Position numbers and translations under genes: made by a program. Under the pieces are notes generated by a model, which searched no databases, was not told the DNA's origin, and was given only the letters and a program-made list of their open reading frames with translations. Positions 1-64,000 of a DNA stretch of 64,000 bases are shown piece by piece. This DNA comes from a virus. Each line of letters starts with the position of its first letter. The stretch's first letter is position 1. The DNA lies in the IMG/VR virus record IMGVR_UViG_3300022602_000083, positions 1 to 64,000 of that record, one strand, 5' to 3'.

Positions 1-2
1 TT

Positions 3-188
3 TATACCTTTGGTGAAGTTGAAAAACATGGCGAGCAGATAGCGCGGGAGATTGAGGAAATGCCGTTGGGTGATGTTCAAGCATGGCAAATTGTGAGAAG
101 TAGAGCCGCCGCTATCGCTAGGGGTGAACCTAATCAAGTAACTAAAGATGCTATTGAGGAAGCGAGGAAGATGAATGACCCACGATGA
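3..188 (+). CDS. C-terminal part of an unknown protein (truncated by window edge)
   Basis: The frame is open from the left edge to a TGA and gives 61 residues, so the start lies outside the window. The visible part is rich in Glu, Ala and Arg and probably helical. It overlaps the next gene by 14 nt, typical of the packed operon that follows. No family is recognised. Confidence 0.6.
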   Translation, partial: YTFGEVEKHGEQIAREIEEMPLGDVQAWQIVRSRAAAIARGEPNQVTKDAIEEARKMNDPR

Positions 189-429
189 ATTGCTGGCAGA
201 GATAGACTTTGCAATAGATGACAGCAAGTACAACTACGACTTTAATTGCTTTGATGGCTCGCATGATTTCATGCTCGATGCCCTTCGTGCAGTAGCAAAA
301 TTGCATAAGCCAACCATGGGTAACACGATGACACTATGCAGTGCTTGCATGGATAGCCGTCCTATGGATGCACCTGTAATCCTTTACCCCTGCCCAACAA
401 TAGAAGCCATTGAGAAGGAGTTAGCATGA
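175..429 (+). CDS. Small Cys-containing phage protein
   Basis: An 84-aa protein with a C-terminal CSAC pair followed by a YPCPT motif, a pattern seen in small actinophage proteins of unknown role and suggestive of metal binding. The N-terminal half is acidic. It overlaps the next gene in an ATGA junction, so the two are probably translationally coupled. The function is unknown. Confidence 0.65.
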   Translation: MTHDELLAEIDFAIDDSKYNYDFNCFDGSHDFMLDALRAVAKLHKPTMGNTMTLCSACMDSRPMDAPVILYPCPTIEAIEKELA

Positions 430-794
430 AGTGTTCAAATTGTGATGGATTAGGTTGGTTATACCTAAGCGAGTTTAGAGAAGCAACACCAGAAGGTGTT
501 ATCGGAGACGATCATTCTACGGTATTTACTAAATCAGACTTTGATGATGATATCTCCATATGTCCAGATTGTGACGGGTTCGGTGAAGAGTCTGATAAAG
601 ACTACGCCGAAGACCTAGCGATCATGGAATACCTTGATAGGTACTATAGCCGTAAAGGGTTTTACCGATTTTACTCTGTAGACTTTGCTGCACGTAAAGT
701 AACTATGGGCATAGACTTTGTATGGCGTAAAAAGCACGTAAGACTTATAAGTGGAGTTCCTGTATTTTATAAATTTAAAAAGTTATGGGAGTAA
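426..794 (+). CDS. Protein with DnaJ-type CxxCxGxG zinc motifs
   Basis: A 122-aa protein with two CxxC-D-G-x-G motifs: CSNCDGLG at the N-terminus and CPDCDGFG near residue 47. This is the pattern of the DnaJ central zinc domain. There is no J domain, so it is not a full DnaJ. A single zinc site holding a small fold is the likely use. The C-terminal half is basic and aromatic. It starts in an ATGA overlap with the preceding gene. The role is unknown. Confidence 0.65.
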   Translation: MKCSNCDGLGWLYLSEFREATPEGVIGDDHSTVFTKSDFDDDISICPDCDGFGEESDKDYAEDLAIMEYLDRYYSRKGFYRFYSVDFAARKVTMGIDFVWRKKHVRLISGVPVFYKFKKLWE

Positions 795-798
795 AAGC

Positions 799-1068
799 AT
801 GAGTAAACGTCAAGATAAGATCGTAGCACGACAAGAAGAGCAGGCTCTATTCCTAAAGTCTCGTGAACGCTTTAATATGGCCCGCTTTATGCAGGCACAT
901 GAGCTAGGTAAACAGATGTTTGAAGCTGGCAAGGATAAACTCACTGATGGTGAGATCGTCATGCTAGAGGATCAAATGACTCAGAACGAAGCTATGATTA
1001 AAGAATATCTAGAACGGGAGGGTCTCAGTGGAGGAGAAGAAGAAGCCGAGCCAGAGCAGGAAGCATAG
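799..1068 (+). CDS. Small helical, charged hypothetical protein
   Basis: An 89-aa protein, almost entirely charged helix with an acidic Glu-rich tail. The start is taken at the ATG at 799 because a GGAG ribosome-binding site sits just upstream at the end of the previous gene. A longer reading from 751 would lack this. It overlaps the next gene by about 40 nt. No family is recognised. Confidence 0.6.
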   Translation: MSKRQDKIVARQEEQALFLKSRERFNMARFMQAHELGKQMFEAGKDKLTDGEIVMLEDQMTQNEAMIKEYLEREGLSGGEEEAEPEQEA

Positions 1069-1390
1069 AGGGTATAGAACCCAGAAGATCATCGCTGACT
1101 ACCTAGCTAAGCGTGGCTTTCCTTTTGCTGAGAGCACCGGTGCAGGCAGACCTGGAACTGATATTACAGGTACTATAGGCATTGACTGGGAAGTAAAGGC
1201 CCGGGCTGATTTCAACCCTGGAGGGGCTATGAAGCAGCTTAAGGATCGGTCTGATGGAAAAGACTTACCTGTAGTAGTTCTCCGCTTAAACGGGCAAGGA
1301 GAGGCTAATATAGGGGAGTTCATGACCTGTCTAAGACTCGAAGACTTTGTAAAGCTAATTAGGGATGCAGGATACGGAGATACACCGTAG
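1028..1390 (+). CDS. PD-(D/E)XK-fold nuclease, Holliday-junction-resolvase-like
   Basis: A 120-aa basic protein with the signature of small PD-(D/E)XK nucleases: a basic N-terminal helix (RGYRTQK), then GRPGTD with the acidic residue at D45, then WEVKA with the E-x-K pair at E55 and K57. Such enzymes cut branched or damaged DNA using metal ions; phage members act in recombination or in resolving DNA before packaging. The GTG start at 1028 has a GGGAGGG site upstream. It could be an Hjc-like resolvase or a VRR-NUC relative; the sequence alone does not separate them. Confidence 0.65.
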   Translation: MEEKKKPSQSRKHRGYRTQKIIADYLAKRGFPFAESTGAGRPGTDITGTIGIDWEVKARADFNPGGAMKQLKDRSDGKDLPVVVLRLNGQGEANIGEFMTCLRLEDFVKLIRDAGYGDTP

Positions 1391-1396
1391 AATATC

Positions 1397-1431
1397 TCCT
1401 TGGGTGGGCGGATTAATTCGAACCCAAAGGA
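1397..1431 (+). promoter_or_regulatory. Leader hairpin that may hide the ribosome-binding site of the SpoVS-like gene
   Basis: TCCTTGGGT at 1397-1405 can pair with ACCCAAAGGA at 1422-1431, with one unpaired base. The right arm contains the AAAGGA that would serve as ribosome-binding site for the GTG at 1441. When formed, the stem would mask translation initiation. The pairing is seen in the sequence; the regulatory role is inferred. Confidence 0.4.
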
Positions 1432-1440
1432 CTACAACTC

Positions 1441-1719
1441 GTGAACGAAGAAGAAGACAAAGATATTCTACGTGCTGGAGCAGGTTCAAGTGCACAGTCA
1501 CTTGCATCAGCTATTGCACATGCTCTATATGACTCACCACAGGTAAAACTACGTGCCGTAGGCGCATCAGCTACAAATCAGGCAGTAAAGGCTATCGCCA
1601 TTGCTAGAGGGTTTGTTGCTACCCGTGGACTAGATCTAACCTGCCGTCCAGGCTTTACAACTATCGAATCTAGAGATGGCAAAATTTCTGCGATAGTCTT
1701 TACTATTCTAGTAAACTAA
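1441..1719 (+). CDS. spoVS: SpoVS-family protein
   Basis: A 92-aa protein matching stage V sporulation protein S over most of its length: the block LRAVGASATNQAVKAIAIAR, then GFVATRGLDL and a C-terminal beta strand (SAIVFTILV). SpoVS is a small Alba-like fold that affects sporulation and septation in Bacillus; its molecular role is poorly known and nucleic-acid binding is suspected. The GTG start is preceded by AAAGGA, which may be masked by a hairpin. In a phage it may alter host division or bind nucleic acid, which is inference. It has a long spacer on both sides, so it may be controlled separately. Confidence 0.8.
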   Translation: MNEEEDKDILRAGAGSSAQSLASAIAHALYDSPQVKLRAVGASATNQAVKAIAIARGFVATRGLDLTCRPGFTTIESRDGKISAIVFTILVN

Positions 1720-1764
1720 TATACTCTTTTAACCAAGAGATCTCTAACAGTTAGGTACCACACA

Positions 1765-2115
1765 ATGGCAACTCCAGAACAAGAAGCACTTGCCGGCATG
1801 GCAAAGGTTGGCGCACCTCGTGAGCCAATGGGACAAAAGCCTGTTTCGTTTACTGCACCAAAGCCTGAAAAGGGAACATTGGTAAAGAAGGGTAGCTCTG
1901 CTGCCTCTGATCCTGCAGTACAGAACCAGGGCACACGCTCTAACCGTCCTTATTCAGGACAAGAACGCCTAGGCGCTGCATACGGCGTTAAGGCAAGCTA
2001 TGCAAAGCAAACCTCACCTGAAGCCGGTATGACACAGGCTAACGGTCGTATCGTCAGCCCAGCAGTCATTCGTCAGAAGGACTCTTGGTCAGAGGGACTT
2101 GATACCTCGTACTAA
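1765..2115 (+). CDS. Hypothetical protein, low-complexity basic
   Basis: A 116-aa protein rich in Gly, Ala, Ser, Pro and Lys with no predicted membrane segment or recognised motif. Such disordered proteins are frequent among actinophage virion-associated or regulatory proteins. Upstream lie a possible TATACT -10 box near 1721 and the palindrome AGAGATCTCT. The function is unknown. Confidence 0.55.
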   Translation: MATPEQEALAGMAKVGAPREPMGQKPVSFTAPKPEKGTLVKKGSSAASDPAVQNQGTRSNRPYSGQERLGAAYGVKASYAKQTSPEAGMTQANGRIVSPAVIRQKDSWSEGLDTSY

Positions 2116-2127
2116 ATCGGATATACT
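2099..2127 (+). promoter_or_regulatory. Promoter, family motif ATCGGnTATACTAA
   Basis: A TTGATA -35 box (2099-2104), 17-nt spacer and TATACT -10 box (2122-2127), embedded in the motif ATCGGATATACTAACAGTAG that recurs across this phage. It lies at the end of the preceding gene and drives the HTH-like/phosphoesterase unit. Confidence 0.7.
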
Positions 2128-2130
2128 AAC

Positions 2131-2162
2131 AGTAGCGGAGTAGTTCTTACTGCTCCGCTACT
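2131..2162 (+). promoter_or_regulatory. Leader hairpin just after the promoter
   Basis: AGTAGCGGAG (2131-2140) pairs perfectly with CTCCGCTACT (2153-2162). It would lie at the very 5' end of the mRNA. No T-run follows, so it is more likely a 5' stabiliser or regulatory hairpin than a terminator. Confidence 0.55.
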
Positions 2163-2181
2163 CTCACAATTGGAGCATAAT

Positions 2182-2412
2182 TTGTTAACTGAACTATATG
2201 AAAAAGCAAAATTATACGCTGCTGCCAATCGCTGCGTAGTATCTCAATGGGGCAACCAATTTACCGGAGAAGACCGGGACGCTTTCCTGGAGTCTATTGC
2301 AGATGATGAATTCTCTAATAAAGACCTGTACAACCTATACAAAGATGCCGGGGCCAGCTTTAGTATTACTACCCTTCGTGCACATAGACTTGGGGAGTGT
2401 GGATGTCGCTAG
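2182..2412 (+). CDS. Small helical protein, possible helix-turn-helix
   Basis: A 76-aa protein. The TTG at 2182 is chosen because GGAG sits six bases upstream; an upstream TTG at 2170 overlaps that site. The C-terminal half (FSNKDLYNLYKDAG..SITTLRAHR) has the helix-turn-helix look of small DNA-binding proteins and ends in CGC. It overlaps the phosphoesterase start, suggesting coupled translation. The DNA-binding role is a guess from pattern only. Confidence 0.5.
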   Translation: MLTELYEKAKLYAAANRCVVSQWGNQFTGEDRDAFLESIADDEFSNKDLYNLYKDAGASFSITTLRAHRLGECGCR

Positions 2413-3551
2413 GGGATATGTATAAGGACGCTAAGACAGATGTCGTAGCCTCAAATGCCGTTAACTCTATTTCAGCTTTACTTAAGGCCAATGGCCTAAC
2501 GCCTGATGATGTAGGAAAGATTAGCAAGGTTAGTCTTTCTAATGATCCTGCTGATACCAAGATCATATTATCTCCTAAGTGGAGTGAGGGACCTGCCTGG
2601 CAGCCTGTACAGCCTGCAGACCCTGTAGTTATCAATCCAAAGCCTACTAGCCCTGCCCTTATCAGCAGTGACTGGAAGGTTGCTGTTGCTTTGCCTGATC
2701 CACAGATCGGATACCGCAAGTATGAGGATGGTACTCTAGACACATTCCATGATGAAGATGCTATGGACGTAGCTCTTCAGATTGTAGGTCTTGATCATGG
2801 TCACCCATTAGATCAGATTATTAACTTGGGAGACTTCTTAGACCTCCCTATGTACGGAACATATGAACAGGAGGCAAACTTTGCTCATACTGCTCAGCTC
2901 GCTATTAATCGGGGCTACCGTTTTCTTGCTGAACAAAGGGCGAATGGCGGTGCGGATGCCCGCATCATCCTTCTTGAAGGAAATCACGATAAGCGTCTCA
3001 GTCGCTTTGTTAACACTAATGCTGCTGCAGCATATGGCATCAAAGTAGCTGACATGCCTGACTCTTGGCCAGTTCTAAGCTTGCAGAACCTGCTTCGCTG
3101 TGATGAACTAGGAGTGGAGTTTATTGATGGATACCCAGCAGCTGCACACTGGATTAATAAGCGACTTCGTGCCATGCATGGTGATCGTGCTAATGCGTCT
3201 GGCTCAACTGCAGCTCAGTATACTAACTCTAACCCTAACATTTCCACACTGTTTGGCCACACCCATCGTATGGAGCAGCAGTCAAAGACAGTATTTGATC
3301 GTGATCAAGCAATCAAGAGCGTAGCTTTTTCACCTGGATGTCTTTGCCGTGTTGATGGGGCAGTTCCTAGTGTCAAGGGTGGTGTGGATGTCAAAGGACA
3401 AGCACTTACTTATTTTGAAAACTGGCAACAAGGAGTAAGCGTTATCTTCTTTAAAGACGGGGATGATGACAGTTTTCACTTTGATCAAGTTCATATTCAT
3501 AAAGGTAAGACCATGTATCGTGGTCAAGAGATTGTAAGTACACGTAAGTAA
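2403..3551 (+). CDS. Calcineurin-like metallophosphoesterase
   Basis: A 382-aa protein with the ordered metallophosphoesterase motifs: DPQIG (D99, with Gln replacing the usual His), NLGD, GNHDKR, MHGD and a final GHTH. These ligate two metal ions and hydrolyse phosphomono- or diesters. The first about 90 residues are a separate, helical region. The ATG at 2403 is preceded by GGGGAG. Related phosphoesterases occur in many actinophages, often near DNA-processing genes; the substrate is unknown. A terminator hairpin follows. Confidence 0.85.
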   Translation: MSLGDMYKDAKTDVVASNAVNSISALLKANGLTPDDVGKISKVSLSNDPADTKIILSPKWSEGPAWQPVQPADPVVINPKPTSPALISSDWKVAVALPDPQIGYRKYEDGTLDTFHDEDAMDVALQIVGLDHGHPLDQIINLGDFLDLPMYGTYEQEANFAHTAQLAINRGYRFLAEQRANGGADARIILLEGNHDKRLSRFVNTNAAAAYGIKVADMPDSWPVLSLQNLLRCDELGVEFIDGYPAAAHWINKRLRAMHGDRANASGSTAAQYTNSNPNISTLFGHTHRMEQQSKTVFDRDQAIKSVAFSPGCLCRVDGAVPSVKGGVDVKGQALTYFENWQQGVSVIFFKDGDDDSFHFDQVHIHKGKTMYRGQEIVSTRK

Positions 3552-3569
3552 TTACATTTAGCGATACAA

Positions 3570-3617
3570 ATAAAGCCGGTGTAGTGCATAATATGTGCAT
3601 ACGCCGGCTTTATCTTT
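3570..3617 (+). terminator. Intrinsic terminator after the phosphoesterase gene
   Basis: ATAAAGCCGG (3570-3579) pairs with CCGGCTTTAT (3604-3613), with inner pairing in the loop, followed by CTTTT. It ends the unit starting at the 2122 promoter and precedes the lysis-type genes. Confidence 0.7.
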
Positions 3618-3630
3618 TAGGGGAGACCTT

Positions 3631-3897
3631 GTGAGCAGTAATACAATTAATCTCTTGCAGGGAATCTCTGCAGCTCTTGCTATTCTAGGAGCTTTAGGTC
3701 TTGGACTTCGTTGGATTATTAAACATTACCTATCAGAACTGCGTCCAAACCACGGATCATCTCTTAATGATAAGATCAACTTAGAGGTCATTCCTATGCT
3801 TAAAGAGCTTAGGGCGCATCAAGAAAAGATTGCTCTTAAAGTAGCTAAGCTAGAAGGTCGTTTCGAACAGCACGTAGACGACGCAGAGGCAGAATAA
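3631..3897 (+). CDS. Single-TM protein with coiled coil (holin- or spanin-like)
   Basis: An 88-aa protein with one membrane helix near residues 8-28 followed by a charged coiled-coil region ending in acidic residues. The GTG at 3631 has an AGGGGAG site; an earlier ATG at 3595 lies inside the terminator stem. Size, topology and location before muralytic genes resemble DUF2746-type actinophage membrane proteins, often annotated as holins. It overlaps the next gene by one base. Confidence 0.6.
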   Translation: MSSNTINLLQGISAALAILGALGLGLRWIIKHYLSELRPNHGSSLNDKINLEVIPMLKELRAHQEKIALKVAKLEGRFEQHVDDAEAE

Positions 3898-4379
3898 TGT
3901 CTTACACGCCTCGTCCTGGTGACTACGGCGTAGTAAAGACTAACGGCTTTATTGGCGGCCTAATCAGACTAACTACAACAAGTAGATGGAATCATGCCGT
4001 TATCTATATCGGTGCGGGCTCAATAGTCGAAGCCAGACCTACTGGAGTTAAGTTTGGCAAGGTAGATCAGTACCCTGTCATTGCTTGGAATAAGCATGAG
4101 GATAGCCTTACTGATGAAAAGCGCACAGAAATAGTAGATTACGCTGTCGCTCAAATAGGCAAGCCATATGGGTACCTAGATATTCTTGTGATCTTCCTAC
4201 GTGCTTTTGGATTAAAGCTCCCACCGTCTAAGCTATGGGTATCCCTAGCTAGAGGGCAAGGATTCATCTGTTCGGAGTTGGTATCAGAAGCCTACGAACA
4301 TGCGAACTACAGTTTAAGTAAGAAGCCAGATGCCTTAGTGACACCTGGAGATCTAGCGGAAAGGCTCATCTATCAGTGA
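3897..4379 (+). CDS. Permuted papain-fold (NlpC/P60, YiiX-like) hydrolase
   Basis: A 160-aa protein. The order of motifs is that of permuted NlpC/P60 enzymes: His first (WNHAVIY, H33), then an acidic residue (IVEA, E45), and the catalytic Cys late (FICSELV, C125). Such enzymes cut amide or peptide bonds in peptidoglycan or act on lipids. Its place between a membrane protein and a CHAP endolysin favours a role in lysis. It overlaps the next gene in GTGA. Confidence 0.75.
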   Translation: MSYTPRPGDYGVVKTNGFIGGLIRLTTTSRWNHAVIYIGAGSIVEARPTGVKFGKVDQYPVIAWNKHEDSLTDEKRTEIVDYAVAQIGKPYGYLDILVIFLRAFGLKLPPSKLWVSLARGQGFICSELVSEAYEHANYSLSKKPDALVTPGDLAERLIYQ

Positions 4380-4807
4380 CTGATGCACATAAGCAAGCTA
4401 TGAATTTACACCTGGCTGTTTCTATCCCTGCCCATGAACCTCGTGAAACAGACCCACACTATCATTTATTTAACCAGGCTAAAGCTAGAATTAAGAAGCA
4501 AGGCCTATGGAAGTGCATAATTAATGATGACCTATGCTCTGGCGGCCCTGAGCTACATCACAGCCATATTGAGTTCTCTCAAATCAACAATATGGACATG
4601 CATAAAGTTGAGCAGGCTTTTGGCTTACATTTTGAGACCGATGAAGAGTTTCAGCAATGGATTGAGTCTCCTGGTAACTTAGAAGTTCTATGTGAAGCTC
4701 ACCACCGAACACGTTTTGGAATCCATGAGATCCCAGCACCTTTGTGGGAAACCTTTAGATATAGGAAGACCGGCACGGATCCGGCAGCGGAGGTAGTGCA
4801 TGAGTAG
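4376..4807 (+). CDS. HNH-type endonuclease-like protein
   Basis: A 143-aa protein with ELHHSHIEF around residue 58, then GNLEVLCEAHHRTRFGIH near the C-terminus, together forming an HNH/beta-beta-alpha-metal pattern. A Cys upstream (KCI..DLC) could bind structural zinc. HNH proteins nick or cut DNA; small ones in phages are often packaging factors or homing enzymes. Its position within the lysis cassette is unusual and may mark an insertion, although the GTGA and 8-nt overlaps with its neighbours argue for a settled operon member. Confidence 0.65.
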   Translation: MTDAHKQAMNLHLAVSIPAHEPRETDPHYHLFNQAKARIKKQGLWKCIINDDLCSGGPELHHSHIEFSQINNMDMHKVEQAFGLHFETDEEFQQWIESPGNLEVLCEAHHRTRFGIHEIPAPLWETFRYRKTGTDPAAEVVHE

Positions 4808-5672
4808 CGGCTTAGATGTAGTAAACATTGCACAGAAGCAAGTAAACTTTTACGGTGGAACAACAGATAAAAATCCCTATGGGGATTGGTACGGTATCCC
4901 TAACCAACCATGGTGTGCCATGTTTGTTAGCTGGTGTTTTGCTCAAGCTGGCCTATCGGCATTGGTAGCTGCTGAAACTGAAAAAGGATTCTCCTACTGC
5001 CCTGCAGGTCTTTCCTGGTTTCAAAAAAAGGGTGCAGTAGTTGATAAATATTCCGGTCAACCAGGAGACTTAGTATTCTTCTCTTGGGCAGGTAACGGCG
5101 TCCCAGATCACGTTGAGATTATTCAAGCAGCCTCCAAAGATGGCATAACTACCATCGGAGGTAATACTGGTCCTGAGCACATGACAAATGCCTCTCAGTA
5201 TGACGGCCATGGTGTATATCAACGCCATCGTGCGTACCTATACGTGCTGGCCATTGTACGGCCTGCGTACCCTGATGCAGTTAAGCCGGCACAGAGCAAG
5301 GCTGTAAACAATAAAGCATTAGCTACAGGTGTAGCAGGAGTCACTGCTCTTGGTGGAGCTGGTGTAGCCGGTGTTCATAACACCACTTCAACCACTCCAA
5401 CAACAAAGACAACTGTTATTGCTGCCCCACCGTTTCCAGGTAGCTCTACATTTAAAGTAGGGGCTAAGGGAACCGCTGAACTTATCGTAGCTAGAGCTTT
5501 AGCTAATGCTGGGCTTTTGCCTACTACCCTTGTATCTAATGTGCTCACCGCAGAAGAAATCGCACTTATACCGGTCTACCAAGCTAAATATCCTGCGCTT
5601 GCTACGGATAAAAAGAATAAAGTGTTGGGGCAAAGTACTTATACCTCTATGGTGGCAAAGGCAGGCTCATGA
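4800..5672 (+). CDS. Endolysin with CHAP domain and C-terminal cell-wall domain
   Basis: A 290-aa protein. The N-terminal CHAP domain (about residues 5-160) has the catalytic Cys in PWCAMFVSW (C39), His in PDHVEII (H104) and a polar residue in GGNTG (N122). A Thr-rich linker (about 195-215) leads to a C-terminal region (FKVGAKGTAELIVARALANA) that looks like a peptidoglycan-binding unit. CHAP enzymes cleave the peptide cross-links or the amide of peptidoglycan. There is no signal peptide, so it would need a holin, and membrane proteins follow at once. Confidence 0.85.
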   Translation: MSSGLDVVNIAQKQVNFYGGTTDKNPYGDWYGIPNQPWCAMFVSWCFAQAGLSALVAAETEKGFSYCPAGLSWFQKKGAVVDKYSGQPGDLVFFSWAGNGVPDHVEIIQAASKDGITTIGGNTGPEHMTNASQYDGHGVYQRHRAYLYVLAIVRPAYPDAVKPAQSKAVNNKALATGVAGVTALGGAGVAGVHNTTSTTPTTKTTVIAAPPFPGSSTFKVGAKGTAELIVARALANAGLLPTTLVSNVLTAEEIALIPVYQAKYPALATDKKNKVLGQSTYTSMVAKAGS

Positions 5673-5998
5673 AGCTATTTCAAAAACTATCAGACTGGGC
5701 AGCCATATCTTTTGGCTCCCCCTGGTTCTTTCTATTTCATTTACTATGGTGGAGTGCCTGGGTAATAATCCCAATAGAAGCGTTTCCCTATGGGCTATTA
5801 ACTCTCATAGTATCTTTGGAATCTATCCTACTTTCAGGATTGATCCTGAACGCTACTAACCGTTCCGGAGATGAAGATAGGCGCATCATCATTAAGGATC
5901 TCAAGTTAGACCAAGAAACTCATAATCACATTGAAGAGCTACGTAGACATACCTCTCTTATAATGGATCACCTAGGCGTAGAAGACTCTCGCCCCTGA
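5669..5998 (+). CDS. DUF1003-like membrane protein
   Basis: A 109-aa protein with two membrane helices (about 17-36 and 43-62) and a charged C-terminal helix with Asp, Arg and His. The motif GSPWFFLFHLLWWSAWV, the SLES turn and the following NRSGDEDRR match the DUF1003 pattern (Trp-rich first helix, then LSLEA..., then N+..DR). The function of DUF1003 is unknown; here, next to the endolysin, it may act as holin or antiholin. It overlaps the endolysin stop. Confidence 0.65.
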   Translation: MKLFQKLSDWAAISFGSPWFFLFHLLWWSAWVIIPIEAFPYGLLTLIVSLESILLSGLILNATNRSGDEDRRIIIKDLKLDQETHNHIEELRRHTSLIMDHLGVEDSRP

Positions 5999-5999
5999 T

Positions 6000-6028
6000 T
6001 TGCACACGTAATACTAATCGGATATACT
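6000..6028 (+). promoter_or_regulatory. Promoter, family motif ATCGGnTATACTAA
   Basis: TTGCAC (6000-6005), a 17-nt spacer and TATACT (6023-6028) within AATCGGATATACTAACGGTAGGAG. The conserved downstream GGTAGGAG itself supplies the ribosome-binding site of the next gene, so the leader is very short. Confidence 0.65.
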
Positions 6029-6045
6029 AACGGTAGGAGATAAAG

Positions 6046-6276
6046 ATGATTAAGTTCAACTTTAAAAGTCCTGTGTCTATGGGAATTGCCAGTTCAGCTG
6101 CGTTTAGTGCGTGGGCTGCCTCTGGCTTTGCACCAGATGTAAAGCATGTTGGTTTAGCCTTATCTGCTGGTTTAGCGGGTACAGCTCAGCCAAAGTTTTC
6201 ATCGTCTCAGCCTAACGTACAGGCTGAGTCCCATATTGTTACACCTTACGTAAACAACGTAACACCTACAGAATAA
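6046..6276 (+). CDS. Small hydrophobic protein (holin candidate)
   Basis: A 76-aa protein, Ala/Gly/Ser-rich in residues 10-50 with weak hydrophobic helices and a polar C-terminus. It begins 18 nt after a strong promoter. Its size and place after the endolysin allow a holin or structural role. No family is recognised. Confidence 0.5.
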   Translation: MIKFNFKSPVSMGIASSAAFSAWAASGFAPDVKHVGLALSAGLAGTAQPKFSSSQPNVQAESHIVTPYVNNVTPTE

Positions 6277-6285
6277 GGAACACAA

Positions 6286-6585
6286 ATGCATCTACCAAAG
6301 TCAGAAAAGCTACTCGTTGAGCACTATGTATACGCAACTGCTGCGTCAGCTGTAGCCATCTATCAAACAGGTAACCACCACATTAAGCACGTTCTATGGG
6401 CTGCAGTAGTTGGTGTTGTTGGTCCTCTTATCGCTAAGTTCAACCCTAAGGGTGTTGTAAATGATCTTGCTAAGAAGGAACATTTAGACTCTATCACAAC
6501 AGCAGCTATCACAAACGTAGCTACTGTAGCTGTAGCGGATGCCCAAAAGGCAGTCGCAGCAGCCTCTGTGAACGCAGCTAAGTAA
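6286..6585 (+). CDS. Small membrane protein, probable holin
   Basis: A 99-aa protein with one or two hydrophobic Ala/Val-rich segments (about 16-28 and 37-53), a short basic region and an Ala-rich C-terminal helix. It comes directly before a strong terminator, so it is the last gene of the lysis block. The holin role rests on size, topology and context only. Confidence 0.5.
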   Translation: MHLPKSEKLLVEHYVYATAASAVAIYQTGNHHIKHVLWAAVVGVVGPLIAKFNPKGVVNDLAKKEHLDSITTAAITNVATVAVADAQKAVAAASVNAAK

Positions 6586-6602
6586 ACTAATTAGATCGGA
6601 AG

Positions 6603-6626
6603 CCGGGGGATTACACCCCCGGTTTT
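6603..6626 (+). terminator. Intrinsic terminator after the lysis block
   Basis: CCGGGGG (6603-6609) pairs with CCCCCGG (6616-6622) around a 6-nt loop, followed by TTTT. A promoter for the next unit begins 12 nt later. Confidence 0.85.
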
Positions 6627-6638
6627 CGCATTTACGGG

Positions 6639-6644
6639 TATACT
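6639..6644 (+). promoter_or_regulatory. Promoter -10, family motif TATACTAACGG
   Basis: CGGGTATACTAACGGTGTC matches the family motif, but no clear -35 box is seen because the terminator occupies that space. An AAGGAG site and ATG follow within 22 nt. Confidence 0.55.
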
Positions 6645-6665
6645 AACGGTGTCTAAGGAGTAAAT

Positions 6666-7208
6666 ATGCCAGAGTCGCATCAAAATTGGCAGTACCTCGG
6701 TGCTAGCGGATTTGTTGGAGCGTACACCACTACAGGTGGTGGCGGTACTCCTGTTGTGCCACGAAGTGAAATGGATTTCCTTCGTATCGGTGTTGGCCGT
6801 GCTCCTCAAGCCGAATATCCAGACGGTTACCTAGGAACGATTCGTTCTCGTCGTGATGATAAGGGAAAGCCTTATGCAGTCTCCGACACTATTCTTGACT
6901 CTCTTAAGAATCGCCAGAATCAAAGAGCTTACCAACGTGGTGTTCACCGTGGTGAGCGTATTGATCCGGCCCAATATCTTTGGCCAGAAAATCTACAACC
7001 AGATCGCAGAGTAAAAGCAAAGCCTCAGCTTGTAGATAATGATGGCTCACTAACTATGGACATGAAGAAGAACGCTCCTGCTATGTCTCTTGCTCCAGCA
7101 CCTCATCTTGTTAATGATGGTAAGTCAAACATATCCGCAAATGTGCCTGCAGAGTTTAACCCTCGCACTGCAGATACATTCTCTCATTTGAAACCTAGGT
7201 GGGCATAA
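6666..7208 (+). CDS. Hypothetical protein
   Basis: A 180-aa soluble protein without membrane segments. It has a Gly/Thr-rich N-terminus, a basic middle (RSRRDD, RNQRAYQRGVHRGER) and a Pro-rich C-terminus. It begins a run of about a dozen overlapping small genes under one promoter, none with clear homology, possibly virion or host-takeover proteins. It shares the TAATG junction with the next gene. Confidence 0.6.
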   Translation: MPESHQNWQYLGASGFVGAYTTTGGGGTPVVPRSEMDFLRIGVGRAPQAEYPDGYLGTIRSRRDDKGKPYAVSDTILDSLKNRQNQRAYQRGVHRGERIDPAQYLWPENLQPDRRVKAKPQLVDNDGSLTMDMKKNAPAMSLAPAPHLVNDGKSNISANVPAEFNPRTADTFSHLKPRWA

Positions 7209-7864
7209 TGTCTTGGAACCCAACAGAGTCAGAACGTTCAGAGCATGGAGTTCGTCCAGACGCACGCTTTCCTGCACAACCTATTAAGAGCTACCAAGGT
7301 GCTGGTGCACCCTTGGATAAAGAAGGCATTCCTTTTCTAAGTGCTAACGGTATTGATAGTTCACATGGTACGACTATGGGTCAGATCATAGGTAGAAGTT
7401 CCGGTAATGCTAAGCGTGTTGCTTGGGAAACTGATGCTCCTCAGTATATTGAGCGTCGTGGTCAATCACAAAGAGTTTGGTACAGCCTAGGAGAAGTAAA
7501 GAACTGGGTAGGAAGTAAAAGAGCTGCAGGTAGTTCCCCTGAACAAAAAGCTCAAAATGAATCTCAATGGGGTCCATGGCACAACCATCTTACAAAACTT
7601 CATGAAGGTTTAACAGCCGCTAATGAGGTAAAGCGTAAGAATGGTGAGCCTGTAGGCGATTACTATAATCAAACACATAGAGATCATAAGAACATTCATC
7701 TTCGTATGGAAGAGGCGCCTGGCGGTCGTCCTAACGTATCAGATAGCGAAGATAGTCCTCAAGGTATTCAGGTAGATGCCCCTAGACCAGGTGCACGCCC
7801 AGATCTTAATAAGGCAAGACTTCACGGTTTCGTTAATCCTTCTCGTGCTCCTAAGGAGATGTAA
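7208..7864 (+). CDS. Hypothetical protein
   Basis: A 218-aa hydrophilic protein. The ATG at 7208 is chosen because it overlaps the previous stop (TAATG); an upstream GTG at 7199 is less likely. Its N-terminus is Pro/Gly-rich, and a helical middle carries His-rich segments (WHNHLTKLH, THRDHKNIHL). No family is recognised. Confidence 0.6.
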   Translation: MSWNPTESERSEHGVRPDARFPAQPIKSYQGAGAPLDKEGIPFLSANGIDSSHGTTMGQIIGRSSGNAKRVAWETDAPQYIERRGQSQRVWYSLGEVKNWVGSKRAAGSSPEQKAQNESQWGPWHNHLTKLHEGLTAANEVKRKNGEPVGDYYNQTHRDHKNIHLRMEEAPGGRPNVSDSEDSPQGIQVDAPRPGARPDLNKARLHGFVNPSRAPKEM

Positions 7865-8223
7865 TGGGACAAGATAGCGTCTATGATCATACCAAGGGTC
7901 GTCCTATTGTAGCTGAAGAGCCAGAACCATCACTTCTTCGTTATGATTATATGGGTCCTTTTGCATCAATGCAAGAAGGTCTTATGACTAGAGCACTTTA
8001 CTCTGTAACTATGCCTGGAGCATTGCTGCAGGATATTGTTCGCCCACCTCTCCCACAAGTTAATCTTTTCCCTCCACGCTACGGCTACCGTACTCGTGAG
8101 CTAGGTATCTTTGACGTCATGGATGTTAACGAGGCCTATGATGAGCCACGTCGTGTTGATTATACTCGTGACCCTGCAGGCTATCAAGGTACTGCTCGCA
8201 ACATGAGCGAAGGCATTTGGTAA
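7864..8223 (+). CDS. Hypothetical protein
   Basis: A 119-aa protein rich in Pro, Arg and Tyr with no membrane helix. It is joined to its neighbours by overlapping stop and start codons on both sides. No motif is recognised. Confidence 0.6.
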   Translation: MGQDSVYDHTKGRPIVAEEPEPSLLRYDYMGPFASMQEGLMTRALYSVTMPGALLQDIVRPPLPQVNLFPPRYGYRTRELGIFDVMDVNEAYDEPRRVDYTRDPAGYQGTARNMSEGIW

Positions 8224-8351
8224 TGGAGAAACAACCGATCTATCAACGTGTCCTGGATACTCGCCAGTCCTCAGTTAGTGGTATAGTGTTTGAGTACCGA
8301 GGTACCAGTAGAAAAGGCGAACTTAAAAAGGGCATGGAGGAAGCTAAGTGA
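8223..8351 (+). CDS. Small hypothetical protein (42 aa)
   Basis: A short basic protein starting in a TAATG overlap with the preceding stop and ending in a GTGA overlap with the next gene. It fills an otherwise empty 290-nt gap and has phage-like codon use. No motif is recognised. Confidence 0.5.
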   Translation: MEKQPIYQRVLDTRQSSVSGIVFEYRGTSRKGELKKGMEEAK

Positions 8352-8521
8352 GCGACCATACCTTTACCGATACAGTTTATATGGGCAGCAAAGAGTGCAG
8401 CCGTTGCGGTGCAATCATGGATCCTTTACAGGTCATGTATAGCCATAATGGTGCTACTTGCCCTAATTGTCGCAATGCTAAGATGGAAAGCCATGTTAGA
8501 CAAGGAATGAGTGAGAAATGA
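8348..8521 (+). CDS. Zinc-ribbon microprotein (57 aa)
   Basis: Starts with the GTG that overlaps the previous TGA and ends in an ATGA overlap with the next gene. It has two CxxC pairs, CSRC and CPNC, about 20 residues apart, forming a four-Cys zinc ribbon. Such phage microproteins often bind host transcription proteins or nucleic acid, but the role here is unknown. Confidence 0.6.
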   Translation: MSDHTFTDTVYMGSKECSRCGAIMDPLQVMYSHNGATCPNCRNAKMESHVRQGMSEK

Positions 8522-8706
8522 AATCTAAAGTTAAAGGCCCAGACGGCGAAGATATGAAGGGCTACAAAGTGAAGCAGCTTAAAGTTCTAACTCCAGCTGA
8601 TGCAGCTAAAGCTAAGATGGCTAAAGACACTCTTAAATCCAAGAAGGATGCTCCCGCTCTCAAGAAGGCGCATGCTGACACAAAGAAGAAGACTGATCGC
8701 AAGTGA
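8518..8706 (+). CDS. Lysine-rich small protein
   Basis: A 62-aa protein, roughly one third lysine, with Ala- and Lys-rich helical repeats; a likely nucleic-acid binder. It overlaps both neighbours by 4 nt. No family is recognised. Confidence 0.55.
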   Translation: MKSKVKGPDGEDMKGYKVKQLKVLTPADAAKAKMAKDTLKSKKDAPALKKAHADTKKKTDRK

Positions 8707-8915
8707 ACACCAATCCAGCTTTCAGAGATATTGCTGAGGCAGCTCAAAGCAGAAACCTTATGGACATAGGTAACCCTAACTTCCCTAATCCAAGAGGTGC
8801 AAATCCTGCTTATACGGTGGCTCCGCCTGTGGAGTCCACAAGAAATGTAATGATTGAGGACCCATCAGTACATGGAAATGGTAGTATTTCATCTAGTAAT
8901 TATTTGACCAACTAG
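8703..8915 (+). CDS. Hypothetical protein
   Basis: A 70-aa protein with a GTG start in a GTGA overlap. It is Asn/Pro-rich and probably disordered. No family is recognised. Confidence 0.5.
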   Translation: MNTNPAFRDIAEAAQSRNLMDIGNPNFPNPRGANPAYTVAPPVESTRNVMIEDPSVHGNGSISSSNYLTN

Positions 8916-8924
8916 GAGTAAAAA

Positions 8925-9101
8925 ATGATGCCTATTAGACCTCGTAAGAAGGTAGAAGCATTCCGTGCAAAGGAGTGGTCACCTGATGCTGGTAAGGGCC
9001 ATGTTAAGGTAAAGCACAACAACCCGCCATCAAGTCCTCAACAAGGTCATGAGCGTTTTATCGCTGATGGTCGTACAGGGATCCAAAAAGGAGAAATGTA
9101 A
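8925..9101 (+). CDS. Small basic hypothetical protein (58 aa)
   Basis: ATGATG start preceded by AGGAG. The 58-aa product is basic (MMPIRPRKKVEAFRAKEW) and ends in a TAATG overlap with the next gene. It fills a gap that would otherwise be empty. Confidence 0.55.
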   Translation: MMPIRPRKKVEAFRAKEWSPDAGKGHVKVKHNNPPSSPQQGHERFIADGRTGIQKGEM

Positions 9102-9382
9102 TGGCTGTTAACAATTCACGTTCACTCACAGGTGGGCTAACAGAGGGATCAACAGACGGTAAATACCGTAAGATTCGTCCTAACACAGAAGTTGCCCCAG
9201 GCACCGGCGAAGATATTACTCTCGCTAACCGTCGTGGACTTCATCCTTATTGGAACTATGATTTTATTGACCAAGAAGCTTCTTCAATGGTCGCACCTAC
9301 AGATACAAAGAGCTCAGTAAAGCCTCGCTCGCCAATGCCAGTAGCAGACACCTTTAATAATCAAATGGGCGCTAACTACTAG
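9101..9382 (+). CDS. Hypothetical protein
   Basis: A 93-aa hydrophilic protein, Gly/Thr-rich at the N-terminus. It starts in a TAATG overlap. No recognised motif. Confidence 0.55.
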   Translation: MAVNNSRSLTGGLTEGSTDGKYRKIRPNTEVAPGTGEDITLANRRGLHPYWNYDFIDQEASSMVAPTDTKSSVKPRSPMPVADTFNNQMGANY

Positions 9383-9383
9383 T

Positions 9384-9731
9384 ATGGAAGAGACACCAGA
9401 CAATGTAGTCAAGTTTCCTATGACTAACGCTATGCGTGTTCGTCGTAAGGTAAACAGCACTAAAGACTCCTTGCTTGGTAAGCAACAAGTTACGTATAGC
9501 AAAGCTTGGTCGGAACCCACAGCTCCTGTAGAAGGGGCTTTGGATAACCATATTCATAATGCTATTGCTGATTCCGGTATGAGCTTTGGCCGTAACAATG
9601 CAGACTTTGAGTCTGGACAACACGAAGCCAAGATTCTTTCTATTGGTGCACATAAGCTTAAAAAGAACATGTCGGCAGGAGATGCTTCCGTTGATCGTAT
9701 GATCAATATGTCTGATCCAACTAAGGACTAG
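9384..9731 (+). CDS. Hypothetical protein
   Basis: A 115-aa mixed-charge protein without membrane segments, starting one base after the preceding stop. The C-terminal part repeats the pattern of short His- and Asp-containing helices. No family is recognised. Confidence 0.55.
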   Translation: MEETPDNVVKFPMTNAMRVRRKVNSTKDSLLGKQQVTYSKAWSEPTAPVEGALDNHIHNAIADSGMSFGRNNADFESGQHEAKILSIGAHKLKKNMSAGDASVDRMINMSDPTKD

Positions 9732-9733
9732 TA

Positions 9734-9871
9734 ATGGTCTATGAACGTAGGCAGCAAAAAGCTATCATTCCCCTTAATAGGGATAAAGAATTTCGTACAG
9801 GGTTGCTCCCCTCTCCTGAACTTATGGAGATGGTAGAAAACCCAGGGGTTACACCGAGTGGAGAACATTAA
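9734..9871 (+). CDS. Small hypothetical protein (45 aa)
   Basis: Begins with ATG two bases after the preceding stop and ends in a TAATG overlap. It has a charged N-terminus (MVYERRQQKAIIPLNRDKEF) and an acidic Pro-containing tail. Confidence 0.5.
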   Translation: MVYERRQQKAIIPLNRDKEFRTGLLPSPELMEMVENPGVTPSGEH

Positions 9872-10521
9872 TGGCTGGTTTTGAAGACGTACAGGGCACT
9901 GGTAAAGCAGCAAAAAAGGCCGGATTCAAAGATACTAGCTCAGTTGATAACGGTGTGTTTAGAGGAGTAGAGGATGTAGTCTCTCCTGAAAATAAGAAGA
10001 CGAACACCGGTAAGACTGTAACCTGTGCTAAGGATAGCAATAGGGCTATTGTTCGTGTTAACTTTACCAGTCATCATAAGTTTACCGGGGATACTAACCT
10101 ATGTCAAAGACATTGGGAACAAGAAAAGCATGATACCTCTACTTATGAGCCTGGCCCATACTGGTTAAAGGGTGGTGCTGATGAGGCTAACCAAATCCGT
10201 ACAGAAGATCGCATTCGTCGTACAGAGGGCAGAAATGCCGCATCTAAAGCTCATTTTGAAGCTACAGGTGAGCACATACCTGTTAGCACTCCAGGTCGCC
10301 CATATACCAGTGAGCAAGAGAAGTTTGATAAAGAAAACCCAAACCCTGTACAAGATGTAGTTGAGGGCAAGGCCCGTGAGGGTGGTCGCACTAAGCTCAG
10401 GCCTATTATGCATCCTAAAGAAGATCTTACAGCCAATATGCATCAGGCTGCTGCTGAGTACCAGGATTCGTATGGCGATGAAGAAGAGTACGAGAACCAT
10501 TTAAAGGATTTGATGTCCTAG
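9871..10521 (+). CDS. Hypothetical protein
   Basis: A 216-aa hydrophilic protein with many charged residues. A middle block has Cys and His (TCAKDSN..., TNLCQRHWEQEKH), compatible with a metal site. It is the last gene before the next promoter. No family is recognised. Confidence 0.6.
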   Translation: MAGFEDVQGTGKAAKKAGFKDTSSVDNGVFRGVEDVVSPENKKTNTGKTVTCAKDSNRAIVRVNFTSHHKFTGDTNLCQRHWEQEKHDTSTYEPGPYWLKGGADEANQIRTEDRIRRTEGRNAASKAHFEATGEHIPVSTPGRPYTSEQEKFDKENPNPVQDVVEGKAREGGRTKLRPIMHPKEDLTANMHQAAAEYQDSYGDEEEYENHLKDLMS

Positions 10522-10538
10522 GTTTTATCGGCTATACT
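10510..10538 (+). promoter_or_regulatory. Promoter, family motif ATCGGnTATACTAA
   Basis: TTGATG (10510-10515), a 17-nt spacer and TATACT (10533-10538) in TATCGGCTATACTAAGGGTAG. An AAGGAGG ribosome-binding site follows within 20 nt. Confidence 0.7.
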
Positions 10539-10560
10539 AAGGGTAGATGAAGGAGGCGAA

Positions 10561-11145
10561 ATGGGAGTACCTATTTTAGGCGGTGGAGCTAACCCCGCTG
10601 ACCAGGGCAAGACTTGGACGAACATTAAGGACGATGGTCCGTATATCCGTTTGCTCTATTGCTATAACTGTAGAACTATTGAAGAACTGCCTGATTTTGA
10701 AGGCCACCCAGATGACGATGTCTTGTTGCAGGTCATGATTGAAAAGCATGAGTCTGCCGGCATTCCGCATAGCGGTTTCCTATCTAAGATCGGTATTAAG
10801 ACATACTCACGTCCTGAGGTACGTAAACAAGTTATCGAAAACTTGCGGGATAAGGTCGGTGGCGGACTAGCTGATATTGATCCAGACTACTACACCACCA
10901 AAGCCACTTTCTATGATGATGCTATGAAGTGCTTTAACCTTCATTTACGTCCAGTAGAAGGCTGCTATGACTGGAAGACTAAGAACAAGCGTCTAGTTCC
11001 TAAGGGCACAGATGAGCTTCGTAAAGAAATTGGTCTAGAAAGTGCAGCCAAGTCAGCTAGTACCACAGTGTATCTATGCGACTTCTGCCCAGCTAAAACC
11101 TTTGTAGTTGAACAAAACCGTAAAAAAGCCGGACTATACGAATAG
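10561..11145 (+). CDS. Hypothetical protein with paired CxxC motifs
   Basis: A 194-aa protein with YCYNC near residue 33 and LCDFCP near residue 172, which could form one zinc site across the chain. The middle is helical and charged. It is the first gene after a strong promoter with an AGGAGG site, so it is likely well expressed. The function is unknown. Confidence 0.6.
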   Translation: MGVPILGGGANPADQGKTWTNIKDDGPYIRLLYCYNCRTIEELPDFEGHPDDDVLLQVMIEKHESAGIPHSGFLSKIGIKTYSRPEVRKQVIENLRDKVGGGLADIDPDYYTTKATFYDDAMKCFNLHLRPVEGCYDWKTKNKRLVPKGTDELRKEIGLESAAKSASTTVYLCDFCPAKTFVVEQNRKKAGLYE

Positions 11146-11154
11146 GAATATAAC

Positions 11155-11433
11155 ATGACTGACGAAACAACCACACCAGACGCAACTACTACTCCTGATG
11201 CACCCGCAGTACCTAATATTAAGTTTGGCTACGCAGTATTTGTAACAGATAATGGCGATGTATACGTAGAGCGCGATACCGCAGCCTTCTCTATTCCAGT
11301 AGAACGTCAGGCTACATTGCTTGAAGTTCGTCGCTATACCTCTGAAATCCTAATGGATCTTCAGGCTCAATCGGCTGCCGAGTACGTCTCAATTAAGCTC
11401 GCTGCACAGGAAGCTACACCACCTAGCGCATAA
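11155..11433 (+). CDS. Hypothetical protein
   Basis: A 92-aa protein with a Thr/Pro/Asp-rich disordered N-terminus and a compact C-terminal region (GYAVFVTDNGDVYVERD followed by helices). No family is recognised. Confidence 0.55.
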   Translation: MTDETTTPDATTTPDAPAVPNIKFGYAVFVTDNGDVYVERDTAAFSIPVERQATLLEVRRYTSEILMDLQAQSAAEYVSIKLAAQEATPPSA

Positions 11434-11457
11434 TTATTTCCACCAAGCCATGACGTA

Positions 11458-12405
11458 ATGACGATGAGGGTGGAGAATATGCTTATGGACTATGGAGACT
11501 TTTCAGGAGATGCCCCGGTAATTATGCCGGGGTCTACGTCCTATTTCAGTGCACCATCAACCGAGCTTGATCCAAATCTATTTCAGGGTGAGGGTCTAAA
11601 AGACTGGGTGAGAAGTGGCATACTTTCTATGCTCTTTGAGTACCTTAGTCAGAACTTCTCTGCCCCAGAGTCATGGACTCATGTGTGGCTTGCAGGATCC
11701 GGCGTCTCATATCAATGGGCTGCTGCTAGAGATCCAGGCGATCTTGATTGCCTAGTTGGAATTAACTATATCTCATTCAGAGAAAAGAACCAAGAGTTCA
11801 AATCATTCTCTGATCAAGAGATCGCTAAGACTCTTAACGAAGGTTTCAATGCTGAGCTTATGCCTAAAACCCGTAACTGGGAAGGTTATGAACTTACTTA
11901 CTATGTGAATCCACAATCTGATATTCGGGATATCAACCCGTATGCAGCATATGATCTTACTAGAGATAGTTGGACAGTGCGACCAGATCGTAGCCCACAA
12001 CCTCCTTATAGCCGTGCATGGGAGAATCACGTTCAGCGTGACCATGACAACGCTGTAGAGATGGTGAAGCGTTACACAGAGGCACTTAACGAAGTACGTA
12101 ACTCAAGCAACCCTGCGTATAAGATCAACGCAGAGCGTAAGCTAAAGCTAGCTACAGAACAAGCTGTGGCCTTCTATGATGACATACACCAAAGTCGTCA
12201 CATTGCATTCAGTAAGATCGGAAGTGGTTATGCAGACTATAACAACTACCGCTGGCAGGCTGGAAAGCGTTCCGGTGCTATCCAGGCCTTGAGATCAATT
12301 AAGGATACTCAGACTGCCTATGAATCCGGAAAGCAGAAAGAAATCTATGGTATGGAATTACCTACCACTGACACCTTGATTAGGAGAGCAATTCGTGGCC
12401 AATAA
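11458..12405 (+). CDS. Nucleotidyltransferase-like protein
   Basis: A 315-aa protein. WLAGSGVSYQWAA..DPGDLDCLVG (about residues 77-101) fits the polymerase-beta-type nucleotidyltransferase pattern: a GS turn followed by a D-x-D that binds metal. The C-terminal half is helical and charged. Such proteins add nucleotides or AMP to RNA, protein or small molecules. The start is uncertain: a GGGTGGAG site favours an in-frame ATG at 11479 or 11485 over the one at 11458. The family call rests on this motif only. Confidence 0.55.
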   Translation: MTMRVENMLMDYGDFSGDAPVIMPGSTSYFSAPSTELDPNLFQGEGLKDWVRSGILSMLFEYLSQNFSAPESWTHVWLAGSGVSYQWAAARDPGDLDCLVGINYISFREKNQEFKSFSDQEIAKTLNEGFNAELMPKTRNWEGYELTYYVNPQSDIRDINPYAAYDLTRDSWTVRPDRSPQPPYSRAWENHVQRDHDNAVEMVKRYTEALNEVRNSSNPAYKINAERKLKLATEQAVAFYDDIHQSRHIAFSKIGSGYADYNNYRWQAGKRSGAIQALRSIKDTQTAYESGKQKEIYGMELPTTDTLIRRAIRGQ

Positions 12406-12505
12406 AGAGCAAAAAGGCAATTCTAACGATAAGAAAGAGGCCAAGATGAGCCTCAAAGAGAAGCGTGAAGCTAAGAAGTCGAAGAGCGAAAACAAGTATA
12501 AGTAA
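12395..12505 (+). CDS. Lys-rich microprotein (36 aa)
   Basis: GTG start with TAGGAG upstream, overlapping the end of the previous gene. The product is about one third lysine with many Glu and is probably a single charged helix. Comparable small proteins recur in actinophages without a known role. Confidence 0.45.
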   Translation: MANKEQKGNSNDKKEAKMSLKEKREAKKSKSENKYK

Positions 12506-12506
12506 C

Positions 12507-12512
12507 TATACT
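12507..12512 (+). promoter_or_regulatory. Promoter -10 for a leaderless mini zinc-finger gene
   Basis: CTATACTTAGGGCATGG contains a -10 box (12507-12512) exactly 6 nt before the ATG at 12519, so transcription would start at or next to the start codon. No good -35 box is seen. Confidence 0.45.
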
Positions 12513-12518
12513 TAGGGC

Positions 12519-12617
12519 ATGGATAACTATCAGTGCCAGCTGTGTGATAAGAAATACGTAGTACCTTCGCTTGCACGACATTGTGAACAGAAGCATTTGG
12601 CTAATGAAAAGGAATAA
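12519..12617 (+). CDS. C2H2 zinc-finger microprotein (32 aa), possibly leaderless
   Basis: The product has the spacing C-x2-C, 12 residues, H-x4-H (CQLC...RHCEQKH), a single classical C2H2 finger. No ribosome-binding site is present, but a TATACT box lies 6 nt before the ATG, as expected for a leaderless mRNA, a translation mode common in actinobacteria. It probably binds nucleic acid or protein; the role is unknown. Confidence 0.55.
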   Translation: MDNYQCQLCDKKYVVPSLARHCEQKHLANEKE

Positions 12618-12620
12618 CAT

Positions 12621-13085
12621 ATGGCTACCGCATTGGTGTCTCTAGAAGGCGTATTAATGACAGAGGTCGGGGATCCAATCCCAGATGGCGTCCGTCTATT
12701 TCGTGTATTAGCAGAGCACTATCGTGTTGTCATTACCTCCGATATGTCACAAGCAAAAACTGAGCACTGGCTCCGTGGCAATATGATCTTTGGCTATGGA
12801 GATGTCTATGATGATAGGTACTTCTTTGAAGGAACACCTCTAAGACTTCGCCAGCTTGATTATGCTATGGCTCAAGGTCGTGTAGAGCTCTTTGTAGATG
12901 CAGATGCCGATTATTGTGCGGAGGCTCTTGCTAAGGGCGTACCGGCTATTATGTTTGCACACCCTAAGTTCGTAAGAAGCAAGCGTCCAGTAAAGCAGTG
13001 GGATGCTCTAAGCGCCGAGGTTGAACGTCAGCGCCTAGCCCTTCTTGATGCTCATCTAGGCAGCAGAACTAATAGGTTCGAATGA
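12621..13085 (+). CDS. HAD-like hydrolase fold protein, catalytic Asp apparently lost
   Basis: A 154-aa protein. The N-terminal strand ALVSLEGVL aligns with HAD motif I, where DxDGTL would be expected, so the nucleophilic Asp appears replaced by Ser. VVITSD fits motif II and LFVDADADYCAEALAKGVPAI fits motif IV and the following helix. It may be a non-catalytic HAD fold or a divergent phosphatase. It overlaps the next gene in ATGA. Confidence 0.5.
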   Translation: MATALVSLEGVLMTEVGDPIPDGVRLFRVLAEHYRVVITSDMSQAKTEHWLRGNMIFGYGDVYDDRYFFEGTPLRLRQLDYAMAQGRVELFVDADADYCAEALAKGVPAIMFAHPKFVRSKRPVKQWDALSAEVERQRLALLDAHLGSRTNRFE

Positions 13086-14548
13086 ACATCGTATTTATGG
13101 GCGGAGAAGTACCGTCACACCGTATTCTACTGACCAATATGGACGTAAAGCACGTTAGCGTCAACTACTACCGTCTGGTAAAGCGAGGTCTTCCAAAGAC
13201 TAAGCAATACCTCTTGGCTGAGCGTTTCCCAGAAGACGTGAAGATCTATGTAGATGGTGGCGGCCATAACCTCAACGATCTAAATATGACTGAGCGTGAG
13301 CTTGAGGAGTATGCGGCTGATTACCAGGACTTCCTGGCTATCAATGCCGATAGGATCACCATGGCTACCGAGCTAGACGCCAAAGCTCTTGGCCAGAACT
13401 GGATCAATTACCAGAGGAAGACCTTTGGTGAGGAGTTCGGTCTGGATAAGTATGCGGTTGTCTGGCACCAGGAAACCGGTCACACTGGCCTTTTCAACCT
13501 AGCATCTCAGTTCCCTAACGTCGTACTGCTTGGGGAGTCCTTAGAGGACGACACGAGCCTGTCAGCACGTTCTAGGGCCCTTCTAAGTCAGTACCCTGAC
13601 CTAGAATTTCATGGGGTGGCATGTGCCAAGCCGGATAACCTACGTCAGGTTCCTCTCACTACTGCTAGCACCCTCTCTTGGCTTAGCCCAATGATGAGAG
13701 GCGAGACAATAGTATGGGATGGCACTAGACTTATCCGCTATCAGAAGAAGCAGAAGGATCAAGCTCGTCCTCGTTATAAAGCTGTAATCGAGAGAGCCGG
13801 TCTAGACTTCGACAAGATTATGAATGATGATAGTAACGAGGTAACCCGCCTCGCTATTTGGTCCTACCTGCAGTTGGAGAAGTCTTTGAACAGTAAGTTA
13901 TCTGATCACAGTGGTGGAATGGATGACCCAGGTCTAGCGGAAACCAGGGGTTCTACTCCTGATAACAGAGGGTCTGAGGTGCGGAAAGTTTTGTCGCCTG
14001 TAGCCCCTGAAGACCTCATGACATTGCCCGTTTTTGGTGTAAATAACAAGACGATCATTGAGAAAGATGAGGCCGGACGAGACGTTATCGCTGACGTTCC
14101 TGTCCTTCAGAGCACTCAAACTTCGTTCCGTCAATGCAATAGTTGCTTCGTGGCTAGCAATTGTCCGGCCTTCACACCGAACAGTAGCTGCAAATTTAGT
14201 CTTCCTGTAGAGGTCAAGACTAAGGATCAGCTAAAGGGATTATTGAACGCAGTTATCGAAATGCAGGGCGCTAGAGTCGCTTTTGCACGTTTTGCTGAAG
14301 AATTGAATGGTGGATACCCAGATCCTAATACCGGACAAGAGATTGACCGCCTATTCAAATTGGTAGGTGAGGTCAAGAAGTTAGAAGAGAATAAAGAGTT
14401 CATACAGATCACAGCACAGCGCCAATCCTCTGGTGGTATGCTTTCGGCCCTCTTCGGAGACCGGGCTAATACCCTCAGAGAAATCCCCGGTGGGGCAATA
14501 AGTGAGGGTGAAGTCAGCAAGATCATAGACCAAGGTCTAAACGGATAG
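13082..14548 (+). CDS. TGT-superfamily-like protein with C-terminal four-Cys cluster
   Basis: A 488-aa protein. Residues 1-240 carry features of phage TIM-barrel proteins related to tRNA-guanine transglycosylase/DpdA: VDGGGHNL, a TELD strand end, WHQETGH, FHGVACAKPDNLRQV and STLSWLSPM. The C-terminal part has C-x2-C-x5-C-x8-C near residue 347, a likely zinc or iron-sulfur site, then a helical domain. DpdA-type enzymes insert deazaguanine bases into DNA, but no queuosine-pathway genes are in this window, so the substrate is open. Assignment is from recalled family patterns. Confidence 0.45.
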   Translation: MNIVFMGGEVPSHRILLTNMDVKHVSVNYYRLVKRGLPKTKQYLLAERFPEDVKIYVDGGGHNLNDLNMTERELEEYAADYQDFLAINADRITMATELDAKALGQNWINYQRKTFGEEFGLDKYAVVWHQETGHTGLFNLASQFPNVVLLGESLEDDTSLSARSRALLSQYPDLEFHGVACAKPDNLRQVPLTTASTLSWLSPMMRGETIVWDGTRLIRYQKKQKDQARPRYKAVIERAGLDFDKIMNDDSNEVTRLAIWSYLQLEKSLNSKLSDHSGGMDDPGLAETRGSTPDNRGSEVRKVLSPVAPEDLMTLPVFGVNNKTIIEKDEAGRDVIADVPVLQSTQTSFRQCNSCFVASNCPAFTPNSSCKFSLPVEVKTKDQLKGLLNAVIEMQGARVAFARFAEELNGGYPDPNTGQEIDRLFKLVGEVKKLEENKEFIQITAQRQSSGGMLSALFGDRANTLREIPGGAISEGEVSKIIDQGLNG

Positions 14549-14589
14549 GACCTGTTAACAGTCAAAATATCTATAGAAAAGGGCGTCAC

Positions 14590-16626
14590 ATGTTTTCGTT
14601 TAAACTCGCAGACGAGTTTGTAGCATCATACCGATCCAAGAAGGTTCCGTGGGGATACCAGGATGCTGCCGGCAACTCCTTAGGAGAGATTACCTTTCTA
14701 AGAACTTACTCTCGTCTTAAAGAGGATGGGACCAAAGAGACTTGGGTGGATGTGTGCGAACGTGTAGTCAACGGCATGTACTCACTCCAAAAGGATCACG
14801 CCAAGCATAACCGACTACCTTGGTCTGACATGAAGGCTGCTACTTCAGCCAAAGAGGCGTTCGATCGCCTATTCAATCTTAAGTGGACTCCTCCTGGCCG
14901 TGGCCTATGGATGATGGGAACTCCACTAGTCAATGTACAGAAGAACTCTGCAGCGTTGCAGAACTGCTCCTTTGTATCTACAGAGTCTATGACCAAGAAC
15001 AATCCGGCTAAGCCATTTGCCTTCCTCATGGAAGCATCCATGCTTGGCGTTGGCGTGGGCTTTGATGATAAGGGCGCAGATAAAGACTTTACTATCTATG
15101 ATCCACAGAAAGGCGAAGAATATGTCATCCCCGACACCCGAGAAGGCTGGGTTGAATCAACCACAGCTCTCATCAATGCTTACCTACGACCAGATTCAAA
15201 GGCTCCAACGTATAGTTACACAGAAATTCGAGCAGCAGGCGAACCAATCAAAACTTTCGGAGGAAAAGCTTCCGGACCAGAGCCTCTAATCAAGCTTCAC
15301 AACCACATCATCAACCTATTTAAGAACAGAGCTGGCGATAAGCTGACTCGCCGTGATATCGCAGATATCGGAAACATGATGGGCGTATGTGTGGTTGCAG
15401 GTAACGTTCGACGTTCAGCTGAACTTCTAATCGGCCGTATTGATGACGAAGACTTCCTAAATCTTAAGAACCATGAAGTATTCCCTGAGCGTAATGCCTA
15501 CGACCCAACAGGGGAGAACTCTGGATGGGGCTGGATGTCTAACAACTCAGTAGAAGCGTCAGTAGGTCAAGACCTATCTCCAATCATTGACGGTATCGCC
15601 CGCAACGGTGAGCCGGGAGTAATCTGGATGGACGTCACTCGTAAGTACGGCCGTCTAGCAGATCCTGAGAACAACAAGGACTGGCGTGCCGCTGGCTACA
15701 ACCCATGTGCTGAACAATCATTGGAATCCTTTGAGTGCTGCACATTGGTAGAAACCTACATCAACCGCCATGACAGCCTAGAAGATTTCAAGCGCACCCT
15801 CAAGTTCGCCTATCTCTATGCCAAGACTGTAACTCTCATCCCTACCCACTGGGAAGAAACCAACGCCATCATGCAGCGTAACCGTCGTATCGGAACCTCA
15901 ATCTCCGGTATCGCTAACTTTGCTGACAGCAAGGGCTTGCCTCTACTCCGTACTTGGATGGACGAGGGATACAAGATCGTACAGTCCTATGATAAGAGCT
16001 ATTCAGAATGGTTGGGTATTCGTGAGTCTATCAAGACGACCACAGTGAAGCCTTCCGGCACAGTCTCTATCCTCGCAGGTGAGTCTCCAGGAGTTCACTG
16101 GACACCAGGAGGCAAGTACTTCCTACGCACAATGCGCTTTAGTAAGGCTGACCCAATGGTTGCCCTATTTAAGATGGCTAACTATCGTGTCGAAGACGCT
16201 GAGAGTGATCCTACAAATACTGCAGTTGTCTACTTCCCTATTAAGAGTAACTCCGAACGCTCAGAGCACGATGTATCTATCTATGAGAAGATGGCTTTGG
16301 CTGCCACAGCTCAGCGTTATTGGTCAGATAACTCGGTGTCAGTAACTATCTCATTTAACCCTGAGACAGAGGCTAAGGCAATCGGTACAGCTCTGCATAT
16401 GTATGACGGTCAGCTAAAGACCGTGTCATTCCTACCAATGGACAATGGCTCATACGCTCAGATGCCGTATACAAATAGTACCTCTGAAGAATACGAAGAA
16501 GGTACAATGACTTTGTTCCCAATTGATTTCTCGGGAATCTATGAAGGCATGGGTCTGGACGCAATTGGCGAAAGCTACTGCACCACAGATGCATGTGAAG
16601 TTAAGCTAATCAAAGACAACGCCTAA
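14590..16626 (+). CDS. nrdJ: Adenosylcobalamin-dependent ribonucleotide reductase, class II
   Basis: A 678-aa monomeric reductase converting ribonucleotides to deoxyribonucleotides with a B12 radical. All key cysteines of the Lactobacillus leichmannii-type enzyme can be placed: C126 (QNCSF), radical C373 with E375 in NPCAEQS, partner C384, and the C-terminal redox pair C664/C669 (CTTDAC). The length is slightly below the about 740 of the model enzyme. It would supply dNTPs for phage replication and needs host cobalamin. AAGGG precedes the ATG. It is near the end of the rightward operon. Confidence 0.92.
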   Translation: MFSFKLADEFVASYRSKKVPWGYQDAAGNSLGEITFLRTYSRLKEDGTKETWVDVCERVVNGMYSLQKDHAKHNRLPWSDMKAATSAKEAFDRLFNLKWTPPGRGLWMMGTPLVNVQKNSAALQNCSFVSTESMTKNNPAKPFAFLMEASMLGVGVGFDDKGADKDFTIYDPQKGEEYVIPDTREGWVESTTALINAYLRPDSKAPTYSYTEIRAAGEPIKTFGGKASGPEPLIKLHNHIINLFKNRAGDKLTRRDIADIGNMMGVCVVAGNVRRSAELLIGRIDDEDFLNLKNHEVFPERNAYDPTGENSGWGWMSNNSVEASVGQDLSPIIDGIARNGEPGVIWMDVTRKYGRLADPENNKDWRAAGYNPCAEQSLESFECCTLVETYINRHDSLEDFKRTLKFAYLYAKTVTLIPTHWEETNAIMQRNRRIGTSISGIANFADSKGLPLLRTWMDEGYKIVQSYDKSYSEWLGIRESIKTTTVKPSGTVSILAGESPGVHWTPGGKYFLRTMRFSKADPMVALFKMANYRVEDAESDPTNTAVVYFPIKSNSERSEHDVSIYEKMALAATAQRYWSDNSVSVTISFNPETEAKAIGTALHMYDGQLKTVSFLPMDNGSYAQMPYTNSTSEEYEEGTMTLFPIDFSGIYEGMGLDAIGESYCTTDACEVKLIKDNA

Positions 16627-16634
16627 GGAGAAAC

Positions 16635-16766
16635 ATGCCAGAAGATATCAATCCAGACCTATTTGATGAAGACTTCGAAGATGACTTCGAAGATGGATTC
16701 GATGATTTCGACTTCGATGAGGATGATCTAGAAGAACTAGAGGATGGCCTCACGGACACCGAGTAA
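16635..16766 (+). CDS. Very acidic microprotein (43 aa)
   Basis: Starts 8 nt after the reductase stop with AAGGAG upstream. More than half of the residues are Asp or Glu, with Phe spaced between them (DEDFEDDFEDGFDDFDF). It resembles DNA-mimic or charge-shielding proteins but is too short for a firm call. It is the last gene before the convergent terminator. Confidence 0.55.
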   Translation: MPEDINPDLFDEDFEDDFEDGFDDFDFDEDDLEELEDGLTDTE

Positions 16767-16772
16767 AATGGC

Positions 16773-16783
16773 CGACACAAACA
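16773..16783 (+). promoter_or_regulatory. One-mismatch copy of the 11-bp repeat, in rightward orientation
   Basis: CGACACAAACA differs by one base from CAACACAAACA. It reads in the sense of the rightward transcript, just before its terminator, so its orientation relative to transcription agrees with the copies in the leftward operon. Confidence 0.35.
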
Positions 16784-16786
16784 TTA

Positions 16787-16814
16787 GCCCCCGACCAAAT
16801 GGCCGGGGGCTTTT
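16787..16814 (+). terminator. Terminator between convergent operons
   Basis: GCCCCCG (16787-16793) pairs with CGGGGGC (16804-16810), followed by TTTTGC. It lies between the end of the rightward nrdJ operon and the end of the leftward operon. Confidence 0.8.
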
Positions 16815-16824
16815 GCTTGCTTCC

Positions 16825-17034
16825 TTACTCTGCAATGAACTTACCTGAGTTATCGGTTAGCTCGTAGTATGTACTATCAGATACTTCTACATCCTCATAG
16901 GCTTCGAGTTCATCTGGATAGGTACTTCCGTTTATAAGGTTTTCATAGATCTCTTTAGCGTGTTCGGTATCCTCTGCTTCGAAGATTATCGTGCCGCTAC
17001 GTGTTGTATCGAATTGGGCTCTGAACTTAGGCAT
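16825..17034 (-). CDS. Hypothetical acidic protein
   Basis: A 69-aa protein and the last gene of the leftward operon. The ATG at 17034 is chosen because a perfect AGGAGG lies 6 nt upstream; an in-frame ATG further up would overlap the neighbour more. The pattern FRAQFDT..SGTIIFEAEDTEHAKEIYENL suggests a small alpha/beta fold with strand-helix alternation. The function is unknown. Confidence 0.65.
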   Translation of the reverse strand: MPKFRAQFDTTRSGTIIFEAEDTEHAKEIYENLINGSTYPDELEAYEDVEVSDSTYYELTDNSGKFIAE

Positions 17035-17161
17035 TTGTATCCTCCTTGTATTGGCATTCACAGTCTCTTACTTCATACGTATCGTCATCTATGAACCACA
17101 TAGTCTTTCCCGTACCATAACACATCTGACAGGTACGGGGGTATAACTTAATCATGTCCAC
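17027..17161 (-). CDS. Zinc-binding microprotein (44 aa)
   Basis: GTG start with AAGGAG seven bases upstream. Contains CQMCYGTGK, a DnaJ-like CxxCxGxG, followed by DCEC, together a likely zinc knuckle. It overlaps the start of the next gene by 8 nt. The role is unknown. Confidence 0.55.
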   Translation of the reverse strand: MDMIKLYPRTCQMCYGTGKTMWFIDDDTYEVRDCECQYKEDTNA

Positions 17162-17172
17162 AATGATTCTCC

Positions 17173-17253
17173 TTATCTAGCATCCCACCAAGCTCTTAGG
17201 AATAACCCAAGAACTGATCCGACTATTGCCCCTATAGTTGGTAATAGAATCAT
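17173..17253 (-). CDS. Tiny single-TM protein (26 aa)
   Basis: The ATG overlaps the previous stop (ATGA). The product is one hydrophobic helix with a short positively charged end (RAWWDAR). It ends at the ribosome-binding site of the next gene, so it may be a real membrane micropeptide or a coupling leader. Confidence 0.4.
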   Translation of the reverse strand: MILLPTIGAIVGSVLGLFLRAWWDAR

Positions 17254-17516
17254 GCATCCGCCTTCCAGGTTAGCTCACCTGATAGATGTGTTGGCTTGCC
17301 TAGATCGTTTGTAGCACCGATTACCATCTTGATTGACTTGCGTGGTGTGGTTGTTAGTACATAGGTCTTAAGATATCTCTTAGCTGCAGATGGGTTAGCC
17401 CATGCAGAGTGATTGACTCCGAGCACATCATCAATAGTCATGAGCCAAGCACCACCCTTCTCGACAGATGTATTCTTAGTTAGTGTTACCTTCAGTGTTT
17501 TTGTTACTTTAGCCAT
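17250..17516 (-). CDS. Hypothetical protein
   Basis: An 88-aa basic protein with AGGAG before the ATG. The N-terminus is a beta-rich lysine/threonine stretch and the C-terminus has KPTHLSGELTWKADA. No family is recognised. Confidence 0.6.
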   Translation of the reverse strand: MAKVTKTLKVTLTKNTSVEKGGAWLMTIDDVLGVNHSAWANPSAAKRYLKTYVLTTTPRKSIKMVIGATNDLGKPTHLSGELTWKADA

Positions 17517-17525
17517 TTTGCTCTC

Positions 17526-17759
17526 CTATAGTTTTATGTTTGTTTTGAAGCCAACATGCTTTAGATCACGCATGATGTTCTTGCCAGCTCTTGGATCACC
17601 TAGACTTTGGGCCCCAAAGAATACAGACTTACCTGTCTTAGGATTTACTACCTTGATGTGTTGATTAGCTGTAGTTCTGACTTTATAGCCAGCAGTTTCT
17701 AATGTGCCTATTAGCTTTCTTATCTCCTTATTTCGTATATTTAATTGTGCGAATTGCAT
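17526..17759 (-). CDS. HicA-like small RNA-binding-fold protein
   Basis: A 77-aa protein. RNKEIRKLIGTLETAGYKVR, then HIKVVNPKTGKSV, then a C-terminal helix (KNIMRDLKHVGF) follows the order of the HicA mRNA-interferase fold: helix, three strands with a central His, helix. HicA is usually paired with HicB, which is not seen nearby, so this is more likely a phage protein using the fold than a working toxin. The ATG at 17759 has AGGAG upstream. Confidence 0.5.
   Translation of the reverse strand: MQFAQLNIRNKEIRKLIGTLETAGYKVRTTANQHIKVVNPKTGKSVFFGAQSLGDPRAGKNIMRDLKHVGFKTNIKL
17537..17547 (-). repeat. 11-bp repeat, one-mismatch copy
   Basis: CAAAACAAACA on the minus strand, one base from CAACACAAACA. 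It lies near the C-terminal end of the HicA-like gene, in the common orientation. Confidence 0.4.
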
Positions 17760-17766
17760 TTCATCA

Positions 17767-17967
17767 TCACTCCTCAACCTCTCTTATAGACTCTATGCTT
17801 CCATACTCTCCAGGTCTAGTTAGGTCATTGATGTTGACCCACTGTTCCTTGTTCCTATCGAATACTTTAAGAGCCCACTCTCTATTGTTTAGATCTTGTT
17901 GGTCATCAATACGCCACCTCTTGAGCTTTACTCTGAAGGTTATACGTAAGTCATGTAGGTCATCCAT
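17767..17967 (-). CDS. Hypothetical protein
   Basis: A 66-aa charged protein (arginine-, tryptophan- and aspartate-rich) preceded by AGGAGG. One exact 11-bp repeat lies about 33 nt before its start, with a TTGACT and TAGACT pair 17 nt apart around it, so a promoter may sit here. The function is unknown. Confidence 0.6.
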   Translation of the reverse strand: MDDLHDLRITFRVKLKRWRIDDQQDLNNREWALKVFDRNKEQWVNINDLTRPGEYGSIESIREVEE

Positions 17968-17999
17968 ATGTTTTTCCTCCTACTTTTAGTCTAGCCGAT

Positions 18000-18010
18000 T
18001 GTTTGTGTTG
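18000..18010 (-). repeat. 11-bp repeat CAACACAAACA, copy 1
   Basis: Exact copy in the intergenic space 33 nt upstream of the gene starting at 17967. It lies between TTGACT and TAGACT on the minus strand, so it could overlap a promoter. Confidence 0.8.
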
Positions 18011-18017
18011 AGTCAAA

Positions 18018-18473
18018 CTACTCCTCATCATCACCAATCTGGATATCTTTCTGACATGCCTTAACCACCACTTGATCCAGCTCAGCTCGCATTAAGCTCA
18101 GTGCCTCAGCAGGGATCACGTCAAAGGCACGATCAAGCATCTGTGCCAATGAATAGTCTGAATTGATACTAAGTGCATACTCAATCATCTTGACTGCAGA
18201 GTCTAAGTTGCCACGCTCATACTCGAAGGCTGCATTGACTGTGATGAACGGCACACCGTCTTCCTTCGTAGTATTTACAGCCATGTAGCGTACGAACTCA
18301 ATAGACTCATCAAGACTGAACCTAGCAGGCATACCTAGGACCCAATCACGAACCTGTAGATCATTGTTAACGCCAAAGATAACCTTCTCAAGCCTCTCAT
18401 CTTCAAGAGGGATGATGTTATTGATGCTATCTTCGATTAGATTAACTACCTCTTTGCGTGTTGTAGTTATCAT
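18018..18473 (-). CDS. DUF4192-like protein
   Basis: A 151-aa protein. The C-terminal part matches the DUF4192 pattern of actinobacterial proteins: PFITVNAAFEYERGNLDSAV, then ALSINSDYSLAQMLDRAF. DUF4192 has no known biochemical role. The family is centred on Actinobacteria, supporting the host assignment. Its start codon abuts the stop of the preceding gene. Confidence 0.6.
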   Translation of the reverse strand: MITTTRKEVVNLIEDSINNIIPLEDERLEKVIFGVNNDLQVRDWVLGMPARFSLDESIEFVRYMAVNTTKEDGVPFITVNAAFEYERGNLDSAVKMIEYALSINSDYSLAQMLDRAFDVIPAEALSLMRAELDQVVVKACQKDIQIGDDEE

Positions 18474-18926
18474 TTACTTACCTTTCTTCTCGGTTGTACG
18501 GAATGTGCCTTCTGGTGTAGGCCATTGGTATGGTAGATCTTCAGCCACATCAAAAGCATAGTGCTCTGGGAGCTTACGCTTTAGATTGGACTGATGGCTT
18601 TCATGGAACTTCTCTGCACCTAACCACCAAGGCTTACTGACCGGACTAAGCTTGAACCGTTTGACTAAGTCCAGTACCTGTTCCTTGGTGTTGTCTTGAA
18701 AGCCACGCTTTACCCACTCATCGCACATGGCTACTGTGTAGGCTGCTAGCTTTCCCTCGTGTCCACGCCACATTACTGAGGCTGGGTGATTACGCCATCC
18801 CTGGGTGATACCTAGGTTTGCTCGTAGGATCTGAAATGCTTCTACACGCTGCTTACCAAGCCTCTGATTATCCAGAGACTTAGCAACCTGCTTGAAGTCT
18901 GCATAGGGTAGGAATGTGTTAACCAT
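18474..18926 (-). CDS. Pyrimidine dimer DNA glycosylase-like protein
   Basis: A 150-aa protein of the Pyr_excise family related to phage T4 DenV. The N-terminus has TFLPYADF and LDNQRLGKQRVEAFQILRA, then NHPASVMWRGHE, a hallmark block. T4 DenV removes UV-induced pyrimidine dimers; actinobacterial relatives are largely uncharacterised. In a phage of sunlit water such repair would be useful, which is inference. The start overlaps the preceding stop (TAATG). Confidence 0.75.
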   Translation of the reverse strand: MVNTFLPYADFKQVAKSLDNQRLGKQRVEAFQILRANLGITQGWRNHPASVMWRGHEGKLAAYTVAMCDEWVKRGFQDNTKEQVLDLVKRFKLSPVSKPWWLGAEKFHESHQSNLKRKLPEHYAFDVAEDLPYQWPTPEGTFRTTEKKGK

Positions 18927-19036
18927 TAGTCCTCCTCATCTCCAAAGTAACAGTCCCAGCAGGTAACTCTTTGACTGTGTACAACATAGGAGTCGTCTTG
19001 GCCTAACACATCTTCACATAGACTGCATGTAATCAT
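18926..19036 (-). CDS. Zinc-finger microprotein (36 aa)
   Basis: Begins in an ATGA overlap and ends in a TAATG overlap, both marks of a real gene. It has CSLC near the N-terminus and CWDC about 19 residues later, a four-Cys zinc site, with an acidic tail. The role is unknown. Confidence 0.6.
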   Translation of the reverse strand: MITCSLCEDVLGQDDSYVVHSQRVTCWDCYFGDEED

Positions 19037-19188
19037 TCGTCCTCCAATAGCATAGGGATTAGATCTTCAGCCCCATGTTTGATTAGTAGTTGGCGTACTG
19101 TTTCTTTGTTTGTGTTGAGCTGCTCAATCTCACGCTTTCTAAGCATCTCACTTAGCCAGCGTGCGGGGTCCTCTTGTCTCAGGCTCAT
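19033..19188 (-). CDS. Small helical protein (51 aa)
   Basis: Overlaps its neighbours by ATGA on both sides. It is charged, helical and leucine-rich. Part of it (LNTNK) is encoded by an exact 11-bp repeat, so this codon choice may be fixed by the DNA motif rather than the protein. No family is recognised. Confidence 0.6.
   Translation of the reverse strand: MSLRQEDPARWLSEMLRKREIEQLNTNKETVRQLLIKHGAEDLIPMLLEDE
19107..19117 (-). repeat. 11-bp repeat CAACACAAACA, copy 2
   Basis: Exact copy inside the 51-aa gene, read there as the codons for Asn-Thr-Asn-Lys. Confidence 0.8.
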
Positions 19189-19376
19189 GCTAATACCGTT
19201 AGCACTACACCGTTATCCTGTGCCCATTCAACTGGCTCAGAGATAGACTCGATTGTTAGGTTGGCTCCACCATCTACTAAGTCATCAGAGATATGTAGTA
19301 GAAACATTTGTGCTGCTTCATAGTCATTGAAAGGACCTATCAATGACTCAGTGATACTGTCGAATAGAACGTACAT
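19185..19376 (-). CDS. Hypothetical protein
   Basis: A 63-aa acidic alpha/beta protein. It starts in a TAATG overlap with the vWA gene and ends in an ATGA overlap, so it is co-translated with it. The N-terminal YVLFDSITESLIGPFNDYEAA resembles short phage proteins of unknown role. Confidence 0.6.
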   Translation of the reverse strand: MYVLFDSITESLIGPFNDYEAAQMFLLHISDDLVDGGANLTIESISEPVEWAQDNGVVLTVLA

Positions 19377-21181
19377 TATCTTCCTCTCTTTCTCATTGAA
19401 CCTACGACTACAGACCTAGCAAACGGCAGAAGATCACGGGCGCTAGCTACTCGACCATAGATCTCAACACCATGCTTGAACTTGTCATCGGTATACCCAT
19501 AACGCTCTTCGTACCATACACGCTCTCTATCCTCCATGATTAAGGTCATGGTGGTTAGTACTCCACGCTTACTGATACGTTCAATAACTTCATCATTCTT
19601 GTCGGCATCGAAGACACCGTCAGTAATAATGAATAGCATCTTATTCTTCTTACGTGAAGACATAAGAAGTTGCTCAGCTGCTAGCAATGATGAGTACGGA
19701 TTAGTACCACCATTACCATAGATGAACTTGTAGGTAGTTCTATCTGCAGACTCCTCACGACGATACGCTGTCTCAGCAGCATCATCGAAGGCATAGACTG
19801 TTACCAGACCGCCTACTTGTTCTAGAGCACGCTTGATAGTCCAGCATGCAATAGAGGCTTCACGATCGTTGCCACCGCCCATAGAACCTGAGCGATCAAC
19901 TAAGATCACAGCTTCGATATCAGCACCATCAGTACCCTCATCCCAACGATCGAAGGCTTCATCAATCTCACAGCCTCTGATTACACGTTGGACATTGAGC
20001 CTACCACTGGCTTCTTGCTTATGCCAAGCTGGTTCGCACTCATCACGCAAGCGTTCTAGCTCGTGTGCGAACTTACGATATACAGCCATAGCTTCAGCAG
20101 GGACGCTAGTCTTATCGAACCTACCATTCTTGATAGTATCGTTGTGCTTACCATCGCCTCCGACAATAACCTTTTGCTTTGTCTTGACGTCAGCTTGCAC
20201 ATCCTTACGTGCTAGTACATCCTCAACTACTTTATCGAGCATGTCGTGAACACTGTCTGGAATACCACCTAGACTTTCATGATGACCTTCTCCATCTAGC
20301 TTACCTCCTGGATTATCTGTATTGCGGTTGGCCATATCCAACGCATCCTGCTGTGTGGCAGGGGATTTGTTTGTGTTGGACGGCGTAGGTGACTCAGCTT
20401 TACCACTGTTCTTACCTTGGTTAGCGTCACGCTCCTGCGCCTTGCCAGGATCAGGACGACCCTTACTTACTGGGTCACGAGAGGTACAACCATTCATACC
20501 TTCTGGTGTCTTATCAGACCAGTTAGCAAGCACCTCATTCTTGAATCGTCTAATCAATTCAAGACCCTTGTCGTAGTCCTTAGGGAATGCTAATACACGA
20601 TACTGATCAACGATGTCAACGATTGCGGGGATTAGTGAAGGCTCTGCGAACATATCTCTGAACGCTTCACGTACCTCAATCGGTAGATACCTACGACCAC
20701 GCACCAGCATATAGTTACCCATAGCATCTTCAGGTGTGCGGCCTAGCCATCTAGCCACAGTTGCAGTGAGGAATGGTGCAATAGATGGATACCTAGATAC
20801 GAACAGCGTTTCGATACGCTGATCCTCTAGCATATTAGCTGCTTGCATCAAGTCTTCCTCAAGCACCTTCTTCATGAAGACTGTGCCTTTGCGTGGTGTA
20901 TACAAGTGATGGGCTAACTCGTGGAAGTTAAGACCATTTACCTGAGTCAACGCATCAAGATCAATGTCTTCTATCTGATTGGCATTGATAAAGATTGCTT
21001 GACCATCTGACCAAGCAGGTGCAGGACCATCAGGAACAACATTCACAATCACTGGGTCACCAGTGATTACTCTGTCTGCCTGTTCATACACACGGCATAA
21101 CGCATTAAGTCTCACAGCACGAAGCTGTGCTTCCTCTGTACGCTCTGCTATATACCTTTCATCTAAGTTGTCTTCGAACAT
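19376..21181 (-). CDS. vWA-domain protein with HExxH motif (CobT/metallopeptidase-like partner of the AAA+ ATPase)
   Basis: A 601-aa protein. Residues 1-180 contain HELAHH (87-92) and a downstream MLEDQRIE, the pattern of zinc metallopeptidase-like domains fused to vWA. A polar, disordered linker (about 220-320) precedes a C-terminal vWA domain with the MIDAS residues DRSGS and a later TDG. The layout matches MoxR/vWA and CobS/CobT pairs, in which the ATPase remodels a target held by the vWA partner. It lies 11 nt after the ATPase gene. The substrate is unknown. Confidence 0.75.
   Translation of the reverse strand: MFEDNLDERYIAERTEEAQLRAVRLNALCRVYEQADRVITGDPVIVNVVPDGPAPAWSDGQAIFINANQIEDIDLDALTQVNGLNFHELAHHLYTPRKGTVFMKKVLEEDLMQAANMLEDQRIETLFVSRYPSIAPFLTATVARWLGRTPEDAMGNYMLVRGRRYLPIEVREAFRDMFAEPSLIPAIVDIVDQYRVLAFPKDYDKGLELIRRFKNEVLANWSDKTPEGMNGCTSRDPVSKGRPDPGKAQERDANQGKNSGKAESPTPSNTNKSPATQQDALDMANRNTDNPGGKLDGEGHHESLGGIPDSVHDMLDKVVEDVLARKDVQADVKTKQKVIVGGDGKHNDTIKNGRFDKTSVPAEAMAVYRKFAHELERLRDECEPAWHKQEASGRLNVQRVIRGCEIDEAFDRWDEGTDGADIEAVILVDRSGSMGGGNDREASIACWTIKRALEQVGGLVTVYAFDDAAETAYRREESADRTTYKFIYGNGGTNPYSSLLAAEQLLMSSRKKNKMLFIITDGVFDADKNDEVIERISKRGVLTTMTLIMEDRERVWYEERYGYTDDKFKHGVEIYGRVASARDLLPFARSVVVGSMRKRGR
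20368..20378 (-). repeat. 11-bp repeat CAACACAAACA, copy 3
   Basis: Exact copy inside the vWA gene, encoding Asn-Thr-Asn-Lys in the disordered linker. Confidence 0.8.
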
Positions 21182-21192
21182 TTGTAGCCCCC

Positions 21193-22569
21193 TTATACGT
21201 TATATGCTGCTGCTACTACCCATTGTTGAAGTTCTTCATCAAGTGTTGGTGTCTTCTCAGCTTCTACTGCTTCTTCCTCAATTACTGGGGCAATACCGAA
21301 GTCTGATTGGATGTTGTACTGATGTGTCTGGAATACCAAACGAACTGATGCTTGCTCTTCAGCACCGAAGTGAGCGATGAAGTTTTCCACTGCGAACTCA
21401 TAGCCAAGCTTGCCTACGAAGTCACTGAACTCAATGAGCATGTTTGTGCTGATTGGGGTGTCGTACTGACCCTTGGCTGCTTCTGCACGAAGCTGCTTAA
21501 CTACTGTACGCAATGCCTTGCTTGCTACGAGCTTTTCCTCGACTGCATCATCGTAGTCCCACGCTAGCTGAATATCAAAGCGGTTACGCATTGCAAAGTT
21601 CAGCGGTGTTGTACCAATGTAATCTGGATTCATAGTAGCGAAGATGGTTAGATCTGGATGAGCCTCAATAGTTTCACCCATGTGATCTAGCAGTGTGATA
21701 GTACGACGACCATCAGTCAATGGATACAAGGTGGTATAGATCTTAGGACTAATGAAGTTCATCTCGTCTAGCAGCAACACGCCACCGTTACGAACCACAT
21801 CGGTTACTGGACCATCAATCCAACCATAACCACCATTACCATCAGGAATGAAGCCACCGAATAACTGGCGAGATTCCATAGATGCGTTACCAGATACTGT
21901 AGCCATACGCAGATCATTTTCAGCAGCCCATGCTTCTACAGCTGTTGTCTTACCTGGACCAGTTGGGCCATAGATAAGAACGTTAATGCCTTCGGCACGT
22001 GCGATATCAAAGGTCTTGAAGTCTTCGACTCCATACACCTTACGATGCACATAGCGTTCTGCCAGGTGCTTAGATGGAACTGTTGCTAACGACACGTTAA
22101 AAGCGGGGGTGCTGTCGTCTGTTTGTGTTGGCACAGGTACTACCAACGGACTTGTTGTTGCTCGGTTATCTATCACGTATTCCTCCAGGTTGTCGTCTCC
22201 TACCTCAACTTGAGAATAGAAGTCTTGGATTACATCTGCAATGGATGTCTTCATATCCACTGTAGATTTATTGTGTGCACTTACTGCTTTAGTAGTAAGG
22301 ACGGGAGAGTATCCCTTGGCATCAATAGCACGCAAGTCTGCTGCTGTCACATATACACCAACAGGCCTGTGAGTAACTACTTCGCCATCCTTAAAGGATG
22401 TATTTAGATTGGCAAGGGTGTCAGCCTCCCACTTATTGTGGGTACCCTTGGTTCCATCAGTAAGACGTGAATAGACATTGATAGCTCCCTTGTAAGGAAC
22501 TAGTAATATCTGACGTCTATGATTATTCATAGATGCTTCATATGACTCTGTGAACATTGCGATGTCCAT
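21193..22569 (-). CDS. MoxR/CobS-type AAA+ ATPase
   Basis: A 458-aa protein. Residues 1-185 are a variable N-terminal region. The AAA+ core has Walker A GPTGPGKTT (201-209), Walker B GVLLLDEMN (263-271), sensor-1 Asn in TMNP (N314) and an arginine-finger-like RNRFD. It resembles MoxR and CobS. CobS is the ATPase of aerobic cobalt insertion; phage genes called cobS may be either true chelatase subunits or general MoxR remodellers. It is followed directly by a vWA partner and overlaps the preceding gene by one base. Confidence 0.82.
   Translation of the reverse strand: MDIAMFTESYEASMNNHRRQILLVPYKGAINVYSRLTDGTKGTHNKWEADTLANLNTSFKDGEVVTHRPVGVYVTAADLRAIDAKGYSPVLTTKAVSAHNKSTVDMKTSIADVIQDFYSQVEVGDDNLEEYVIDNRATTSPLVVPVPTQTDDSTPAFNVSLATVPSKHLAERYVHRKVYGVEDFKTFDIARAEGINVLIYGPTGPGKTTAVEAWAAENDLRMATVSGNASMESRQLFGGFIPDGNGGYGWIDGPVTDVVRNGGVLLLDEMNFISPKIYTTLYPLTDGRRTITLLDHMGETIEAHPDLTIFATMNPDYIGTTPLNFAMRNRFDIQLAWDYDDAVEEKLVASKALRTVVKQLRAEAAKGQYDTPISTNMLIEFSDFVGKLGYEFAVENFIAHFGAEEQASVRLVFQTHQYNIQSDFGIAPVIEEEAVEAEKTPTLDEELQQWVVAAAYNV
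21441..21451 (-). repeat. 11-bp repeat, one-mismatch copy
   Basis: CAGCACAAACA in the ATPase gene, encoding part of Ser-Thr-Asn. It has the common orientation and fills the wide gap between copies 3 and 4. Confidence 0.5.
22120..22130 (-). repeat. 11-bp repeat CAACACAAACA, copy 4
   Basis: Exact copy inside the ATPase gene, read in another frame (Pro-Thr-Gln-Thr) than copies 2 and 3. Confidence 0.8.
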
Positions 22570-22817
22570 TAGTACTCTCCTTCTTCATCATTGAGGATAC
22601 CGTTCAGTCTACCCTCTAAGACTGTTGCAAGAGCAAACGCTGCTTGCTTCTCTCTAGTCCACTCAGTAATGAGTTCGTAGAGAAAACCTTTATCTTCTGC
22701 TTTATCAATGATCTTTGATACCTGCATGCAGGCGTAATCAATGAACTGTTCCATCTCTTCAGCTGGAATGCCGCTCATTTCTCCATCAAAGCCATCATAA
22801 TCACATTGGTGACACAT
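22569..22817 (-). CDS. Small acidic helical protein
   Basis: An 82-aa protein with an N-terminal CHQC pair and then acidic helices. It is directly upstream of the ATPase, overlapping by one base (TAATG), so it may be a partner or adaptor. No family is recognised. Confidence 0.6.
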   Translation of the reverse strand: MCHQCDYDGFDGEMSGIPAEEMEQFIDYACMQVSKIIDKAEDKGFLYELITEWTREKQAAFALATVLEGRLNGILNDEEGEY

Positions 22818-22999
22818 GTTGTTCTCCTTATTTAGATATTAGGCTGGCTTACCTCCGGTGCCCGCAGGGAAATCTGGACGCCGCAACTTTGGCTCAACAT
22901 CGTCGCACAAAGTAACGTACCTTTGTGGCTGGTTTCTTGCGTACTCGTCTATAGGAGTGAGATATATACAAGAGGTTGGCTTAGCCAGCCCAACATTAT

Positions 23000-23329
23000 C
23001 TATTCAGTAATTATTACTTCGCTTACATCATCTGACTCTAGATTGCTTCTATAGTCAGCCTCAAAGATTTCATTGATTCCTACATGAAAACGATTGAGGA
23101 TACGACGAGGGCGTGAATTGCGACGCTGTGTTGATTCATAGCATCCCATGTAGCTCTCGTGGTAGTATTCATGTCCTTTAAACCGTAGGTTCTTGATTAC
23201 GGTATAAGGTTGAGCTTTTGCTATTCCTTGCCCACAGTTACCACAAGTAACGTAGTCACTGAGGGCATCGTAGCCCTTAGCATCCTCGTCAGTTCGTGAG
23301 TTAACTGTGGCTACCTTTTTCTTTGGCAT
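23000..23329 (-). CDS. Zinc-finger protein
   Basis: A 109-aa protein. VTCGNCGQGI near residue 28 and a later His and Cys in HEYYHESYMGC form a probable zinc site; the C-terminal half has a basic stretch (RNSRPRRILNRFH), as expected of a nucleic-acid binder. An exact 11-bp repeat lies 22 nt upstream of its start. The role is unknown. Confidence 0.6.
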   Translation of the reverse strand: MPKKKVATVNSRTDEDAKGYDALSDYVTCGNCGQGIAKAQPYTVIKNLRFKGHEYYHESYMGCYESTQRRNSRPRRILNRFHVGINEIFEADYRSNLESDDVSEVIITE

Positions 23330-23350
23330 TGGGTTCCCTTTCTCAGGAAT

Positions 23351-23361
23351 TGTTTGTGTTG
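23351..23361 (-). repeat. 11-bp repeat CAACACAAACA, copy 5
   Basis: Exact copy in a short intergenic space, 22 nt before the zinc-finger gene starting at 23329. Confidence 0.8.
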
Positions 23362-23363
23362 AG

Positions 23364-23837
23364 TTAGTTCTGCATCAATGATGCAGACATTGCTGTACTG
23401 CTCTGCAGTAACCCTTTAAAGGTCTCTGCTTTCATGCCATTAGCTAAACCAACGGCAATATTTTTGATGAGGCTGCTCGGTGTTGTACTTGGTGTGCGTA
23501 GAACGATTGCTTTAGCAAGATCTGTTTTATCATACGCATACGCAATCGCCGCACCATACTCACACAATAGAGTTAGGTTTGAATCATCTGGTGAACATGA
23601 ACTAATGGTTCTTGTTAGTACTTTCAAACTCTGACCAGGATCAGCGTTAACTAGATGGTTTAACACCGCATCTCTGAAGTTACTATCCCTAAGAGAGTTT
23701 TCTAACAATGAGGTAGGTAAGTACCCTATTTGTAACCCATTCGCATGCTCTGCGACATTCTTTATCTCAGTAACCTGAAGCAGAGATACCTTCTTATCTT
23801 TATCGTAAGCAACTAGATCCTTATATTGATTGGACAT
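23364..23837 (-). CDS. Hypothetical helical protein, weak DUF4192 resemblance
   Basis: A 157-aa protein. The C-terminal half (TLLCEYGAAIAYAYDKTDLAKAI followed by helices) resembles, weakly, the helical part of DUF4192 seen at 18018-18473. It overlaps the next gene by 17 nt. The function is unknown. Confidence 0.5.
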   Translation of the reverse strand: MSNQYKDLVAYDKDKKVSLLQVTEIKNVAEHANGLQIGYLPTSLLENSLRDSNFRDAVLNHLVNADPGQSLKVLTRTISSCSPDDSNLTLLCEYGAAIAYAYDKTDLAKAIVLRTPSTTPSSLIKNIAVGLANGMKAETFKGLLQSSTAMSASLMQN

Positions 23838-24555
23838 GGTTTGCTAACATCCTTTCTAGTTCAGTTAGTGGTTTCTTATATATGTTGCCATTCTGTACTC
23901 TGATAGGGGAACCATCCCAAAGTACAGAAACCTTGTTTGCGCCATACAGGCGTTTCTTTCTACCGCTGCAGCTATAGCAAACTTGAGCACGTTTAATAGT
24001 ATGTCCTTTGATAATGCCGTGCTCACATGGAACGTAATGCCATCTTGATCCCGCATATCCCATAGACATATCAGGGTGTTTTGTACAGGATAGAGCACCT
24101 TCGTCATTGAAGGTACCGTCCCAACAAGTATTGCCCTGACACCAGCTATCCACAAGACCAGTAGATGAGCATTGCCTACAACCCATCAACTTTCCTGGCT
24201 TGGTAGGTGCATCACGCTCGGTGATATAGAACTTAAAATTACGGCGGTTAACTTGCACACCGGCATACTTCCAGATCGTATATCTAAGAGACTGTGAATC
24301 AAGGGAACTGAATGATCCACCCCAATGTGTTGATACCTGACCACCTTCAAGTGTCATAGTATCGTCAGGGTGGATAGTGATAAGTGGGTGATAATTAGTC
24401 CATTTATTAACTATTTGGATGTCACCAGATTTATTCCACTTATTGGCATATCGAACACGATTACGCTGACCGTCATACAATGTGCGGTCCCATTTACTAC
24501 GCCCATTGGCAAGATAGTCTTGCCACTCAGCGTATGTATATACTCTCCAACTCAT
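23821..24555 (-). CDS. Hypothetical Cys-rich protein
   Basis: A 244-aa protein. The N-terminal half is Trp/Tyr-rich and beta-like. The middle and C-terminal part has several Cys/His pairs (CRQC, CQGNTC, CTKH, PCEHG, CYSC), at least two zinc sites in the layout. The central Cys-rich region could be a DnaJ-like or RNA-binding module. It starts in an ATGA overlap. The family is unknown. Confidence 0.6.
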   Translation of the reverse strand: MSWRVYTYAEWQDYLANGRSKWDRTLYDGQRNRVRYANKWNKSGDIQIVNKWTNYHPLITIHPDDTMTLEGGQVSTHWGGSFSSLDSQSLRYTIWKYAGVQVNRRNFKFYITERDAPTKPGKLMGCRQCSSTGLVDSWCQGNTCWDGTFNDEGALSCTKHPDMSMGYAGSRWHYVPCEHGIIKGHTIKRAQVCYSCSGRKKRLYGANKVSVLWDGSPIRVQNGNIYKKPLTELERMLANHVQSI

Positions 24556-24854
24556 TGTGCCTCCATTGTCTCGAATAAGCCTACTGGCTCTGGGTCTGAC
24601 ATGTCAACATACTGGAACTCAATAAGTTGCTCCAGCGTGCGTTCGGATGTTTGTGTTGGGACATCATCTGTCCACCAAGTAGATGTGAGCGAGAGCACAC
24701 TTGACTCAGGCTTGAGTAGTTTAAGTGCTACACCTAAGCCATCAACTAAACCATCAAAGTATGCACGGCTAAGCTGGTGCTCCTCGAAGCGTAGGTCATC
24801 CTGTGCTTCAATGATGCCACGTTCAATAGCTTTAACTATCTTCTTACGCTTCAT
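24552..24854 (-). CDS. Hypothetical protein
   Basis: A 100-aa protein with a basic N-terminal helix (KRKKIVKAIERGIIEA) and an acidic C-terminus. It contains an exact 11-bp repeat read as Pro-Thr-Gln-Thr. ATGA overlaps exist on both sides. Confidence 0.6.
   Translation of the reverse strand: MKRKKIVKAIERGIIEAQDDLRFEEHQLSRAYFDGLVDGLGVALKLLKPESSVLSLTSTWWTDDVPTQTSERTLEQLIEFQYVDMSDPEPVGLFETMEAQ
24648..24658 (-). repeat. 11-bp repeat CAACACAAACA, copy 6
   Basis: Exact copy inside the 100-aa gene. Confidence 0.8.
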
Positions 24855-25111
24855 GCTTGTGCCTTAACTAGGATGCTGTGTGCATCAGCCTTGAATACTT
24901 TACCCGTCTTCCAATGAGGAATTGATGGGTGTGTTGCTGTACCGCCAGCAGCCTTCCAAGCTTCACGCTTTTCATAACTCTTGGCTGTACGACCATTGAC
25001 ATGGGTGAAGTTTGTCTTCTCCATCTGCTTTGGTCCTGGGTTCTTCTTAACGGCTTTGCCGTTCTTGCGATCACCAGAGGTGCTTACTTTTGCTTGTGTA
25101 ACTTTTGCCAT
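24851..25111 (-). CDS. Hypothetical basic protein
   Basis: An 86-aa Lys-rich, probably disordered protein with an AAAGGGG site upstream. Short repeated patterns (GKAVKKNPGPKQ, GRTAKSYEKREAWKAAGG) suggest nucleic-acid contact. The function is unknown. Confidence 0.55.
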   Translation of the reverse strand: MAKVTQAKVSTSGDRKNGKAVKKNPGPKQMEKTNFTHVNGRTAKSYEKREAWKAAGGTATHPSIPHWKTGKVFKADAHSILVKAQA

Positions 25112-25132
25112 TTTAATGGCCCCTTTCGGAGG

Positions 25133-25285
25133 TTAGTTGGTTGCCTCTACACCTACGTGTAGAGTAGTGATGCCGTCATTTAACAGCATCAATGCTTCTT
25201 GTCTTGTGCAGCCATGAAATAGTTGGGCCTCAATAATAAATAAGGCTTTATCCAACCAGTTATCTGTTGTAATTTCAACTGACAT
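25133..25285 (-). CDS. Small hypothetical protein (50 aa)
   Basis: ATG with AAAGG upstream. The product is an acidic alpha-helical protein with one Cys. It fills the space between the tRNA and the Lys-rich gene. No family is recognised. Confidence 0.5.
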   Translation of the reverse strand: MSVEITTDNWLDKALFIIEAQLFHGCTRQEALMLLNDGITTLHVGVEATN

Positions 25286-25416
25286 TGCTATGACCTTTCT
25301 CACGGTATAAGTAATGAGCAGTTTTAATAGACATGCTCAGGTCTTCTAGTGTTGAGGGGAAAAGGGGGAATTTCGTGCCACGGCACTCCCATACACCCAC
25401 AGGTACCTCACTAGCG

Positions 25417-25489
25417 TGCCCCCGGCTGGAATTGAACCAGCAACACCCACCTTAGGACGATGGTGTTCTATCCATTGAACTACGGGGGC
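25417..25489 (-). tRNA. tRNA-Arg, anticodon CCU
   Basis: A 73-nt cloverleaf: acceptor GCCCCCG/CGGGGGC, D-arm GTTC/GAAC, anticodon stem CCATC/GGTGG with loop GTCCTAA (anticodon CCT in DNA), T-arm GCTGG/CCAGC with loop TTCAATT, discriminator A. CCA is not encoded. It reads AGG codons, so it may serve codons under-supplied by the host. Confidence 0.9.
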
Positions 25490-25533
25490 AGGTGAGCAGT
25501 TTTACCTCAGGTCATACTCAGGACCAAATCTAT

Positions 25534-25821
25534 CTATGACAATAGACCGTGCAGTTCTTCTGAAGAAAGGATGCGGTCAGTTGGTTGAGGCCAATTAACC
25601 CAGCCCTCTGGCTGTTCCTGTCCTTCTTCAAGCCATGGGGAAATACGAACTGCGTAAGGAACCTCCATTAGTCCTACTTCTGGATTTCCTGTGCCATTTT
25701 TGAATGCTTCTAGCGTAGCCTTGTAGATATCGTCTACATTATTGGCCGCTTCTACATCCATAATGACTTGTGTAGCAACCATCATGGACACACGATGTGT
25801 GTATGTCGTTTGCTTAGTCAT
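25534..25821 (-). CDS. Hypothetical protein
   Basis: A 95-aa protein. The ATG at 25821 has AAAGGG upstream; a longer reading would run into the 11-bp repeat. SMMVATQVIMDVEAANNVDDIYKATLEAFKNG is strand-helix-like, and the C-terminus is acidic with SSEELHGLLS. Similar short alpha/beta proteins are common in actinophages. The function is unknown. Confidence 0.6.
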   Translation of the reverse strand: MTKQTTYTHRVSMMVATQVIMDVEAANNVDDIYKATLEAFKNGTGNPEVGLMEVPYAVRISPWLEEGQEQPEGWVNWPQPTDRILSSEELHGLLS

Positions 25822-25850
25822 TTGTATCCCTTTCTGTATGTTTTGCGGAT

Positions 25851-25861
25851 TGTTTGTGTTG
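25851..25861 (-). repeat. 11-bp repeat CAACACAAACA, copy 7
   Basis: Exact copy 30 nt upstream of the gene starting at 25821. Confidence 0.8.
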
Positions 25862-26170
25862 GTGCATGCATGGTTTATACTCCCCATACTATGTGAGTTT
25901 ATGTGCATACTATTCCTGTAACACTACTTGGGACAAGCCATCATCGTGTTGAGCCCACGAAGTCTCAACGAGGATGAAGGTTCAACCAGGACGGGTCGGA
26001 TACACCTATTAGCGAACTCATAAGAGTTGCGTTCGGAGCCTTAGCAGAACGTCTCCCTAACTCTTCCTTTCGTGCGGATATGTATGTCTTGGATTGCTAT
26101 GCAATCCGAGGCCAGGACAGACCACAGTGATTACTCATCGAGTGTGCTGTCGAGGCTTCGCATGGCATAG
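25862..26170 (-). other. Gene-free stretch with several hairpins
   Basis: No reading frame with a start and ribosome-binding site is convincing. Perfect hairpins are seen: GTTGAG...CTCAAC around 25950, GGATTGC/GCAATCC near 26092-26108, and AACTC/GAGTT near 26020. A possible TATAAA box lies near 25873 on the minus strand. The stretch follows the terminator at 26175-26213. It could hold a non-coding RNA or a control region. Confidence 0.4.
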
Positions 26171-26213
26171 AAAATAGGCGGGGGAGCGTACCCTCTGTCG
26201 CTCAACCCCGCCT
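26171..26213 (-). terminator. Intrinsic terminator of the WhiB-containing operon
   Basis: On the minus strand AGGCGGGG (26213-26206) pairs with CCCCGCCT (26183-26176), followed by ATTTTC. It starts 7 nt after the last gene of the WhiB-containing group, so it separates this group from the rest of the leftward region. Confidence 0.75.
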
Positions 26214-26220
26214 TTCTCAG

Positions 26221-26364
26221 TTAAAGTTCTACTGCTATCCAAAAGCATAGGAAATCTAAACTAATGTAATATTTATCAATAGAGAAGCCAACGGCAAAGC
26301 GTTTAGACATGCCCATCTGTAACCAATACTTGTTGGCTATTCTAATCTCAGTACTCTTTATCAT
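26221..26364 (-). CDS. Small hydrophobic C-terminal protein (47 aa)
   Basis: Starts in a TAATG overlap and ends 7 nt before a terminator. The C-terminal half is hydrophobic (YISLDFLCFWIAVEL) and may contact a membrane. No family is recognised. Confidence 0.5.
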   Translation of the reverse strand: MIKSTEIRIANKYWLQMGMSKRFAVGFSIDKYYISLDFLCFWIAVEL

Positions 26365-26618
26365 TAGTGCTCACGCTCCTCATATGCCTGTAATGCATAC
26401 TGTAGGTTGTTGAAATACTCACCACGATGGCAGGTACCACGGGCGTGGTTGTATGTCCACACTACAAAGGGGTCATATTCACTGCGTGGGGCTAGGCACA
26501 GCACCACATCGGTGTATTCGTCGGCTTGTTTGTGTTGGAGCACTGTTGCCCCTGTGGACTTACCACCATCACCCTGCAATACTATGCCGGGTTTGATTGT
26601 GCTTACATCTTCTCCCAT
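26364..26618 (-). CDS. Hypothetical protein
   Basis: An 84-aa protein. The ATG at 26618 has GGAGG and overlaps the previous stop (TAATG). It contains an exact 11-bp repeat, encoded in frame as Gln-His-Lys-Gln. The C-terminal part has NHARGTCHRGEYF. The function is unknown. Confidence 0.6.
   Translation of the reverse strand: MGEDVSTIKPGIVLQGDGGKSTGATVLQHKQADEYTDVVLCLAPRSEYDPFVVWTYNHARGTCHRGEYFNNLQYALQAYEEREH
26527..26537 (-). repeat. 11-bp repeat CAACACAAACA, copy 8
   Basis: Exact copy inside the 84-aa gene, in a third reading frame relative to the other coding copies. Confidence 0.8.
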
Positions 26619-26851
26619 TATTCCTCCAGTAGGTCTATGTCTACCACCGGTGTGGTAGAACGGATTTTGCGGGTGCCATTGAGCGACCACTCAATAAGCA
26701 TAGGTTCACCAATAACAGCATGCTTAATCTGTATGTATGGTGTCCACTCTAAATCCCTGACTAAGAACTCACCTTGGTCAGGAATACGGCGGAATATCTT
26801 TTTCTTTGGGTCTATCTCATAGGTACTGTTCTTAGTTATTACTTGGTACAT
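26618..26851 (-). CDS. Hypothetical protein
   Basis: A 77-aa beta-rich protein. The ATG at 26851 is preceded by AAGGAG. It starts inside the end of the previous gene and ends in a TAATG overlap. The pattern YEIDPKKKIFRRIPDQGEF suggests a small beta-barrel-like protein. The family is unknown. Confidence 0.6.
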   Translation of the reverse strand: MYQVITKNSTYEIDPKKKIFRRIPDQGEFLVRDLEWTPYIQIKHAVIGEPMLIEWSLNGTRKIRSTTPVVDIDLLEE

Positions 26852-26990
26852 GCCAGTCTCCTTGTACGATGGCTTGCTGTGTCTTAAGTGTGTGTACATC
26901 TAACTTAAGTCGGGTTATCTCAAGAGCCATAGCCTGTGCTTGTATAGTCAGTTCCACTAGGCGTTGCTCCATTGCTCTCTTCTTACGCAC
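26832..26990 (-). CDS. Small coiled-coil protein (52 aa)
   Basis: GTG start with AAAGGAG, both inside the end of the WhiB gene. The heptad pattern of leucine/isoleucine/methionine through residues 9-42 predicts a short coiled coil. It may pair with the WhiB-like protein, which is speculation. Confidence 0.5.
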   Translation of the reverse strand: MRKKRAMEQRLVELTIQAQAMALEITRLKLDVHTLKTQQAIVQGDWHVPSNN

Positions 26991-27315
26991 TGATTCTCTC
27001 CTTTCTGTATAGGTTGGCTAATACCTGCTCTAATGAAAAGCAGGGTGTATTCATTGTGATAGCACCACGCTCTTCGGGTGTAGTGCCACCTTGGATTGAG
27101 TAACGATCATCTCTACTGACTGCGTCAGCAAGGCATTGTTGCTTGACTGGACAATCCGCACAGATACGCTTAGCTTCTGCTGCACGAGCCAGTTTGGCTG
27201 GGCCACGCTCATATACGCCGTAGTAGAAGATGTCCGTGTCCATACCTTTGCACTTGGCATCTTCGTGCCAACTGAGGTCTGCCCAGTCTGCTGAATGGTA
27301 GATTGCATCGCTCAC
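26983..27315 (-). CDS. whiB: WhiB-family transcriptional regulator
   Basis: A 110-aa protein. It carries the four iron-sulfur cysteines in the WhiB order: C22, C52, C55 and C61 (C-x29-C-x2-C-x5-C), then IQGG in place of the usual GVWGG turn and a PEER motif. WhiB proteins bind an [4Fe-4S] cluster and modify sigma factor use. Phage copies (for example TM4 WhiBTM4) repress host WhiB and block superinfection. GTG start at 27315 with GGAC upstream. Confidence 0.85.
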   Translation of the reverse strand: MSDAIYHSADWADLSWHEDAKCKGMDTDIFYYGVYERGPAKLARAAEAKRICADCPVKQQCLADAVSRDDRYSIQGGTTPEERGAITMNTPCFSLEQVLANLYRKERISA

Positions 27316-27425
27316 TCTTTGTCCTCTCTGAAATCCCAATCTTCTTGGTCAATCTTGTACTGACGCTCGATCAGGATAGCAGCTAACGACAGTACGATCA
27401 ACAGTACGATAAATAATCCAAACAT
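27312..27425 (-). CDS. Small single-TM protein (37 aa)
   Basis: ATG with AGGAAG upstream. Residues 2-19 form a hydrophobic helix and the C-terminus is acidic and charged. It ends in a GTGA overlap with WhiB and is probably a membrane micropeptide. Confidence 0.5.
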   Translation of the reverse strand: MFGLFIVLLIVLSLAAILIERQYKIDQEDWDFREDKE

Positions 27426-27470
27426 AATGCTTCCTTTCTTATAGAGGGTAAGAGGCACACAGGATTACAT

Positions 27471-27635
27471 TTACGCCAGCACTTGGCGACCTGTGTACCT
27501 CTCGTCCGCTACAACTGGAGAAAAATCGGCGGGGACTTTGACAGTCTTAGATAAAGAGATAGAAGAAGAAGAACAACCACAAGATAGAGTTACCTTGATA
27601 GTAATCTTATGAGTAGTAGTGATAGTAGTAGTCAT
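27471..27635 (-). CDS. Small Thr/Ser-rich protein (54 aa)
   Basis: Starts in an ATGA overlap with the preceding gene. The N-terminus is a run of Thr, and CGCSSSSIS in the middle could bind metal. It fills an otherwise empty gap; coding status is inferred from the overlap. Confidence 0.45.
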   Translation of the reverse strand: MTTTITTTHKITIKVTLSCGCSSSSISLSKTVKVPADFSPVVADERYTGRQVLA

Positions 27636-27835
27636 CTGCCAGAACTCCTTCCATTTAATAGGTCAGGGCTATCTGCCTTGACATAGGTAAAGCCTTGCTT
27701 AGGCATCAAGATAAGGCGAAAGCCCGCCATACGATCTCTAATGCCCTTAGATACACACTCACTAGCCATACAATAGGCATAGCCAGCCTCTATACGCTCA
27801 GGGCTAACCAAAGCGTCACAATACGGACAATTCAT
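27632..27835 (-). CDS. Zinc-ribbon protein
   Basis: A 67-aa protein with CPYC at the N-terminus and YCMASEC about 18 residues later, a four-Cys zinc ribbon. AGGAGG lies before the ATG. It is the first gene of the leftward group and lies just downstream of the AGTAATAAC direct repeats, so it may respond to them. The role is unknown. Confidence 0.6.
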   Translation of the reverse strand: MNCPYCDALVSPERIEAGYAYCMASECVSKGIRDRMAGFRLILMPKQGFTYVKADSPDLLNGRSSGR

Positions 27836-27848
27836 AATAACCTCCTAG

Positions 27849-27967
27849 TAGTAATAAAGTAATAGCCATACAACACCAGTAATAACAGCACCCAAAGAGT
27901 TCACCAGTAATAACCTGACAGCCCCAAAGACTGCACTAGTAATAACCTGATAACAGCACCCGAAGGG
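27849..27967. repeat. Iteron-like direct repeats with core AGTAATAAC
   Basis: Three longer units (27874-27900, 27902-27932, 27934-27967) share CAC[C/T]AGTAATAAC and a downstream AGCACCC or CAGCCCC, spaced 28 and 32 nt; a partial unit with TAGTAATAAAG sits at 27849. The form resembles iterons or a multi-site operator. Confidence 0.55.
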
Positions 27968-28033
27968 TACGCTAGACCTGGTTGTACGGCTATGAAGCCA
28001 CACGGCTACGCAGCCAGTGGCTTAAAATGAGTG

Positions 28034-28048
28034 GGGTAATCTCTCGCT
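28034..28048. repeat. Arm of 15-bp inverted repeat (left)
   Basis: GGGTAATCTCTCGCT; the perfect reverse complement lies at 28729-28743, on the other side of the gene 28166-28648. Confidence 0.6.
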
Positions 28049-28131
28049 TGGGGATTGCAGGACTGTAATCGCTGCTACAGGTGTTCCACCCCATCTATAC
28101 CCATAGGGGCTACCTATGAGCATAGAAAGGG

Positions 28132-28152
28132 CGGGGGACAATACAGCCCCCG
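28132..28152 (-). terminator. Terminator hairpin after the 28648 gene
   Basis: CGGGGG and CCCCCG arms with a 9-nt loop lie 14 nt beyond the gene end, followed on the minus strand by CCCTTTCT. The T-run is weak. Confidence 0.5.
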
Positions 28153-28165
28153 ACCTTCCACCCTA

Positions 28166-28648
28166 TTAGACTAGGGAATCTACCTTGATAGAAGGCGCAA
28201 GCAACGCCAATTTCTCACGGATAGACATAAGCAAGAGGGATTCCTTCTCGCTATCCTCTGAAACAGCCAGAGTTAGATTGTTCAGAGCAGAGTTGATAGC
28301 CTTGTATTGGGCTAACAACGATGGTGCTGGCTTGACTGCCTGTGACTTAACACGCATCAACTCGGCAATCATAGCCGTCTCGTTATCCTGCACTACAATC
28401 TCGTTGTAATGCTCCCCAATAAATGCGGGGGACAACAGGCTCACAGCGATACCCGATTGAGTATGGTAGTAAGCAGCATAGACGAAGCCAACAGCAGACT
28501 TCTTGGTGAAATAGCCCAAGATGTCTGATGGCTTAGCGTCTGGGTACGCCTTGAATAGTGGGGAGATAGTGTCTATCTTCCACTGCTTGGCATTGTTAAA
28601 CAAGCCGGCAATAGCCTTGGCTTGGTCCTGCATTGTGGTTGTGGTCAT
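28166..28648 (-). CDS. Hypothetical protein of the strand-switch region
   Basis: A 160-aa soluble, mostly helical protein. The ATG at 28648 has GGAGAGG upstream; longer readings start in the noncoding region. It stands alone between two gene-poor stretches and has its own terminator, so it is an independent unit. It could bind the repeats on either side (for example as replication or repressor protein), but no DNA-binding motif is visible. Confidence 0.6.
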   Translation of the reverse strand: MTTTTMQDQAKAIAGLFNNAKQWKIDTISPLFKAYPDAKPSDILGYFTKKSAVGFVYAAYYHTQSGIAVSLLSPAFIGEHYNEIVVQDNETAMIAELMRVKSQAVKPAPSLLAQYKAINSALNNLTLAVSEDSEKESLLLMSIREKLALLAPSIKVDSLV

Positions 28649-28680
28649 AATGACCTCTCCGCTAGGGACACTCGCCCTAG

Positions 28681-28730
28681 TCGCCCCCACCTATGGGGTC
28701 GAACCATAGCCACGCCTATCGTGTGGGGAG
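28681..28730 (-). other. tRNA-like minihelix (T-arm plus acceptor-like stem)
   Basis: On the minus strand CTATGG-TTCGACC-CCATAG forms a perfect T-arm, followed directly by GTGGGGG, which pairs with an upstream TCCCCAC. D and anticodon arms are absent, so it is not a functional tRNA. It could be a remnant, a tRNA-like control element or an attachment-site core. Confidence 0.35.
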
Positions 28731-28743
28731 CGAGAGATTACCC
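28729..28743. repeat. Arm of 15-bp inverted repeat (right)
   Basis: AGCGAGAGATTACCC, exact reverse complement of 28034-28048. Confidence 0.6.
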
Positions 28744-28989
28744 TTACTCTTCCTTCTGCCCCGCTTGGGTTACACCTATGATTTAACACCCCCTACCCTT
28801 AAACACCCTGCTACCCATGATTCGGGCAGACGAGATAGATGGTTGGATGTTTTTGGGCTAATACAGTGGCCTAAGGTGACGGGCATCACAGGCGGGAAAA
28901 TTGGGGCAGCTGTGGAGCTATGAGCATAGGGTGGAAATTTTTTGGGGGTAGCTGGGGAGTAGGCAGTGGCTAAGTGGTAGAGTTACACC

Positions 28990-29454
28990 ATGGCTAAGAA
29001 GAAGATCTATCAGTTACCAGAGGACGAAGCTAACAAGCGTCTGAATCTGGGTTTGCGGACAGCTGAGAAGCTTGGGCTGCCTGAAGATGAGGTAGCGGTC
29101 CAGGTAGAGGGCTATAATGCCAATTACAGTAGCTATGTGGGTAGATACTACTGGCCTAAGGGTTTTGAGGTAATAGAAGCCCCTACGAGCGATAAGTCTA
29201 ATTCTAAGGATAAAAGAGATAGAGCTATCGAGTGTGCATACAATCGGAAAGCTGAAGTGCTAGTGATTGTCTTTAGAGCTCCTAAGAGTACTAACATTCC
29301 TCCATTGATCAGATATAACGATGTGCCAGTGGAAATGTGGGAGAACCTGAAGCAGTCCGACTCTACAGGTAAGTTCTTGAAGTATTCAGGTATAGACGAT
29401 GTAGCATGGTCAAAGACCAGTATTCCTGCTTTAACTGCAGAGTTTGGTGAATAA
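28990..29454 (+). CDS. KTSC-like domain protein
   Basis: A 154-aa protein. Residues 85-135 (EVLVIVF..., IRYNDVPVEMWENLKQ, SDSTGKFLKY) follow the KTSC domain pattern: two strands, a short Y-x-x-VP-x-x-x-W segment, and S-x-G-[KR]-Y/F at the end. KTSC domains occur alone or with nucleic-acid enzymes and are uncharacterised. A second related protein lies at 31016-31408. It is the first rightward gene after the switch. Confidence 0.55.
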   Translation: MAKKKIYQLPEDEANKRLNLGLRTAEKLGLPEDEVAVQVEGYNANYSSYVGRYYWPKGFEVIEAPTSDKSNSKDKRDRAIECAYNRKAEVLVIVFRAPKSTNIPPLIRYNDVPVEMWENLKQSDSTGKFLKYSGIDDVAWSKTSIPALTAEFGE

Positions 29455-29459
29455 TCGGG

Positions 29460-29485
29460 TATACTAAGGGTAGAAGCGCCGAACG
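29460..29485 (+). promoter_or_regulatory. Promoter -10 of the Hsp20 gene with leader hairpin
   Basis: ATCGGGTATACTAAGGGTAG matches the family motif (-10 at 29460-29465). GTAGAAGC then pairs with GCTTCTTAC to form a short 5' hairpin. No clear -35 box is seen. Confidence 0.6.
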
Positions 29486-29525
29486 GGCTTCTTACTAACT
29501 TATATCGTCTAAGGAGATATATATC

Positions 29526-30017
29526 ATGGCACACCCATATCATCAGGATCGTTACAAGGATCCATTTACTACCAATAGCGTAAGTAATAATCTAAAGCCA
29601 AATGAGATCACAATCCAGTCGCTATTCCCACAGTTCAATCGTTGGGCTATCGGATTTGATCCACTTCTACATACCCTACAGCAGGTAAGCTCTACAGCTA
29701 AGGCTAGTAGCTATCCTCCATACAACATCTACAAGGATGAGGACAAATACGTCCTAGAACTGGCTGTAGCCGGTTTTGGTAAGGAAGATATCACCATTAG
29801 CGTCAAAGAGCTCCAGTTGACCGTAGAAGGCCAATTAGAGGCATCTGAGAAGGAACCTATCCATAAGGGAATCGCTACCCGTGACTTCAAGCAAAACTTC
29901 GTTCTAGCGGAGTATGTAGTAGTCAAGGGAGCAGAGCTCAAGGATGGAATGCTCCGCATTACGCTAGAGCAAGAACTTCCTGAAGAGCTACAACCGAAGT
30001 TGATCAAAATCAAATAA
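29526..30017 (+). CDS. hsp20: Hsp20 / alpha-crystallin small heat-shock protein
   Basis: A 163-aa protein. From about residue 57 the alpha-crystallin domain is clear: PPYNIYKDEDKYVLELAVAG, then GKEDITISVKELQLTVEG, then the late strand DGMLRITLEQE, plus a C-terminal IKIK that can act as the I-x-I tail motif. These chaperones hold unfolded proteins and are found in several large phages, where they may aid virion assembly. It has its own promoter and leader. Confidence 0.88.
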   Translation: MAHPYHQDRYKDPFTTNSVSNNLKPNEITIQSLFPQFNRWAIGFDPLLHTLQQVSSTAKASSYPPYNIYKDEDKYVLELAVAGFGKEDITISVKELQLTVEGQLEASEKEPIHKGIATRDFKQNFVLAEYVVVKGAELKDGMLRITLEQELPEELQPKLIKIK

Positions 30018-30029
30018 ATCGGATATACT
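30000..30029 (+). promoter_or_regulatory. Promoter before tRNA-Met
   Basis: TTGATC (30000-30005), an 18-nt spacer and TATACT (30024-30029) in AATCGGATATACTGTAAGTAG. The downstream part departs somewhat from the family motif. Confidence 0.6.
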
Positions 30030-30037
30030 GTAAGTAG

Positions 30038-30075
30038 AGCCCCTAGTTTCTACGGCGAATACGTGGCTAGGGGCT
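30038..30075 (+). promoter_or_regulatory. Leader hairpin between promoter and tRNA-Met
   Basis: AGCCCCTAG (30038-30046) pairs with CTAGGGGCT (30067-30075), followed by TCTTACT. It could stabilise the 5' end or end part of the transcripts before the tRNA. Confidence 0.5.
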
Positions 30076-30094
30076 TCTTACTGGAGCATTTTAA

Positions 30095-30166
30095 TGGTCG
30101 TTAGCTCATTGGTAGAGCGCCCTACTCATAATCGGGAGGTACCTGGTTCGATTCCAGGAGGACCAA
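30095..30166 (+). tRNA. tRNA-Met (or Ile-lysidine), anticodon CAU
   Basis: A 72-nt cloverleaf: acceptor TGGTCGT/AGGACCA with one G-G mismatch, D-arm GCTC/GAGC, anticodon stem CCCTA/TCGGG with one mismatch and loop CTCATAA, T-arm CCTGG/CCAGG with loop TTCGATT, discriminator A. CCA is not encoded. CAU can be elongator Met or, if modified, Ile; the sequence alone does not decide this. Confidence 0.82.
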
Positions 30167-30187
30167 CGTTGTCAAGCTCAATTCCGT

Positions 30188-30394
30188 ATGAAAGATTGCG
30201 ATTGGCTAGGCAACCCTATTAAAGAAAGAAAGACGATGACAGAAGACAGTAGAGATATGATTGATAGAGCCCGCAAGGATAAACGCTTGCAGGAGTCAAT
30301 AAAGCGAACGTTAGCCGAACATGGAGAGCTATTAGCTAAGCTAGACGATTACAAAGATGGAATCCCATACTGGGAAGAACAAATACACGATTAA
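30188..30394 (+). CDS. Small charged helical protein
   Basis: A 68-aa protein of mostly charged helix. An alternative ATG at 30236 has a better ribosome-binding site (AAGAAAG), so the true start is uncertain. The gene lies behind the tRNA in the same transcription unit. The function is unknown. Confidence 0.5.
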   Translation: MKDCDWLGNPIKERKTMTEDSRDMIDRARKDKRLQESIKRTLAEHGELLAKLDDYKDGIPYWEEQIHD

Positions 30395-30430
30395 GTACTG
30401 ACACCGGCCCGGCGTCGAAAAGAGGAAACT

Positions 30431-30625
30431 ATGTATGCATTTGGTGTGGTATCAGGAATGCTGTTGAGTTGGGGATGGCTAGTCTTTGCCTCTCCTGCTG
30501 CTCGTAGAAATGTAAAAGACTCGCATGCAGGTATGGTTGAGGTTCGCTGTACCAACTGTGGTCGCATGAACTGGACCGTCTATTCAGAGGTCCGTACCGA
30601 TGGTTATTGCGTAAGGTGTGCATAA
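30431..30625 (+). CDS. Membrane-anchored zinc-ribbon protein
   Basis: A 64-aa protein with an N-terminal hydrophobic helix (about 3-21) and a CTNC plus CVRC zinc ribbon at the C-terminus. It overlaps the FmdB-type gene in TAATG. The function is unknown. Confidence 0.55.
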   Translation: MYAFGVVSGMLLSWGWLVFASPAARRNVKDSHAGMVEVRCTNCGRMNWTVYSEVRTDGYCVRCA

Positions 30626-30789
30626 TGCCTAAATATGACTTTAAGTGTAATGAGTGTTCTGGCGTACAAGAGGTCTGGAAAGACTTTGGTGATGATACTC
30701 TTCCCGTCTGCTGTCAGCAAAGCATGACAAAGATCTACTCTGTTCCTGGTGGGATCATCTTTAGAGGTGGCGGCTGGGGCGGTCAGTGA
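30625..30789 (+). CDS. FmdB-type zinc-ribbon protein
   Basis: A 54-aa protein. MPKYDFKCNECSGVQE matches the start of the FmdB/CxxC regulator family (PxYxFxCxxC), with a second Cys pair in PVCCQQ and a Gly-rich C-terminus (GGIIFRGGGWGG), also typical. The ATG at 30625 is chosen from the TAATG overlap. The family is named as regulatory but poorly studied. Confidence 0.7.
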   Translation: MPKYDFKCNECSGVQEVWKDFGDDTLPVCCQQSMTKIYSVPGGIIFRGGGWGGQ

Positions 30790-31001
30790 GTTTATGGTCA
30801 TGGTTCCTTGCGGCACTGGGCACGATTGGCATGTTCTATCTAGGTAAGAAGAATATATGGTCTTGGATCATTCTTATCTTCAATGAGCTTATCTGGGTTG
30901 TCTACGCTACCGCTACAAAGCAATACGGGTTCTATCTTGGATCATTAGCCTATATTCTTGTTTACATCAAGAATTACAGAGAATGGAAGCGTACCCACTA
31001 G
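30786..31001 (+). CDS. Small membrane protein, three TM segments
   Basis: A 71-aa protein with GTG start in a GTGA overlap. It has hydrophobic segments at about 3-19, 25-42 and 47-61 and a basic tail. Trp-rich helices resemble a fragment of PnuC-like transporters, but it is too short for a transporter. Comparable small proteins are found in actinophages. Confidence 0.55.
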   Translation: MSLWSWFLAALGTIGMFYLGKKNIWSWIILIFNELIWVVYATATKQYGFYLGSLAYILVYIKNYREWKRTH

Positions 31002-31015
31002 GGTAGACTCATCCT

Positions 31016-31408
31016 ATGGATAAATACAGAAGCAGACGGTATAAGCCCGCAAGCTATGAAGATTATGCTGCTACGCTATCCGCCATTGATAAGGATGCTT
31101 CTAAGAGCCGTACCTTTGGCCCAGGTTATCAAGAGATCTATGCCCCCACAACTGGTGGGGATCGCCCCCGTGCCATGAAGGCGGGGTATAACTATGAGAA
31201 TGAAACCCTTATCATCATTATGAGGGATAACTACACCTGGATCCAGTATGATCAGGTTAGCCCTGAGATGTGGGATTCCCTACTTACCGCCGGTTCTAGC
31301 AATGAATACGTACATACAGTTTTAGAGGGTTGGCCGTGGAAGGTGGTCAATTATGGCAATATCCCTCGCACCCGTGGCCAGCACTTCGAGCTAGGCTCTG
31401 GGGAATAA
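31016..31408 (+). CDS. KTSC-like domain protein (second copy)
   Basis: A 130-aa protein. Residues 53-102 (MKAGYNYENETLIIIMRDNY, WIQYDQVSPEMWDSL, GSSNEYV) follow the same order as the domain in 28990-29454, with low identity. It has a basic, Tyr-rich N-terminus. Function is unknown; the two are probably ancient paralogues. Confidence 0.5.
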   Translation: MDKYRSRRYKPASYEDYAATLSAIDKDASKSRTFGPGYQEIYAPTTGGDRPRAMKAGYNYENETLIIIMRDNYTWIQYDQVSPEMWDSLLTAGSSNEYVHTVLEGWPWKVVNYGNIPRTRGQHFELGSGE

Positions 31409-31444
31409 TCTGCTACGATTAGGCTCTAATTACGAGAGGGATTT

Positions 31445-32035
31445 ATGACAACGCTTGCAGCTTTTCAAGGTAACGGCTTCGCAATTATTGGAGCCGACTC
31501 ACGGGCAACTGACGATAATGGTAGCCATATCGTATTGTCTAACCCTAAAGTAACTTGGGATGACGACGACAATTATCTTTTTGCTATCACAGGTGCAACA
31601 CGTGGTGGCAACTTAGTACAACAAGGTTGGACTCCACCAGAGCCTCCTGCATTTAGCACTGTACACAAGCTAGATCAGTTTATGACCCAAATCTTTATCG
31701 CTCAGATGCGAGATCACTTTATTGATTCAGGTTTTGAATCTAAAGCTCGTGATACTGCTGCGTGGACTGATTCTGCATTCCTAGTAGCTGTTCAAGGTGT
31801 TATCTACCCAATTAACTCAGATTACGGTTGGGATCGTGACCGTCGTGGTATTTATGTCTTTGGTAGCGGTGGAGATGTATCTCTAGGTGTTATGCATGCT
31901 CTTGGTATTGAAAAGTGCAAAGATGATCCTAAGAAGGCTAAAGAGATTATCAAGAAGGCTATCGAAGCTGCATGTGAGTGGAATGCTTATTGCGCCCTTC
32001 CAGTCGTAATTGAAACCCAGGTATTTGAGCAGTAA
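31445..32035 (+). CDS. Proteasome/HslV-like Ntn-hydrolase protease
   Basis: A 196-aa protein. The start MTTLAAFQGNG followed by IIGADSRAT is that of proteasome beta and HslV subunits: after Met removal the Thr nucleophile is at position 1, with Asp at 17 and Lys near 34 (SNPKVTW). GSGGDVSLGVMHALG fits the later conserved region. No partner ATPase or alpha subunit is adjacent. Its place before the head genes suggests a role in virion protein maturation or in shielding phage proteins, which is inference. Confidence 0.75.
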   Translation: MTTLAAFQGNGFAIIGADSRATDDNGSHIVLSNPKVTWDDDDNYLFAITGATRGGNLVQQGWTPPEPPAFSTVHKLDQFMTQIFIAQMRDHFIDSGFESKARDTAAWTDSAFLVAVQGVIYPINSDYGWDRDRRGIYVFGSGGDVSLGVMHALGIEKCKDDPKKAKEIIKKAIEAACEWNAYCALPVVIETQVFEQ

Positions 32036-32063
32036 TAGCTTAAAGCTTTTGTTACTATTCTCT

Positions 32064-32085
32064 AGTCCCAAGCGCATGGGACTTT
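32064..32085 (+). promoter_or_regulatory. Leader hairpin before the PASTA protein gene
   Basis: AGTCCC (32064-32069) pairs with GGGACT (32078-32083), followed by TT. It is small and could be a weak terminator or leader hairpin. Confidence 0.35.
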
Positions 32086-32111
32086 AACCTCTCTAGAGAA
32101 AAGGTAATACA

Positions 32112-33074
32112 ATGGCAACAAGCCTCGAAGGTAATAACCTCGATTCTGCCGGTAACGTAGCAGTTGACTTCGTATGGGGTAACTTCCCTCTACAACCAAA
32201 TGATGCACGTACCGCAGGAACACCATCAGCAACTGTAACAGTCGGCGGTTCACAGAACGTCGGTTGGACAAACACATCAACAGTCGCTTCAGCTCTTCTT
32301 AACTATGCTTATGATAGCCACGCTATCGCAGAAGCTAACTACTCAGGACACCCAAGCTTTATCGCTGCAGACCCTGTTCTTCGTGTAACAGCAGTTTCAG
32401 GTAACGGCACAACAATTACTTACACCGCTCAGAACCCTGGCTTCTTGTATGCAGCTGGTTCTAACGTAACAATCACTGGTCTTACAAACTCAGCATTTAA
32501 CCTCACAAACGCTACAATTGCTACAGCTAATGCTTATCAATTCACAGTAACCAACTCGGCTGGTTCAGGCGTATCAATCACAGGTCAGTCAGGCGTTGCA
32601 ACACTTGGTGCAGGCGCAGCTGATTCAGATGGTTCATATGTCGGTTCCGTTGGTTATGTAACAGTTCCAAACGTTCTTGGAAAGACTGCTACAAACGCAG
32701 CTACTCAGCTTACAGATCTAGAGCTTGTCGTAACAACAGCCTCTGCTTATGTTCCAGCAATCTCTAACGTAGTTCTTACATCTAACGTTGTAACAGTAAC
32801 AACTGCTGCAGCACACGGATTTGCAGTTAATGACTCAGTAGTAGTTGCCGCTGTAACTAACACAGCTATCAACGGTACATTTACTATCACAGCCGTAACA
32901 TCAACAACCTTCTCATATGCCCTTACTCACACTAATATCTCTACTGGCGCTGATACAGGTACAGCTAAGGTTGCAGCTCGCTTCAGCACTGTCTACAGCC
33001 AATCAGTTGCTGCAGGTACTGCTTCAATCGCAGCTGGTACAGCAATCACAATCACACCTTACTCAGCTTCTTAA
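32112..33074 (+). CDS. Structural protein with FCCH-like modules and a split PASTA domain
   Basis: A 320-aa, Ala/Thr/Val-rich beta protein. Two beta modules around residues 93-170 and 217-292 carry the pattern T-V-T-T...H-G-F..N-D-x-V and NGTFTITAV typical of FCCH-like domains in phage virion proteins. PASTA-like halves flank the second module: VPNVLGKTATNAATQL before it, and VYSQSVAAGTASIAAGTAI after it. PASTA binds peptidoglycan, so it may decorate the virion and contact the cell wall. A strong terminator follows. Confidence 0.65.
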   Translation: MATSLEGNNLDSAGNVAVDFVWGNFPLQPNDARTAGTPSATVTVGGSQNVGWTNTSTVASALLNYAYDSHAIAEANYSGHPSFIAADPVLRVTAVSGNGTTITYTAQNPGFLYAAGSNVTITGLTNSAFNLTNATIATANAYQFTVTNSAGSGVSITGQSGVATLGAGAADSDGSYVGSVGYVTVPNVLGKTATNAATQLTDLELVVTTASAYVPAISNVVLTSNVVTVTTAAAHGFAVNDSVVVAAVTNTAINGTFTITAVTSTTFSYALTHTNISTGADTGTAKVAARFSTVYSQSVAAGTASIAAGTAITITPYSAS

Positions 33075-33083
33075 TCGAACTGA

Positions 33084-33116
33084 AAAAGAGCCGGGAGTTA
33101 ACGCTCCCGGCTTTTT
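33084..33116 (+). terminator. Strong intrinsic terminator
   Basis: GCCGGGAG (33090-33097) pairs with CTCCCGGC (33104-33111), followed by TTTTT and preceded by AAAAA, so it may work in both directions. Confidence 0.9.
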
Positions 33117-33138
33117 GCTTTAGTGGGAGAATAAAGCT

Positions 33139-33396
33139 ATGACCCACCCTAAAAAAGAGCATCGCCAGTTTAAGGTGCCAATGAAAGATCCCGCAACGGT
33201 GGGTAGGCTTGGGGACACTAGATTCCCTCTTCCCAATTCTGTAGTAGACTACGACCAGATCTACTATGGCTTAGGACCTGATTCTGACATAGATATGGAC
33301 CAACATCAAGGGACGGATATAGATGACACAGCTAATGGAACCGGAGCTACAGGAGATGCTGCAGGCGGAGGAATCGCAGGGGCGAATTCAGTGTGA
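33139..33396 (+). CDS. Hypothetical protein
   Basis: An 85-aa acidic protein with a basic N-terminus and a Gly/Asp-rich tail, preceded by GGGAG. It overlaps the next gene by about 70 nt, so one start may be wrong. The role is unknown; possibly structural. Confidence 0.5.
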   Translation: MTHPKKEHRQFKVPMKDPATVGRLGDTRFPLPNSVVDYDQIYYGLGPDSDIDMDQHQGTDIDDTANGTGATGDAAGGGIAGANSV

Positions 33397-33535
33397 TGGC
33401 TGCTCAGCTAGAGCCCAAACCACAGTAATCCTTCCTTACGGGGAACTTTCCTTTTGCATGCATCACTATAATAAAAACGCTCAAGCGCTTACAAACCAAG
33501 GCGGAATTGCTAAACTCTTGTCTGAATCAGAATAG
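33323..33535 (+). CDS. DUF7455-like zinc-binding protein
   Basis: A 70-aa protein. CDGCSARAQT followed by LPYGELSFCMHHYNK matches the pattern of small actinobacterial and actinophage proteins of this type: CxxCxARA, a strand, then CxHH. The start is uncertain because no good ribosome-binding site fits the 33323 ATG; in-frame ATGs at 33335 and 33356 are alternatives. Confidence 0.6.
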   Translation: MTQLMEPELQEMLQAEESQGRIQCDGCSARAQTTVILPYGELSFCMHHYNKNAQALTNQGGIAKLLSESE

Positions 33536-33548
33536 ATGGGACATTAGC

Positions 33549-34082
33549 ATGCTACTTAATACTCCTGGCGGTCAGGGCGGACAGAATATTGCAGGTGCAG
33601 GCGGAGGCGGAGCAGCCGCTGCTATCTTTGGTGGTATTGCTAACCTTGCAAGTGCTAAAAATAAATTTGCTATTCAAAAGAGCCTTATGGACTATTCCCA
33701 TCAGCAGAAGCTTGATGAGATCACCCACAGAGAAAAAGCTAAAGCTTTAGGCACTGGATTAACTATTGCTGCTGGTCATGCAGCATCTATGGCCGCATAT
33801 CAAAATGCATTAGGTGATGCCGCAGGAAAAGAACTTTATGGTCAGCATCTTGCGGAAGCACCTCTAAATGAAAAAGGTGTATTTAGTCCCAGTGCTGCTA
33901 TTCGTGCTGCCAAATATAGAACTGAAAAAAAGGCTAATAGTGGAGCTGAAACAACTCCTGCTGCAACAACATCTCCTGAAGATGTGTACAGTGAAGGAAC
34001 TCCTATGGGAGAAAACCCAGGTCTTGAGGTAAATCCTAGTCGTACAAATAATCTTAGTGTTGGAATGGGAGAGGGTAAGTAA
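33549..34082 (+). CDS. Hypothetical Ala/Gly-rich protein
   Basis: A 177-aa protein. Residues 10-35 are a Gly/Ala-rich hydrophobic stretch that might cross a membrane, the middle is helical and charged, and the C-terminus is disordered. GGGA precedes the ATG at 33549. It lies directly before the 787-aa gene, so both may be virion-internal proteins. Confidence 0.55.
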   Translation: MLLNTPGGQGGQNIAGAGGGGAAAAIFGGIANLASAKNKFAIQKSLMDYSHQQKLDEITHREKAKALGTGLTIAAGHAASMAAYQNALGDAAGKELYGQHLAEAPLNEKGVFSPSAAIRAAKYRTEKKANSGAETTPAATTSPEDVYSEGTPMGENPGLEVNPSRTNNLSVGMGEGK

Positions 34083-34084
34083 TC

Positions 34085-36448
34085 ATGGGTCAATTTGATA
34101 ATATTGTAAAGAAGGCTCCTGAGGGACGCATACTTCTTAGTATTCCTCGTGAGGCATTTCCTGAGAAGACACAGGGCAATCTTCCTGCAGGTAACGTTAC
34201 TGTTGCCGGTGTAGAAGGATACAATCCTAAAGATACAAACCAAGGTGGGCCAGCTGCTACATCTCTTCCAGTTCGTGCTAACCGAGTACTTCCAAAAAAG
34301 GTTGACATAGCTGTTAATGGTAAGCGTTATGTTAAGCCTGAAGAACCAGCAAGTTCTGTAACAGGCGAAACTATTCCAGCGCCATCTGCAAGTGAGATCA
34401 CTTCTCTTAGAAGAGCTCATGCTAAAGATCTTAAGATGCAGACTGTGCCTGGTGTAAAACCTACTTCACAACCATGGACTCCAGAAGAAGATACTAATCC
34501 TGAATCAACTACCACACTTGAGCTTGATGAAGAAGCAAGTAAGAAATTTGGAATTACAAAAACAAAGCTAAAGCCTAAGTATGCTGAAGAGAAAGCACAG
34601 GCTGAATCTGGTGCGGAAACTGCTGGCATGATTGAACGCCATATCAAAGCATATGGCAAAGGACCTGAATCTAAGCCTCTTATTGAAGCTAATCAACAAG
34701 AAGTTAAGCCTGGAATAGAAGAACTACGTCGTGAGCGTAAGCTTAAGGGAAAGCGTGGAATTAAGAATTCTGGCATGTTTGATAAAGCTGGAAATCCAAT
34801 TGAGTCTACAAATCCTGGAAATCAAGGTGGAACAGTAACATCTGCTCCACGAGTTAATGGGGAAGAGGGTCTTCTTGCAGAATCTCGCCCAGCTGATGTA
34901 TATCAAAAGCCAGAGGTACAGTCTACTGGTACTGTGATCCCACTTCACAATATCTTCCCTAAAGTAGATTTTGGAAAGACTACTCCTCAATTAGAAGCTA
35001 TTAAGAAAAAGCAACTTGCTAATCAAGGTCCTAGAACAACTACTCAGGTTCTTGATCAAAATAAGCTTAATGCTGTAACTTCAGGTGAGCGTTCTAATGA
35101 ACAAGAGGTTGTTGCTAAGTCTAAGCTTAATGAGCGTTTTGATGCTGAAGAGCGTCGTCCTATACATTCCCCAGAGGTTATTTCTAAGGCTAAGGAATTG
35201 GCCGGTCGCCCTGTAGCTGCAGGCGGACATGGTCTTCCTCGTCAAGCTATTGAGCACCCTGCATTTGAAGATACGCATAGAGATATTGTTCGTAAAGCAT
35301 ATGTTATGCATCACACAGGTATCACACAAGATACTGCTGGTACCGACGTAGAGAAGCTTGAAAAATACACAGGTAAAGGCCCTACTGCTAAAGGCCGTGT
35401 TGATCAAGCGTATAAGCTTATTCAAAATAAAGAACGCTTTGAAGCGTCTAAGGCTCCAGGTACAGGATACACATACAGTCCTGAACAAGGTAACGTTGAT
35501 CTTGCAAGAGACAAGTTTAAGACACGCAGCGGTGAGATAGTACCTATGTCATTCACAGCTCATCCAGAACATCCGTTGAAGAATGGACCTATGGAAGGCA
35601 GTGCTGTAGGATTTATTGGGTTTACCTCACATCCTGCAACAGGTGGAGTTCCACTTGTTAAGGGAAAGATGGAAGCAGGAGAAGGTGAGCCTCTTCATCA
35701 AGGTTATCATCCATATAAGGATAAAGAAGGTAACCGAGTATTTGAACACCACAATATCCCTGCAAACGCTGTGCATGCTGCAGACTTAGTTAAGGATATG
35801 GTGCATCACGAAGTAGGACCTAGAAATGCTATTAGCAGACTAAAGAAGGGTTCTGAACTTCCACTTGATATTGGAGGACTTGCAGTAACTGCTGCAAAGC
35901 CAGCCCCTATTGCTGGTTCAAAACCAACTGTATCTGTAGAAGGACCTGTACGTCAAGGAGAAGCACAACCACGTATGCCAGGAGATACTCAGTCACATTC
36001 ATATCATGTATCTAGAGGAATTAACAGCCCTAGCTGCCCAGAGTGTGTAAAGACTGCGTCTGCTGCATCTAAAGAACGTGCTGCTGCTAAAGCTTCAGAG
36101 TTTACGATTCTTGCTGGAAAACTTAGCGAAGAAGGACGCCCACCACTTGCACAAAGCGGTGCTATAGGCACAGGCAGTGGCGAGACTCGTACGATGACCC
36201 CAGGAGAACGAGCTGCTCGTAATCCTAAGGTAAGTGAGAGAGAAGGCGGCTTTGTTGAAGTAAAGCAGGGCGCTGTCGAAGCTCGTAAGAACCTAGGCAA
36301 TGCAGGTTCAACTGGAAGACCAGCAGTAAAATCTGATATTGATAAGGCAAGAGCTGACAAACATATTACGAAATCTGAGGCTCTAGAACTTAAGGTAAGC
36401 TCTGGATCCCTATCTGCTGATAAGTCAAAATTTAAAGACAAGAAGTAA
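34085..36448 (+). CDS. Large low-complexity hypothetical protein (787 aa)
   Basis: A long polar protein, rich in Lys, Glu, Pro and Gly, with no membrane helix and few hydrophobic blocks. A region near residues 375-570 (RPVAAGGHGLPRQAIEHP, HHTGITQDTAG, NIPANAVHAADLVKDMVHHE) is more ordered and His-rich. A Cys pair (CPECVKT) near 645 may bind zinc. It could be an internal virion or DNA-ejected protein; no family is recognised. Confidence 0.55.
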   Translation: MGQFDNIVKKAPEGRILLSIPREAFPEKTQGNLPAGNVTVAGVEGYNPKDTNQGGPAATSLPVRANRVLPKKVDIAVNGKRYVKPEEPASSVTGETIPAPSASEITSLRRAHAKDLKMQTVPGVKPTSQPWTPEEDTNPESTTTLELDEEASKKFGITKTKLKPKYAEEKAQAESGAETAGMIERHIKAYGKGPESKPLIEANQQEVKPGIEELRRERKLKGKRGIKNSGMFDKAGNPIESTNPGNQGGTVTSAPRVNGEEGLLAESRPADVYQKPEVQSTGTVIPLHNIFPKVDFGKTTPQLEAIKKKQLANQGPRTTTQVLDQNKLNAVTSGERSNEQEVVAKSKLNERFDAEERRPIHSPEVISKAKELAGRPVAAGGHGLPRQAIEHPAFEDTHRDIVRKAYVMHHTGITQDTAGTDVEKLEKYTGKGPTAKGRVDQAYKLIQNKERFEASKAPGTGYTYSPEQGNVDLARDKFKTRSGEIVPMSFTAHPEHPLKNGPMEGSAVGFIGFTSHPATGGVPLVKGKMEAGEGEPLHQGYHPYKDKEGNRVFEHHNIPANAVHAADLVKDMVHHEVGPRNAISRLKKGSELPLDIGGLAVTAAKPAPIAGSKPTVSVEGPVRQGEAQPRMPGDTQSHSYHVSRGINSPSCPECVKTASAASKERAAAKASEFTILAGKLSEEGRPPLAQSGAIGTGSGETRTMTPGERAARNPKVSEREGGFVEVKQGAVEARKNLGNAGSTGRPAVKSDIDKARADKHITKSEALELKVSSGSLSADKSKFKDKK

Positions 36449-36453
36449 CCCTG

Positions 36454-36633
36454 ATGGCTAGGAACGCCAACTTCGTTCGACCAGAAGAACATTCACGTCA
36501 AGCCCCAAGCCTACGCTATGGGGCTCAAGACGCTAAGAATTACCTGACAGGTCAGAAGTATCAGAAAGATCCTAATAAGGAGACCTTTGTTGCACGTCCT
36601 GGACGTGGAGCTTCTGGAGAGTCGAGTAACTGA
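36454..36633 (+). CDS. Small basic hypothetical protein (59 aa)
   Basis: ATG six bases after the previous stop; ends in a TGATG overlap with the next gene. It is basic and hydrophilic with Gly/Ser-rich C-terminus. It fills a 184-nt gap. Confidence 0.55.
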   Translation: MARNANFVRPEEHSRQAPSLRYGAQDAKNYLTGQKYQKDPNKETFVARPGRGASGESSN

Positions 36634-36911
36634 TGCCTAAGAGAAAAAGCCTCTATTACGGCTCTAAGACTAATCCTGATAGCCCTATAGCTCGTCAGGC
36701 CGTCTCTCAGCGGGGTTCTAAGGCCGCACGTCCATGGAATCATCCGGATGTTGTAAAAGCCACACACACCTATGGCGTACCGTTCAATAGTTACAAGCAA
36801 GTGCATAAATACGAGAACACCATTCAAGACATGGGATCTTTGGAAGATAGTGAGAGGTTTACTTGCAGAGAATGCGGTAAGCTTAACTCTGAACATAAGG
36901 AGCATATGTAA
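36633..36911 (+). CDS. Hypothetical protein with C-terminal zinc motif
   Basis: A 92-aa protein. The N-terminus is Lys/Arg-rich. The C-terminus has CRECGKLNSEHKEH, a compact CxxC...HxxxH pattern that may bind zinc. TAATG overlap with the next gene. Confidence 0.6.
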   Translation: MPKRKSLYYGSKTNPDSPIARQAVSQRGSKAARPWNHPDVVKATHTYGVPFNSYKQVHKYENTIQDMGSLEDSERFTCRECGKLNSEHKEHM

Positions 36912-37174
36912 TGGCAACTAAAAAGAAATCTGCTGCTTGGACACGCAAAGAAGGTCAGAACCCTAATGGTGGGTTAAACGCCAAGGGACGTGCCTCTGCT
37001 AAGAAAGAGGGACATGATCTAAAGGCTCCTAGCAAAGATCATAAGAACAAGCGCCATAAATCTTTCTGTGCACGCATGCAAGGCATGAAAAAGCACAACA
37101 CATCTTCTAAGACGGCTAAAGATCCAAACAGCCGTATCAATAAGTCACTACGAGCATGGGATTGTAACTGCTAA
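36911..37174 (+). CDS. Basic phage protein, DUF6321-like
   Basis: An 87-aa highly basic protein. AWTRKEGQNPNGGLNAKGRA, then KSFCARMQGMKK, then SSKTAKDPNSRINKSLRAWDC are the ordered hallmark blocks of a family common in phages of many hosts, usually near terminase or head genes. It probably binds DNA; the exact role is unknown. Confidence 0.7.
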   Translation: MATKKKSAAWTRKEGQNPNGGLNAKGRASAKKEGHDLKAPSKDHKNKRHKSFCARMQGMKKHNTSSKTAKDPNSRINKSLRAWDCNC

Positions 37175-37332
37175 TGGCTAAAGAAGTTTGGGACACACCA
37201 GATCCTAAGAAAAAAAGCAAACCGCTGTCTTCTAAGAAGAAGTCTGCTGCTAAAGCTAGAGCTAAAGCTTCTGGGCGCCCTTATCCTAATCTTATTGATA
37301 ATATGGCCGCATCTAAGAAAAAGGGCAAATAA
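37174..37332 (+). CDS. Lys-rich small protein (52 aa)
   Basis: Starts and ends in TAATG overlaps. One third of residues are lysine. Likely a small nucleic-acid-binding protein. Confidence 0.55.
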   Translation: MAKEVWDTPDPKKKSKPLSSKKKSAAKARAKASGRPYPNLIDNMAASKKKGK

Positions 37333-37625
37333 TGGCAACCAAGAAAAAAGAAGTAGCTGGCGGTAAAGAGTACAAAGGCTCTGCTGCTAATGGTGGTCGC
37401 AAGATTATCGTAGAGCATTACAAAGACAAGAACGGAAAGTGGCACACCACTTCCAAGAACGCTGCTCGTGCTAAGTATGAGAAGAAGCATGGCAAACTAT
37501 CTAAAGATACAGACGTTGACCACCGTGATAATAATCACGATAACGACTCTGCGAGCAATCTGCGCCCATTAGCACACGGCAAGAATACTGCCAAGGAAAA
37601 TAAGCGTAGGGCAGGTAAAAAATGA
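37332..37625 (+). CDS. HNH endonuclease
   Basis: A 97-aa protein with VDHRDNNHDNDSASNLRPLAHG, the compact HNH core in which DH, N and the final H bind metal and cut DNA. The rest is basic. HNH proteins beside terminase genes are often needed for cos-type packaging; here it lies 1.7 kb before terL. Confidence 0.75.
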   Translation: MATKKKEVAGGKEYKGSAANGGRKIIVEHYKDKNGKWHTTSKNAARAKYEKKHGKLSKDTDVDHRDNNHDNDSASNLRPLAHGKNTAKENKRRAGKK

Positions 37626-37825
37626 ATAAGGATGAATACGAAGCTATAGAGTACCCAGACTCAGAAAATCCAAAATGGGCCAAAGAACATAGTAAGTACA
37701 ATAAGATACAAGGCTCTACTAATGGGGCCAACCTTAACCATGGAAATAAATGCCTTTGGTGCAACTATGCAAGTTTAATGAGTCGCAATGATCATTTTGA
37801 TACAGGTACTTCAGAAGGAAAATAA
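37622..37825 (+). CDS. Hypothetical protein with CxxC motif
   Basis: A 67-aa protein with acidic N-terminus and a CLWC pair around residue 44. It overlaps the HNH gene in ATGA. Last gene before the bidirectional terminator. Confidence 0.55.
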   Translation: MNKDEYEAIEYPDSENPKWAKEHSKYNKIQGSTNGANLNHGNKCLWCNYASLMSRNDHFDTGTSEGK

Positions 37826-37858
37826 AAAAAGCCCCAGTTACGGGGCCTTCTTTATTGT
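37824..37858. terminator. Bidirectional terminator between convergent genes
   Basis: GCCCC (37831-37835) and GGGGC (37842-37846) around a 6-nt loop, with AAAAAAA before and CTTCTTTATTGTT after. Read on the minus strand it ends in a long T-run, so it serves both the rightward genes and the leftward lysozyme-like gene. Confidence 0.8.
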
Positions 37859-37862
37859 TGGC

Positions 37863-38384
37863 CTAAGCCTTTAGATATTGAGGGCAGAGCTTGATCCACT
37901 GCTGAACTAGCCAGTGATCTCGCTCACCTGGGTCTGCATGCCAAGGGGTCCAGTTCTTACCCCCAGAACTCATCCTGTAGGCGATCTGAGCGTTTGTAAC
38001 CGGATCATGTAAGTCATTGGCTGACCTAAGCCCAAACTCCTTCACACGGCCCTTTAAAGCCCCGTAAAGGTTAATCTGGAAGACCCCATAGGAGTTATCT
38101 CCTGTGCGAGGGTTGTAATTGTGTGCCATAGGGTTTCCATGAGTTTCTTTCATGGCTACAGCCCAGGCCACCTTAAGTGAATGACCTTTAAACCCCGCAA
38201 GCTGCAATACCTGGTAAAGCTGCTTTGGGTTTAATTTTTTGGCTAGTCTGTACTCGCCTAGTGGGGTTAGGCACTTTCCTATTACGGGAGCCGCTGCCCT
38301 AGCAGGCGCAGATATAAGGTTCCCAAAGGACAGAAGTATTACGAGTCCTATTACTAGATAATTCCTTTTGTCATATAAATTCAC
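37863..38384 (-). CDS. Secreted lysozyme/transglycosylase-like protein
   Basis: A 173-aa protein. The GTG at 38384 is chosen because AGGAG lies five bases upstream, giving a good signal peptide: basic start, hydrophobic helix (about 8-24), then APARAAAP as cleavage site. The mature part has MKETHGNP (E80, probable catalytic acid), then NYNPRTGDNSYGVFQINL, the SLT/goose-lysozyme-like core. It would cut glycan strands. It stands alone on the minus strand within rightward late genes, with its own promoter and terminator. Confidence 0.78.
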   Translation of the reverse strand: MNLYDKRNYLVIGLVILLSFGNLISAPARAAAPVIGKCLTPLGEYRLAKKLNPKQLYQVLQLAGFKGHSLKVAWAVAMKETHGNPMAHNYNPRTGDNSYGVFQINLYGALKGRVKEFGLRSANDLHDPVTNAQIAYRMSSGGKNWTPWHADPGERDHWLVQQWIKLCPQYLKA

Positions 38385-38491
38385 ACTATCTCCTAGGCTA
38401 GAGAGCCAACCCGAATCTTTATTCAACTGTCACTTGAATAAAAATAGCCTGGCGTCTGTCTGCCAAGCTAGTTGCAACTCTGTTGTTTCGT

Positions 38492-38502
38492 TGTTAGTGT
38501 TG
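38492..38502 (-). repeat. 11-bp repeat, one-mismatch copy in the lysozyme leader
   Basis: CAACACTAACA on the minus strand, one base from CAACACAAACA, in the 5' leader of the lysozyme-like gene and in the sense orientation. Confidence 0.35.
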
Positions 38503-38525
38503 AGAGGATTAACCTCTCTACCGTT

Positions 38526-38555
38526 AGTATAGCTGTAAATACGGCATCATGCCAA
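38526..38555 (-). promoter_or_regulatory. Promoter of the lysozyme-like gene
   Basis: On the minus strand TTGGCA (38555-38550), an 18-nt spacer and TATACT (38531-38526) followed by AACGGTAG, a full match to the family motif. A GAGAGG/CCTCTC hairpin (38517-38501) begins just downstream. Confidence 0.65.
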
Positions 38556-38605
38556 TCGCTAACATGGTGTAATATTAGGAGATAAATCACAATAAGGGGC
38601 AAAAA

Positions 38606-38884
38606 TTGAGTATTGAACGTATACCTACTAAGCAAGGTCATCCAGTTCCAGCATCTTCACATTCCCCTAAGGGACCGTTTCCACCTGACATTTATTTCCG
38701 TCCAGAGGTAATAAGCGAGTATTACAGACCCGGACAAGATGACATTGTTGAGGGCGCTACTGCTCAAAATAATTTCTCACCTCCTAAGGTGTTCAAGTGC
38801 AGAGACTGCTCTATGTTAGTATTAGAACACGAAATTCCAGATCATCAATGTCCGGAGGGGGATGAAGATGGCGCAGACGCATGA
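38606..38884 (+). CDS. Hypothetical protein with zinc motif
   Basis: A 92-aa protein. TTG start with AAGGGG upstream. The C-terminal KCRDCSMLVLEHEIPDHQC has CxxC with a later His and Cys, a likely zinc site. It is the first rightward gene after the divergent lysozyme gene, with a possible TAATAT box near 38570. Confidence 0.55.
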   Translation: MSIERIPTKQGHPVPASSHSPKGPFPPDIYFRPEVISEYYRPGQDDIVEGATAQNNFSPPKVFKCRDCSMLVLEHEIPDHQCPEGDEDGADA

Positions 38885-39158
38885 TGTAGGTAACAAGTAC
38901 TTCTGGCATTTTATGGTTTACCCATTGAAGCCTAAGGTAGTTATTGAAACCTCAACTACACAAGAGATCGAAGATCCATTTAGATTTGGTAAAGGTATTG
39001 TCTTTAGACTCCCATTAACAAGACTGTCTATCGTCTTAGGTAAGTGGGTAGCACAATATGAAGAAAGTCAAGCACTCACTAACGCTATAGCTGGCAGACC
39101 AGTAGCACAAGATGAGTTTGACTGGGACAACGTTAGAGGGGAAGAGTACGATGTTTAA
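38868..39158 (+). CDS. Hypothetical protein
   Basis: A 96-aa protein. The ATG at 38868 fits the GGAGGGG site better than the in-frame ATG at 38862. It is beta-rich and aromatic in the first half, acidic at the end. Its place before terL suggests a packaging or head role. No family is recognised. Confidence 0.55.
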   Translation: MAQTHDVGNKYFWHFMVYPLKPKVVIETSTTQEIEDPFRFGKGIVFRLPLTRLSIVLGKWVAQYEESQALTNAIAGRPVAQDEFDWDNVRGEEYDV

Positions 39159-39378
39159 GAAGAAAGAAGAGCGGGTTAAGACACGTATTGAAAAGCGTGT
39201 ATCTAAGCTATCTACACCGGAGCTACTTACCTGGTCGGATCAAGTTCTGTATTCAATTGGACGTAACTTATCTAGTTGGCAGAAGACTGACGATTCTTTT
39301 CACCTAGAAGAGGCAAGAGTTGGGGCTGAATCCATCCATGCCATCCTTGAAACACTAACTGAAAGATTCCCTAAGTGA
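39151..39378 (+). CDS. Hypothetical helical protein before terL (small terminase candidate)
   Basis: A 75-aa basic helical protein. The ATG at 39151 follows GGGGAAGAG; a longer reading would run in another gene. It overlaps terL in a 4-nt junction. Position suggests a small terminase subunit, but the length is short and no DNA-binding motif is visible. Confidence 0.5.
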   Translation: MFKKKEERVKTRIEKRVSKLSTPELLTWSDQVLYSIGRNLSSWQKTDDSFHLEEARVGAESIHAILETLTERFPK

Positions 39379-40958
39379 GCGAACACGAGTTCGATGAAGT
39401 AGAACTAGATACCGTAGAGGACGAGGAATATAGTCCGCTAACGGAAGATGATCAACCAGATGAGCTAGATGAGCTATCTAAAGAATTTGTTAAGGTCCTG
39501 ATTGATAAGATCATGGACTTTATGGAAATGCTTGTAGGACATAAGCTTCACCCGTATCAAGAGCCTCTAGCACGCCGTGTTATTGAGTCAGTATTGATTA
39601 ACGATGGTGAAGAGATCACTGCACTGGCTTCACGTCAGTCAGGAAAGTCAGAGACTATCGCCAATACGGTAGCTACCCTCATGGTTATTCTACCTCGCCT
39701 AGCGAGGATGTATCCAGAGCTGCTAGGTAAATTTGGCGATGGTATCTGGGTTGGTATGTTCGCACCCACGCAAAACCAGGTAGAAACACTTTACTCACGT
39801 ACAGTGTCCCGCCTCACATCTGAACGTGCTATGGAAGTCTTTGGTGATCCAGAGATTGACGATATGCCTACTAAGGCTCCAGGCGTAGTAAGAAACCTGA
39901 AGCTTAAGAAGTCGGGCAGTACTCTAATGATGATGACTGCTAACCCAAGAGCTAAGATTGAGTCTAAGTCTTTCCACTTAATGATCGTAGATGAGTGCCA
40001 AGAAGCAGATGACTTTGTAGTATCAAAGTCTATTGCTCCTATGGGTGCGTACTACAACGCTACTATGGTTAAGACCGGAACACCTACAACTTCTAAGAAC
40101 GGCTTCTACCGCTCTATCCAGTTGAATAAGCGACGTCAGACTCAAGGCAGAAATGCTAAGCAGAACCACTTCCAATGGGACTGGAAAGATGTTGCTAAGA
40201 TCCAGCCTAACTATGAGAAGTACATCAAGAAAGAGATGCTTCGTATTGGTGAGGACTCTGATGAGTTCCAGATGGCGTATAACTGTAAGTGGCTACTTGA
40301 GCGTGGCATGTTCGTTACCTCAGGCATCATGGATGATCTAGGCGATACCTCACAAGAGATTGTAAAGGGTTGGCACCGCTCCCCTGTAGTTGTCGGAATT
40401 GATCCGGCTCGTAAGATGGATAGCACAGTGGTCACAGTAGTCTGGGTAGACTGGGATCGTCCAGATGAGTATGGTTACTATGATCATAGAGTGCTTAACT
40501 GGCTTGAACTTCAGGGCGATGACTGGGAAGAGCAATACTTCCAGATCCAGCAGTTCCTAAGTAACTATGACGTTCTAGCTATTGGAGTAGATGCTAATGG
40601 CGTAGGTGATGCAGTGGCCGGACGCTTGAAGATTCTTATGCCTCGTGCAGAAGTTATCCCAGTTACATCTAGCCCTACTGAGCAGTCTAAGCGCTGGAAG
40701 CATCTGCAGGCCCTGATTCAACGTCAGATGGTCTCTTGGCCTTCCCATGCTAAAACACGTAGATTGCGTATCTGGAAGAAGTTTTACCAGCAAATGACAG
40801 ATGCTGAGGTTCAATATAAGGGCCCTAACTTTATGGTAGCTGCCCCAGATGAAGCTCACGCACATGATGACTTTGTAGACTCTCTAGCCCTAGCTTGCTC
40901 CCTAACGCAAGACATGGTTATGCCTACAGTAGAAGTAAGCTCGAATCCTTTCTTCTAA
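39375..40958 (+). CDS. terL: Terminase large subunit
   Basis: A 527-aa protein. The ATPase domain has a Walker A-like SRQSGKSE (85-93) and Walker B LMIVDECQE (D206, E207). The C-terminal RNase H-like nuclease has acidic residues in VVGIDPARKMDS (D343), AIGVDANGVGDA (D406) and HDDFVDSLAL (about 498-502). It pumps DNA into the procapsid and cuts it. GTG start in a GTGA overlap. Confidence 0.93.
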   Translation: MSEHEFDEVELDTVEDEEYSPLTEDDQPDELDELSKEFVKVLIDKIMDFMEMLVGHKLHPYQEPLARRVIESVLINDGEEITALASRQSGKSETIANTVATLMVILPRLARMYPELLGKFGDGIWVGMFAPTQNQVETLYSRTVSRLTSERAMEVFGDPEIDDMPTKAPGVVRNLKLKKSGSTLMMMTANPRAKIESKSFHLMIVDECQEADDFVVSKSIAPMGAYYNATMVKTGTPTTSKNGFYRSIQLNKRRQTQGRNAKQNHFQWDWKDVAKIQPNYEKYIKKEMLRIGEDSDEFQMAYNCKWLLERGMFVTSGIMDDLGDTSQEIVKGWHRSPVVVGIDPARKMDSTVVTVVWVDWDRPDEYGYYDHRVLNWLELQGDDWEEQYFQIQQFLSNYDVLAIGVDANGVGDAVAGRLKILMPRAEVIPVTSSPTEQSKRWKHLQALIQRQMVSWPSHAKTRRLRIWKKFYQQMTDAEVQYKGPNFMVAAPDEAHAHDDFVDSLALACSLTQDMVMPTVEVSSNPFF

Positions 40959-41037
40959 TTTACTATGACAAAAGGCCCTCTACAAGACAGAATTAGACCT
41001 GAGGAACCTCAATCCCTTATCCTATAGGAGATAACAA

Positions 41038-41445
41038 ATGGCAACACCAAATATCGCACCAACACCTCAGTACCCTGAGCGTCCAGGTAACGTTTACGAG
41101 CGTAAGTTCTCGCCTGCAACACCTGGTCTTCGTGGACCTCTTCGCTTTGAAGAAGGCATTGCATCAGACACTGATGTCCCAAATGATTTCCAAACCGGCT
41201 TGGACCAAGGTTACAACACACCAGAAGGTCGTCCAAACCACAATGAAAACGTATTCGAGAAGTATGCAGATGAGACAATGCGCCAACGTGCACACGTCGG
41301 TTCTGCTGCTTGGGTAGAAGCTCCAACATTCCTTGGTGAGTTCTCACAAGGTAACTTCGGAGATCACTCTACAGTTGTTATCGAAGAAGTCATCCGCAAT
41401 GGCGCACGCCAGGAGCGTTTGAACCCTGCTTCAGTAAACGACTAA
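41038..41445 (+). CDS. Hypothetical structural protein between terL and portal
   Basis: A 135-aa protein of mixed composition with Pro-rich N-terminus and several Asn/Asp turns, preceded by AGGAG. The gene sits alone between terL and portal with spacers on both sides, so it is likely abundant. No family is recognised. Confidence 0.6.
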   Translation: MATPNIAPTPQYPERPGNVYERKFSPATPGLRGPLRFEEGIASDTDVPNDFQTGLDQGYNTPEGRPNHNENVFEKYADETMRQRAHVGSAAWVEAPTFLGEFSQGNFGDHSTVVIEEVIRNGARQERLNPASVND

Positions 41446-41470
41446 TAGTACGCTAGAATAATCCACGTTC

Positions 41471-41499
41471 CCAGCTCCGTACCCTTTCTCCGGGGCTGG
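41471..41499 (+). promoter_or_regulatory. Hairpin in the leader of the portal gene
   Basis: CCAGCTCCG (41471-41479) pairs over nine positions with CGGGGCTGG (41491-41499). No T-run follows. A TAGAAT box lies near 41455, so the hairpin may again be the 5' end of an mRNA. Confidence 0.45.
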
Positions 41500-41556
41500 T
41501 GAACTTAATATAAATGAGAAGGATCCCGGGGGCACAATCATGAATGGACTTAACCA

Positions 41557-43275
41557 ATGAGTGGTGGCGTTGACTTTTCACCTCCCTCCTACAGGGCGGC
41601 GTCTTCAGACCTTACCATCTCCATCTCACCTCTTGGCCTAGTAGAACTTGCTGATGAAGAGTTCGAAGTACATGGCCCACGTCTCAATCGTTACTCTCTT
41701 AACTGGGCAATGTATCTGGGACATCACTGGTCTTATCGCCGTGAAATTGGAGAGTCGCAGATGGTCTATAACTATTACCGTGCCTTTACAGATTACATTG
41801 TTAACTTTACATTTAGCCGTGGCGTAACATTCCGTAGCCCACAGGCAACCGAAGCTATTGTTCCTGACATCCTAAAGCGTGTATGGGAAATTGATAATGA
41901 TAAGCACAGCATCCTATGGGAAATGGGACAGCAAGGCGGAGTCTCAGGAGACTGCTTCGTTAAAGTAGCTTATGAAGAGGGCTTTGTAGATTCTATTGGC
42001 CGTCCACATCCAGGCCGTGTTCGTATTCTTCCTCTTAACTCATCCTTCTGCTTTCCAGAATTTCACCCCCATGATCGCTCACGCTTGATCCGCTTTAAGC
42101 TCAAGTATCGTTTCTGGGGTACATCTATTGAAGGAACTCGTCAGGTCTACACATATACTGAAATCTTGACTGATGATCGTATCGAGGAGTACATTAATGA
42201 CGAGCTTATTGACTCTCGTGCTAATCCTATCGGAGTGGTACCAATCATCCATATCCCGAACGTACTCGTATCTGGATCTCCTTGGGGACTATCTGACTGC
42301 CACGATCTAATTATTCTTAACCGTAACTATAACGAGGTAGCTACAGATATCGCAGATATCGTCAACTACCACGCTGCCCCAGTTACAGTCATCATCGGAG
42401 CTAAAGCTTCAGCACTTGAGAAGGGCCCTAAGAAAGTATGGGGCGGTCTTCCAAAGGATGCTAGAGTAGAGAACCTAGAAGGTGGAGGAGCTGGTCTTAC
42501 TGGCGCCCTTGAATACCTTAAGGTTGTTAAAGCTGCTATGCATGAGATGGTCGGTGTTCCTGAAGCTGCTCTAGGCCAGGTACAACCTATTTCTAATACA
42601 TCAGGTGTTGCCTTGGCTATCCAGTACCAGCCTTTGATGAATCGCTACCACCAGAAGATGGTGCAGTATAGCCAGGGTGTACGACGTATTAATGAGCTTG
42701 TGCTTCTAACCCTTGCGTTCAAAGAGCCTGAAGCATTCGTGTATAATCCAGATGTTAACGGACCTATCAAGGCTAATCAGCTTGCTAACCTTGACTTGTC
42801 TGATCCAATTACATATGAATCTATTATTCATTTCCCACCTCCACTGCCTCTTGATAAGCTTATTGTCTTGCAGGAGATCCAGGCGAAGATGCAGATGAAT
42901 CTTGAGTCTCGTGAAGGTGCTCTACGCCAGCTTGGTGAGGAGTTCCCAGATGAGAAGCTTGAAGAGATCCGTTCTGAGCTTATTGCCGATGCTAAATCTG
43001 ATGGTGCTCTAAACCTCATCAAACAACAGATCGCTTCAGCAATCACTTCATTAACTGGTATGATGCCTGATGGAACGCTTCCTCCAGGAGCAGCTCCAGC
43101 AGATGGCACAGGCCCTGGACCACTAGGTCAACCTGGAGTTATCACACCGTTTGAAGAGCAGACATTGGCTCAGATGCAAGCAGAGCTTGTAACTAAGGCC
43201 TATGGCACAAAACTTCCAGGACGTCAGGTAACTAACGATCAGGAAGATACTCCTAACTCGGAGGAAAATAAGTAA
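41557..43275 (+). CDS. Portal protein
   Basis: A 572-aa protein. It forms the dodecameric ring through which DNA enters. The middle region with SPWGLSDCHDLIILNRNYNEV, then ISNTSGVALAIQYQPLMNRYHQKM, then VRRINEL is the portal pattern: a helical clip and stem. The C-terminal about 130 residues are disordered and Pro/Gly-rich. Position after terL and before scaffold and capsid agrees. Confidence 0.88.
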   Translation: MSGGVDFSPPSYRAASSDLTISISPLGLVELADEEFEVHGPRLNRYSLNWAMYLGHHWSYRREIGESQMVYNYYRAFTDYIVNFTFSRGVTFRSPQATEAIVPDILKRVWEIDNDKHSILWEMGQQGGVSGDCFVKVAYEEGFVDSIGRPHPGRVRILPLNSSFCFPEFHPHDRSRLIRFKLKYRFWGTSIEGTRQVYTYTEILTDDRIEEYINDELIDSRANPIGVVPIIHIPNVLVSGSPWGLSDCHDLIILNRNYNEVATDIADIVNYHAAPVTVIIGAKASALEKGPKKVWGGLPKDARVENLEGGGAGLTGALEYLKVVKAAMHEMVGVPEAALGQVQPISNTSGVALAIQYQPLMNRYHQKMVQYSQGVRRINELVLLTLAFKEPEAFVYNPDVNGPIKANQLANLDLSDPITYESIIHFPPPLPLDKLIVLQEIQAKMQMNLESREGALRQLGEEFPDEKLEEIRSELIADAKSDGALNLIKQQIASAITSLTGMMPDGTLPPGAAPADGTGPGPLGQPGVITPFEEQTLAQMQAELVTKAYGTKLPGRQVTNDQEDTPNSEENK

Positions 43276-43294
43276 TTTAGGCTGACAAACTAGC

Positions 43295-43300
43295 TATAGT
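43295..43300 (+). promoter_or_regulatory. Possible -10 box before the scaffold gene
   Basis: TAGCTATAGTTTGG contains TATAGT at 43295-43300, 87 nt before the scaffold start. No clear -35 box; low confidence. Confidence 0.3.
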
Positions 43301-43386
43301 TTGGAAACCTATATACCACCAAACAAAACCTAAAGGTCATCGTGGCATTAATTCGGACAACGACCTCTCAAACCTAAGGAATAAGC

Positions 43387-44151
43387 ATGTCAGAAAACTC
43401 AACAGCAGTAGAGAGTGCAGCGGCTCAAGAAGCTTTTGCATCAGAAGCTAACCCAACACAAACAACAGCAACTGCTCCTGAGGGACAGTTCACTGCAGTT
43501 AAGGGTTACACAGAAACAGACTTGCAGCGTGTACGTGAGCAAGAAAAATCAAAACTTTATCCACAGATTGACTCTCTTAAAGAAGAACTTAATCTTCTTA
43601 AGAAAGATCGTGATGAGCGTTTAGCGGAGGCTCGTGCAGCAGCAGAAGCTGCAGCAGAAGCTGACCGCAAGAAGCTTGAAGCTGATATGGATGTCCGCCA
43701 ACTCCTTGAAACAAAGGAAAAGGAATGGGCAGCAAAGATTGAAGCTGAGCGTCTAGAACGTGAACGTGCGTTCGCTCTCCTAGAGCGTGAGCGTGAATAT
43801 GCAGAGATCACACAGTATCTCAACCGCCGCCTTAGTGAAGAGCAAGAGAACATTGCTCCAGAACTTATTGATATGGTTACTGGAAACAGTGTCGAAGAGA
43901 TAGAAAATAGTATTTCCAAACTTAAGGACAAAACGTCCAAGCTTTTGGAAGCGATGGTACAGGCTAACCAGCAAGTCCGTCGAGAAATGAAAGGCACAAG
44001 TACTACCCTACCTCCAACTATGGAAAACAACTCGGATCAACAATCGTTTACAGCGGAACAAATCTCCGCTATGTCGGTAGCTGACTACGCAAAGAATCGC
44101 AGTCGTTTAATCCCTGGAGCTAACGCCCAATCTAAGGGCATCTTCGGGTAA
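43387..44151 (+). CDS. Scaffolding protein
   Basis: A 254-aa protein. Long charged coiled coil from about residues 45-180 (many Glu, Arg, Ala heptads), disordered ends, and a C-terminal hydrophobic/basic patch that can contact the shell. It sits directly before the major capsid gene, the usual place. It guides head assembly and leaves before or during packaging. Confidence 0.85.
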   Translation: MSENSTAVESAAAQEAFASEANPTQTTATAPEGQFTAVKGYTETDLQRVREQEKSKLYPQIDSLKEELNLLKKDRDERLAEARAAAEAAAEADRKKLEADMDVRQLLETKEKEWAAKIEAERLERERAFALLEREREYAEITQYLNRRLSEEQENIAPELIDMVTGNSVEEIENSISKLKDKTSKLLEAMVQANQQVRREMKGTSTTLPPTMENNSDQQSFTAEQISAMSVADYAKNRSRLIPGANAQSKGIFG

Positions 44152-44205
44152 ATCTTTACCTCTTATTACTAACCTAACCATATATGAACAAGGAGTAACA
44201 CCGAC

Positions 44206-45282
44206 ATGGCATCAGCCGTAACAGGTACCGGCAATCTCGCCGCAGCACCTACAGCGTACTCTGGCGCAAACAGCCAGCTTACACAAGCAATTCAGACCAT
44301 CTGGTCTAAGGAAATTCTATTCCAGTCAATGCCTATCCTTCGCTTCGAACAGTTCGCTGTTAAGAAGACAGAACTAGGCGTCGCACCTGGTCTCCAAATC
44401 AACTTCATGCGTTACAACAACCTCGGATTCGCTTCAACACTTACTGAAGGTGTCCGTATGTCAACAAACGCATTGACTGCACAACAGTTCTCAATCACTG
44501 TTGCTGAGCAAGGATACGCAATCGCAGTATCAGAGCTTCTCCTCAACGCATCATTTGATGATGTTATGGCATCAGCTTCACGTCTTCTTGGACGTAACAT
44601 GGCTCTCTATCTTGATGGCCAGGCTCGTGACACCCTCATGGCTGCTTCTTCAGTCATCTACGGTGAAGATCGCTCAGCTCTCTCAGCTGTTAACAACTGG
44701 TATGCATATGGCACAGAAGCAACTTCTCGTGCAACAATGACCGGTGCTTCATACCTCTCAACACGTACTGTTAAAGACGCTGTCGAGACACTTGCAACAA
44801 AGAACATCCCTCGCTTGGGTGAGACCTATGTTGCTTTCGTGCACCCACACCAATCACGTCGTCTTCGTGACCTCCCAGAGTTCATTGAAGTAACAAAGTA
44901 CGCAGCTCCAGGTAACTTCATGCTCGGTGAAATCGGTCGTTTGTACGACACAGTCTTTATTGAGACAACACAGGTTACAAAGGTAACAAACGGTGCAGGT
45001 TCAGGCTACACAACTGACACAGCTGTGGCTACAGGATCAATCGCATACCCAACTGGTGGAGGATATACAACACCAGTAACAGCAACAGGTAACGGTTCAT
45101 CTGACCGCTACTCAGCAATCTTCATCGGAGACAACGCCTTCGGTCACGCTATCTCACTTCCAGTTGAGCTTCGTGATGGTGGTATCTTGGACTTCGGTCG
45201 TGAGCATGCACTTGCTTGGTACGCAATTTACGGTCTTGGTCTTATTACTGACCAATCTGTAGTTATCGCAGAAACCAACTAA
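44206..45282 (+). CDS. Major capsid protein, N4-gp56 type
   Basis: A 358-aa protein. The pattern WSKEILFQSMPILRFEQFA at the N-terminus, then GYAIAVSELLLNASFDDVM, then DTLMAASS, then HPHQSRRLRDLPEF matches the N4-gp56 family with HK97 fold. No cleaved delta domain is present; the scaffold is separate. Strong AAGGAG site before the ATG. A terminator follows. Confidence 0.9.
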   Translation: MASAVTGTGNLAAAPTAYSGANSQLTQAIQTIWSKEILFQSMPILRFEQFAVKKTELGVAPGLQINFMRYNNLGFASTLTEGVRMSTNALTAQQFSITVAEQGYAIAVSELLLNASFDDVMASASRLLGRNMALYLDGQARDTLMAASSVIYGEDRSALSAVNNWYAYGTEATSRATMTGASYLSTRTVKDAVETLATKNIPRLGETYVAFVHPHQSRRLRDLPEFIEVTKYAAPGNFMLGEIGRLYDTVFIETTQVTKVTNGAGSGYTTDTAVATGSIAYPTGGGYTTPVTATGNGSSDRYSAIFIGDNAFGHAISLPVELRDGGILDFGREHALAWYAIYGLGLITDQSVVIAETN

Positions 45283-45293
45283 TTAAATAGCTT

Positions 45294-45325
45294 AAAGAGC
45301 GGGGGGTTTTAAAGCTCCCCGCTTT
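45294..45325 (+). terminator. Intrinsic terminator after the capsid gene
   Basis: AGCGGGG (45298-45304) pairs with CCCCGCT (45317-45323), followed by TTTAT. It would limit expression downstream of the capsid gene. Confidence 0.75.
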
Positions 45326-45360
45326 ATCTAATCAAACAACCAAACAGGAGAATATACATC

Positions 45361-45729
45361 GTGGCAAAAGCAAAAGTTACAGACGTCACAGGACGTCAGC
45401 GTGAAGCTCTACTCGCAGCTAACGCAGAAGCACTAGCAGAACGTGCTAATGAAATTTCACTAGCTACACAGACAAAGGCGCATAAAGATGCGACTGAGAT
45501 TGTGGACCTAACCCAGAACCCAGAAGCCCCTACAGTAATTGATGAGGTCGAAAGCGTTGGCGTAAGCCTTGCTGATGACCAGGTAGTCATTCGTGTAGCA
45601 GAAAACCTAGACATGGTAACAATCGGCTCGGGTAATCACTATTCTTTCCAGGCAGGTAAAAAGTACAAGGTTCCAAAGAACGTAGCGACACACCTTCAAG
45701 AAAAAGGTTACTTGTACGACCGTATGTAA
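45361..45729 (+). CDS. Head-associated hypothetical protein
   Basis: A 122-aa protein. GTG start with AGGAG. The C-terminal half (VVIRVAENLD..TIGSGNHYSFQAGKKYKVPKNVATHLQEKGY) has the look of short head proteins that follow the capsid gene in actinophages. The N-terminal half is a charged helix. Exact role unknown. Confidence 0.65.
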   Translation: MAKAKVTDVTGRQREALLAANAEALAERANEISLATQTKAHKDATEIVDLTQNPEAPTVIDEVESVGVSLADDQVVIRVAENLDMVTIGSGNHYSFQAGKKYKVPKNVATHLQEKGYLYDRM

Positions 45730-45745
45730 GTCGCACCACTAGCTC

Positions 45746-45790
45746 GCTTAACTCCAACAACCGCCCTCCTGTTGGAGTTAAGCCCTTTTT
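45746..45790 (+). terminator. Strong intrinsic terminator
   Basis: A 14-bp perfect stem, GCTTAACTCCAACA (45746-45759) with TGTTGGAGTTAAGC (45770-45783), then CCTTTTT. Confidence 0.92.
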
Positions 45791-45806
45791 AGGGCTAGTA
45801 TTCTTG

Positions 45807-45812
45807 TATCAT
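45807..45812 (+). promoter_or_regulatory. Possible -10 box before the connector gene
   Basis: TATCAT at 45807-45812 after a terminator and 25 nt before the connector start. No clear -35 box. Position between terminator and gene supports a promoter. Confidence 0.35.
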
Positions 45813-45837
45813 TACCGTAATAACTAACGGAGGATCC

Positions 45838-47181
45838 GTGGCAACTTTAGATACACTCTCAGATAGACTCAGAGATGAGATTGGCGATACTGCCAGATCC
45901 TTTATCAATACTTATACTGGCGATGGCTCTACTTCTCGCTTTCAACTCGAACAAGCCCCGGTTCAAGGCAGTAGCCTAACCGTAAAGGTCACTGTATCAG
46001 GCACCACAGCCACTGTAACGGGCGCAGGATCTGCAGGTGGAATAATCACCTACTACGCCACAAATACTTTCTCAGCGGGCCAGCTAGTCTCTATTTCAGG
46101 CCTATCAACAACAGCCTTTAATCTAACCGGTGCAACTATTGCAAGCGCTATCGGAACACAATTTACAGTAGTAAGCTCTGCTACAGGTGTCTCTGTAACA
46201 GGTCAATCTGCCCTTGCTGTAGGCGGCCCAGTAACAACGGACATTTCATCTACAGCGATTATTGAAGAAGGTGTAGGAGTTCTTACCCTTCCTTCCGCAA
46301 CGCCTCCACCTAATGGATCAATCATTAACGTATCCGGTCAGGCATATCGCTACTTTACTGACTCTGAGATTCAATACTACGTCAACACTGCTTTTGGTCA
46401 GCATACAAAAGGTGAGACAACAAGTCTAGGCAGTAGCATTACTCAACTAGCTTTTCTACCTCCTATGGAGGAATACCCAGTTGTTATTTTGGCATCAACT
46501 TTAGCGCTCTATACTTTAGCTAATGATGCCGCATTTGATATAAGCATCATGTCTCCAGATGGAGTATCCATACCACGTTCTGAACGTTATCAACAGCTCA
46601 TGTCCATGGTTCAGACTCGTAAGGAACAGTATCGTGAACTTTGTGCGATGCTTAATATCGGTTTATACCGCATCGAGGTTACAAGCCTACGCCGTATCAG
46701 CCGTCTTACAAATCGTTATGTACCACTATATCGTCCACAAGAAATTGACGATTGGTCTCTACCACAGCGTGTCTATCTGCCTATGCCTACATATGGAGAC
46801 GAGACCCCTCAAAGCCCTGTTATGACACAGGATCTAGAAATGTACTCAGGAGACGATTTCTCAGAGGAATTTGGCTTTACTTTGGATCTTACTAACTACA
46901 CTCCTAAGGCAGAGATTGTTCTTTATGAGAACCAGGAATTTGCTCAAGTTGGCCCAGTTATCCTAGGAACCTTCAATATCACCAAGGTAACTGCCTCAGG
47001 TCAGACAGTGCCTATGCTTCTGCAGATGTCACTTCCAGGCAGTGTCACAGAGACCCTTCCACGTGTAGCCTACTACGATCTACGCCTTACAGATCCAAAC
47101 GGTCTGGTAAAGACGTACTTCGGAGGTAAGGTTTACACCTTCCCTTCAGTCACTAACTCTACCCCACCAGGACAACTATAA
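45838..47181 (+). CDS. Head-tail connector/adaptor with FCCH-like insert
   Basis: A 447-aa protein. N- and middle-terminal blocks (LRDEIGDTARSFINTYTGDG, then FTDSEIQYYVNTAFGQH, then LASTLALYTLANDAAFD and SERYQQLMSMVQTRKEQYREL) resemble head-completion adaptors of this phage type. An Ala/Thr-rich beta module at about residues 50-125 is inserted, with NLTGATIAS and VSVTGQS also found in the PASTA protein. The C-terminal 120 residues are a beta-rich domain. GTG start with GGAGG. Confidence 0.65.
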   Translation: MATLDTLSDRLRDEIGDTARSFINTYTGDGSTSRFQLEQAPVQGSSLTVKVTVSGTTATVTGAGSAGGIITYYATNTFSAGQLVSISGLSTTAFNLTGATIASAIGTQFTVVSSATGVSVTGQSALAVGGPVTTDISSTAIIEEGVGVLTLPSATPPPNGSIINVSGQAYRYFTDSEIQYYVNTAFGQHTKGETTSLGSSITQLAFLPPMEEYPVVILASTLALYTLANDAAFDISIMSPDGVSIPRSERYQQLMSMVQTRKEQYRELCAMLNIGLYRIEVTSLRRISRLTNRYVPLYRPQEIDDWSLPQRVYLPMPTYGDETPQSPVMTQDLEMYSGDDFSEEFGFTLDLTNYTPKAEIVLYENQEFAQVGPVILGTFNITKVTASGQTVPMLLQMSLPGSVTETLPRVAYYDLRLTDPNGLVKTYFGGKVYTFPSVTNSTPPGQL

Positions 47182-47528
47182 TGGCTACAGTATGGACCCC
47201 AAACCCAGGAAGCACCACCCAGTATGTTGCCCCATCCTCTGGCTCTACGGAAGACTGTGAAGACGAACAACAAGTCATCTCGGTAAATGTACCGCCATCA
47301 ATTACCCTGACTAACCAGACAAACGCTATCCCAGCAATTGCCTATCACTTTGTACAGTCAGTACCCTCTGCTGTCTGGACAATTGAGCATAATTTGAACT
47401 TTTATCCGAACGTAACTGTTGTAGACTCAGCTGGTACCAACGTAGAAGGTGAACTCCACTACATTGACTCGAACAACCTAACAGTAACGTTTACGTCAGC
47501 TTTCAGTGGAAGCGCTTACCTCTCTTAA
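47181..47528 (+). CDS. Tail/baseplate-type protein
   Basis: A 115-aa protein. PSAVWTIEHNLNFYPNVTVVDSAGTNVEGE and NNLTVTFTSAFSGSAYLS form a beta module found at the C-termini of many phage tail and baseplate proteins, here as a stand-alone gene. It shares the TAATG junction with the connector gene. Confidence 0.7.
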   Translation: MATVWTPNPGSTTQYVAPSSGSTEDCEDEQQVISVNVPPSITLTNQTNAIPAIAYHFVQSVPSAVWTIEHNLNFYPNVTVVDSAGTNVEGELHYIDSNNLTVTFTSAFSGSAYLS

Positions 47529-47539
47529 GGAGAAAATGA

Positions 47540-49096
47540 ATGGCACGTAGTTTCTTAACCCCTATTAACCTGAATCAGCTTGAGCTTCAGAATGCTCGTA
47601 TTCAGAACCTTGCCACAGCGCCGTCATCTCCCGTTGCCGGTCAGATCTACTATGACACAACAGTCAGCCAACTTAAGGTCTATGAAGGTACTGGTTGGGC
47701 TCCTGTAGGTGGCGTAGCTACTGGTGCAGGTGCACCAGCAACATCACCTCTTTCTACAGGCTCAATGTATCTTGATACAACAAACAGCCTTCTCTATGTT
47801 TCTAACGGAACTGCTTCATCTGCTAACTGGATTCCAGTTATGCCTTATGGACTTACATCAGATATTGCCAACCTAAACTCGGCAAATGCTTCAGGTTCCT
47901 CTCTTAAGGTTGCTCGTGCAGATCACGTACACCGCCATATTGATACAGATCACTCTGGAATTCACCTTAACGCCCTTGCTACTGCAACCGGTGCGTACTC
48001 AATGGGTGGCTACCAGATCAACAACGTTGCCACACCTACAGCATCAACAGACGCTGCTAACAAAGGCTACGTAGATGCTACTGCTCAAGGTCTTTCTATT
48101 GTTGAGAGCGCTGAAGCAGCAACCACATCTTCTCTTACAACTAACTGGGCGTACACAGCTGGAACTGCTGGCGCTGATGGTGGTACTGGTGTTGGAGCAA
48201 CACTTGTTTACTCTGCTGCTGGAACTTTCACAATTGATGGTCACGCCCTTGTAACAGGCGACCGTGTTCTCGTTAAGAACCAAGTAACTGGGTCTCAAAA
48301 CGGTATCTATACAGTTGGAACAACAGGGGGATCAACTCTTACTCTTACTCGTGCTACCGACTATGATAACCACATTGCTGGTCAAGTTGGTCCAGGGGAC
48401 TTTATCTTTGTAACTGCCGGTACAACTAACGGCTCTACTGGTTGGGTTCAAACACAGGCCGGTACATCAACAACACCAACTAATGGCACTAAGCTTGGAA
48501 CTGATTCACTATCTTGGACACAGTTCTCAGGTACTGGAGCTTACACAGCTTCTAATGGTGTTCTTCTTACCGGAACTAACTTTACTTTTAACCCACTATC
48601 TACTGGTGGTTTGGCTACCGGCTCTTCTGGAGGCTATGTACTTCTTCCATCTACTTCAGGTCTTGCAACCTCAAGCAGTGGCCTTACCCTCAACCCAACA
48701 AGCACAGGCGGTTTGACAACAAACTCTTCTGGTGCACTTATTCTTCTAAATACCACCTCAGGTATGAATACCACAAGCAGTGGCTTAGCAGTAACCCCTG
48801 GCCTCGGTATCACAATCACAGGTCAAGGTGCGGCCGGAGCTGCAACTAATAACCAAGTAGCTATTAACACCGACGTAGTAGTCCGTAAATATGCTGCTAC
48901 AATTGGTGACGGAACAACGACATCATTCACAATTACACACAATATGGCAACCAAGGATGTACAGGTAACTCTGTACGACAACACAACTAACGTTGAGTAC
49001 ACAGCAGATGTTACACACTCTACGACTAACACAGTCACAGTAGCTTTTGCAAACGCTCCTTCTAGTAACCAAATTCGTGTAGTAGTATTCGCATAA
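47540..49096 (+). CDS. Tail-fibre-like protein
   Basis: A 518-aa protein. The N-terminus has a collar-type module (PVAGQIYYDTTVSQLKVYEGTGW); then INNVATPTASTDAANKGYVDAT, a signature of trimeric phage fibres; then a long Thr/Ser/Gly beta region with repeats (TSSGLTLNPTSTGGL, TTSSGLAVTPG). The C-terminus (FTITHNMATKDVQVTLYD) is a knob-like beta domain also seen in other phages. It probably helps in host recognition. Confidence 0.75.
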   Translation: MARSFLTPINLNQLELQNARIQNLATAPSSPVAGQIYYDTTVSQLKVYEGTGWAPVGGVATGAGAPATSPLSTGSMYLDTTNSLLYVSNGTASSANWIPVMPYGLTSDIANLNSANASGSSLKVARADHVHRHIDTDHSGIHLNALATATGAYSMGGYQINNVATPTASTDAANKGYVDATAQGLSIVESAEAATTSSLTTNWAYTAGTAGADGGTGVGATLVYSAAGTFTIDGHALVTGDRVLVKNQVTGSQNGIYTVGTTGGSTLTLTRATDYDNHIAGQVGPGDFIFVTAGTTNGSTGWVQTQAGTSTTPTNGTKLGTDSLSWTQFSGTGAYTASNGVLLTGTNFTFNPLSTGGLATGSSGGYVLLPSTSGLATSSSGLTLNPTSTGGLTTNSSGALILLNTTSGMNTTSSGLAVTPGLGITITGQGAAGAATNNQVAINTDVVVRKYAATIGDGTTTSFTITHNMATKDVQVTLYDNTTNVEYTADVTHSTTNTVTVAFANAPSSNQIRVVVFA

Positions 49097-49108
49097 GGAG
49101 GTTAAGAA

Positions 49109-49309
49109 GTGTCAAAGCCCTTTTTAACCCCCATAAATCTGGTCCAAGCTGCCACAGATCCTGGTACTGCTACAGCCGGAGATATGTACTTCAATACCGT
49201 TGATCAAGCGGTAAAGGTGTATAACGGCACAAGTTGGAACGATGTAGGAACTGGAACAGGCGGGGGCAACGGTAATGCCGATGCCTACACATATATGGGA
49301 GTTTATTAA
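49109..49309 (+). CDS. Small fibre-associated protein
   Basis: A 66-aa protein. The start (KPFLTPINLVQAAT) and a TAGDMYFNTVDQAVKVYNGTSW motif are the same module as at the start of 47540-49096, but the rest of a fibre is missing. It could be a chaperone-like fragment or a duplicated head of a fibre. GTG start with GGAGG. Confidence 0.65.
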   Translation: MSKPFLTPINLVQAATDPGTATAGDMYFNTVDQAVKVYNGTSWNDVGTGTGGGNGNADAYTYMGVY

Positions 49310-49641
49310 TGGCTACATACACACCTACGGCTACACCTACACTCTTTTATAGAGGCGCCGCTACTACAACCACTTCAACTCTTTATACAGTACCTACTAG
49401 TGGCACGTCTTATAGCACCGTGTCTATCTTGACTGATATTGTGATCTCTAGCACAGACGTTAACCAACAGACCGCAAGTATCTATGTAGATGGCGTGGTC
49501 TTGGTCCCTAATGTGCCTATTCCGTCTAATAGCGTTATCAATTTTCAGTTCAAAACAGTCATGACTACAGGAAAGCTTATTACGGCAATTGCTGGATCTA
49601 CAAACGTTAGCTTTCATATTAGCGGAATTCAGTTGCAATAA
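49309..49641 (+). CDS. Tail-fibre-associated beta protein
   Basis: A 110-aa protein, Thr/Ser/Val-rich, with a pattern (LYTVPTSGTSYSTVSILTDIVISS, then INFQFKT, then NVSFHISGIQ) of a small beta sandwich. It is related in layout to 49998-50330. TAATG junctions on both sides. Confidence 0.6.
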   Translation: MATYTPTATPTLFYRGAATTTTSTLYTVPTSGTSYSTVSILTDIVISSTDVNQQTASIYVDGVVLVPNVPIPSNSVINFQFKTVMTTGKLITAIAGSTNVSFHISGIQLQ

Positions 49642-49970
49642 TGGCCATACAACAATACCCTGCCTATAATAACGTAGTTAACGCCCTTACCTGGAAGTAT
49701 CAGGCTGTGGGTGGAGAGACTACTGTCTCTGGTAAAGATAACTTTAACCAGGTTCTTTTATATACTGCCGGTATTGAGCAGGTCTATTTAAACGGAGTTT
49801 TACTCGTTAGGGCTGTAGATTATACGGCTGTAGACGGAAAGACAGTTACTTTTCCAATACATCTAAATACAAATGACTACTTACAGATTTACTGCATCAC
49901 TGCCTACTCAGTTGCTACAACATCTGGGTCAGGAGAATCGTTTCATCCTTTCTTAATGATGGGTGCATAA
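49641..49970 (+). CDS. Tail-fibre-associated protein
   Basis: A 109-aa protein. WKYQAVGGETTVSGKDNFNQVL, then IEQVYLNGVLLVRAVDYTA, then TVTFPIHLNTNDYLQI are nearly the same as the N-terminal domain of 52746-54197, so it is a stand-alone copy of a fibre domain. Confidence 0.65.
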   Translation: MAIQQYPAYNNVVNALTWKYQAVGGETTVSGKDNFNQVLLYTAGIEQVYLNGVLLVRAVDYTAVDGKTVTFPIHLNTNDYLQIYCITAYSVATTSGSGESFHPFLMMGA

Positions 49971-49997
49971 AATGGTACAATACGTTGAGGAGAAAAA

Positions 49998-50330
49998 ATG
50001 ACATCGCCGTACTATAAGGTTTTAGGCCAAGCCTATCCGGCTGCTACAACAAATACCGACGTCTACACAGTAGGTGCCGGTAAGTCTGCTGTTCTCTCAA
50101 CCATAGCAGTATGCAATCAAACAGGTAATCAAATCACCTTTAATATTGCCATCCGTCCAAGCGGAGCAACACTAACTAATAGCCAGTATATTGCCTATGG
50201 AACTCCAGTAAACGGTAATACAACAGACTTTATCACTATTGGTACTACACTTGGGGCTGGAGATGTAGTAACGGTTTACAGTGCCACCCAAGGCATCTCA
50301 TTTAACGTATTTGGAACGGAGATCTACTAA
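49998..50330 (+). CDS. Tail-fibre-associated beta protein
   Basis: A 110-aa protein. VYTVGAGKSAVLSTIAVCNQTG, then NIAIRPSGATLTNSQYIAYG, then AGDVVTVYSATQGISFNVFG form a beta sandwich like 49309-49641. AGGAG site; a TACAAT box lies near 49978. Confidence 0.65.
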   Translation: MTSPYYKVLGQAYPAATTNTDVYTVGAGKSAVLSTIAVCNQTGNQITFNIAIRPSGATLTNSQYIAYGTPVNGNTTDFITIGTTLGAGDVVTVYSATQGISFNVFGTEIY

Positions 50331-52402
50331 TGTCAGTTTCCATTATTGGTTCTTCTTCTGCAGGCTCAGCATTTAACATCTCTATTACATCTACGTATGA
50401 GACTGTTCTTTTAACTAATCCACAACCAGCTGGAGCGTATACTTTTACCTCAGCCTTGTCTAACATTACTATGGACCTATACTTTTACAGTGCTACGGGT
50501 CAATTAGTGGCGTCTACAAATCTTAAGTCTATTAACCCAAGCATTTCATTTAGCAAGATTGTTATCTTAGGTGGAACTGTTGGAGACGTACTCTCTTTTA
50601 CATTTCAACAGACTTATGGAGGTACAGCAGAAACTGCAGAAACTACAGCTGGACCGGTGATATTAAGCACATCTCCTACATCTTTACCTAATGCTAGTAG
50701 TACAACAGTGGTTACTGGACTTAATTTTCCTTCAAACATTACGGCTACATTTACTGGTACAGATAGCGTAGCAAGAACACCCGCATCAATTGTTTACGGA
50801 TCCGCCACATCTCTTGTTATACAGCGCCCAGCTATTATGCCCATCTCTGCTGCCCCATATACACTATCAGTAACAAACCCATCTGTAACTCCTCCAACAG
50901 GATCAACTAAAAATACAATTTCTAATTTAACTGCAGGTTCATTGCCAACATGGATTACATCAACTTCTTTGGGAAGTTGGGCACAGGGTACACCTTTAAG
51001 TATTACTCTTCAGGCATCAGATACAAATCCAGGTGGCAGCATTACTTATTCAGTTGTTTCAGGATCATTGCCAACGGGAGTTACATTCAATACATCAACA
51101 GGAATAATTTCGGGAACTCCTATTGTTGCCACCCCAGCAAACTATACAATTACTATTGCAGCAACAAATGCTGGAGGAAATGCAGTAAATAGAACATTCA
51201 CCCTTGGACCAGATGCTGGTCCAGTATGGGTTAGTTCTGGAGCACTTACTACATACGGACCATCTGCGTATTCATATCAATTAACAGCAACAGATGACTC
51301 TGGAACAGCACCCACATACTCTTTGGCATCTGGTTCTTTGCCAACTGGTCTTTCTTTATCTAGTTCTGGATTAATTTCTGGCTCTGCATACAGTGGAACT
51401 ACATCTGGAACAAGCACATTTACAGTTACAGCTACCGATGCAAACGGAACCTCTACTACTAGTGGAACTCTTACTATAGGGTACAGCTTCTTTGGTGTAG
51501 GAAGTTCATTTACATTTACAACTACAGGACTTTCAGGACCTACTGGGCCAACCCTTGGACAACTTCAATCCGCCTACTCAGCAACATCTTGGGCACAAAG
51601 CACTAGCAATTTAACTTTAGGTTCTTACAATGGTTATCAAGCTTGGATTGTTCCAGCTACAGGTACTTATGAATTTTTAGTTAAGGGTGCATTTGGTGGG
51701 TCAACAGGAGCCGCTGCAGATGGTGGCGCAGCAATAATTAGAGGAAGAACAACTTTAACTGCAGGTGAAACTATTATTATTACTTGTGGACAAACACAAG
51801 GGCCAAGTCAAAATACTTCTTGGTGGGGAGGAAATGGCGGAACATTTGTAGTTCGTAACAGTGGAAACATTCCACTATATGTGGCTGGCGGAGGACAAAA
51901 CCATGCCGCCTCCAACCCAGGGTCAAATATGGCAATTACCACTAGTGGTCAGAACGGTTCTAATGGTGGAGTTGCCACCGCTGGAACTAACGGAAATGGT
52001 GGCAGCGGAAATCTTTCAGGAGGCGGTGGTGGTGGATTTTTTAGTGCTGGAGGAAACTCTAGCTATGGTCAGGGCGGCGGTGGATATAATAATGGTTTAG
52101 TTGGCGGAAGCGGTACATCAAACAACGGATCCTATGGTGGATTTGGTGGTGGTGGTGGTGGAGACGGTCAGCAATATGGTGGTACAGGTGCTTCTGGAGG
52201 ATATAGCGGAGGCGGAGGCGGAACATCTACTCAAGCAGCAGCAGCTTATGGAGGTTCTTACATAGTAACTGGCTCTACTAACGTTGCAACATCTTCAGGT
52301 CTTTATAATGGAGCCTCAACTTTTGAATCTCAAGGCACAATTGTTAACATAGGATATAGCACATCTACCTCAGGCAGCGTTTTGGTTACAAGGATAAGCT
52401 AA
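50330..52402 (+). CDS. Adhesin-like tail protein with Ig-like domains and Gly-rich C-terminus
   Basis: A 690-aa protein. An N-terminal unique domain is followed by an IPT-like domain (about 105-190), then two putative Ig (He_PIG) domains marked by SGSLPTGVTF...GIISGTP and SGSLPTGLSLSSSGLISG. The last 230 residues are a Gly-rich region with many GGGGG and GGxGG runs, as in receptor-binding tips of phage fibres. Full-length paralogue of 55119-57122. TAATG junction at the start. Confidence 0.75.
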   Translation: MSVSIIGSSSAGSAFNISITSTYETVLLTNPQPAGAYTFTSALSNITMDLYFYSATGQLVASTNLKSINPSISFSKIVILGGTVGDVLSFTFQQTYGGTAETAETTAGPVILSTSPTSLPNASSTTVVTGLNFPSNITATFTGTDSVARTPASIVYGSATSLVIQRPAIMPISAAPYTLSVTNPSVTPPTGSTKNTISNLTAGSLPTWITSTSLGSWAQGTPLSITLQASDTNPGGSITYSVVSGSLPTGVTFNTSTGIISGTPIVATPANYTITIAATNAGGNAVNRTFTLGPDAGPVWVSSGALTTYGPSAYSYQLTATDDSGTAPTYSLASGSLPTGLSLSSSGLISGSAYSGTTSGTSTFTVTATDANGTSTTSGTLTIGYSFFGVGSSFTFTTTGLSGPTGPTLGQLQSAYSATSWAQSTSNLTLGSYNGYQAWIVPATGTYEFLVKGAFGGSTGAAADGGAAIIRGRTTLTAGETIIITCGQTQGPSQNTSWWGGNGGTFVVRNSGNIPLYVAGGGQNHAASNPGSNMAITTSGQNGSNGGVATAGTNGNGGSGNLSGGGGGGFFSAGGNSSYGQGGGGYNNGLVGGSGTSNNGSYGGFGGGGGGDGQQYGGTGASGGYSGGGGGTSTQAAAAYGGSYIVTGSTNVATSSGLYNGASTFESQGTIVNIGYSTSTSGSVLVTRIS

Positions 52403-52746
52403 TGGAAAATAAACATTGGGATGCACATCAACAAGCTTTAATTAAAAATAACATTGTTATTGCTGTTCTTGCTTTTCAAGAACATAACGATACCGACATG
52501 CAGCAGACTTTTTCAAAGTTTGATCATGATGAGGTAGTTGATCTGTGTCAAGTTCAAAAAGATGCTTTTATAGGCTCTTCTTGGGACGGTACTAATTTTA
52601 ATATACAGCCTTTTCCATCATGGGATCTTAATTCAAGTTTTCAGTGGGAAGCTCCTGTAGCTATGCCTACCGATGGAAAATCTTATTATTGGGATGAACC
52701 TACAAAAAGTTGGGTTGAAGTTCCAGCGGATATGGTAACGGCATAA
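52402..52746 (+). CDS. Small tail-fibre-associated protein
   Basis: A 114-aa acidic protein. LVVDLCQ-like VVDLCQVQKDAFIGSSWDGTNF and the end PTDGKSYYWDEPTKSWVEVP match a small family often coded beside fibre genes in marine and freshwater phages, perhaps a fibre assembly factor. TAATG junctions on both sides. Confidence 0.6.
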   Translation: MENKHWDAHQQALIKNNIVIAVLAFQEHNDTDMQQTFSKFDHDEVVDLCQVQKDAFIGSSWDGTNFNIQPFPSWDLNSSFQWEAPVAMPTDGKSYYWDEPTKSWVEVPADMVTA

Positions 52747-54197
52747 TGACAACATCAGTATACCCACAACCTACTTTACCTTTTGCAAACCCGCAGTGGC
52801 GTTATACAGCCGTGGGCGGAGAAACTTCCCTATCTGGATACGATAGCTTTGGAAATGTTCTTAACTATACTGTTAACCAAGAAATGCTACACCTAAACGG
52901 TGTTTTACTTGTTAGGAGCGTAGACTATACGGCTACTACAGGTACTTCAGTAACATTTACAAGTGCTCTACTTGCCAATGATTTTGTTGAGATACTTACG
53001 TACCAAACTAACATTGTCTCTACGATTCCTACTTCAAATATTACTGGAATCCTTACTAACTCACAGCTACAAAATAGCAGCATTACTTTAGGCTCAACTG
53101 CGATCTCTTTGGGATCAGCTGCTACAAGTGTTAGCGGGCTAACTTTAAGCGGTGCGACCAATACCCTTACTAATATTGGTAACTCTTCCCTTACAAATTC
53201 AGGTATTACCTTAGGTACTACTGGCGTATCTTTAGGTGGAACAGTCACCACTATTAATGGAGTTACATTAACAGGATCTTCCATATCTGGTACTACAAAC
53301 ACTTTTGCTAATATCCCAAACTCAGGTCTTGCTAATAGCTCTATTACTATCAATGGAACACAGGTTTCTTTGGGAGGCTCTACAACAATTGCTACAGCAT
53401 CTGCTGCAACTCCAACAGTATCAGGTACAGTTTATGGAAAAGTAAGTTCAAATGGCTATGATACTTTTATTGGACAAAATGCTGGCAATAATGCTACTTC
53501 ATCTTTTAATATAAACACTGGAGTAGGAAATTATTCTTTAAACGCTTTAGCTTACGGTACTGGAAATACTGCAGTTGGTCAGTCTTCAATGATACAAATG
53601 ACTGGAAATAGCAATGTAGATCAAGTAAGTAATAATACTTCAGTAGGCTCTCTATCTGGATTTGGCCTTCTTTATGGATCAAATAATACAATATTTGGAT
53701 CACAAGCAGGATATAACAGTTTTCAGGGATCCAATAACATATTAATTGGATATGGTGCAAATACATCATCTTCTTCTGTATCAAATGAAATGACACTAGG
53801 TAATTCATCAATTACAGCATTTAGAATTCCAGGTCTTTCAGTTTCAATAAATAGCTTAGGATATTCTGGAAGAATTGCTCCAAGAACTACTTCAAATACT
53901 ACTCTTACTACGGGAACACCCTCAGCAACAACAGATGATTTTTATGTTCTTACTGCACAAGCTTCAGCAATAACTTTTAGTGCCCCTTCAGGCACGCCAG
54001 TAAACGGGCAAGCGCTCAAGATAAGAATTAAAGATAACGGCACAGCTCAGACACTTTCTTGGAACTCTATATATAGAGGATCATCAGATCTGGCCCTACC
54101 AACAACAACTGTAGTAAATAAGACTTTATATCTAGGTTTTGTATATAACTCAACAGACTCACGTTGGGATATGATCGCCTCGTTAGGAAACTTCTAA
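52746..54197 (+). CDS. Tail-fibre protein with repeated beta-helix-like region
   Basis: A 483-aa protein. The N-terminal domain (about 1-95) is shared with 49641-49970. A long repeat region has LxNIGNSSLTNSGITLGTTGVSLGG and NIPNSGLANSSITINGTQVSLGG, typical of trimeric fibre shafts. The middle has TGNTAVGQSSM..., NNTSVGS..., NNTIFGS..., a pentapeptide-like series. The C-terminal end is a beta domain. Confidence 0.7.
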   Translation: MTTSVYPQPTLPFANPQWRYTAVGGETSLSGYDSFGNVLNYTVNQEMLHLNGVLLVRSVDYTATTGTSVTFTSALLANDFVEILTYQTNIVSTIPTSNITGILTNSQLQNSSITLGSTAISLGSAATSVSGLTLSGATNTLTNIGNSSLTNSGITLGTTGVSLGGTVTTINGVTLTGSSISGTTNTFANIPNSGLANSSITINGTQVSLGGSTTIATASAATPTVSGTVYGKVSSNGYDTFIGQNAGNNATSSFNINTGVGNYSLNALAYGTGNTAVGQSSMIQMTGNSNVDQVSNNTSVGSLSGFGLLYGSNNTIFGSQAGYNSFQGSNNILIGYGANTSSSSVSNEMTLGNSSITAFRIPGLSVSINSLGYSGRIAPRTTSNTTLTTGTPSATTDDFYVLTAQASAITFSAPSGTPVNGQALKIRIKDNGTAQTLSWNSIYRGSSDLALPTTTVVNKTLYLGFVYNSTDSRWDMIASLGNF

Positions 54198-54760
54198 TGG
54201 CTGTCAGAAAGCACGTATGGATCTATCCTGATGCTAGCCCTAGCCTCTCTATAAGCACTACTAGCAGTAGTGGAAGTAACTCCTTAACAAGCTCAGCAAC
54301 AGCTGATTATTTTAGTGAGAGCTTTACTATTGCAGGACCAGCGGGAGGAAATGGGTACTTATACTCAACGCTCTCATTCTCATCCTACACTATTCAAGCT
54401 GGAGATTATTTAGAGTACAGCATATATTTACCAAATACTACTTCTCCTCAAAACTTTGGTATAGATATCTTCTTTACCAATGGAGTGCTTAGAGATGCTG
54501 GAGTTACAGATCAAAACGGGATAACAGCCCACCCAGCGGCAGATCTATCCTCCGTGGCAGGACAGAAGTGGTATTATAGAAAAATTCCTATTACTACCTC
54601 AACAGGAGGAAGTACTATTGGAACTTCAATAACCGCTGTACAACCTACATGTGAAAATGATGCTATAGCCACTTATACGGCCTATTTTAAAAATATTGCT
54701 ATTACGGACGGTAATGGGGCAGCCATATATAATAGGTCTTCATTCCACTCACTTATATAA
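54197..54760 (+). CDS. Fibre-like beta-sandwich protein
   Basis: A 187-aa protein. ATG at 54197 from the TAATG overlap. DYLEYSIYLPNTTSPQNFGIDIFFTNG and KWYYRKIPI suggest a carbohydrate-binding-module-like beta sandwich. It may be a stand-alone receptor- or sugar-binding unit. Confidence 0.6.
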   Translation: MAVRKHVWIYPDASPSLSISTTSSSGSNSLTSSATADYFSESFTIAGPAGGNGYLYSTLSFSSYTIQAGDYLEYSIYLPNTTSPQNFGIDIFFTNGVLRDAGVTDQNGITAHPAADLSSVAGQKWYYRKIPITTSTGGSTIGTSITAVQPTCENDAIATYTAYFKNIAITDGNGAAIYNRSSFHSLI

Positions 54761-54785
54761 TTTACCACTATTTGCTACAGGAGAT

Positions 54786-55118
54786 ATGATGTCTAAAGCA
54801 CACAACATTGCCGGCTATGGAGCTAAGGCTGCCTACACCGATGTAGTGGTGACCTCTAATATTACCCTGACCGCCTTTACTCAATACTACGTAGATACCA
54901 CTTCTACGGCTTATACCTTGACCCTACCTGCTACTCAGACCCAGGGCGATGAAATTCACGTTTTTGACATAGGCAACAATGCCGGCGCCAACAACATCAC
55001 AATTAACCCAAATGGTGCTAAACTTAATGGTGTTGTACAGAGCTTGCTAATTGACGTAAATGGGGCAGCTGTTGTAATTGTCTATACAGGGTCTACATAT
55101 GGTTGGAGAGTTGGATAA
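54786..55118 (+). CDS. Tail-fibre-associated protein
   Basis: A 110-aa protein. ATG at 54786 (or 54789) follows AGGAG. YVDTTSTAYTLTLPATQTQGDEIHVFDIGNNAGANNITINPNG is a common phage-fibre beta module (T-x-T-L-P-A, G-D-x-I-x-V-x-D). It ends next to the start of the following gene. Confidence 0.65.
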   Translation: MMSKAHNIAGYGAKAAYTDVVVTSNITLTAFTQYYVDTTSTAYTLTLPATQTQGDEIHVFDIGNNAGANNITINPNGAKLNGVVQSLLIDVNGAAVVIVYTGSTYGWRVG

Positions 55119-57122
55119 ATGGCTGTTAAATATAGTACGATTTCTGGGGGAGGCTCTGGAACAGGCTTTAACGTACAAATTGGCTCACAATATTCGTATG
55201 CTGTTTTTCCATCACCTCTTGCATCGGGTGCGTATACCATTAAGTCAATTCAAGGAAAAAGTAACTTTGACGTATACCTCTTAGACTCTAATAATAATCT
55301 GGTTGTTTACTCAAATACCGCATCAATTACCCCATCTTCTGCTTTTTCTGGCATTGTTATTGTAAACGGTACCTTTGGAGACATCCTTCAATTCTCATAT
55401 CAAACTACAGTCTACTCAAACTCAGAGACATCGTATGTAAATGTTGGACCGTATATTACATCTGCAACACCTACGGCATTGCCTAATTTAAACAGCACTA
55501 TTGCAATCTCTGGAGGTAACTTTAGTACAGCTATTTCTGCGACTTTTACAGGTACAGATAGCGTTGCTAGAGCTGCAAAATCTGTTATTAGAAACTCTGT
55601 AACTTCTCTTACTGTAACACGTCCAGATGTTCTGCCTATTTCCGCCGCACCATATACGCTAACATTGACAAATCCAGGAGTAAGTAACCCAACTGCTTCT
55701 AGTGCAAACATTGTATCTGGAATTACAGCAGGTTCAGTTCCTGTATGGAATACAGCTACAACTCTTACTCAATTTGCTGAAAATGTACCATACTCAGTAA
55801 CACTATCCGCAACTGACTCTAATCCAAGCGGATCAATAACATATGCGTACGTTTCTGGTAGCTTACCTTCTGGACTTTCTTTTAATTCAGGAACAGGAGT
55901 TATTAGCGGTACTCCAACGGTAGCAACACCTGGACTATATACATATACTGTTTCAGCAACAAATGCAGGCGGTAATACTCTAAATAGAACATTTACAATG
56001 CAAGATTCCGGACCAGTGTGGACTACCACAGGTACACTTCCTAACTTCACACTAGGAAGCTCATATTCATATACTTTACTGGCACCAGATGATTCGGGTG
56101 CAACGCCTACATTTGCATTAGTAAGTGGGTCTTTACCAACAGGTCTTTCACTATCCTCTTCAGGAGTTATATCAGGAACGCCAGCATCCAATGCCGGACC
56201 TTCTTCATTTTTAGTATCAGCAACAGATAACAACGGTACAACTACAAACTCTGGAACACTAACATTAACAAGAGGAGCTAGTTCGTTTACCTCCTCAAGT
56301 CTTCCAGCATCTTTTGTAGTTGGAGATCAAATTACTTTTTCAGATAGCGCATCTTTTACAAACTGGAGCAATGCAAATACTGCCCAATTTAATGTTGCTG
56401 GGGCTGGTGGCGGTAATCCGACAGTTGAATCATCCGGTTACGGAAATACCGGTGTAGGTGGTGCGGGTGCACTAGTAGTTGTTACTGCAAATAAAACAAA
56501 TTTGCCTTCTTTTAGTGTCCGTGTAGGTACTGGTGGAATAGGCGTAGGTTCAAGTAACGACGGTTCAGGTGGTGGAGGTTATTCTCAAATCACACGCTCT
56601 ACAGACAGCGCTGTTGCGGTAGTCGCAGCCGGCGGTGGCGGTGGTGGTGGAAATGAACCGGGTGCTGGAGGTGCGGGAGGTGCTGGTGGATATTCCTTCA
56701 GTGGGTCTACAGCTTCAGGGTATAACGGCTCTAATGCTCCAAGTGGAGCAGGTGGAGGCGGTGGTGCTACAGGCTCTGGCGGCGGTAACGGTGGCGGCGG
56801 TGGTTATGGTTCTGGTGGTGGTGGATCTGCCTATCAAGGAGGCTACGGAGGAAGCAATAACTCTGCTGGTTTAAATGGAGGAACTCCTGGCGGAGGTAAA
56901 GGCGGCTACGGCTACGGCGGTGGCGGTGGCGGTGGTGGCGGCTATTATGGCGGCGGTGGTGGTGGCGCAACTAGTGGCTCTTCAGCTGGAGGTGGAGGAG
57001 GATCTAGCTACTACAACAGCGGGATAGTTTCTTACTCTTCAAGTACTACTGGACCTTCAGGTGGAGTAGGGCAAGGAAGCAACGGACAAGCTGGATACAT
57101 AACAATGACTATTACAGGCTAA
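55119..57122 (+). CDS. Adhesin-like tail protein, paralogue of 50330-52402
   Basis: A 667-aa protein of the same plan: N-terminal domain, IPT-like domain (PYITSATPTALPNLNSTIAI, ATFTGTDSVARA), two Ig-like domains (SGSLPSGLSFNSGTGVISGTP; SGSLPTGLSLSSSGVISGTP), and a Gly-rich C-terminus of about 220 residues. Sequence identity with the paralogue is high in the central domains and low in the tip, suggesting duplication followed by tip change. Confidence 0.75.
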   Translation: MAVKYSTISGGGSGTGFNVQIGSQYSYAVFPSPLASGAYTIKSIQGKSNFDVYLLDSNNNLVVYSNTASITPSSAFSGIVIVNGTFGDILQFSYQTTVYSNSETSYVNVGPYITSATPTALPNLNSTIAISGGNFSTAISATFTGTDSVARAAKSVIRNSVTSLTVTRPDVLPISAAPYTLTLTNPGVSNPTASSANIVSGITAGSVPVWNTATTLTQFAENVPYSVTLSATDSNPSGSITYAYVSGSLPSGLSFNSGTGVISGTPTVATPGLYTYTVSATNAGGNTLNRTFTMQDSGPVWTTTGTLPNFTLGSSYSYTLLAPDDSGATPTFALVSGSLPTGLSLSSSGVISGTPASNAGPSSFLVSATDNNGTTTNSGTLTLTRGASSFTSSSLPASFVVGDQITFSDSASFTNWSNANTAQFNVAGAGGGNPTVESSGYGNTGVGGAGALVVVTANKTNLPSFSVRVGTGGIGVGSSNDGSGGGGYSQITRSTDSAVAVVAAGGGGGGGNEPGAGGAGGAGGYSFSGSTASGYNGSNAPSGAGGGGGATGSGGGNGGGGGYGSGGGGSAYQGGYGGSNNSAGLNGGTPGGGKGGYGYGGGGGGGGGYYGGGGGGATSGSSAGGGGGSSYYNSGIVSYSSSTTGPSGGVGQGSNGQAGYITMTITG

Positions 57123-57164
57123 GGAAATGAAAATGTTAAAAGTATATTTAACATGGTGTAGATT

Positions 57165-57632
57165 ATGACAGCCGCCAGAACTCTAGCTAGCCTACTTAAC
57201 GGCTCCGTAACCTTCGGTGGAGAGGTCGCTGTTCAGACCCCAATTAACCCAAGCGATGCTGCCACTAAGTCCTATGTAGATAACCTTGCTGGACTAGATA
57301 TTGGCATCCTAGACGATCTTAGCGGTAAGTTTGACGGTATAGAAAGCCGCTTCTTACCTACTAATGGTGGGTCCAAAGTCACCATAACTAACCCCTATAA
57401 GCTATTAATTACAGTTAATGGTATAGTACAATCTGTCTACACACCTGATTGTGTCTGGCAATCCCCCCTTCCAAGGACAGGATTCCAGGTAGATAACGGT
57501 GGATACTTGAGTTTTTCGGAGGTCCCTCCTGCAGGTTCTTCCTTTAATGGTAGAGTACTGGCCGGACCAACAACAAATACATCAAGTTCAACTTATCCGT
57601 TTAAGGCAACGGATATTCTACTAGGAGCGTAA
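57165..57632 (+). CDS. Fibre-associated protein
   Basis: A 155-aa protein. The N-terminus has PINPSDAATKSYVDNLAGL, the trimeric fibre linker, then a globular domain with ITVNGIVQSVYTPDC. A TATATT box with AACATGG lies upstream. Possibly a short fibre or adaptor. Confidence 0.6.
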   Translation: MTAARTLASLLNGSVTFGGEVAVQTPINPSDAATKSYVDNLAGLDIGILDDLSGKFDGIESRFLPTNGGSKVTITNPYKLLITVNGIVQSVYTPDCVWQSPLPRTGFQVDNGGYLSFSEVPPAGSSFNGRVLAGPTTNTSSSTYPFKATDILLGA

Positions 57633-57635
57633 TAC

Positions 57636-60600
57636 ATGGCACGTAAGATTATTCTGGATACCCAATACACCTTTAACCCAACTACAGGTGTGGTAGTCCT
57701 CACAAACCGCTATATTCCACAAGAGCGTATGCTTCTTATCACCAACGTGACTAAGAACAAGGTCATCTTTAACTTTTCTGACCCATCTCTTACAGCCACC
57801 TCCTACGTAACATCTATGACCGGTGCTACTGGCGTAACAACAATTACCCTTGCCTATAACACAACCACAATGTCATCAACAGATAAGCTCCAAATCACAG
57901 TTGATGAGTATTCAGAAAAGATTCAGCCTTCAGAAGAACTTACTGATCCAGTAGGTAAGCTACGTGTTTCAACACCACAATCCCTTATTGATACCGACTT
58001 TGAATATGGTACACAGGTTTCTAAGTGGGAAAACCTATCAATGATTAATAACCGTCCTCTCGGTTATCAGACAGTCCCTAATATTCAGAACCTTCAATCT
58101 ATGTACGTAGCTACTTCGACACGTAACGTAGTTGTAAGCTTTAACGGTACGCACTATATTGGTGCAGGTACTCCAATTGTTATTCAGGATACTTATATTC
58201 CTATTGCTAACGGTAACTATGTAGTGGATGCCACATCAACCAATACAGGAACTACAGCCAGCCCTGTATGTGCTGCTGTTACAGGCTCTATCACAGCAAT
58301 TTCTAATACAGGATCCGCAGTAACTTACGCAACATCTTCTACCGCTGGACTTGTAGTAGGACAGCAAGTAACTATTACCGGTGCATCTTCATCAGGTTAC
58401 AACGTAACTAATCAGTTCATCACAGCTATCGTATCTAATACAAGCTTTACTATTGCATCTACAGCAACAGGTTCAACATCAACAGCTAGCTTTACAGCTG
58501 CTCCTTGGATCTCATATACTGCTCGTGCAGCAAACTCATCTTCAATCACATCAATCTTGGATGCTAACAAGACCGCTCTTTATCAAGCAGCTTTCTACTC
58601 AGGTGTGGCTATCGGTGGAACAGCTCAAAATACAACCATCTCTGGTTTGTCAGGTTCTAATACAATTAACGTAGGATCAGCTTCAGGAATTATTGTAGGC
58701 ATGACAGTTACTGGTGCTAATATTTCTGCAGGAACAACCGTTACAGCTGTAAACTCTGCAACGCAGGTTGTTACCCTTTCATCCTCAACAACGGGCGCTG
58801 TAACAGGATCAGGACAATTTGGCGGTATTACAAACCTTACCTATACAGGTAACTCAATTACCATCACTACCGCACAAAACCATGGGTTAGCTCTAGGTAA
58901 TGAAATCGCCATAACAGGACTTTCAACAACAGGTACAAACGTACCAAACGGCTCATTCGTTGTTGCCACCATCAATACCCCGTCCACATTTACTATCTAT
59001 ACCCCTAATACACCGACAGGAACTATTACCTTTAATACAGGAACAGTATACGTACGTCCACAAGGTCAGTTCCTACACCGTCCATTTGATGGTGGAGTAA
59101 TCTTCTCTACAAATGGCTCATCTAACTTTGAACAGGCTATTCGCCAAACACGTCGTTACTTCCGTTACCAGTCTGGTAAGGGAATTCAGATGTCTACCGG
59201 TACGATCCTTAAGCCTAATATTCAAGTTGACTCACTTACCTCTTCAGGTACAACTGTAACTGTTCAAACAAAAGATCAGCACAACCTTCAAGTTGGCGCA
59301 ACTATTACTCTCAATGGTGCAAATGAAGTTGGGTATAACGGAACCTTCACGGTTACCGGAGTAACTGGTTATAACACCTTTACATACACAGCACTTAGCG
59401 CCCCTTCAGCATCTCCTGCCTCTGGTGCATATGAGCTTGCCATCTCTGGTTGGTACGGTGCTAAAAATCGCATGGGTATCTTTGATTTCCAAAACGGAAT
59501 GTTTTGGGAGTTTGATGGTCAAACACTAAGCGTTGTACGTAGAACCTCTACCTTCCAAATTGCAGGTAAAGTTTCAGCTACAAACGGGTCTAACGTAATT
59601 ACTCAGACAAACTCTTCATACCCAACAACATTCTCAAAGCAGTTAACACCTGGAGACTATATCGTTCTTCGTGGAGCTTCTTACCGTGTTACGGATATTA
59701 TCTCTGATACGACTCTTTGGATCTCTCCGGCATACCGTGGAACAACAGATAACTACATCATTCCTTCAAGAACCGTTGAGACACGTGTCCCACAATCATC
59801 ATTTAATATTGATAAGCTAGACGGTACAGGACCTTCAGGTTACAACATTGATCTTTCAAAGATGCAAATGTGGTACATTGACTATTCTTGGTACGGTGCT
59901 GGAGCTATCAGATACGGCGTACGTGGTACAGATGGAAACATCATTTACGCACACAAGATTGCAAACAACAACCTTAACTATGAAGCATACATGCGTTCAG
60001 GTAACATGGCAGGTCGTTATGAAACTTCTACGATTCCTATGGCTACAACGCTAACAGCAAACGTTGCTGCATCAGATACCACTATTAACGTGGCATCTAC
60101 AGCGGGCTTCCCTTCATCAGGTACTTTAGTAATTCGTAACTCCTCTGTGTATGAGTACGTTAACTACACCGGAATTACTTCAACATCCTTTACAGGATTG
60201 ACTCGTGGTCAAGCAGGTAACTCATCACTAGCGCTAACAATTGCGGTAGGTTCTAATACTGCATCTGTATCAACAACTGCTGGCTTGCAGGTTGGACAGA
60301 AGGTTATTGCCCCACTTTCATTCCCAGATGGAACCTTTATTGCAGCAATCAGCGGAACATCGTTAACCCTTTCACAAGGTGCCTTAACAGCTAACCCAGT
60401 GGTAATGGTGCCTCCAATGGGTGCGTCTTCAGGTCAGTCATTTACATATGCTGCAGGAACACCTATTTCTGTAGAATTTGGATTCCCAACATTTGCTCCT
60501 ACTATCTCACACTGGGGTACTGCAGCAATCATGGATGGTGGCTTCACCCCAGATAAGTCTCTCTTGTTTACATACGGACAACAGACCCCTATCTCTATCC

Positions 60601-61643
60601 CAACTTCTTCTGTAGTATTTACCTCAGCAGCAAGCGGATCAGCAGCATCTAGCACAATTACCCTCTCAGGTACAGGTACGAACACCACAGCCAATATCTT
60701 GCCAGGAATGACTGTTTCAGGTACGGGTATTGCTGCGGGAACATATGTAACTGCTGTAACAGGAACAACTACCTTTACAATCACACCGAACCCAACGACA
60801 ACAATTACAAGCGGTACGATTACTCTTACAGGTAATACTACAAGAGCATTGATGTCAATTCGTTTGGCTCCAGCAGTAGATAACGGTGTTGGTGCAGGAT
60901 TTGGACAACGAGATCTTATTAACCGTGCTCAGTTGATCCTTTCAACTCTTGACGTATCACTCTTGAATACAAATATCGGTAACATTCTTGTACGTGGGTA
61001 CATAAATGCACAGCCTTTTGCCGGATCTCAACAGGTCTACGGAAACGCAATTGGAGTACCTCTATATGTATCCACAGCTTCAGGAACAGGTTCAGTTGTA
61101 ACAGTTACAACTACAACCCCACATGGCTTGAATGTAAATGACCAGGCTGTTATTTCTGGAATTACTTCGTCTACTGGATATAACGGAACATACACAATTC
61201 AATCAGTACCTTCAGCTACAACATTTACTGTTAATAGCACGTATTCCACATCTTATAGCTCAACCGGTTCCCCAACCGTAATGGGTTACAAGCAATGGAC
61301 AAACGCTGTCGGTAACATCTACGGCTCACTTACCTCTTCTCTAGCTCAAATTGCTGACTATGCCCCTAACTCAGTAACAGGCGGTACAGCAGGAGCCTAT
61401 AGCGTGACAGGCGGTGAAGTAACTGGCGGTTTCTTTGCTAACCAGACAACAGAACTTGATCTATCATTGCTACGTGATCTTGGTAACGCAATCATGGGCG
61501 GAGGCGGAGTTGGTACTCCTGCCTATGCAGGACAAAATGGATATCCAGACGGTCCAGACGTTCTTACCATTGTAGTAACTAACCTAGGAACTAACCCAGT
61601 ACAGGTAATCGGACGTGTTGCTTGGACTGAAGCCCAAGCTTAA
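57636..61643 (+). CDS. Large multi-domain tail protein with repeated FCCH-like modules
   Basis: A 1335-aa Thr/Ser/Val-rich beta protein. FCCH-like modules with H-G-L/N-L..G and NGTFTVTGV-type ends lie near residues 215, 405, 535 and 1150. Another module type near 820 (TTINVASTAGFPSSGTLVIRN, LTRGQAGNS) is also common in phage tail proteins. The first about 150 residues and blocks near 600-800 appear to be conserved core. It may be a central tail or baseplate component to which fibres bind. Confidence 0.7.
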   Translation: MARKIILDTQYTFNPTTGVVVLTNRYIPQERMLLITNVTKNKVIFNFSDPSLTATSYVTSMTGATGVTTITLAYNTTTMSSTDKLQITVDEYSEKIQPSEELTDPVGKLRVSTPQSLIDTDFEYGTQVSKWENLSMINNRPLGYQTVPNIQNLQSMYVATSTRNVVVSFNGTHYIGAGTPIVIQDTYIPIANGNYVVDATSTNTGTTASPVCAAVTGSITAISNTGSAVTYATSSTAGLVVGQQVTITGASSSGYNVTNQFITAIVSNTSFTIASTATGSTSTASFTAAPWISYTARAANSSSITSILDANKTALYQAAFYSGVAIGGTAQNTTISGLSGSNTINVGSASGIIVGMTVTGANISAGTTVTAVNSATQVVTLSSSTTGAVTGSGQFGGITNLTYTGNSITITTAQNHGLALGNEIAITGLSTTGTNVPNGSFVVATINTPSTFTIYTPNTPTGTITFNTGTVYVRPQGQFLHRPFDGGVIFSTNGSSNFEQAIRQTRRYFRYQSGKGIQMSTGTILKPNIQVDSLTSSGTTVTVQTKDQHNLQVGATITLNGANEVGYNGTFTVTGVTGYNTFTYTALSAPSASPASGAYELAISGWYGAKNRMGIFDFQNGMFWEFDGQTLSVVRRTSTFQIAGKVSATNGSNVITQTNSSYPTTFSKQLTPGDYIVLRGASYRVTDIISDTTLWISPAYRGTTDNYIIPSRTVETRVPQSSFNIDKLDGTGPSGYNIDLSKMQMWYIDYSWYGAGAIRYGVRGTDGNIIYAHKIANNNLNYEAYMRSGNMAGRYETSTIPMATTLTANVAASDTTINVASTAGFPSSGTLVIRNSSVYEYVNYTGITSTSFTGLTRGQAGNSSLALTIAVGSNTASVSTTAGLQVGQKVIAPLSFPDGTFIAAISGTSLTLSQGALTANPVVMVPPMGASSGQSFTYAAGTPISVEFGFPTFAPTISHWGTAAIMDGGFTPDKSLLFTYGQQTPISIPTSSVVFTSAASGSAASSTITLSGTGTNTTANILPGMTVSGTGIAAGTYVTAVTGTTTFTITPNPTTTITSGTITLTGNTTRALMSIRLAPAVDNGVGAGFGQRDLINRAQLILSTLDVSLLNTNIGNILVRGYINAQPFAGSQQVYGNAIGVPLYVSTASGTGSVVTVTTTTPHGLNVNDQAVISGITSSTGYNGTYTIQSVPSATTFTVNSTYSTSYSSTGSPTVMGYKQWTNAVGNIYGSLTSSLAQIADYAPNSVTGGTAGAYSVTGGEVTGGFFANQTTELDLSLLRDLGNAIMGGGGVGTPAYAGQNGYPDGPDVLTIVVTNLGTNPVQVIGRVAWTEAQA

Positions 61644-61664
61644 AGAGAGGTCGGTAGAGACAAC

Positions 61665-63326
61665 ATGCCTCTAGATAGAGCCAAAAACGTACCTAACGAT
61701 TCCCTAAAGACTCCTTACGTTACAGTTGATTCCAACGTAACACAGTTAGGTACGTCAACGTCTACCCCAAATAGGGGTAGTACAGCGGGTCAACCAACTA
61801 CAGCAAATATTGGCGATCAGTATTTTAATACTACGACCAATGAGCTATTGGTCTATTCTGCCAACGGTTGGGTGCCTGCAGCGACTGCTCCTAATGCCCC
61901 TACCAATATATCGGTTACAAGTGCCCCAACAACATACGGTGGAAATCCTGGGGCAGTTATATCATGGAAGCCTGCAACTACTGGAATTCCTGCTAGCTCT
62001 TATGTTGTGACTTCTAGTACTGGGGGCTTTACACAAACTGTTACAACAACAACTGCAACATTTTTAGGTTTATCCGCAGGAACATCATATACGTTTACGG
62101 TTACTGCAAAAAATGATTACGGTTCAAACTCCGCAACAAGTTTACCCATAACACCTTTTACTGTACCTCAAGCACCTGTAATTGGAACAGCTTCTTTTAC
62201 TGGAACCAATGGCTCAGCTTCTGTATCTTTTACACCTGGAAATACTGGCGGTGCAACCACAACATACGCTGTGTACTCCTCTCCAGGAAATATATCCGCT
62301 TCAGGTTCATCAAGCCCTATTGTTGTCTCAGGATTAACTCCTTCCCAATCATATAGTTTTTCAGTTATTGCTATAAATGCAGCAGGCAGCTCTACAAACT
62401 CATCATTATCTAACCCTGTAGTGCCGGCTTACCCATCTGTATCTGGAGGATCTCTATCATCTGATGCAACGTATTACTACAATGTATTTACCTCAGGTAC
62501 AAATAACTTCACAGTATCCAACAATCCAATAACTGCTGATGTTCTTGTAGTAGGCGGAGGCGGAGGCGGAGGAGGCGGTTGGCAAGGCGGAGGCGGCGGT
62601 GCCGGTGGTGTTGCGTATGCCACAGCTATTCAACTATCTAATAATTACTCTGTAACTGTTGGTGCTGGAGGTAACGGCGTCAATGGAACTACAAATGATA
62701 TCAACGGCTATAATAGTTCTTTTGGTTCTTTGATTACTGCCTATGGCGGAGGGGCCGGCCAAGACGAAGGTAACGTACAAGGGTTTACATACACTTTCAC
62801 AGGAGGTTCTCCAGGAGGTTCTGGTGGTGGTGGCTCTCATCCAGCAACTTCGGGTGGAACGTCAACTCAGGTATCTGGTGTAGGATACACTGGATACGGT
62901 AATGCTGGTGGAACCGGTATTTCTCAAACAGGTTATTATATTGGTGCAGGTGGCGGCGGTGCCGGTGGTGTTGGACAAAATGCAACGCTCTCAGCAGCAG
63001 GTGCAGGTGGAGCAGGACTTAATACATGGTCATCATGGGCCCCAATTTCTGCTTTAGGAACTGGTGGATATATCGCAGGCGGCGGCGGTGGTGCGTACCG
63101 TGGTGCAAGTGGTACAACCAACAATGGTGCTGGAGGATCTGGTGGCGCAGGAAGTGGATATGGAAGTCCAAGTGTAAGTAGTAATAGTATACAAAATGCT
63201 ATTGCTAATACAGGCTCTGGAGGCGGTTCTGGTGACTCATCTGCTGGAAATGGTTTAAGTAATGGTGGTAACGGAGCAGCTGGAATTGTTGTAATTAGAT
63301 ATACAAGAGCACAAGTTGGTGGATAG
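61665..63326 (+). CDS. Adhesin-like protein with collar module, two fibronectin III domains and Gly-rich tip
   Basis: A 553-aa protein. Collar motif (IGDQYFNTTTNELLVYSANGW) in the N-terminus, then two fn3-like domains (about 80-170 and 170-260: APTNISVTSAP.., VISWKPATTGI.., YTFTVTAKNDYGSNSATS; APVIGTASF.., YSFSVIAINAAGSS), then a Gly-rich tip (GGGGGGGGGW, GGGGGAYRGAS) of 270 residues ending in AAGIVVIRYTR. This ending resembles phage receptor-binding tips. Confidence 0.75.
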   Translation: MPLDRAKNVPNDSLKTPYVTVDSNVTQLGTSTSTPNRGSTAGQPTTANIGDQYFNTTTNELLVYSANGWVPAATAPNAPTNISVTSAPTTYGGNPGAVISWKPATTGIPASSYVVTSSTGGFTQTVTTTTATFLGLSAGTSYTFTVTAKNDYGSNSATSLPITPFTVPQAPVIGTASFTGTNGSASVSFTPGNTGGATTTYAVYSSPGNISASGSSSPIVVSGLTPSQSYSFSVIAINAAGSSTNSSLSNPVVPAYPSVSGGSLSSDATYYYNVFTSGTNNFTVSNNPITADVLVVGGGGGGGGGWQGGGGGAGGVAYATAIQLSNNYSVTVGAGGNGVNGTTNDINGYNSSFGSLITAYGGGAGQDEGNVQGFTYTFTGGSPGGSGGGGSHPATSGGTSTQVSGVGYTGYGNAGGTGISQTGYYIGAGGGGAGGVGQNATLSAAGAGGAGLNTWSSWAPISALGTGGYIAGGGGGAYRGASGTTNNGAGGSGGAGSGYGSPSVSSNSIQNAIANTGSGGGSGDSSAGNGLSNGGNGAAGIVVIRYTRAQVGG

Positions 63327-63365
63327 TCAATCTGCTAAAGCCCCCCAAACCCACTAAGATTAAGC

Positions 63366-63371
63366 TATAGT
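63366..63371 (+). promoter_or_regulatory. Possible -10 box before the last gene
   Basis: AAGCTATAGTTAGGGCATAAC contains TATAGT and shares TTAGGGCAT with the promoter at 12507. AAGGAG and ATG follow. No clear -35 box. Confidence 0.4.
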
Positions 63372-63393
63372 TAGGGCATAACTAAGGAGTACC

Positions 63394-64000
63394 ATGGCAG
63401 CAACATTTCCCTCAAGCATACGCCCGTTCGTAGCTCAGGTTGACCTTGTAAGCACCGTTATCGCTGATAACGTAAACTCCCTCCAACAGGAGGTAGTTGC
63501 CCTTGAGACGACCTTAGGCACAACGGCTACCAACCAGAACCCACTGGTCTCTACGTGGGCTGCTAGCTTCACTCAGGGCCTTTTATGGGGTACTGTAGCC
63601 GATCGCCTAGCCAACCTAGAAGCTGGACTGCTTAACGGCATTCCTGGCGCCCCCTATGTAGCCGTAGCCGGTGGAAGCACCATCTCTACTAATAACAACA
63701 AGGGCCTAGTTCTTCGCACCGTTTCTGGCACAACTAACCTTCTTGAAACCTACAATGCCAGCTCAGTCCTAGGTTTTAACCTAGACTCATCTGGTAACCC
63801 TAAAGTTGCCTCAGACAATATTGTTTATGTTGGAAGCACTGACTACAACACCCTAGTATCTGCTACAACAGCTGCCTCTACTGCGGCCGCTGCTAAGATT
63901 CCGCTTTCCACAGTCTCTGCGGCTGGCGATCTTATTGTAGGAACAGGTTCGGCTACCGTTAGCCGCCTAGGCATTGGAACTGCTGGGCAGTCCATCATCA
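63394..64000 (+). CDS. Tail-fibre-like protein (N-terminal part, truncated by window edge)
   Basis: At least 202 residues, with no stop before the window ends. The N-terminus has a helical linker (VDLVSTVIADNVNSLQQEVVALE) and then a Thr/Ser/Gly/Ala-rich beta region, as in trimeric phage fibres. AAGGAG lies before the ATG. Continues the adhesin series. Confidence 0.6.
   Translation, partial: MAATFPSSIRPFVAQVDLVSTVIADNVNSLQQEVVALETTLGTTATNQNPLVSTWAASFTQGLLWGTVADRLANLEAGLLNGIPGAPYVAVAGGSTISTNNNKGLVLRTVSGTTNLLETYNASSVLGFNLDSSGNPKVASDNIVYVGSTDYNTLVSATTAASTAAAAKIPLSTVSAAGDLIVGTGSATVSRLGIGTAGQSII

What the first reader, a model, noticed from the sequence alone, without database searches (positions are those of the whole stretch)
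31445..32035. Proteasome/HslV-like protease in a phage late region
The N-terminal Thr and the Asp and Lys of the proteasome active site are all in place. Actinobacteria carry 20S proteasomes, so the gene may derive from a host. It lies before virion genes, unlike usual phage maturation proteases. It may be a new type of capsid maturation enzyme or may disturb the host proteasome.
Basis: partly seen in the sequence, partly recalled or inferred. Interest (0 to 1): 0.6.

Follow-up and report, generated by a model that had tools for sequence, protein, structure and literature searches.

The report
Proteasome-like protease in an actinobacterial phage
This virus of actinobacteria carries a complete, selectively maintained gene for a small relative of the proteasome's catalytic subunit, most likely an extra peptide-cutting barrel used inside the infected cell and not the usual capsid-trimming enzyme; phage proteins of this kind are already known, but what they do is not.

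Summary
ORF 31445-32035 (+, 196 aa) is a real gene for a proteasome/HslV-fold peptidase. Thr2 (after Met1), D18, K35 and G50 match proteasome Thr1, Asp17, Lys33 and the oxyanion glycine and are invariant in 23 related viral proteins; codons there vary silently and dN/dS is about 0.05. The AlphaFold model (pLDDT 84) matches BPH best (E 1e-11), then HslV and 20S beta. The kind is known: PHROG_1040 'peptidase HslV family' and the phage homologues PPH/AAH of Fuchs et al. 2021, who found no actinophage with AAH, so an actinophage branch adds coverage. It does not derive from the actinobacterial 20S beta subunit and is not standard HslV: no HslU/Clp-type unfoldase was found, and its pore loop is about 17 residues against 6. 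A capsid-maturation role is disfavoured: Streptomyces phages with a 74%-identical capsid protein lack the gene, as do those sharing the head layout of its portal-adjacent relatives, and close relatives sit in unrelated gene contexts. Best reading: a mobile accessory, unfoldase-independent, BPH-like threonine peptidase acting in the infected cell; substrates unknown.

The parts
31445..32035 (+). Gene for the proteasome/HslV-fold N-terminal threonine peptidase, 196 aa
   Evidence: PHROG_1040 E 1e-18; profile to HslV/BPH; AF2 model pLDDT 84, BPH E 1e-11
31427..31441 (+). In-frame stop TAA (31427-31429) and Shine-Dalgarno GAGAGGGA (31434-31441) that fix the start codon
   Evidence: sequence; relatives
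31448..31450 (+). Thr2 = mature Thr1, nucleophile; follows initiator Met directly, no propeptide
   Evidence: Thr in all viral and bacterial relatives compared except pT24 (Ser); codons vary
31496..31498 (+). Asp18 = proteasome Asp17
   Evidence: invariant
31547..31549 (+). Lys35 = proteasome/HslV Lys33
   Evidence: invariant in the alignment of 37 proteins
31592..31594 (+). Gly50 = oxyanion-hole glycine
   Evidence: invariant in the 23 related viral proteins; Ser in the rhizobial/Streptomyces branch and two phages
31865..31867 (+). Ser141 of the GSGG motif (HslV GSGG; proteasome Ser129)
   Evidence: Ser or Thr in the phage family; AGC/TCN codon switch
31727..31777 (+). Pore loop between helix 2 and the next strand, about 17 residues (HslV 6, PrcB 12); net charge -1 here, -3 to -4 in most near relatives
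31016..31408 (+). Upstream neighbour, KTSC-domain protein; neighbour kept in L016
   Evidence: Pfam PF13619
32112..33074 (+). Downstream neighbour with PASTA-like domain and similarity to a virion protein family; kept in L016
39375..40958 (+). Terminase large subunit (7.9 kb downstream)
   Evidence: 52% identical to Streptomyces phage BRock
41557..43275 (+). Portal protein
43387..44151 (+). Coiled-coil scaffold-like protein, at the place of the annotated scaffold of LuckySocke; no protease domain found
44206..45282 (+). Major capsid protein, aligned from residue 1 with BRock-group capsid proteins at 72-74%; no long cleavable N-terminal domain seen
26983..27339 (-). WhiB transcription factor: marker of an actinobacterial host
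   Evidence: PF02467 E 1e-17

Best explanation
The gene encodes a catalytically competent N-terminal threonine peptidase of the proteasome-like family (group I: HslV, BPH, AAH and others). Host methionine aminopeptidase removes Met1 and exposes Thr1. There is no propeptide, so subunits should become active on assembly into a BPH/HslV-like double ring with the active sites inside. With no HslU/Clp-type unfoldase gene found and a pore loop much longer than that of HslV, as in BPH, it most likely works without an AAA+ partner, on small, unfolded or unassembled proteins in the infected cytoplasm. It is an accessory gene traded among actinobacterial phages, probably late-expressed in some lineages, and not a fixed part of head assembly. 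Shown here: fold, active site, start codon, purifying selection, host type, change of context, and that related head modules exist without it. Inferred: catalytic activity, ring assembly, unfoldase independence, substrates, role in infection.
For: Active-site residues and start position conserved; dN/dS about 0.05; profile hits HslV and BPH; model matches BPH first, TM 0.73/0.76, E 1e-11. No propeptide, as in BPH, which also lacks an apparent partner unfoldase (PMC5777263). Pore loop 17 residues against 6 in HslV. The only AAA+ protein seen in the viral record is a MoxR/CobS-type ATPase, below the cut-off for the HslU/Clp family. Four context types with at least 4 changes on the tree, the portal-adjacent one at least twice. 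Head modules with 72-74% identical capsid protein or 43-45% identical portal lack it.
Against: No biochemical test, and oligomer state not modelled. In the window/L016 and portal-adjacent lineages it sits in a same-strand run with structural genes, which would also fit a virion-linked role. The viral record may be incomplete (67.9 kb, linear), and a host unfoldase could serve it. Pore-loop charge is near neutral in the DSL-LC01-like branch, unlike BPH.
Confidence: 0.6

Rival explanations
1. It is a new type of head maturation or scaffold-degrading protease that acts inside the prohead.
For: In L013, L024-L028 and ct2KA10 it lies directly behind the portal gene; in ct2KA10 scaffold-like and capsid genes follow further down. 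In DSL-LC01-like phages it lies 1.4-6 kb before terminase. No ClpP- or S78-type protease was found in this viral record.
Against: Streptomyces phages BRock and LuckySocke share capsid protein (72-74%), terminase (51-52%) and the portal-scaffold-capsid gene order but have no homologue by profile search; Beephvirinae with the portal-adjacent lineage's head layout also lack it. The capsid protein has no evident long N-terminal domain to remove. Other relatives sit among replication, tRNA and nucleotide genes. A self-compartmentalising barrel is a poor fit for trimming a shell.
Confidence: 0.13
2. It is a host-takeover or counter-defence protease that destroys specific host proteins (regulators or defence proteins).
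For: Accessory distribution, change of context and standalone opposite-strand placement in the L011, L017-L023, L029, L030 lineages resemble accessory (moron-like) genes.
Against: No defence or counter-defence neighbours stood out among the neighbour families shown; no substrate evidence; the window copy is in a late-type cluster.
Confidence: 0.2
3. It disturbs the host 20S proteasome, for example by co-assembly with PrcB.
For: Actinobacteria often carry 20S proteasomes (general knowledge).
Against: Very low similarity to PrcB (9 bits); its own catalytic set is intact and under selection; whether the host has a 20S proteasome is unknown.
Confidence: 0.03
4. It has the fold but a different chemistry, such as that of the protein ligase connectase or another N-terminal hydrolase.
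For: The fold family includes a monomeric ligase, connectase (PMC8665760).
Against: Helices of both pairs are present in the model and no connectase-type helical insertion after strand 3 is seen; all protease residues are kept.
Confidence: 0.04

Closest known systems
PHROG_1040 'peptidase HslV family' / AAH and PPH phage proteasome homologues (Fuchs, Alva, Lupas 2021, PMC8665760)
   Same: Proteasome-like fold, Thr1/Asp17/Lys33, no propeptide, found in tailed phages, compact C-terminus, function unknown
   Different: Separate, well-supported actinophage branch; the 2021 survey found no actinobacterial phage with AAH. Longer than PPH (196 against about 140 aa) and has helix 2, which PPH lacks. 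AAH membership could not be tested because the published alignments were not at hand
BPH (beta-proteobacterial proteasome homologue, PDB 5ovs/5ovu, PMC5777263)
   Same: Best structural match; no propeptide; long pore loop; no apparent partner unfoldase
   Different: About 18% identity; pore loop less acidic in this copy; ring symmetry untested
HslV (ClpQ)
   Same: GSGG motif, catalytic residues, best PDB profile score
   Different: Scores 13.6 bits against a curated cut-off of 137; pore loop short in HslV; no HslU found in this virus
Actinophage proteases: DSL-LC01 'ATP-dependent protease subunit', Arthrobacter phages Pitbull/Hum25, Microbacterium phage Pumpernickel
   Same: Homologous (26-35% identity), annotated by name only
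   Different: Different gene neighbourhoods; no functional study found

Membership tests
Proteasome-like Ntn peptidase (group I) | Thr1/Ser1, Asp17, Lys33 and oxyanion glycine in place | tested here: met
Proteasome-like Ntn peptidase (group I) | Proteasome fold | tested here: met
   AF2 pLDDT 84, BPH E 1.3e-11, HslV E 3e-10
Proteasome-like Ntn peptidase (group I) | Compact C-terminus without the extra S12/H5 elements | tested here: met
   model ends with strand 188-193; feature from PMC8665760
HslV | Passes the curated HslV equivalog cut-off | tested here: not met
   13.6 against 137 bits
HslV | HslU/Clp-type unfoldase partner in the same genome | tested here: not met
   PF07724 only sub-cut-off (15.8 of 27 bits) on a MoxR/CobS-type ATPase; the record may be partial
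20S proteasome beta (PrcB) | Similarity to the PrcB family | tested here: not met
   no TIGR03690 hit for the window protein; Mtb PrcB 9.1 bits by family profile
20S proteasome beta (PrcB) | Cleaved propeptide before Thr1 | tested here: not met
   Met directly before Thr
BPH | No propeptide and elongated pore loop | tested here: met
   features from PMC5777263
BPH | Highly acidic pore loop | tested here: inconclusive
   net charge -1 in this copy, -3 to -4 in most near relatives, about 0 in the DSL-LC01-like branch
BPH | Tetradecameric double ring | not testable with these tools
   monomer prediction only
PPH | About 140 residues, lacks helix 2 | tested here: not met
   196 aa, helix 73-94 present
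AAH | Clusters with the published AAH alignment | not testable with these tools
   published alignments not at hand; rhizobial and Streptomyces homologues score 68-83 bits but form a separate branch
Phage head maturation protease | Fixed association with its capsid/scaffold module | tested here: not met
   absent from phages with 72-74% identical capsid protein; context changes among close relatives
Phage head maturation protease | Capsid protein with cleaved N-terminal domain | tested here: inconclusive
   capsid protein aligns from residue 1 with those of protease-less phages, which argues against; cleavage itself cannot be assayed here

The most novel reading that the evidence does not exclude
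Actinobacterial phages use a self-assembling, unfoldase-free proteasome-type barrel as a virion or prohead protease, or as a scaffold-disposal machine, in the portal-adjacent and window lineages: a maturation protease unrelated to the known serine types.
Probability: 0.12. Interest if true: 0.75.

Novelty: new member of a known kind. Interest (0 to 1): 0.36.

Why it matters
Phage proteasome homologues have been catalogued, but a survey found no context or partner hinting at function. This actinophage branch gives a well-conserved, BPH-like set of natural variants from phages related to culturable Streptomyces phages, plus head-module controls with and without the gene. That makes the question of what a virus does with a proteasome subunit testable.

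Tried and rejected
Single-sequence PDB search found nothing; a profile was needed. Direct link to Hsp20 (29526-30017): not seen beside any homologue examined, dropped. MoxR/CobS-type ATPase at 21193-22569 as unfoldase: far from the gene, no support. LuckySocke 'peptidase' gp42: its sequence looks NlpC/P60-like by eye and the record has no profile match, so it is not a counterpart. Genome-wide scan for bacterial hosts gave one contig, in a Gammaproteobacteria MAG that itself carries a WhiB gene, so probably a mis-binned actinophage. A deep tree with HslV and PrcB has long branches; only the near clades are trusted. In the first tree one HslV row (L067) was translated on the wrong strand and its placement is void. 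A very diverse alignment could not be used as a search pattern.

Full report
What is there. The ORF at 31445-32035 encodes 196 residues starting MTTLAAFQGNGFAIIGADSRAT. PHROG_1040, 'peptidase HslV family', matches residues 1-192 at E 1e-18. Pfam Proteasome matches only below its cut-off and a single-sequence PDB search finds nothing. A profile of 14 phage homologues finds HslV (E 8e-16), BPH over its full length (E 2e-11) and 20S beta subunits. The AlphaFold2 model from 25 homologues has pLDDT 84 and pTM 0.84; Foldseek ranks BPH first (E 1e-11), then HslV, then 20S beta, and finds many viral proteins of the fold.

Active site and start. Thr2 directly follows the initiator Met. A Shine-Dalgarno (GAGAGGGA) lies at 31434-31441 and an in-frame TAA at 31427. 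Most relatives have a stop a few codons upstream, and three start with GTG at the same codon. Removal of Met before Thr by methionine aminopeptidase is established knowledge, so Thr is expected at the mature N-terminus. T2, D18, K35 and G50 are invariant in the 23 viral relatives compared, and S141 is Ser, or Thr in two. The codons at these sites change silently, with an AGC/TCN switch at S141; pN is 0.041 and pS 0.498 against the nearest relative.

Which kind. The NCBIfam HslV score is 13.6 bits against a cut-off of 137. The family profile scores E. coli HslV at 25 bits, Mtb PrcB at 9, and the bacterial and more distant phage homologues at 68-118 (the PrcB sequence was recalled and verified identical to PDB chains). 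Origin from the host 20S proteasome is therefore not supported. Fuchs et al. 2021 (PMC8665760) described 22 proteasome-like families, of which PPH and AAH are found in many phages. They found no function hints and stated that no Actinobacteria-specific phage encoding AAH could be found. The window protein is too long for PPH and has helix 2. Its pore loop is about 17 residues against 6 in HslV, resembling BPH, which lacks a propeptide and a partner unfoldase (PMC5777263).

Host. A WhiB gene lies at 26983-27339 (E 1e-17), and WhiB-cluster genes lie beside 20 of 41 homologues (five of these checked by Pfam). The capsid protein is 72-74% identical to Streptomyces phage BRock-group capsids and the terminase 51-52%. 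Actinobacterial host: well supported.

Context. Four arrangements were seen. (a) Window and L016: KTSC gene, peptidase, virion-like gene, about 8 kb before terminase. (b) L013, L024-L028 and ct2KA10: directly behind the portal gene. (c) L011, L017-L023, L029, L030: a lone plus-strand gene among minus-strand genes, next to an exonuclease. (d) DSL-LC01-like phages: 1.4-6 kb before terminase. On the tree these need at least 4 changes, and starred branches force two for the portal-adjacent arrangement (L013 groups with L030 at 99/99). Other phages carry homologues among tRNA, ThyX and MazG genes or at the genome end.

Capsid maturation. BRock and LuckySocke have the same terminase-portal-scaffold-capsid order but no homologue by PHROG or own-profile search, with positive controls in the same searches. 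Beephvirinae phages Kumquat and ZooBear, whose portal is about 43-45% identical to that of the portal-adjacent lineage, also lack it. The window capsid protein aligns from residue 1 with those of phages lacking the peptidase. Related head modules therefore work without it. A role in a minority of lineages is not excluded, because no ClpP or S78 protease was found in this record.

Mechanism. Shown: fold, active site, start, selection, host type, mobility between contexts. Inferred: activity, ring assembly, independence from an unfoldase (only a MoxR/CobS-type ATPase was seen; the record may be partial), action on unfolded or unassembled proteins in the infected cell. Host-takeover or counter-defence activity is the main rival.

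Noticed in passing
L064:4001-4546 (also L065, L066 and Rhizobium plasmid hits): A proteasome-like gene annotated 'hypothetical protein' lies in the nif region of a Sinorhizobium symbiotic plasmid, between nifQ and the iron-sulfur assembly/nifS genes; homologues on plasmids of other rhizobia and Paraburkholderia, with Ser at the oxyanion position and Cys in GCG instead of GSG.
   Followed up: partly
window 19376-22569 (-): VWA protein next to a MoxR/CobS-type AAA+ ATPase; DSL-LC01 also has an AAA ATPase next to a 'cobalamin biosynthesis' gene.
   Followed up: partly
window 28990-29454 and 31016-31408: Two KTSC-domain proteins, one directly upstream of the peptidase and kept in L016.
   Followed up: no
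window 29526-30017: Hsp20-type small heat-shock protein gene (PHROG_432, E 3e-34).
   Followed up: partly
window 13082-16626: Queuine tRNA-ribosyltransferase-like gene followed by ribonucleotide reductase.
   Followed up: no
window 47540-57122: Several Ig/He_PIG-containing virion proteins, one matching head-decoration families.
   Followed up: no
L061: Contig binned as a Gammaproteobacteria MAG carries the peptidase and a WhiB gene, so it is probably a mis-binned actinophage.
   Followed up: partly
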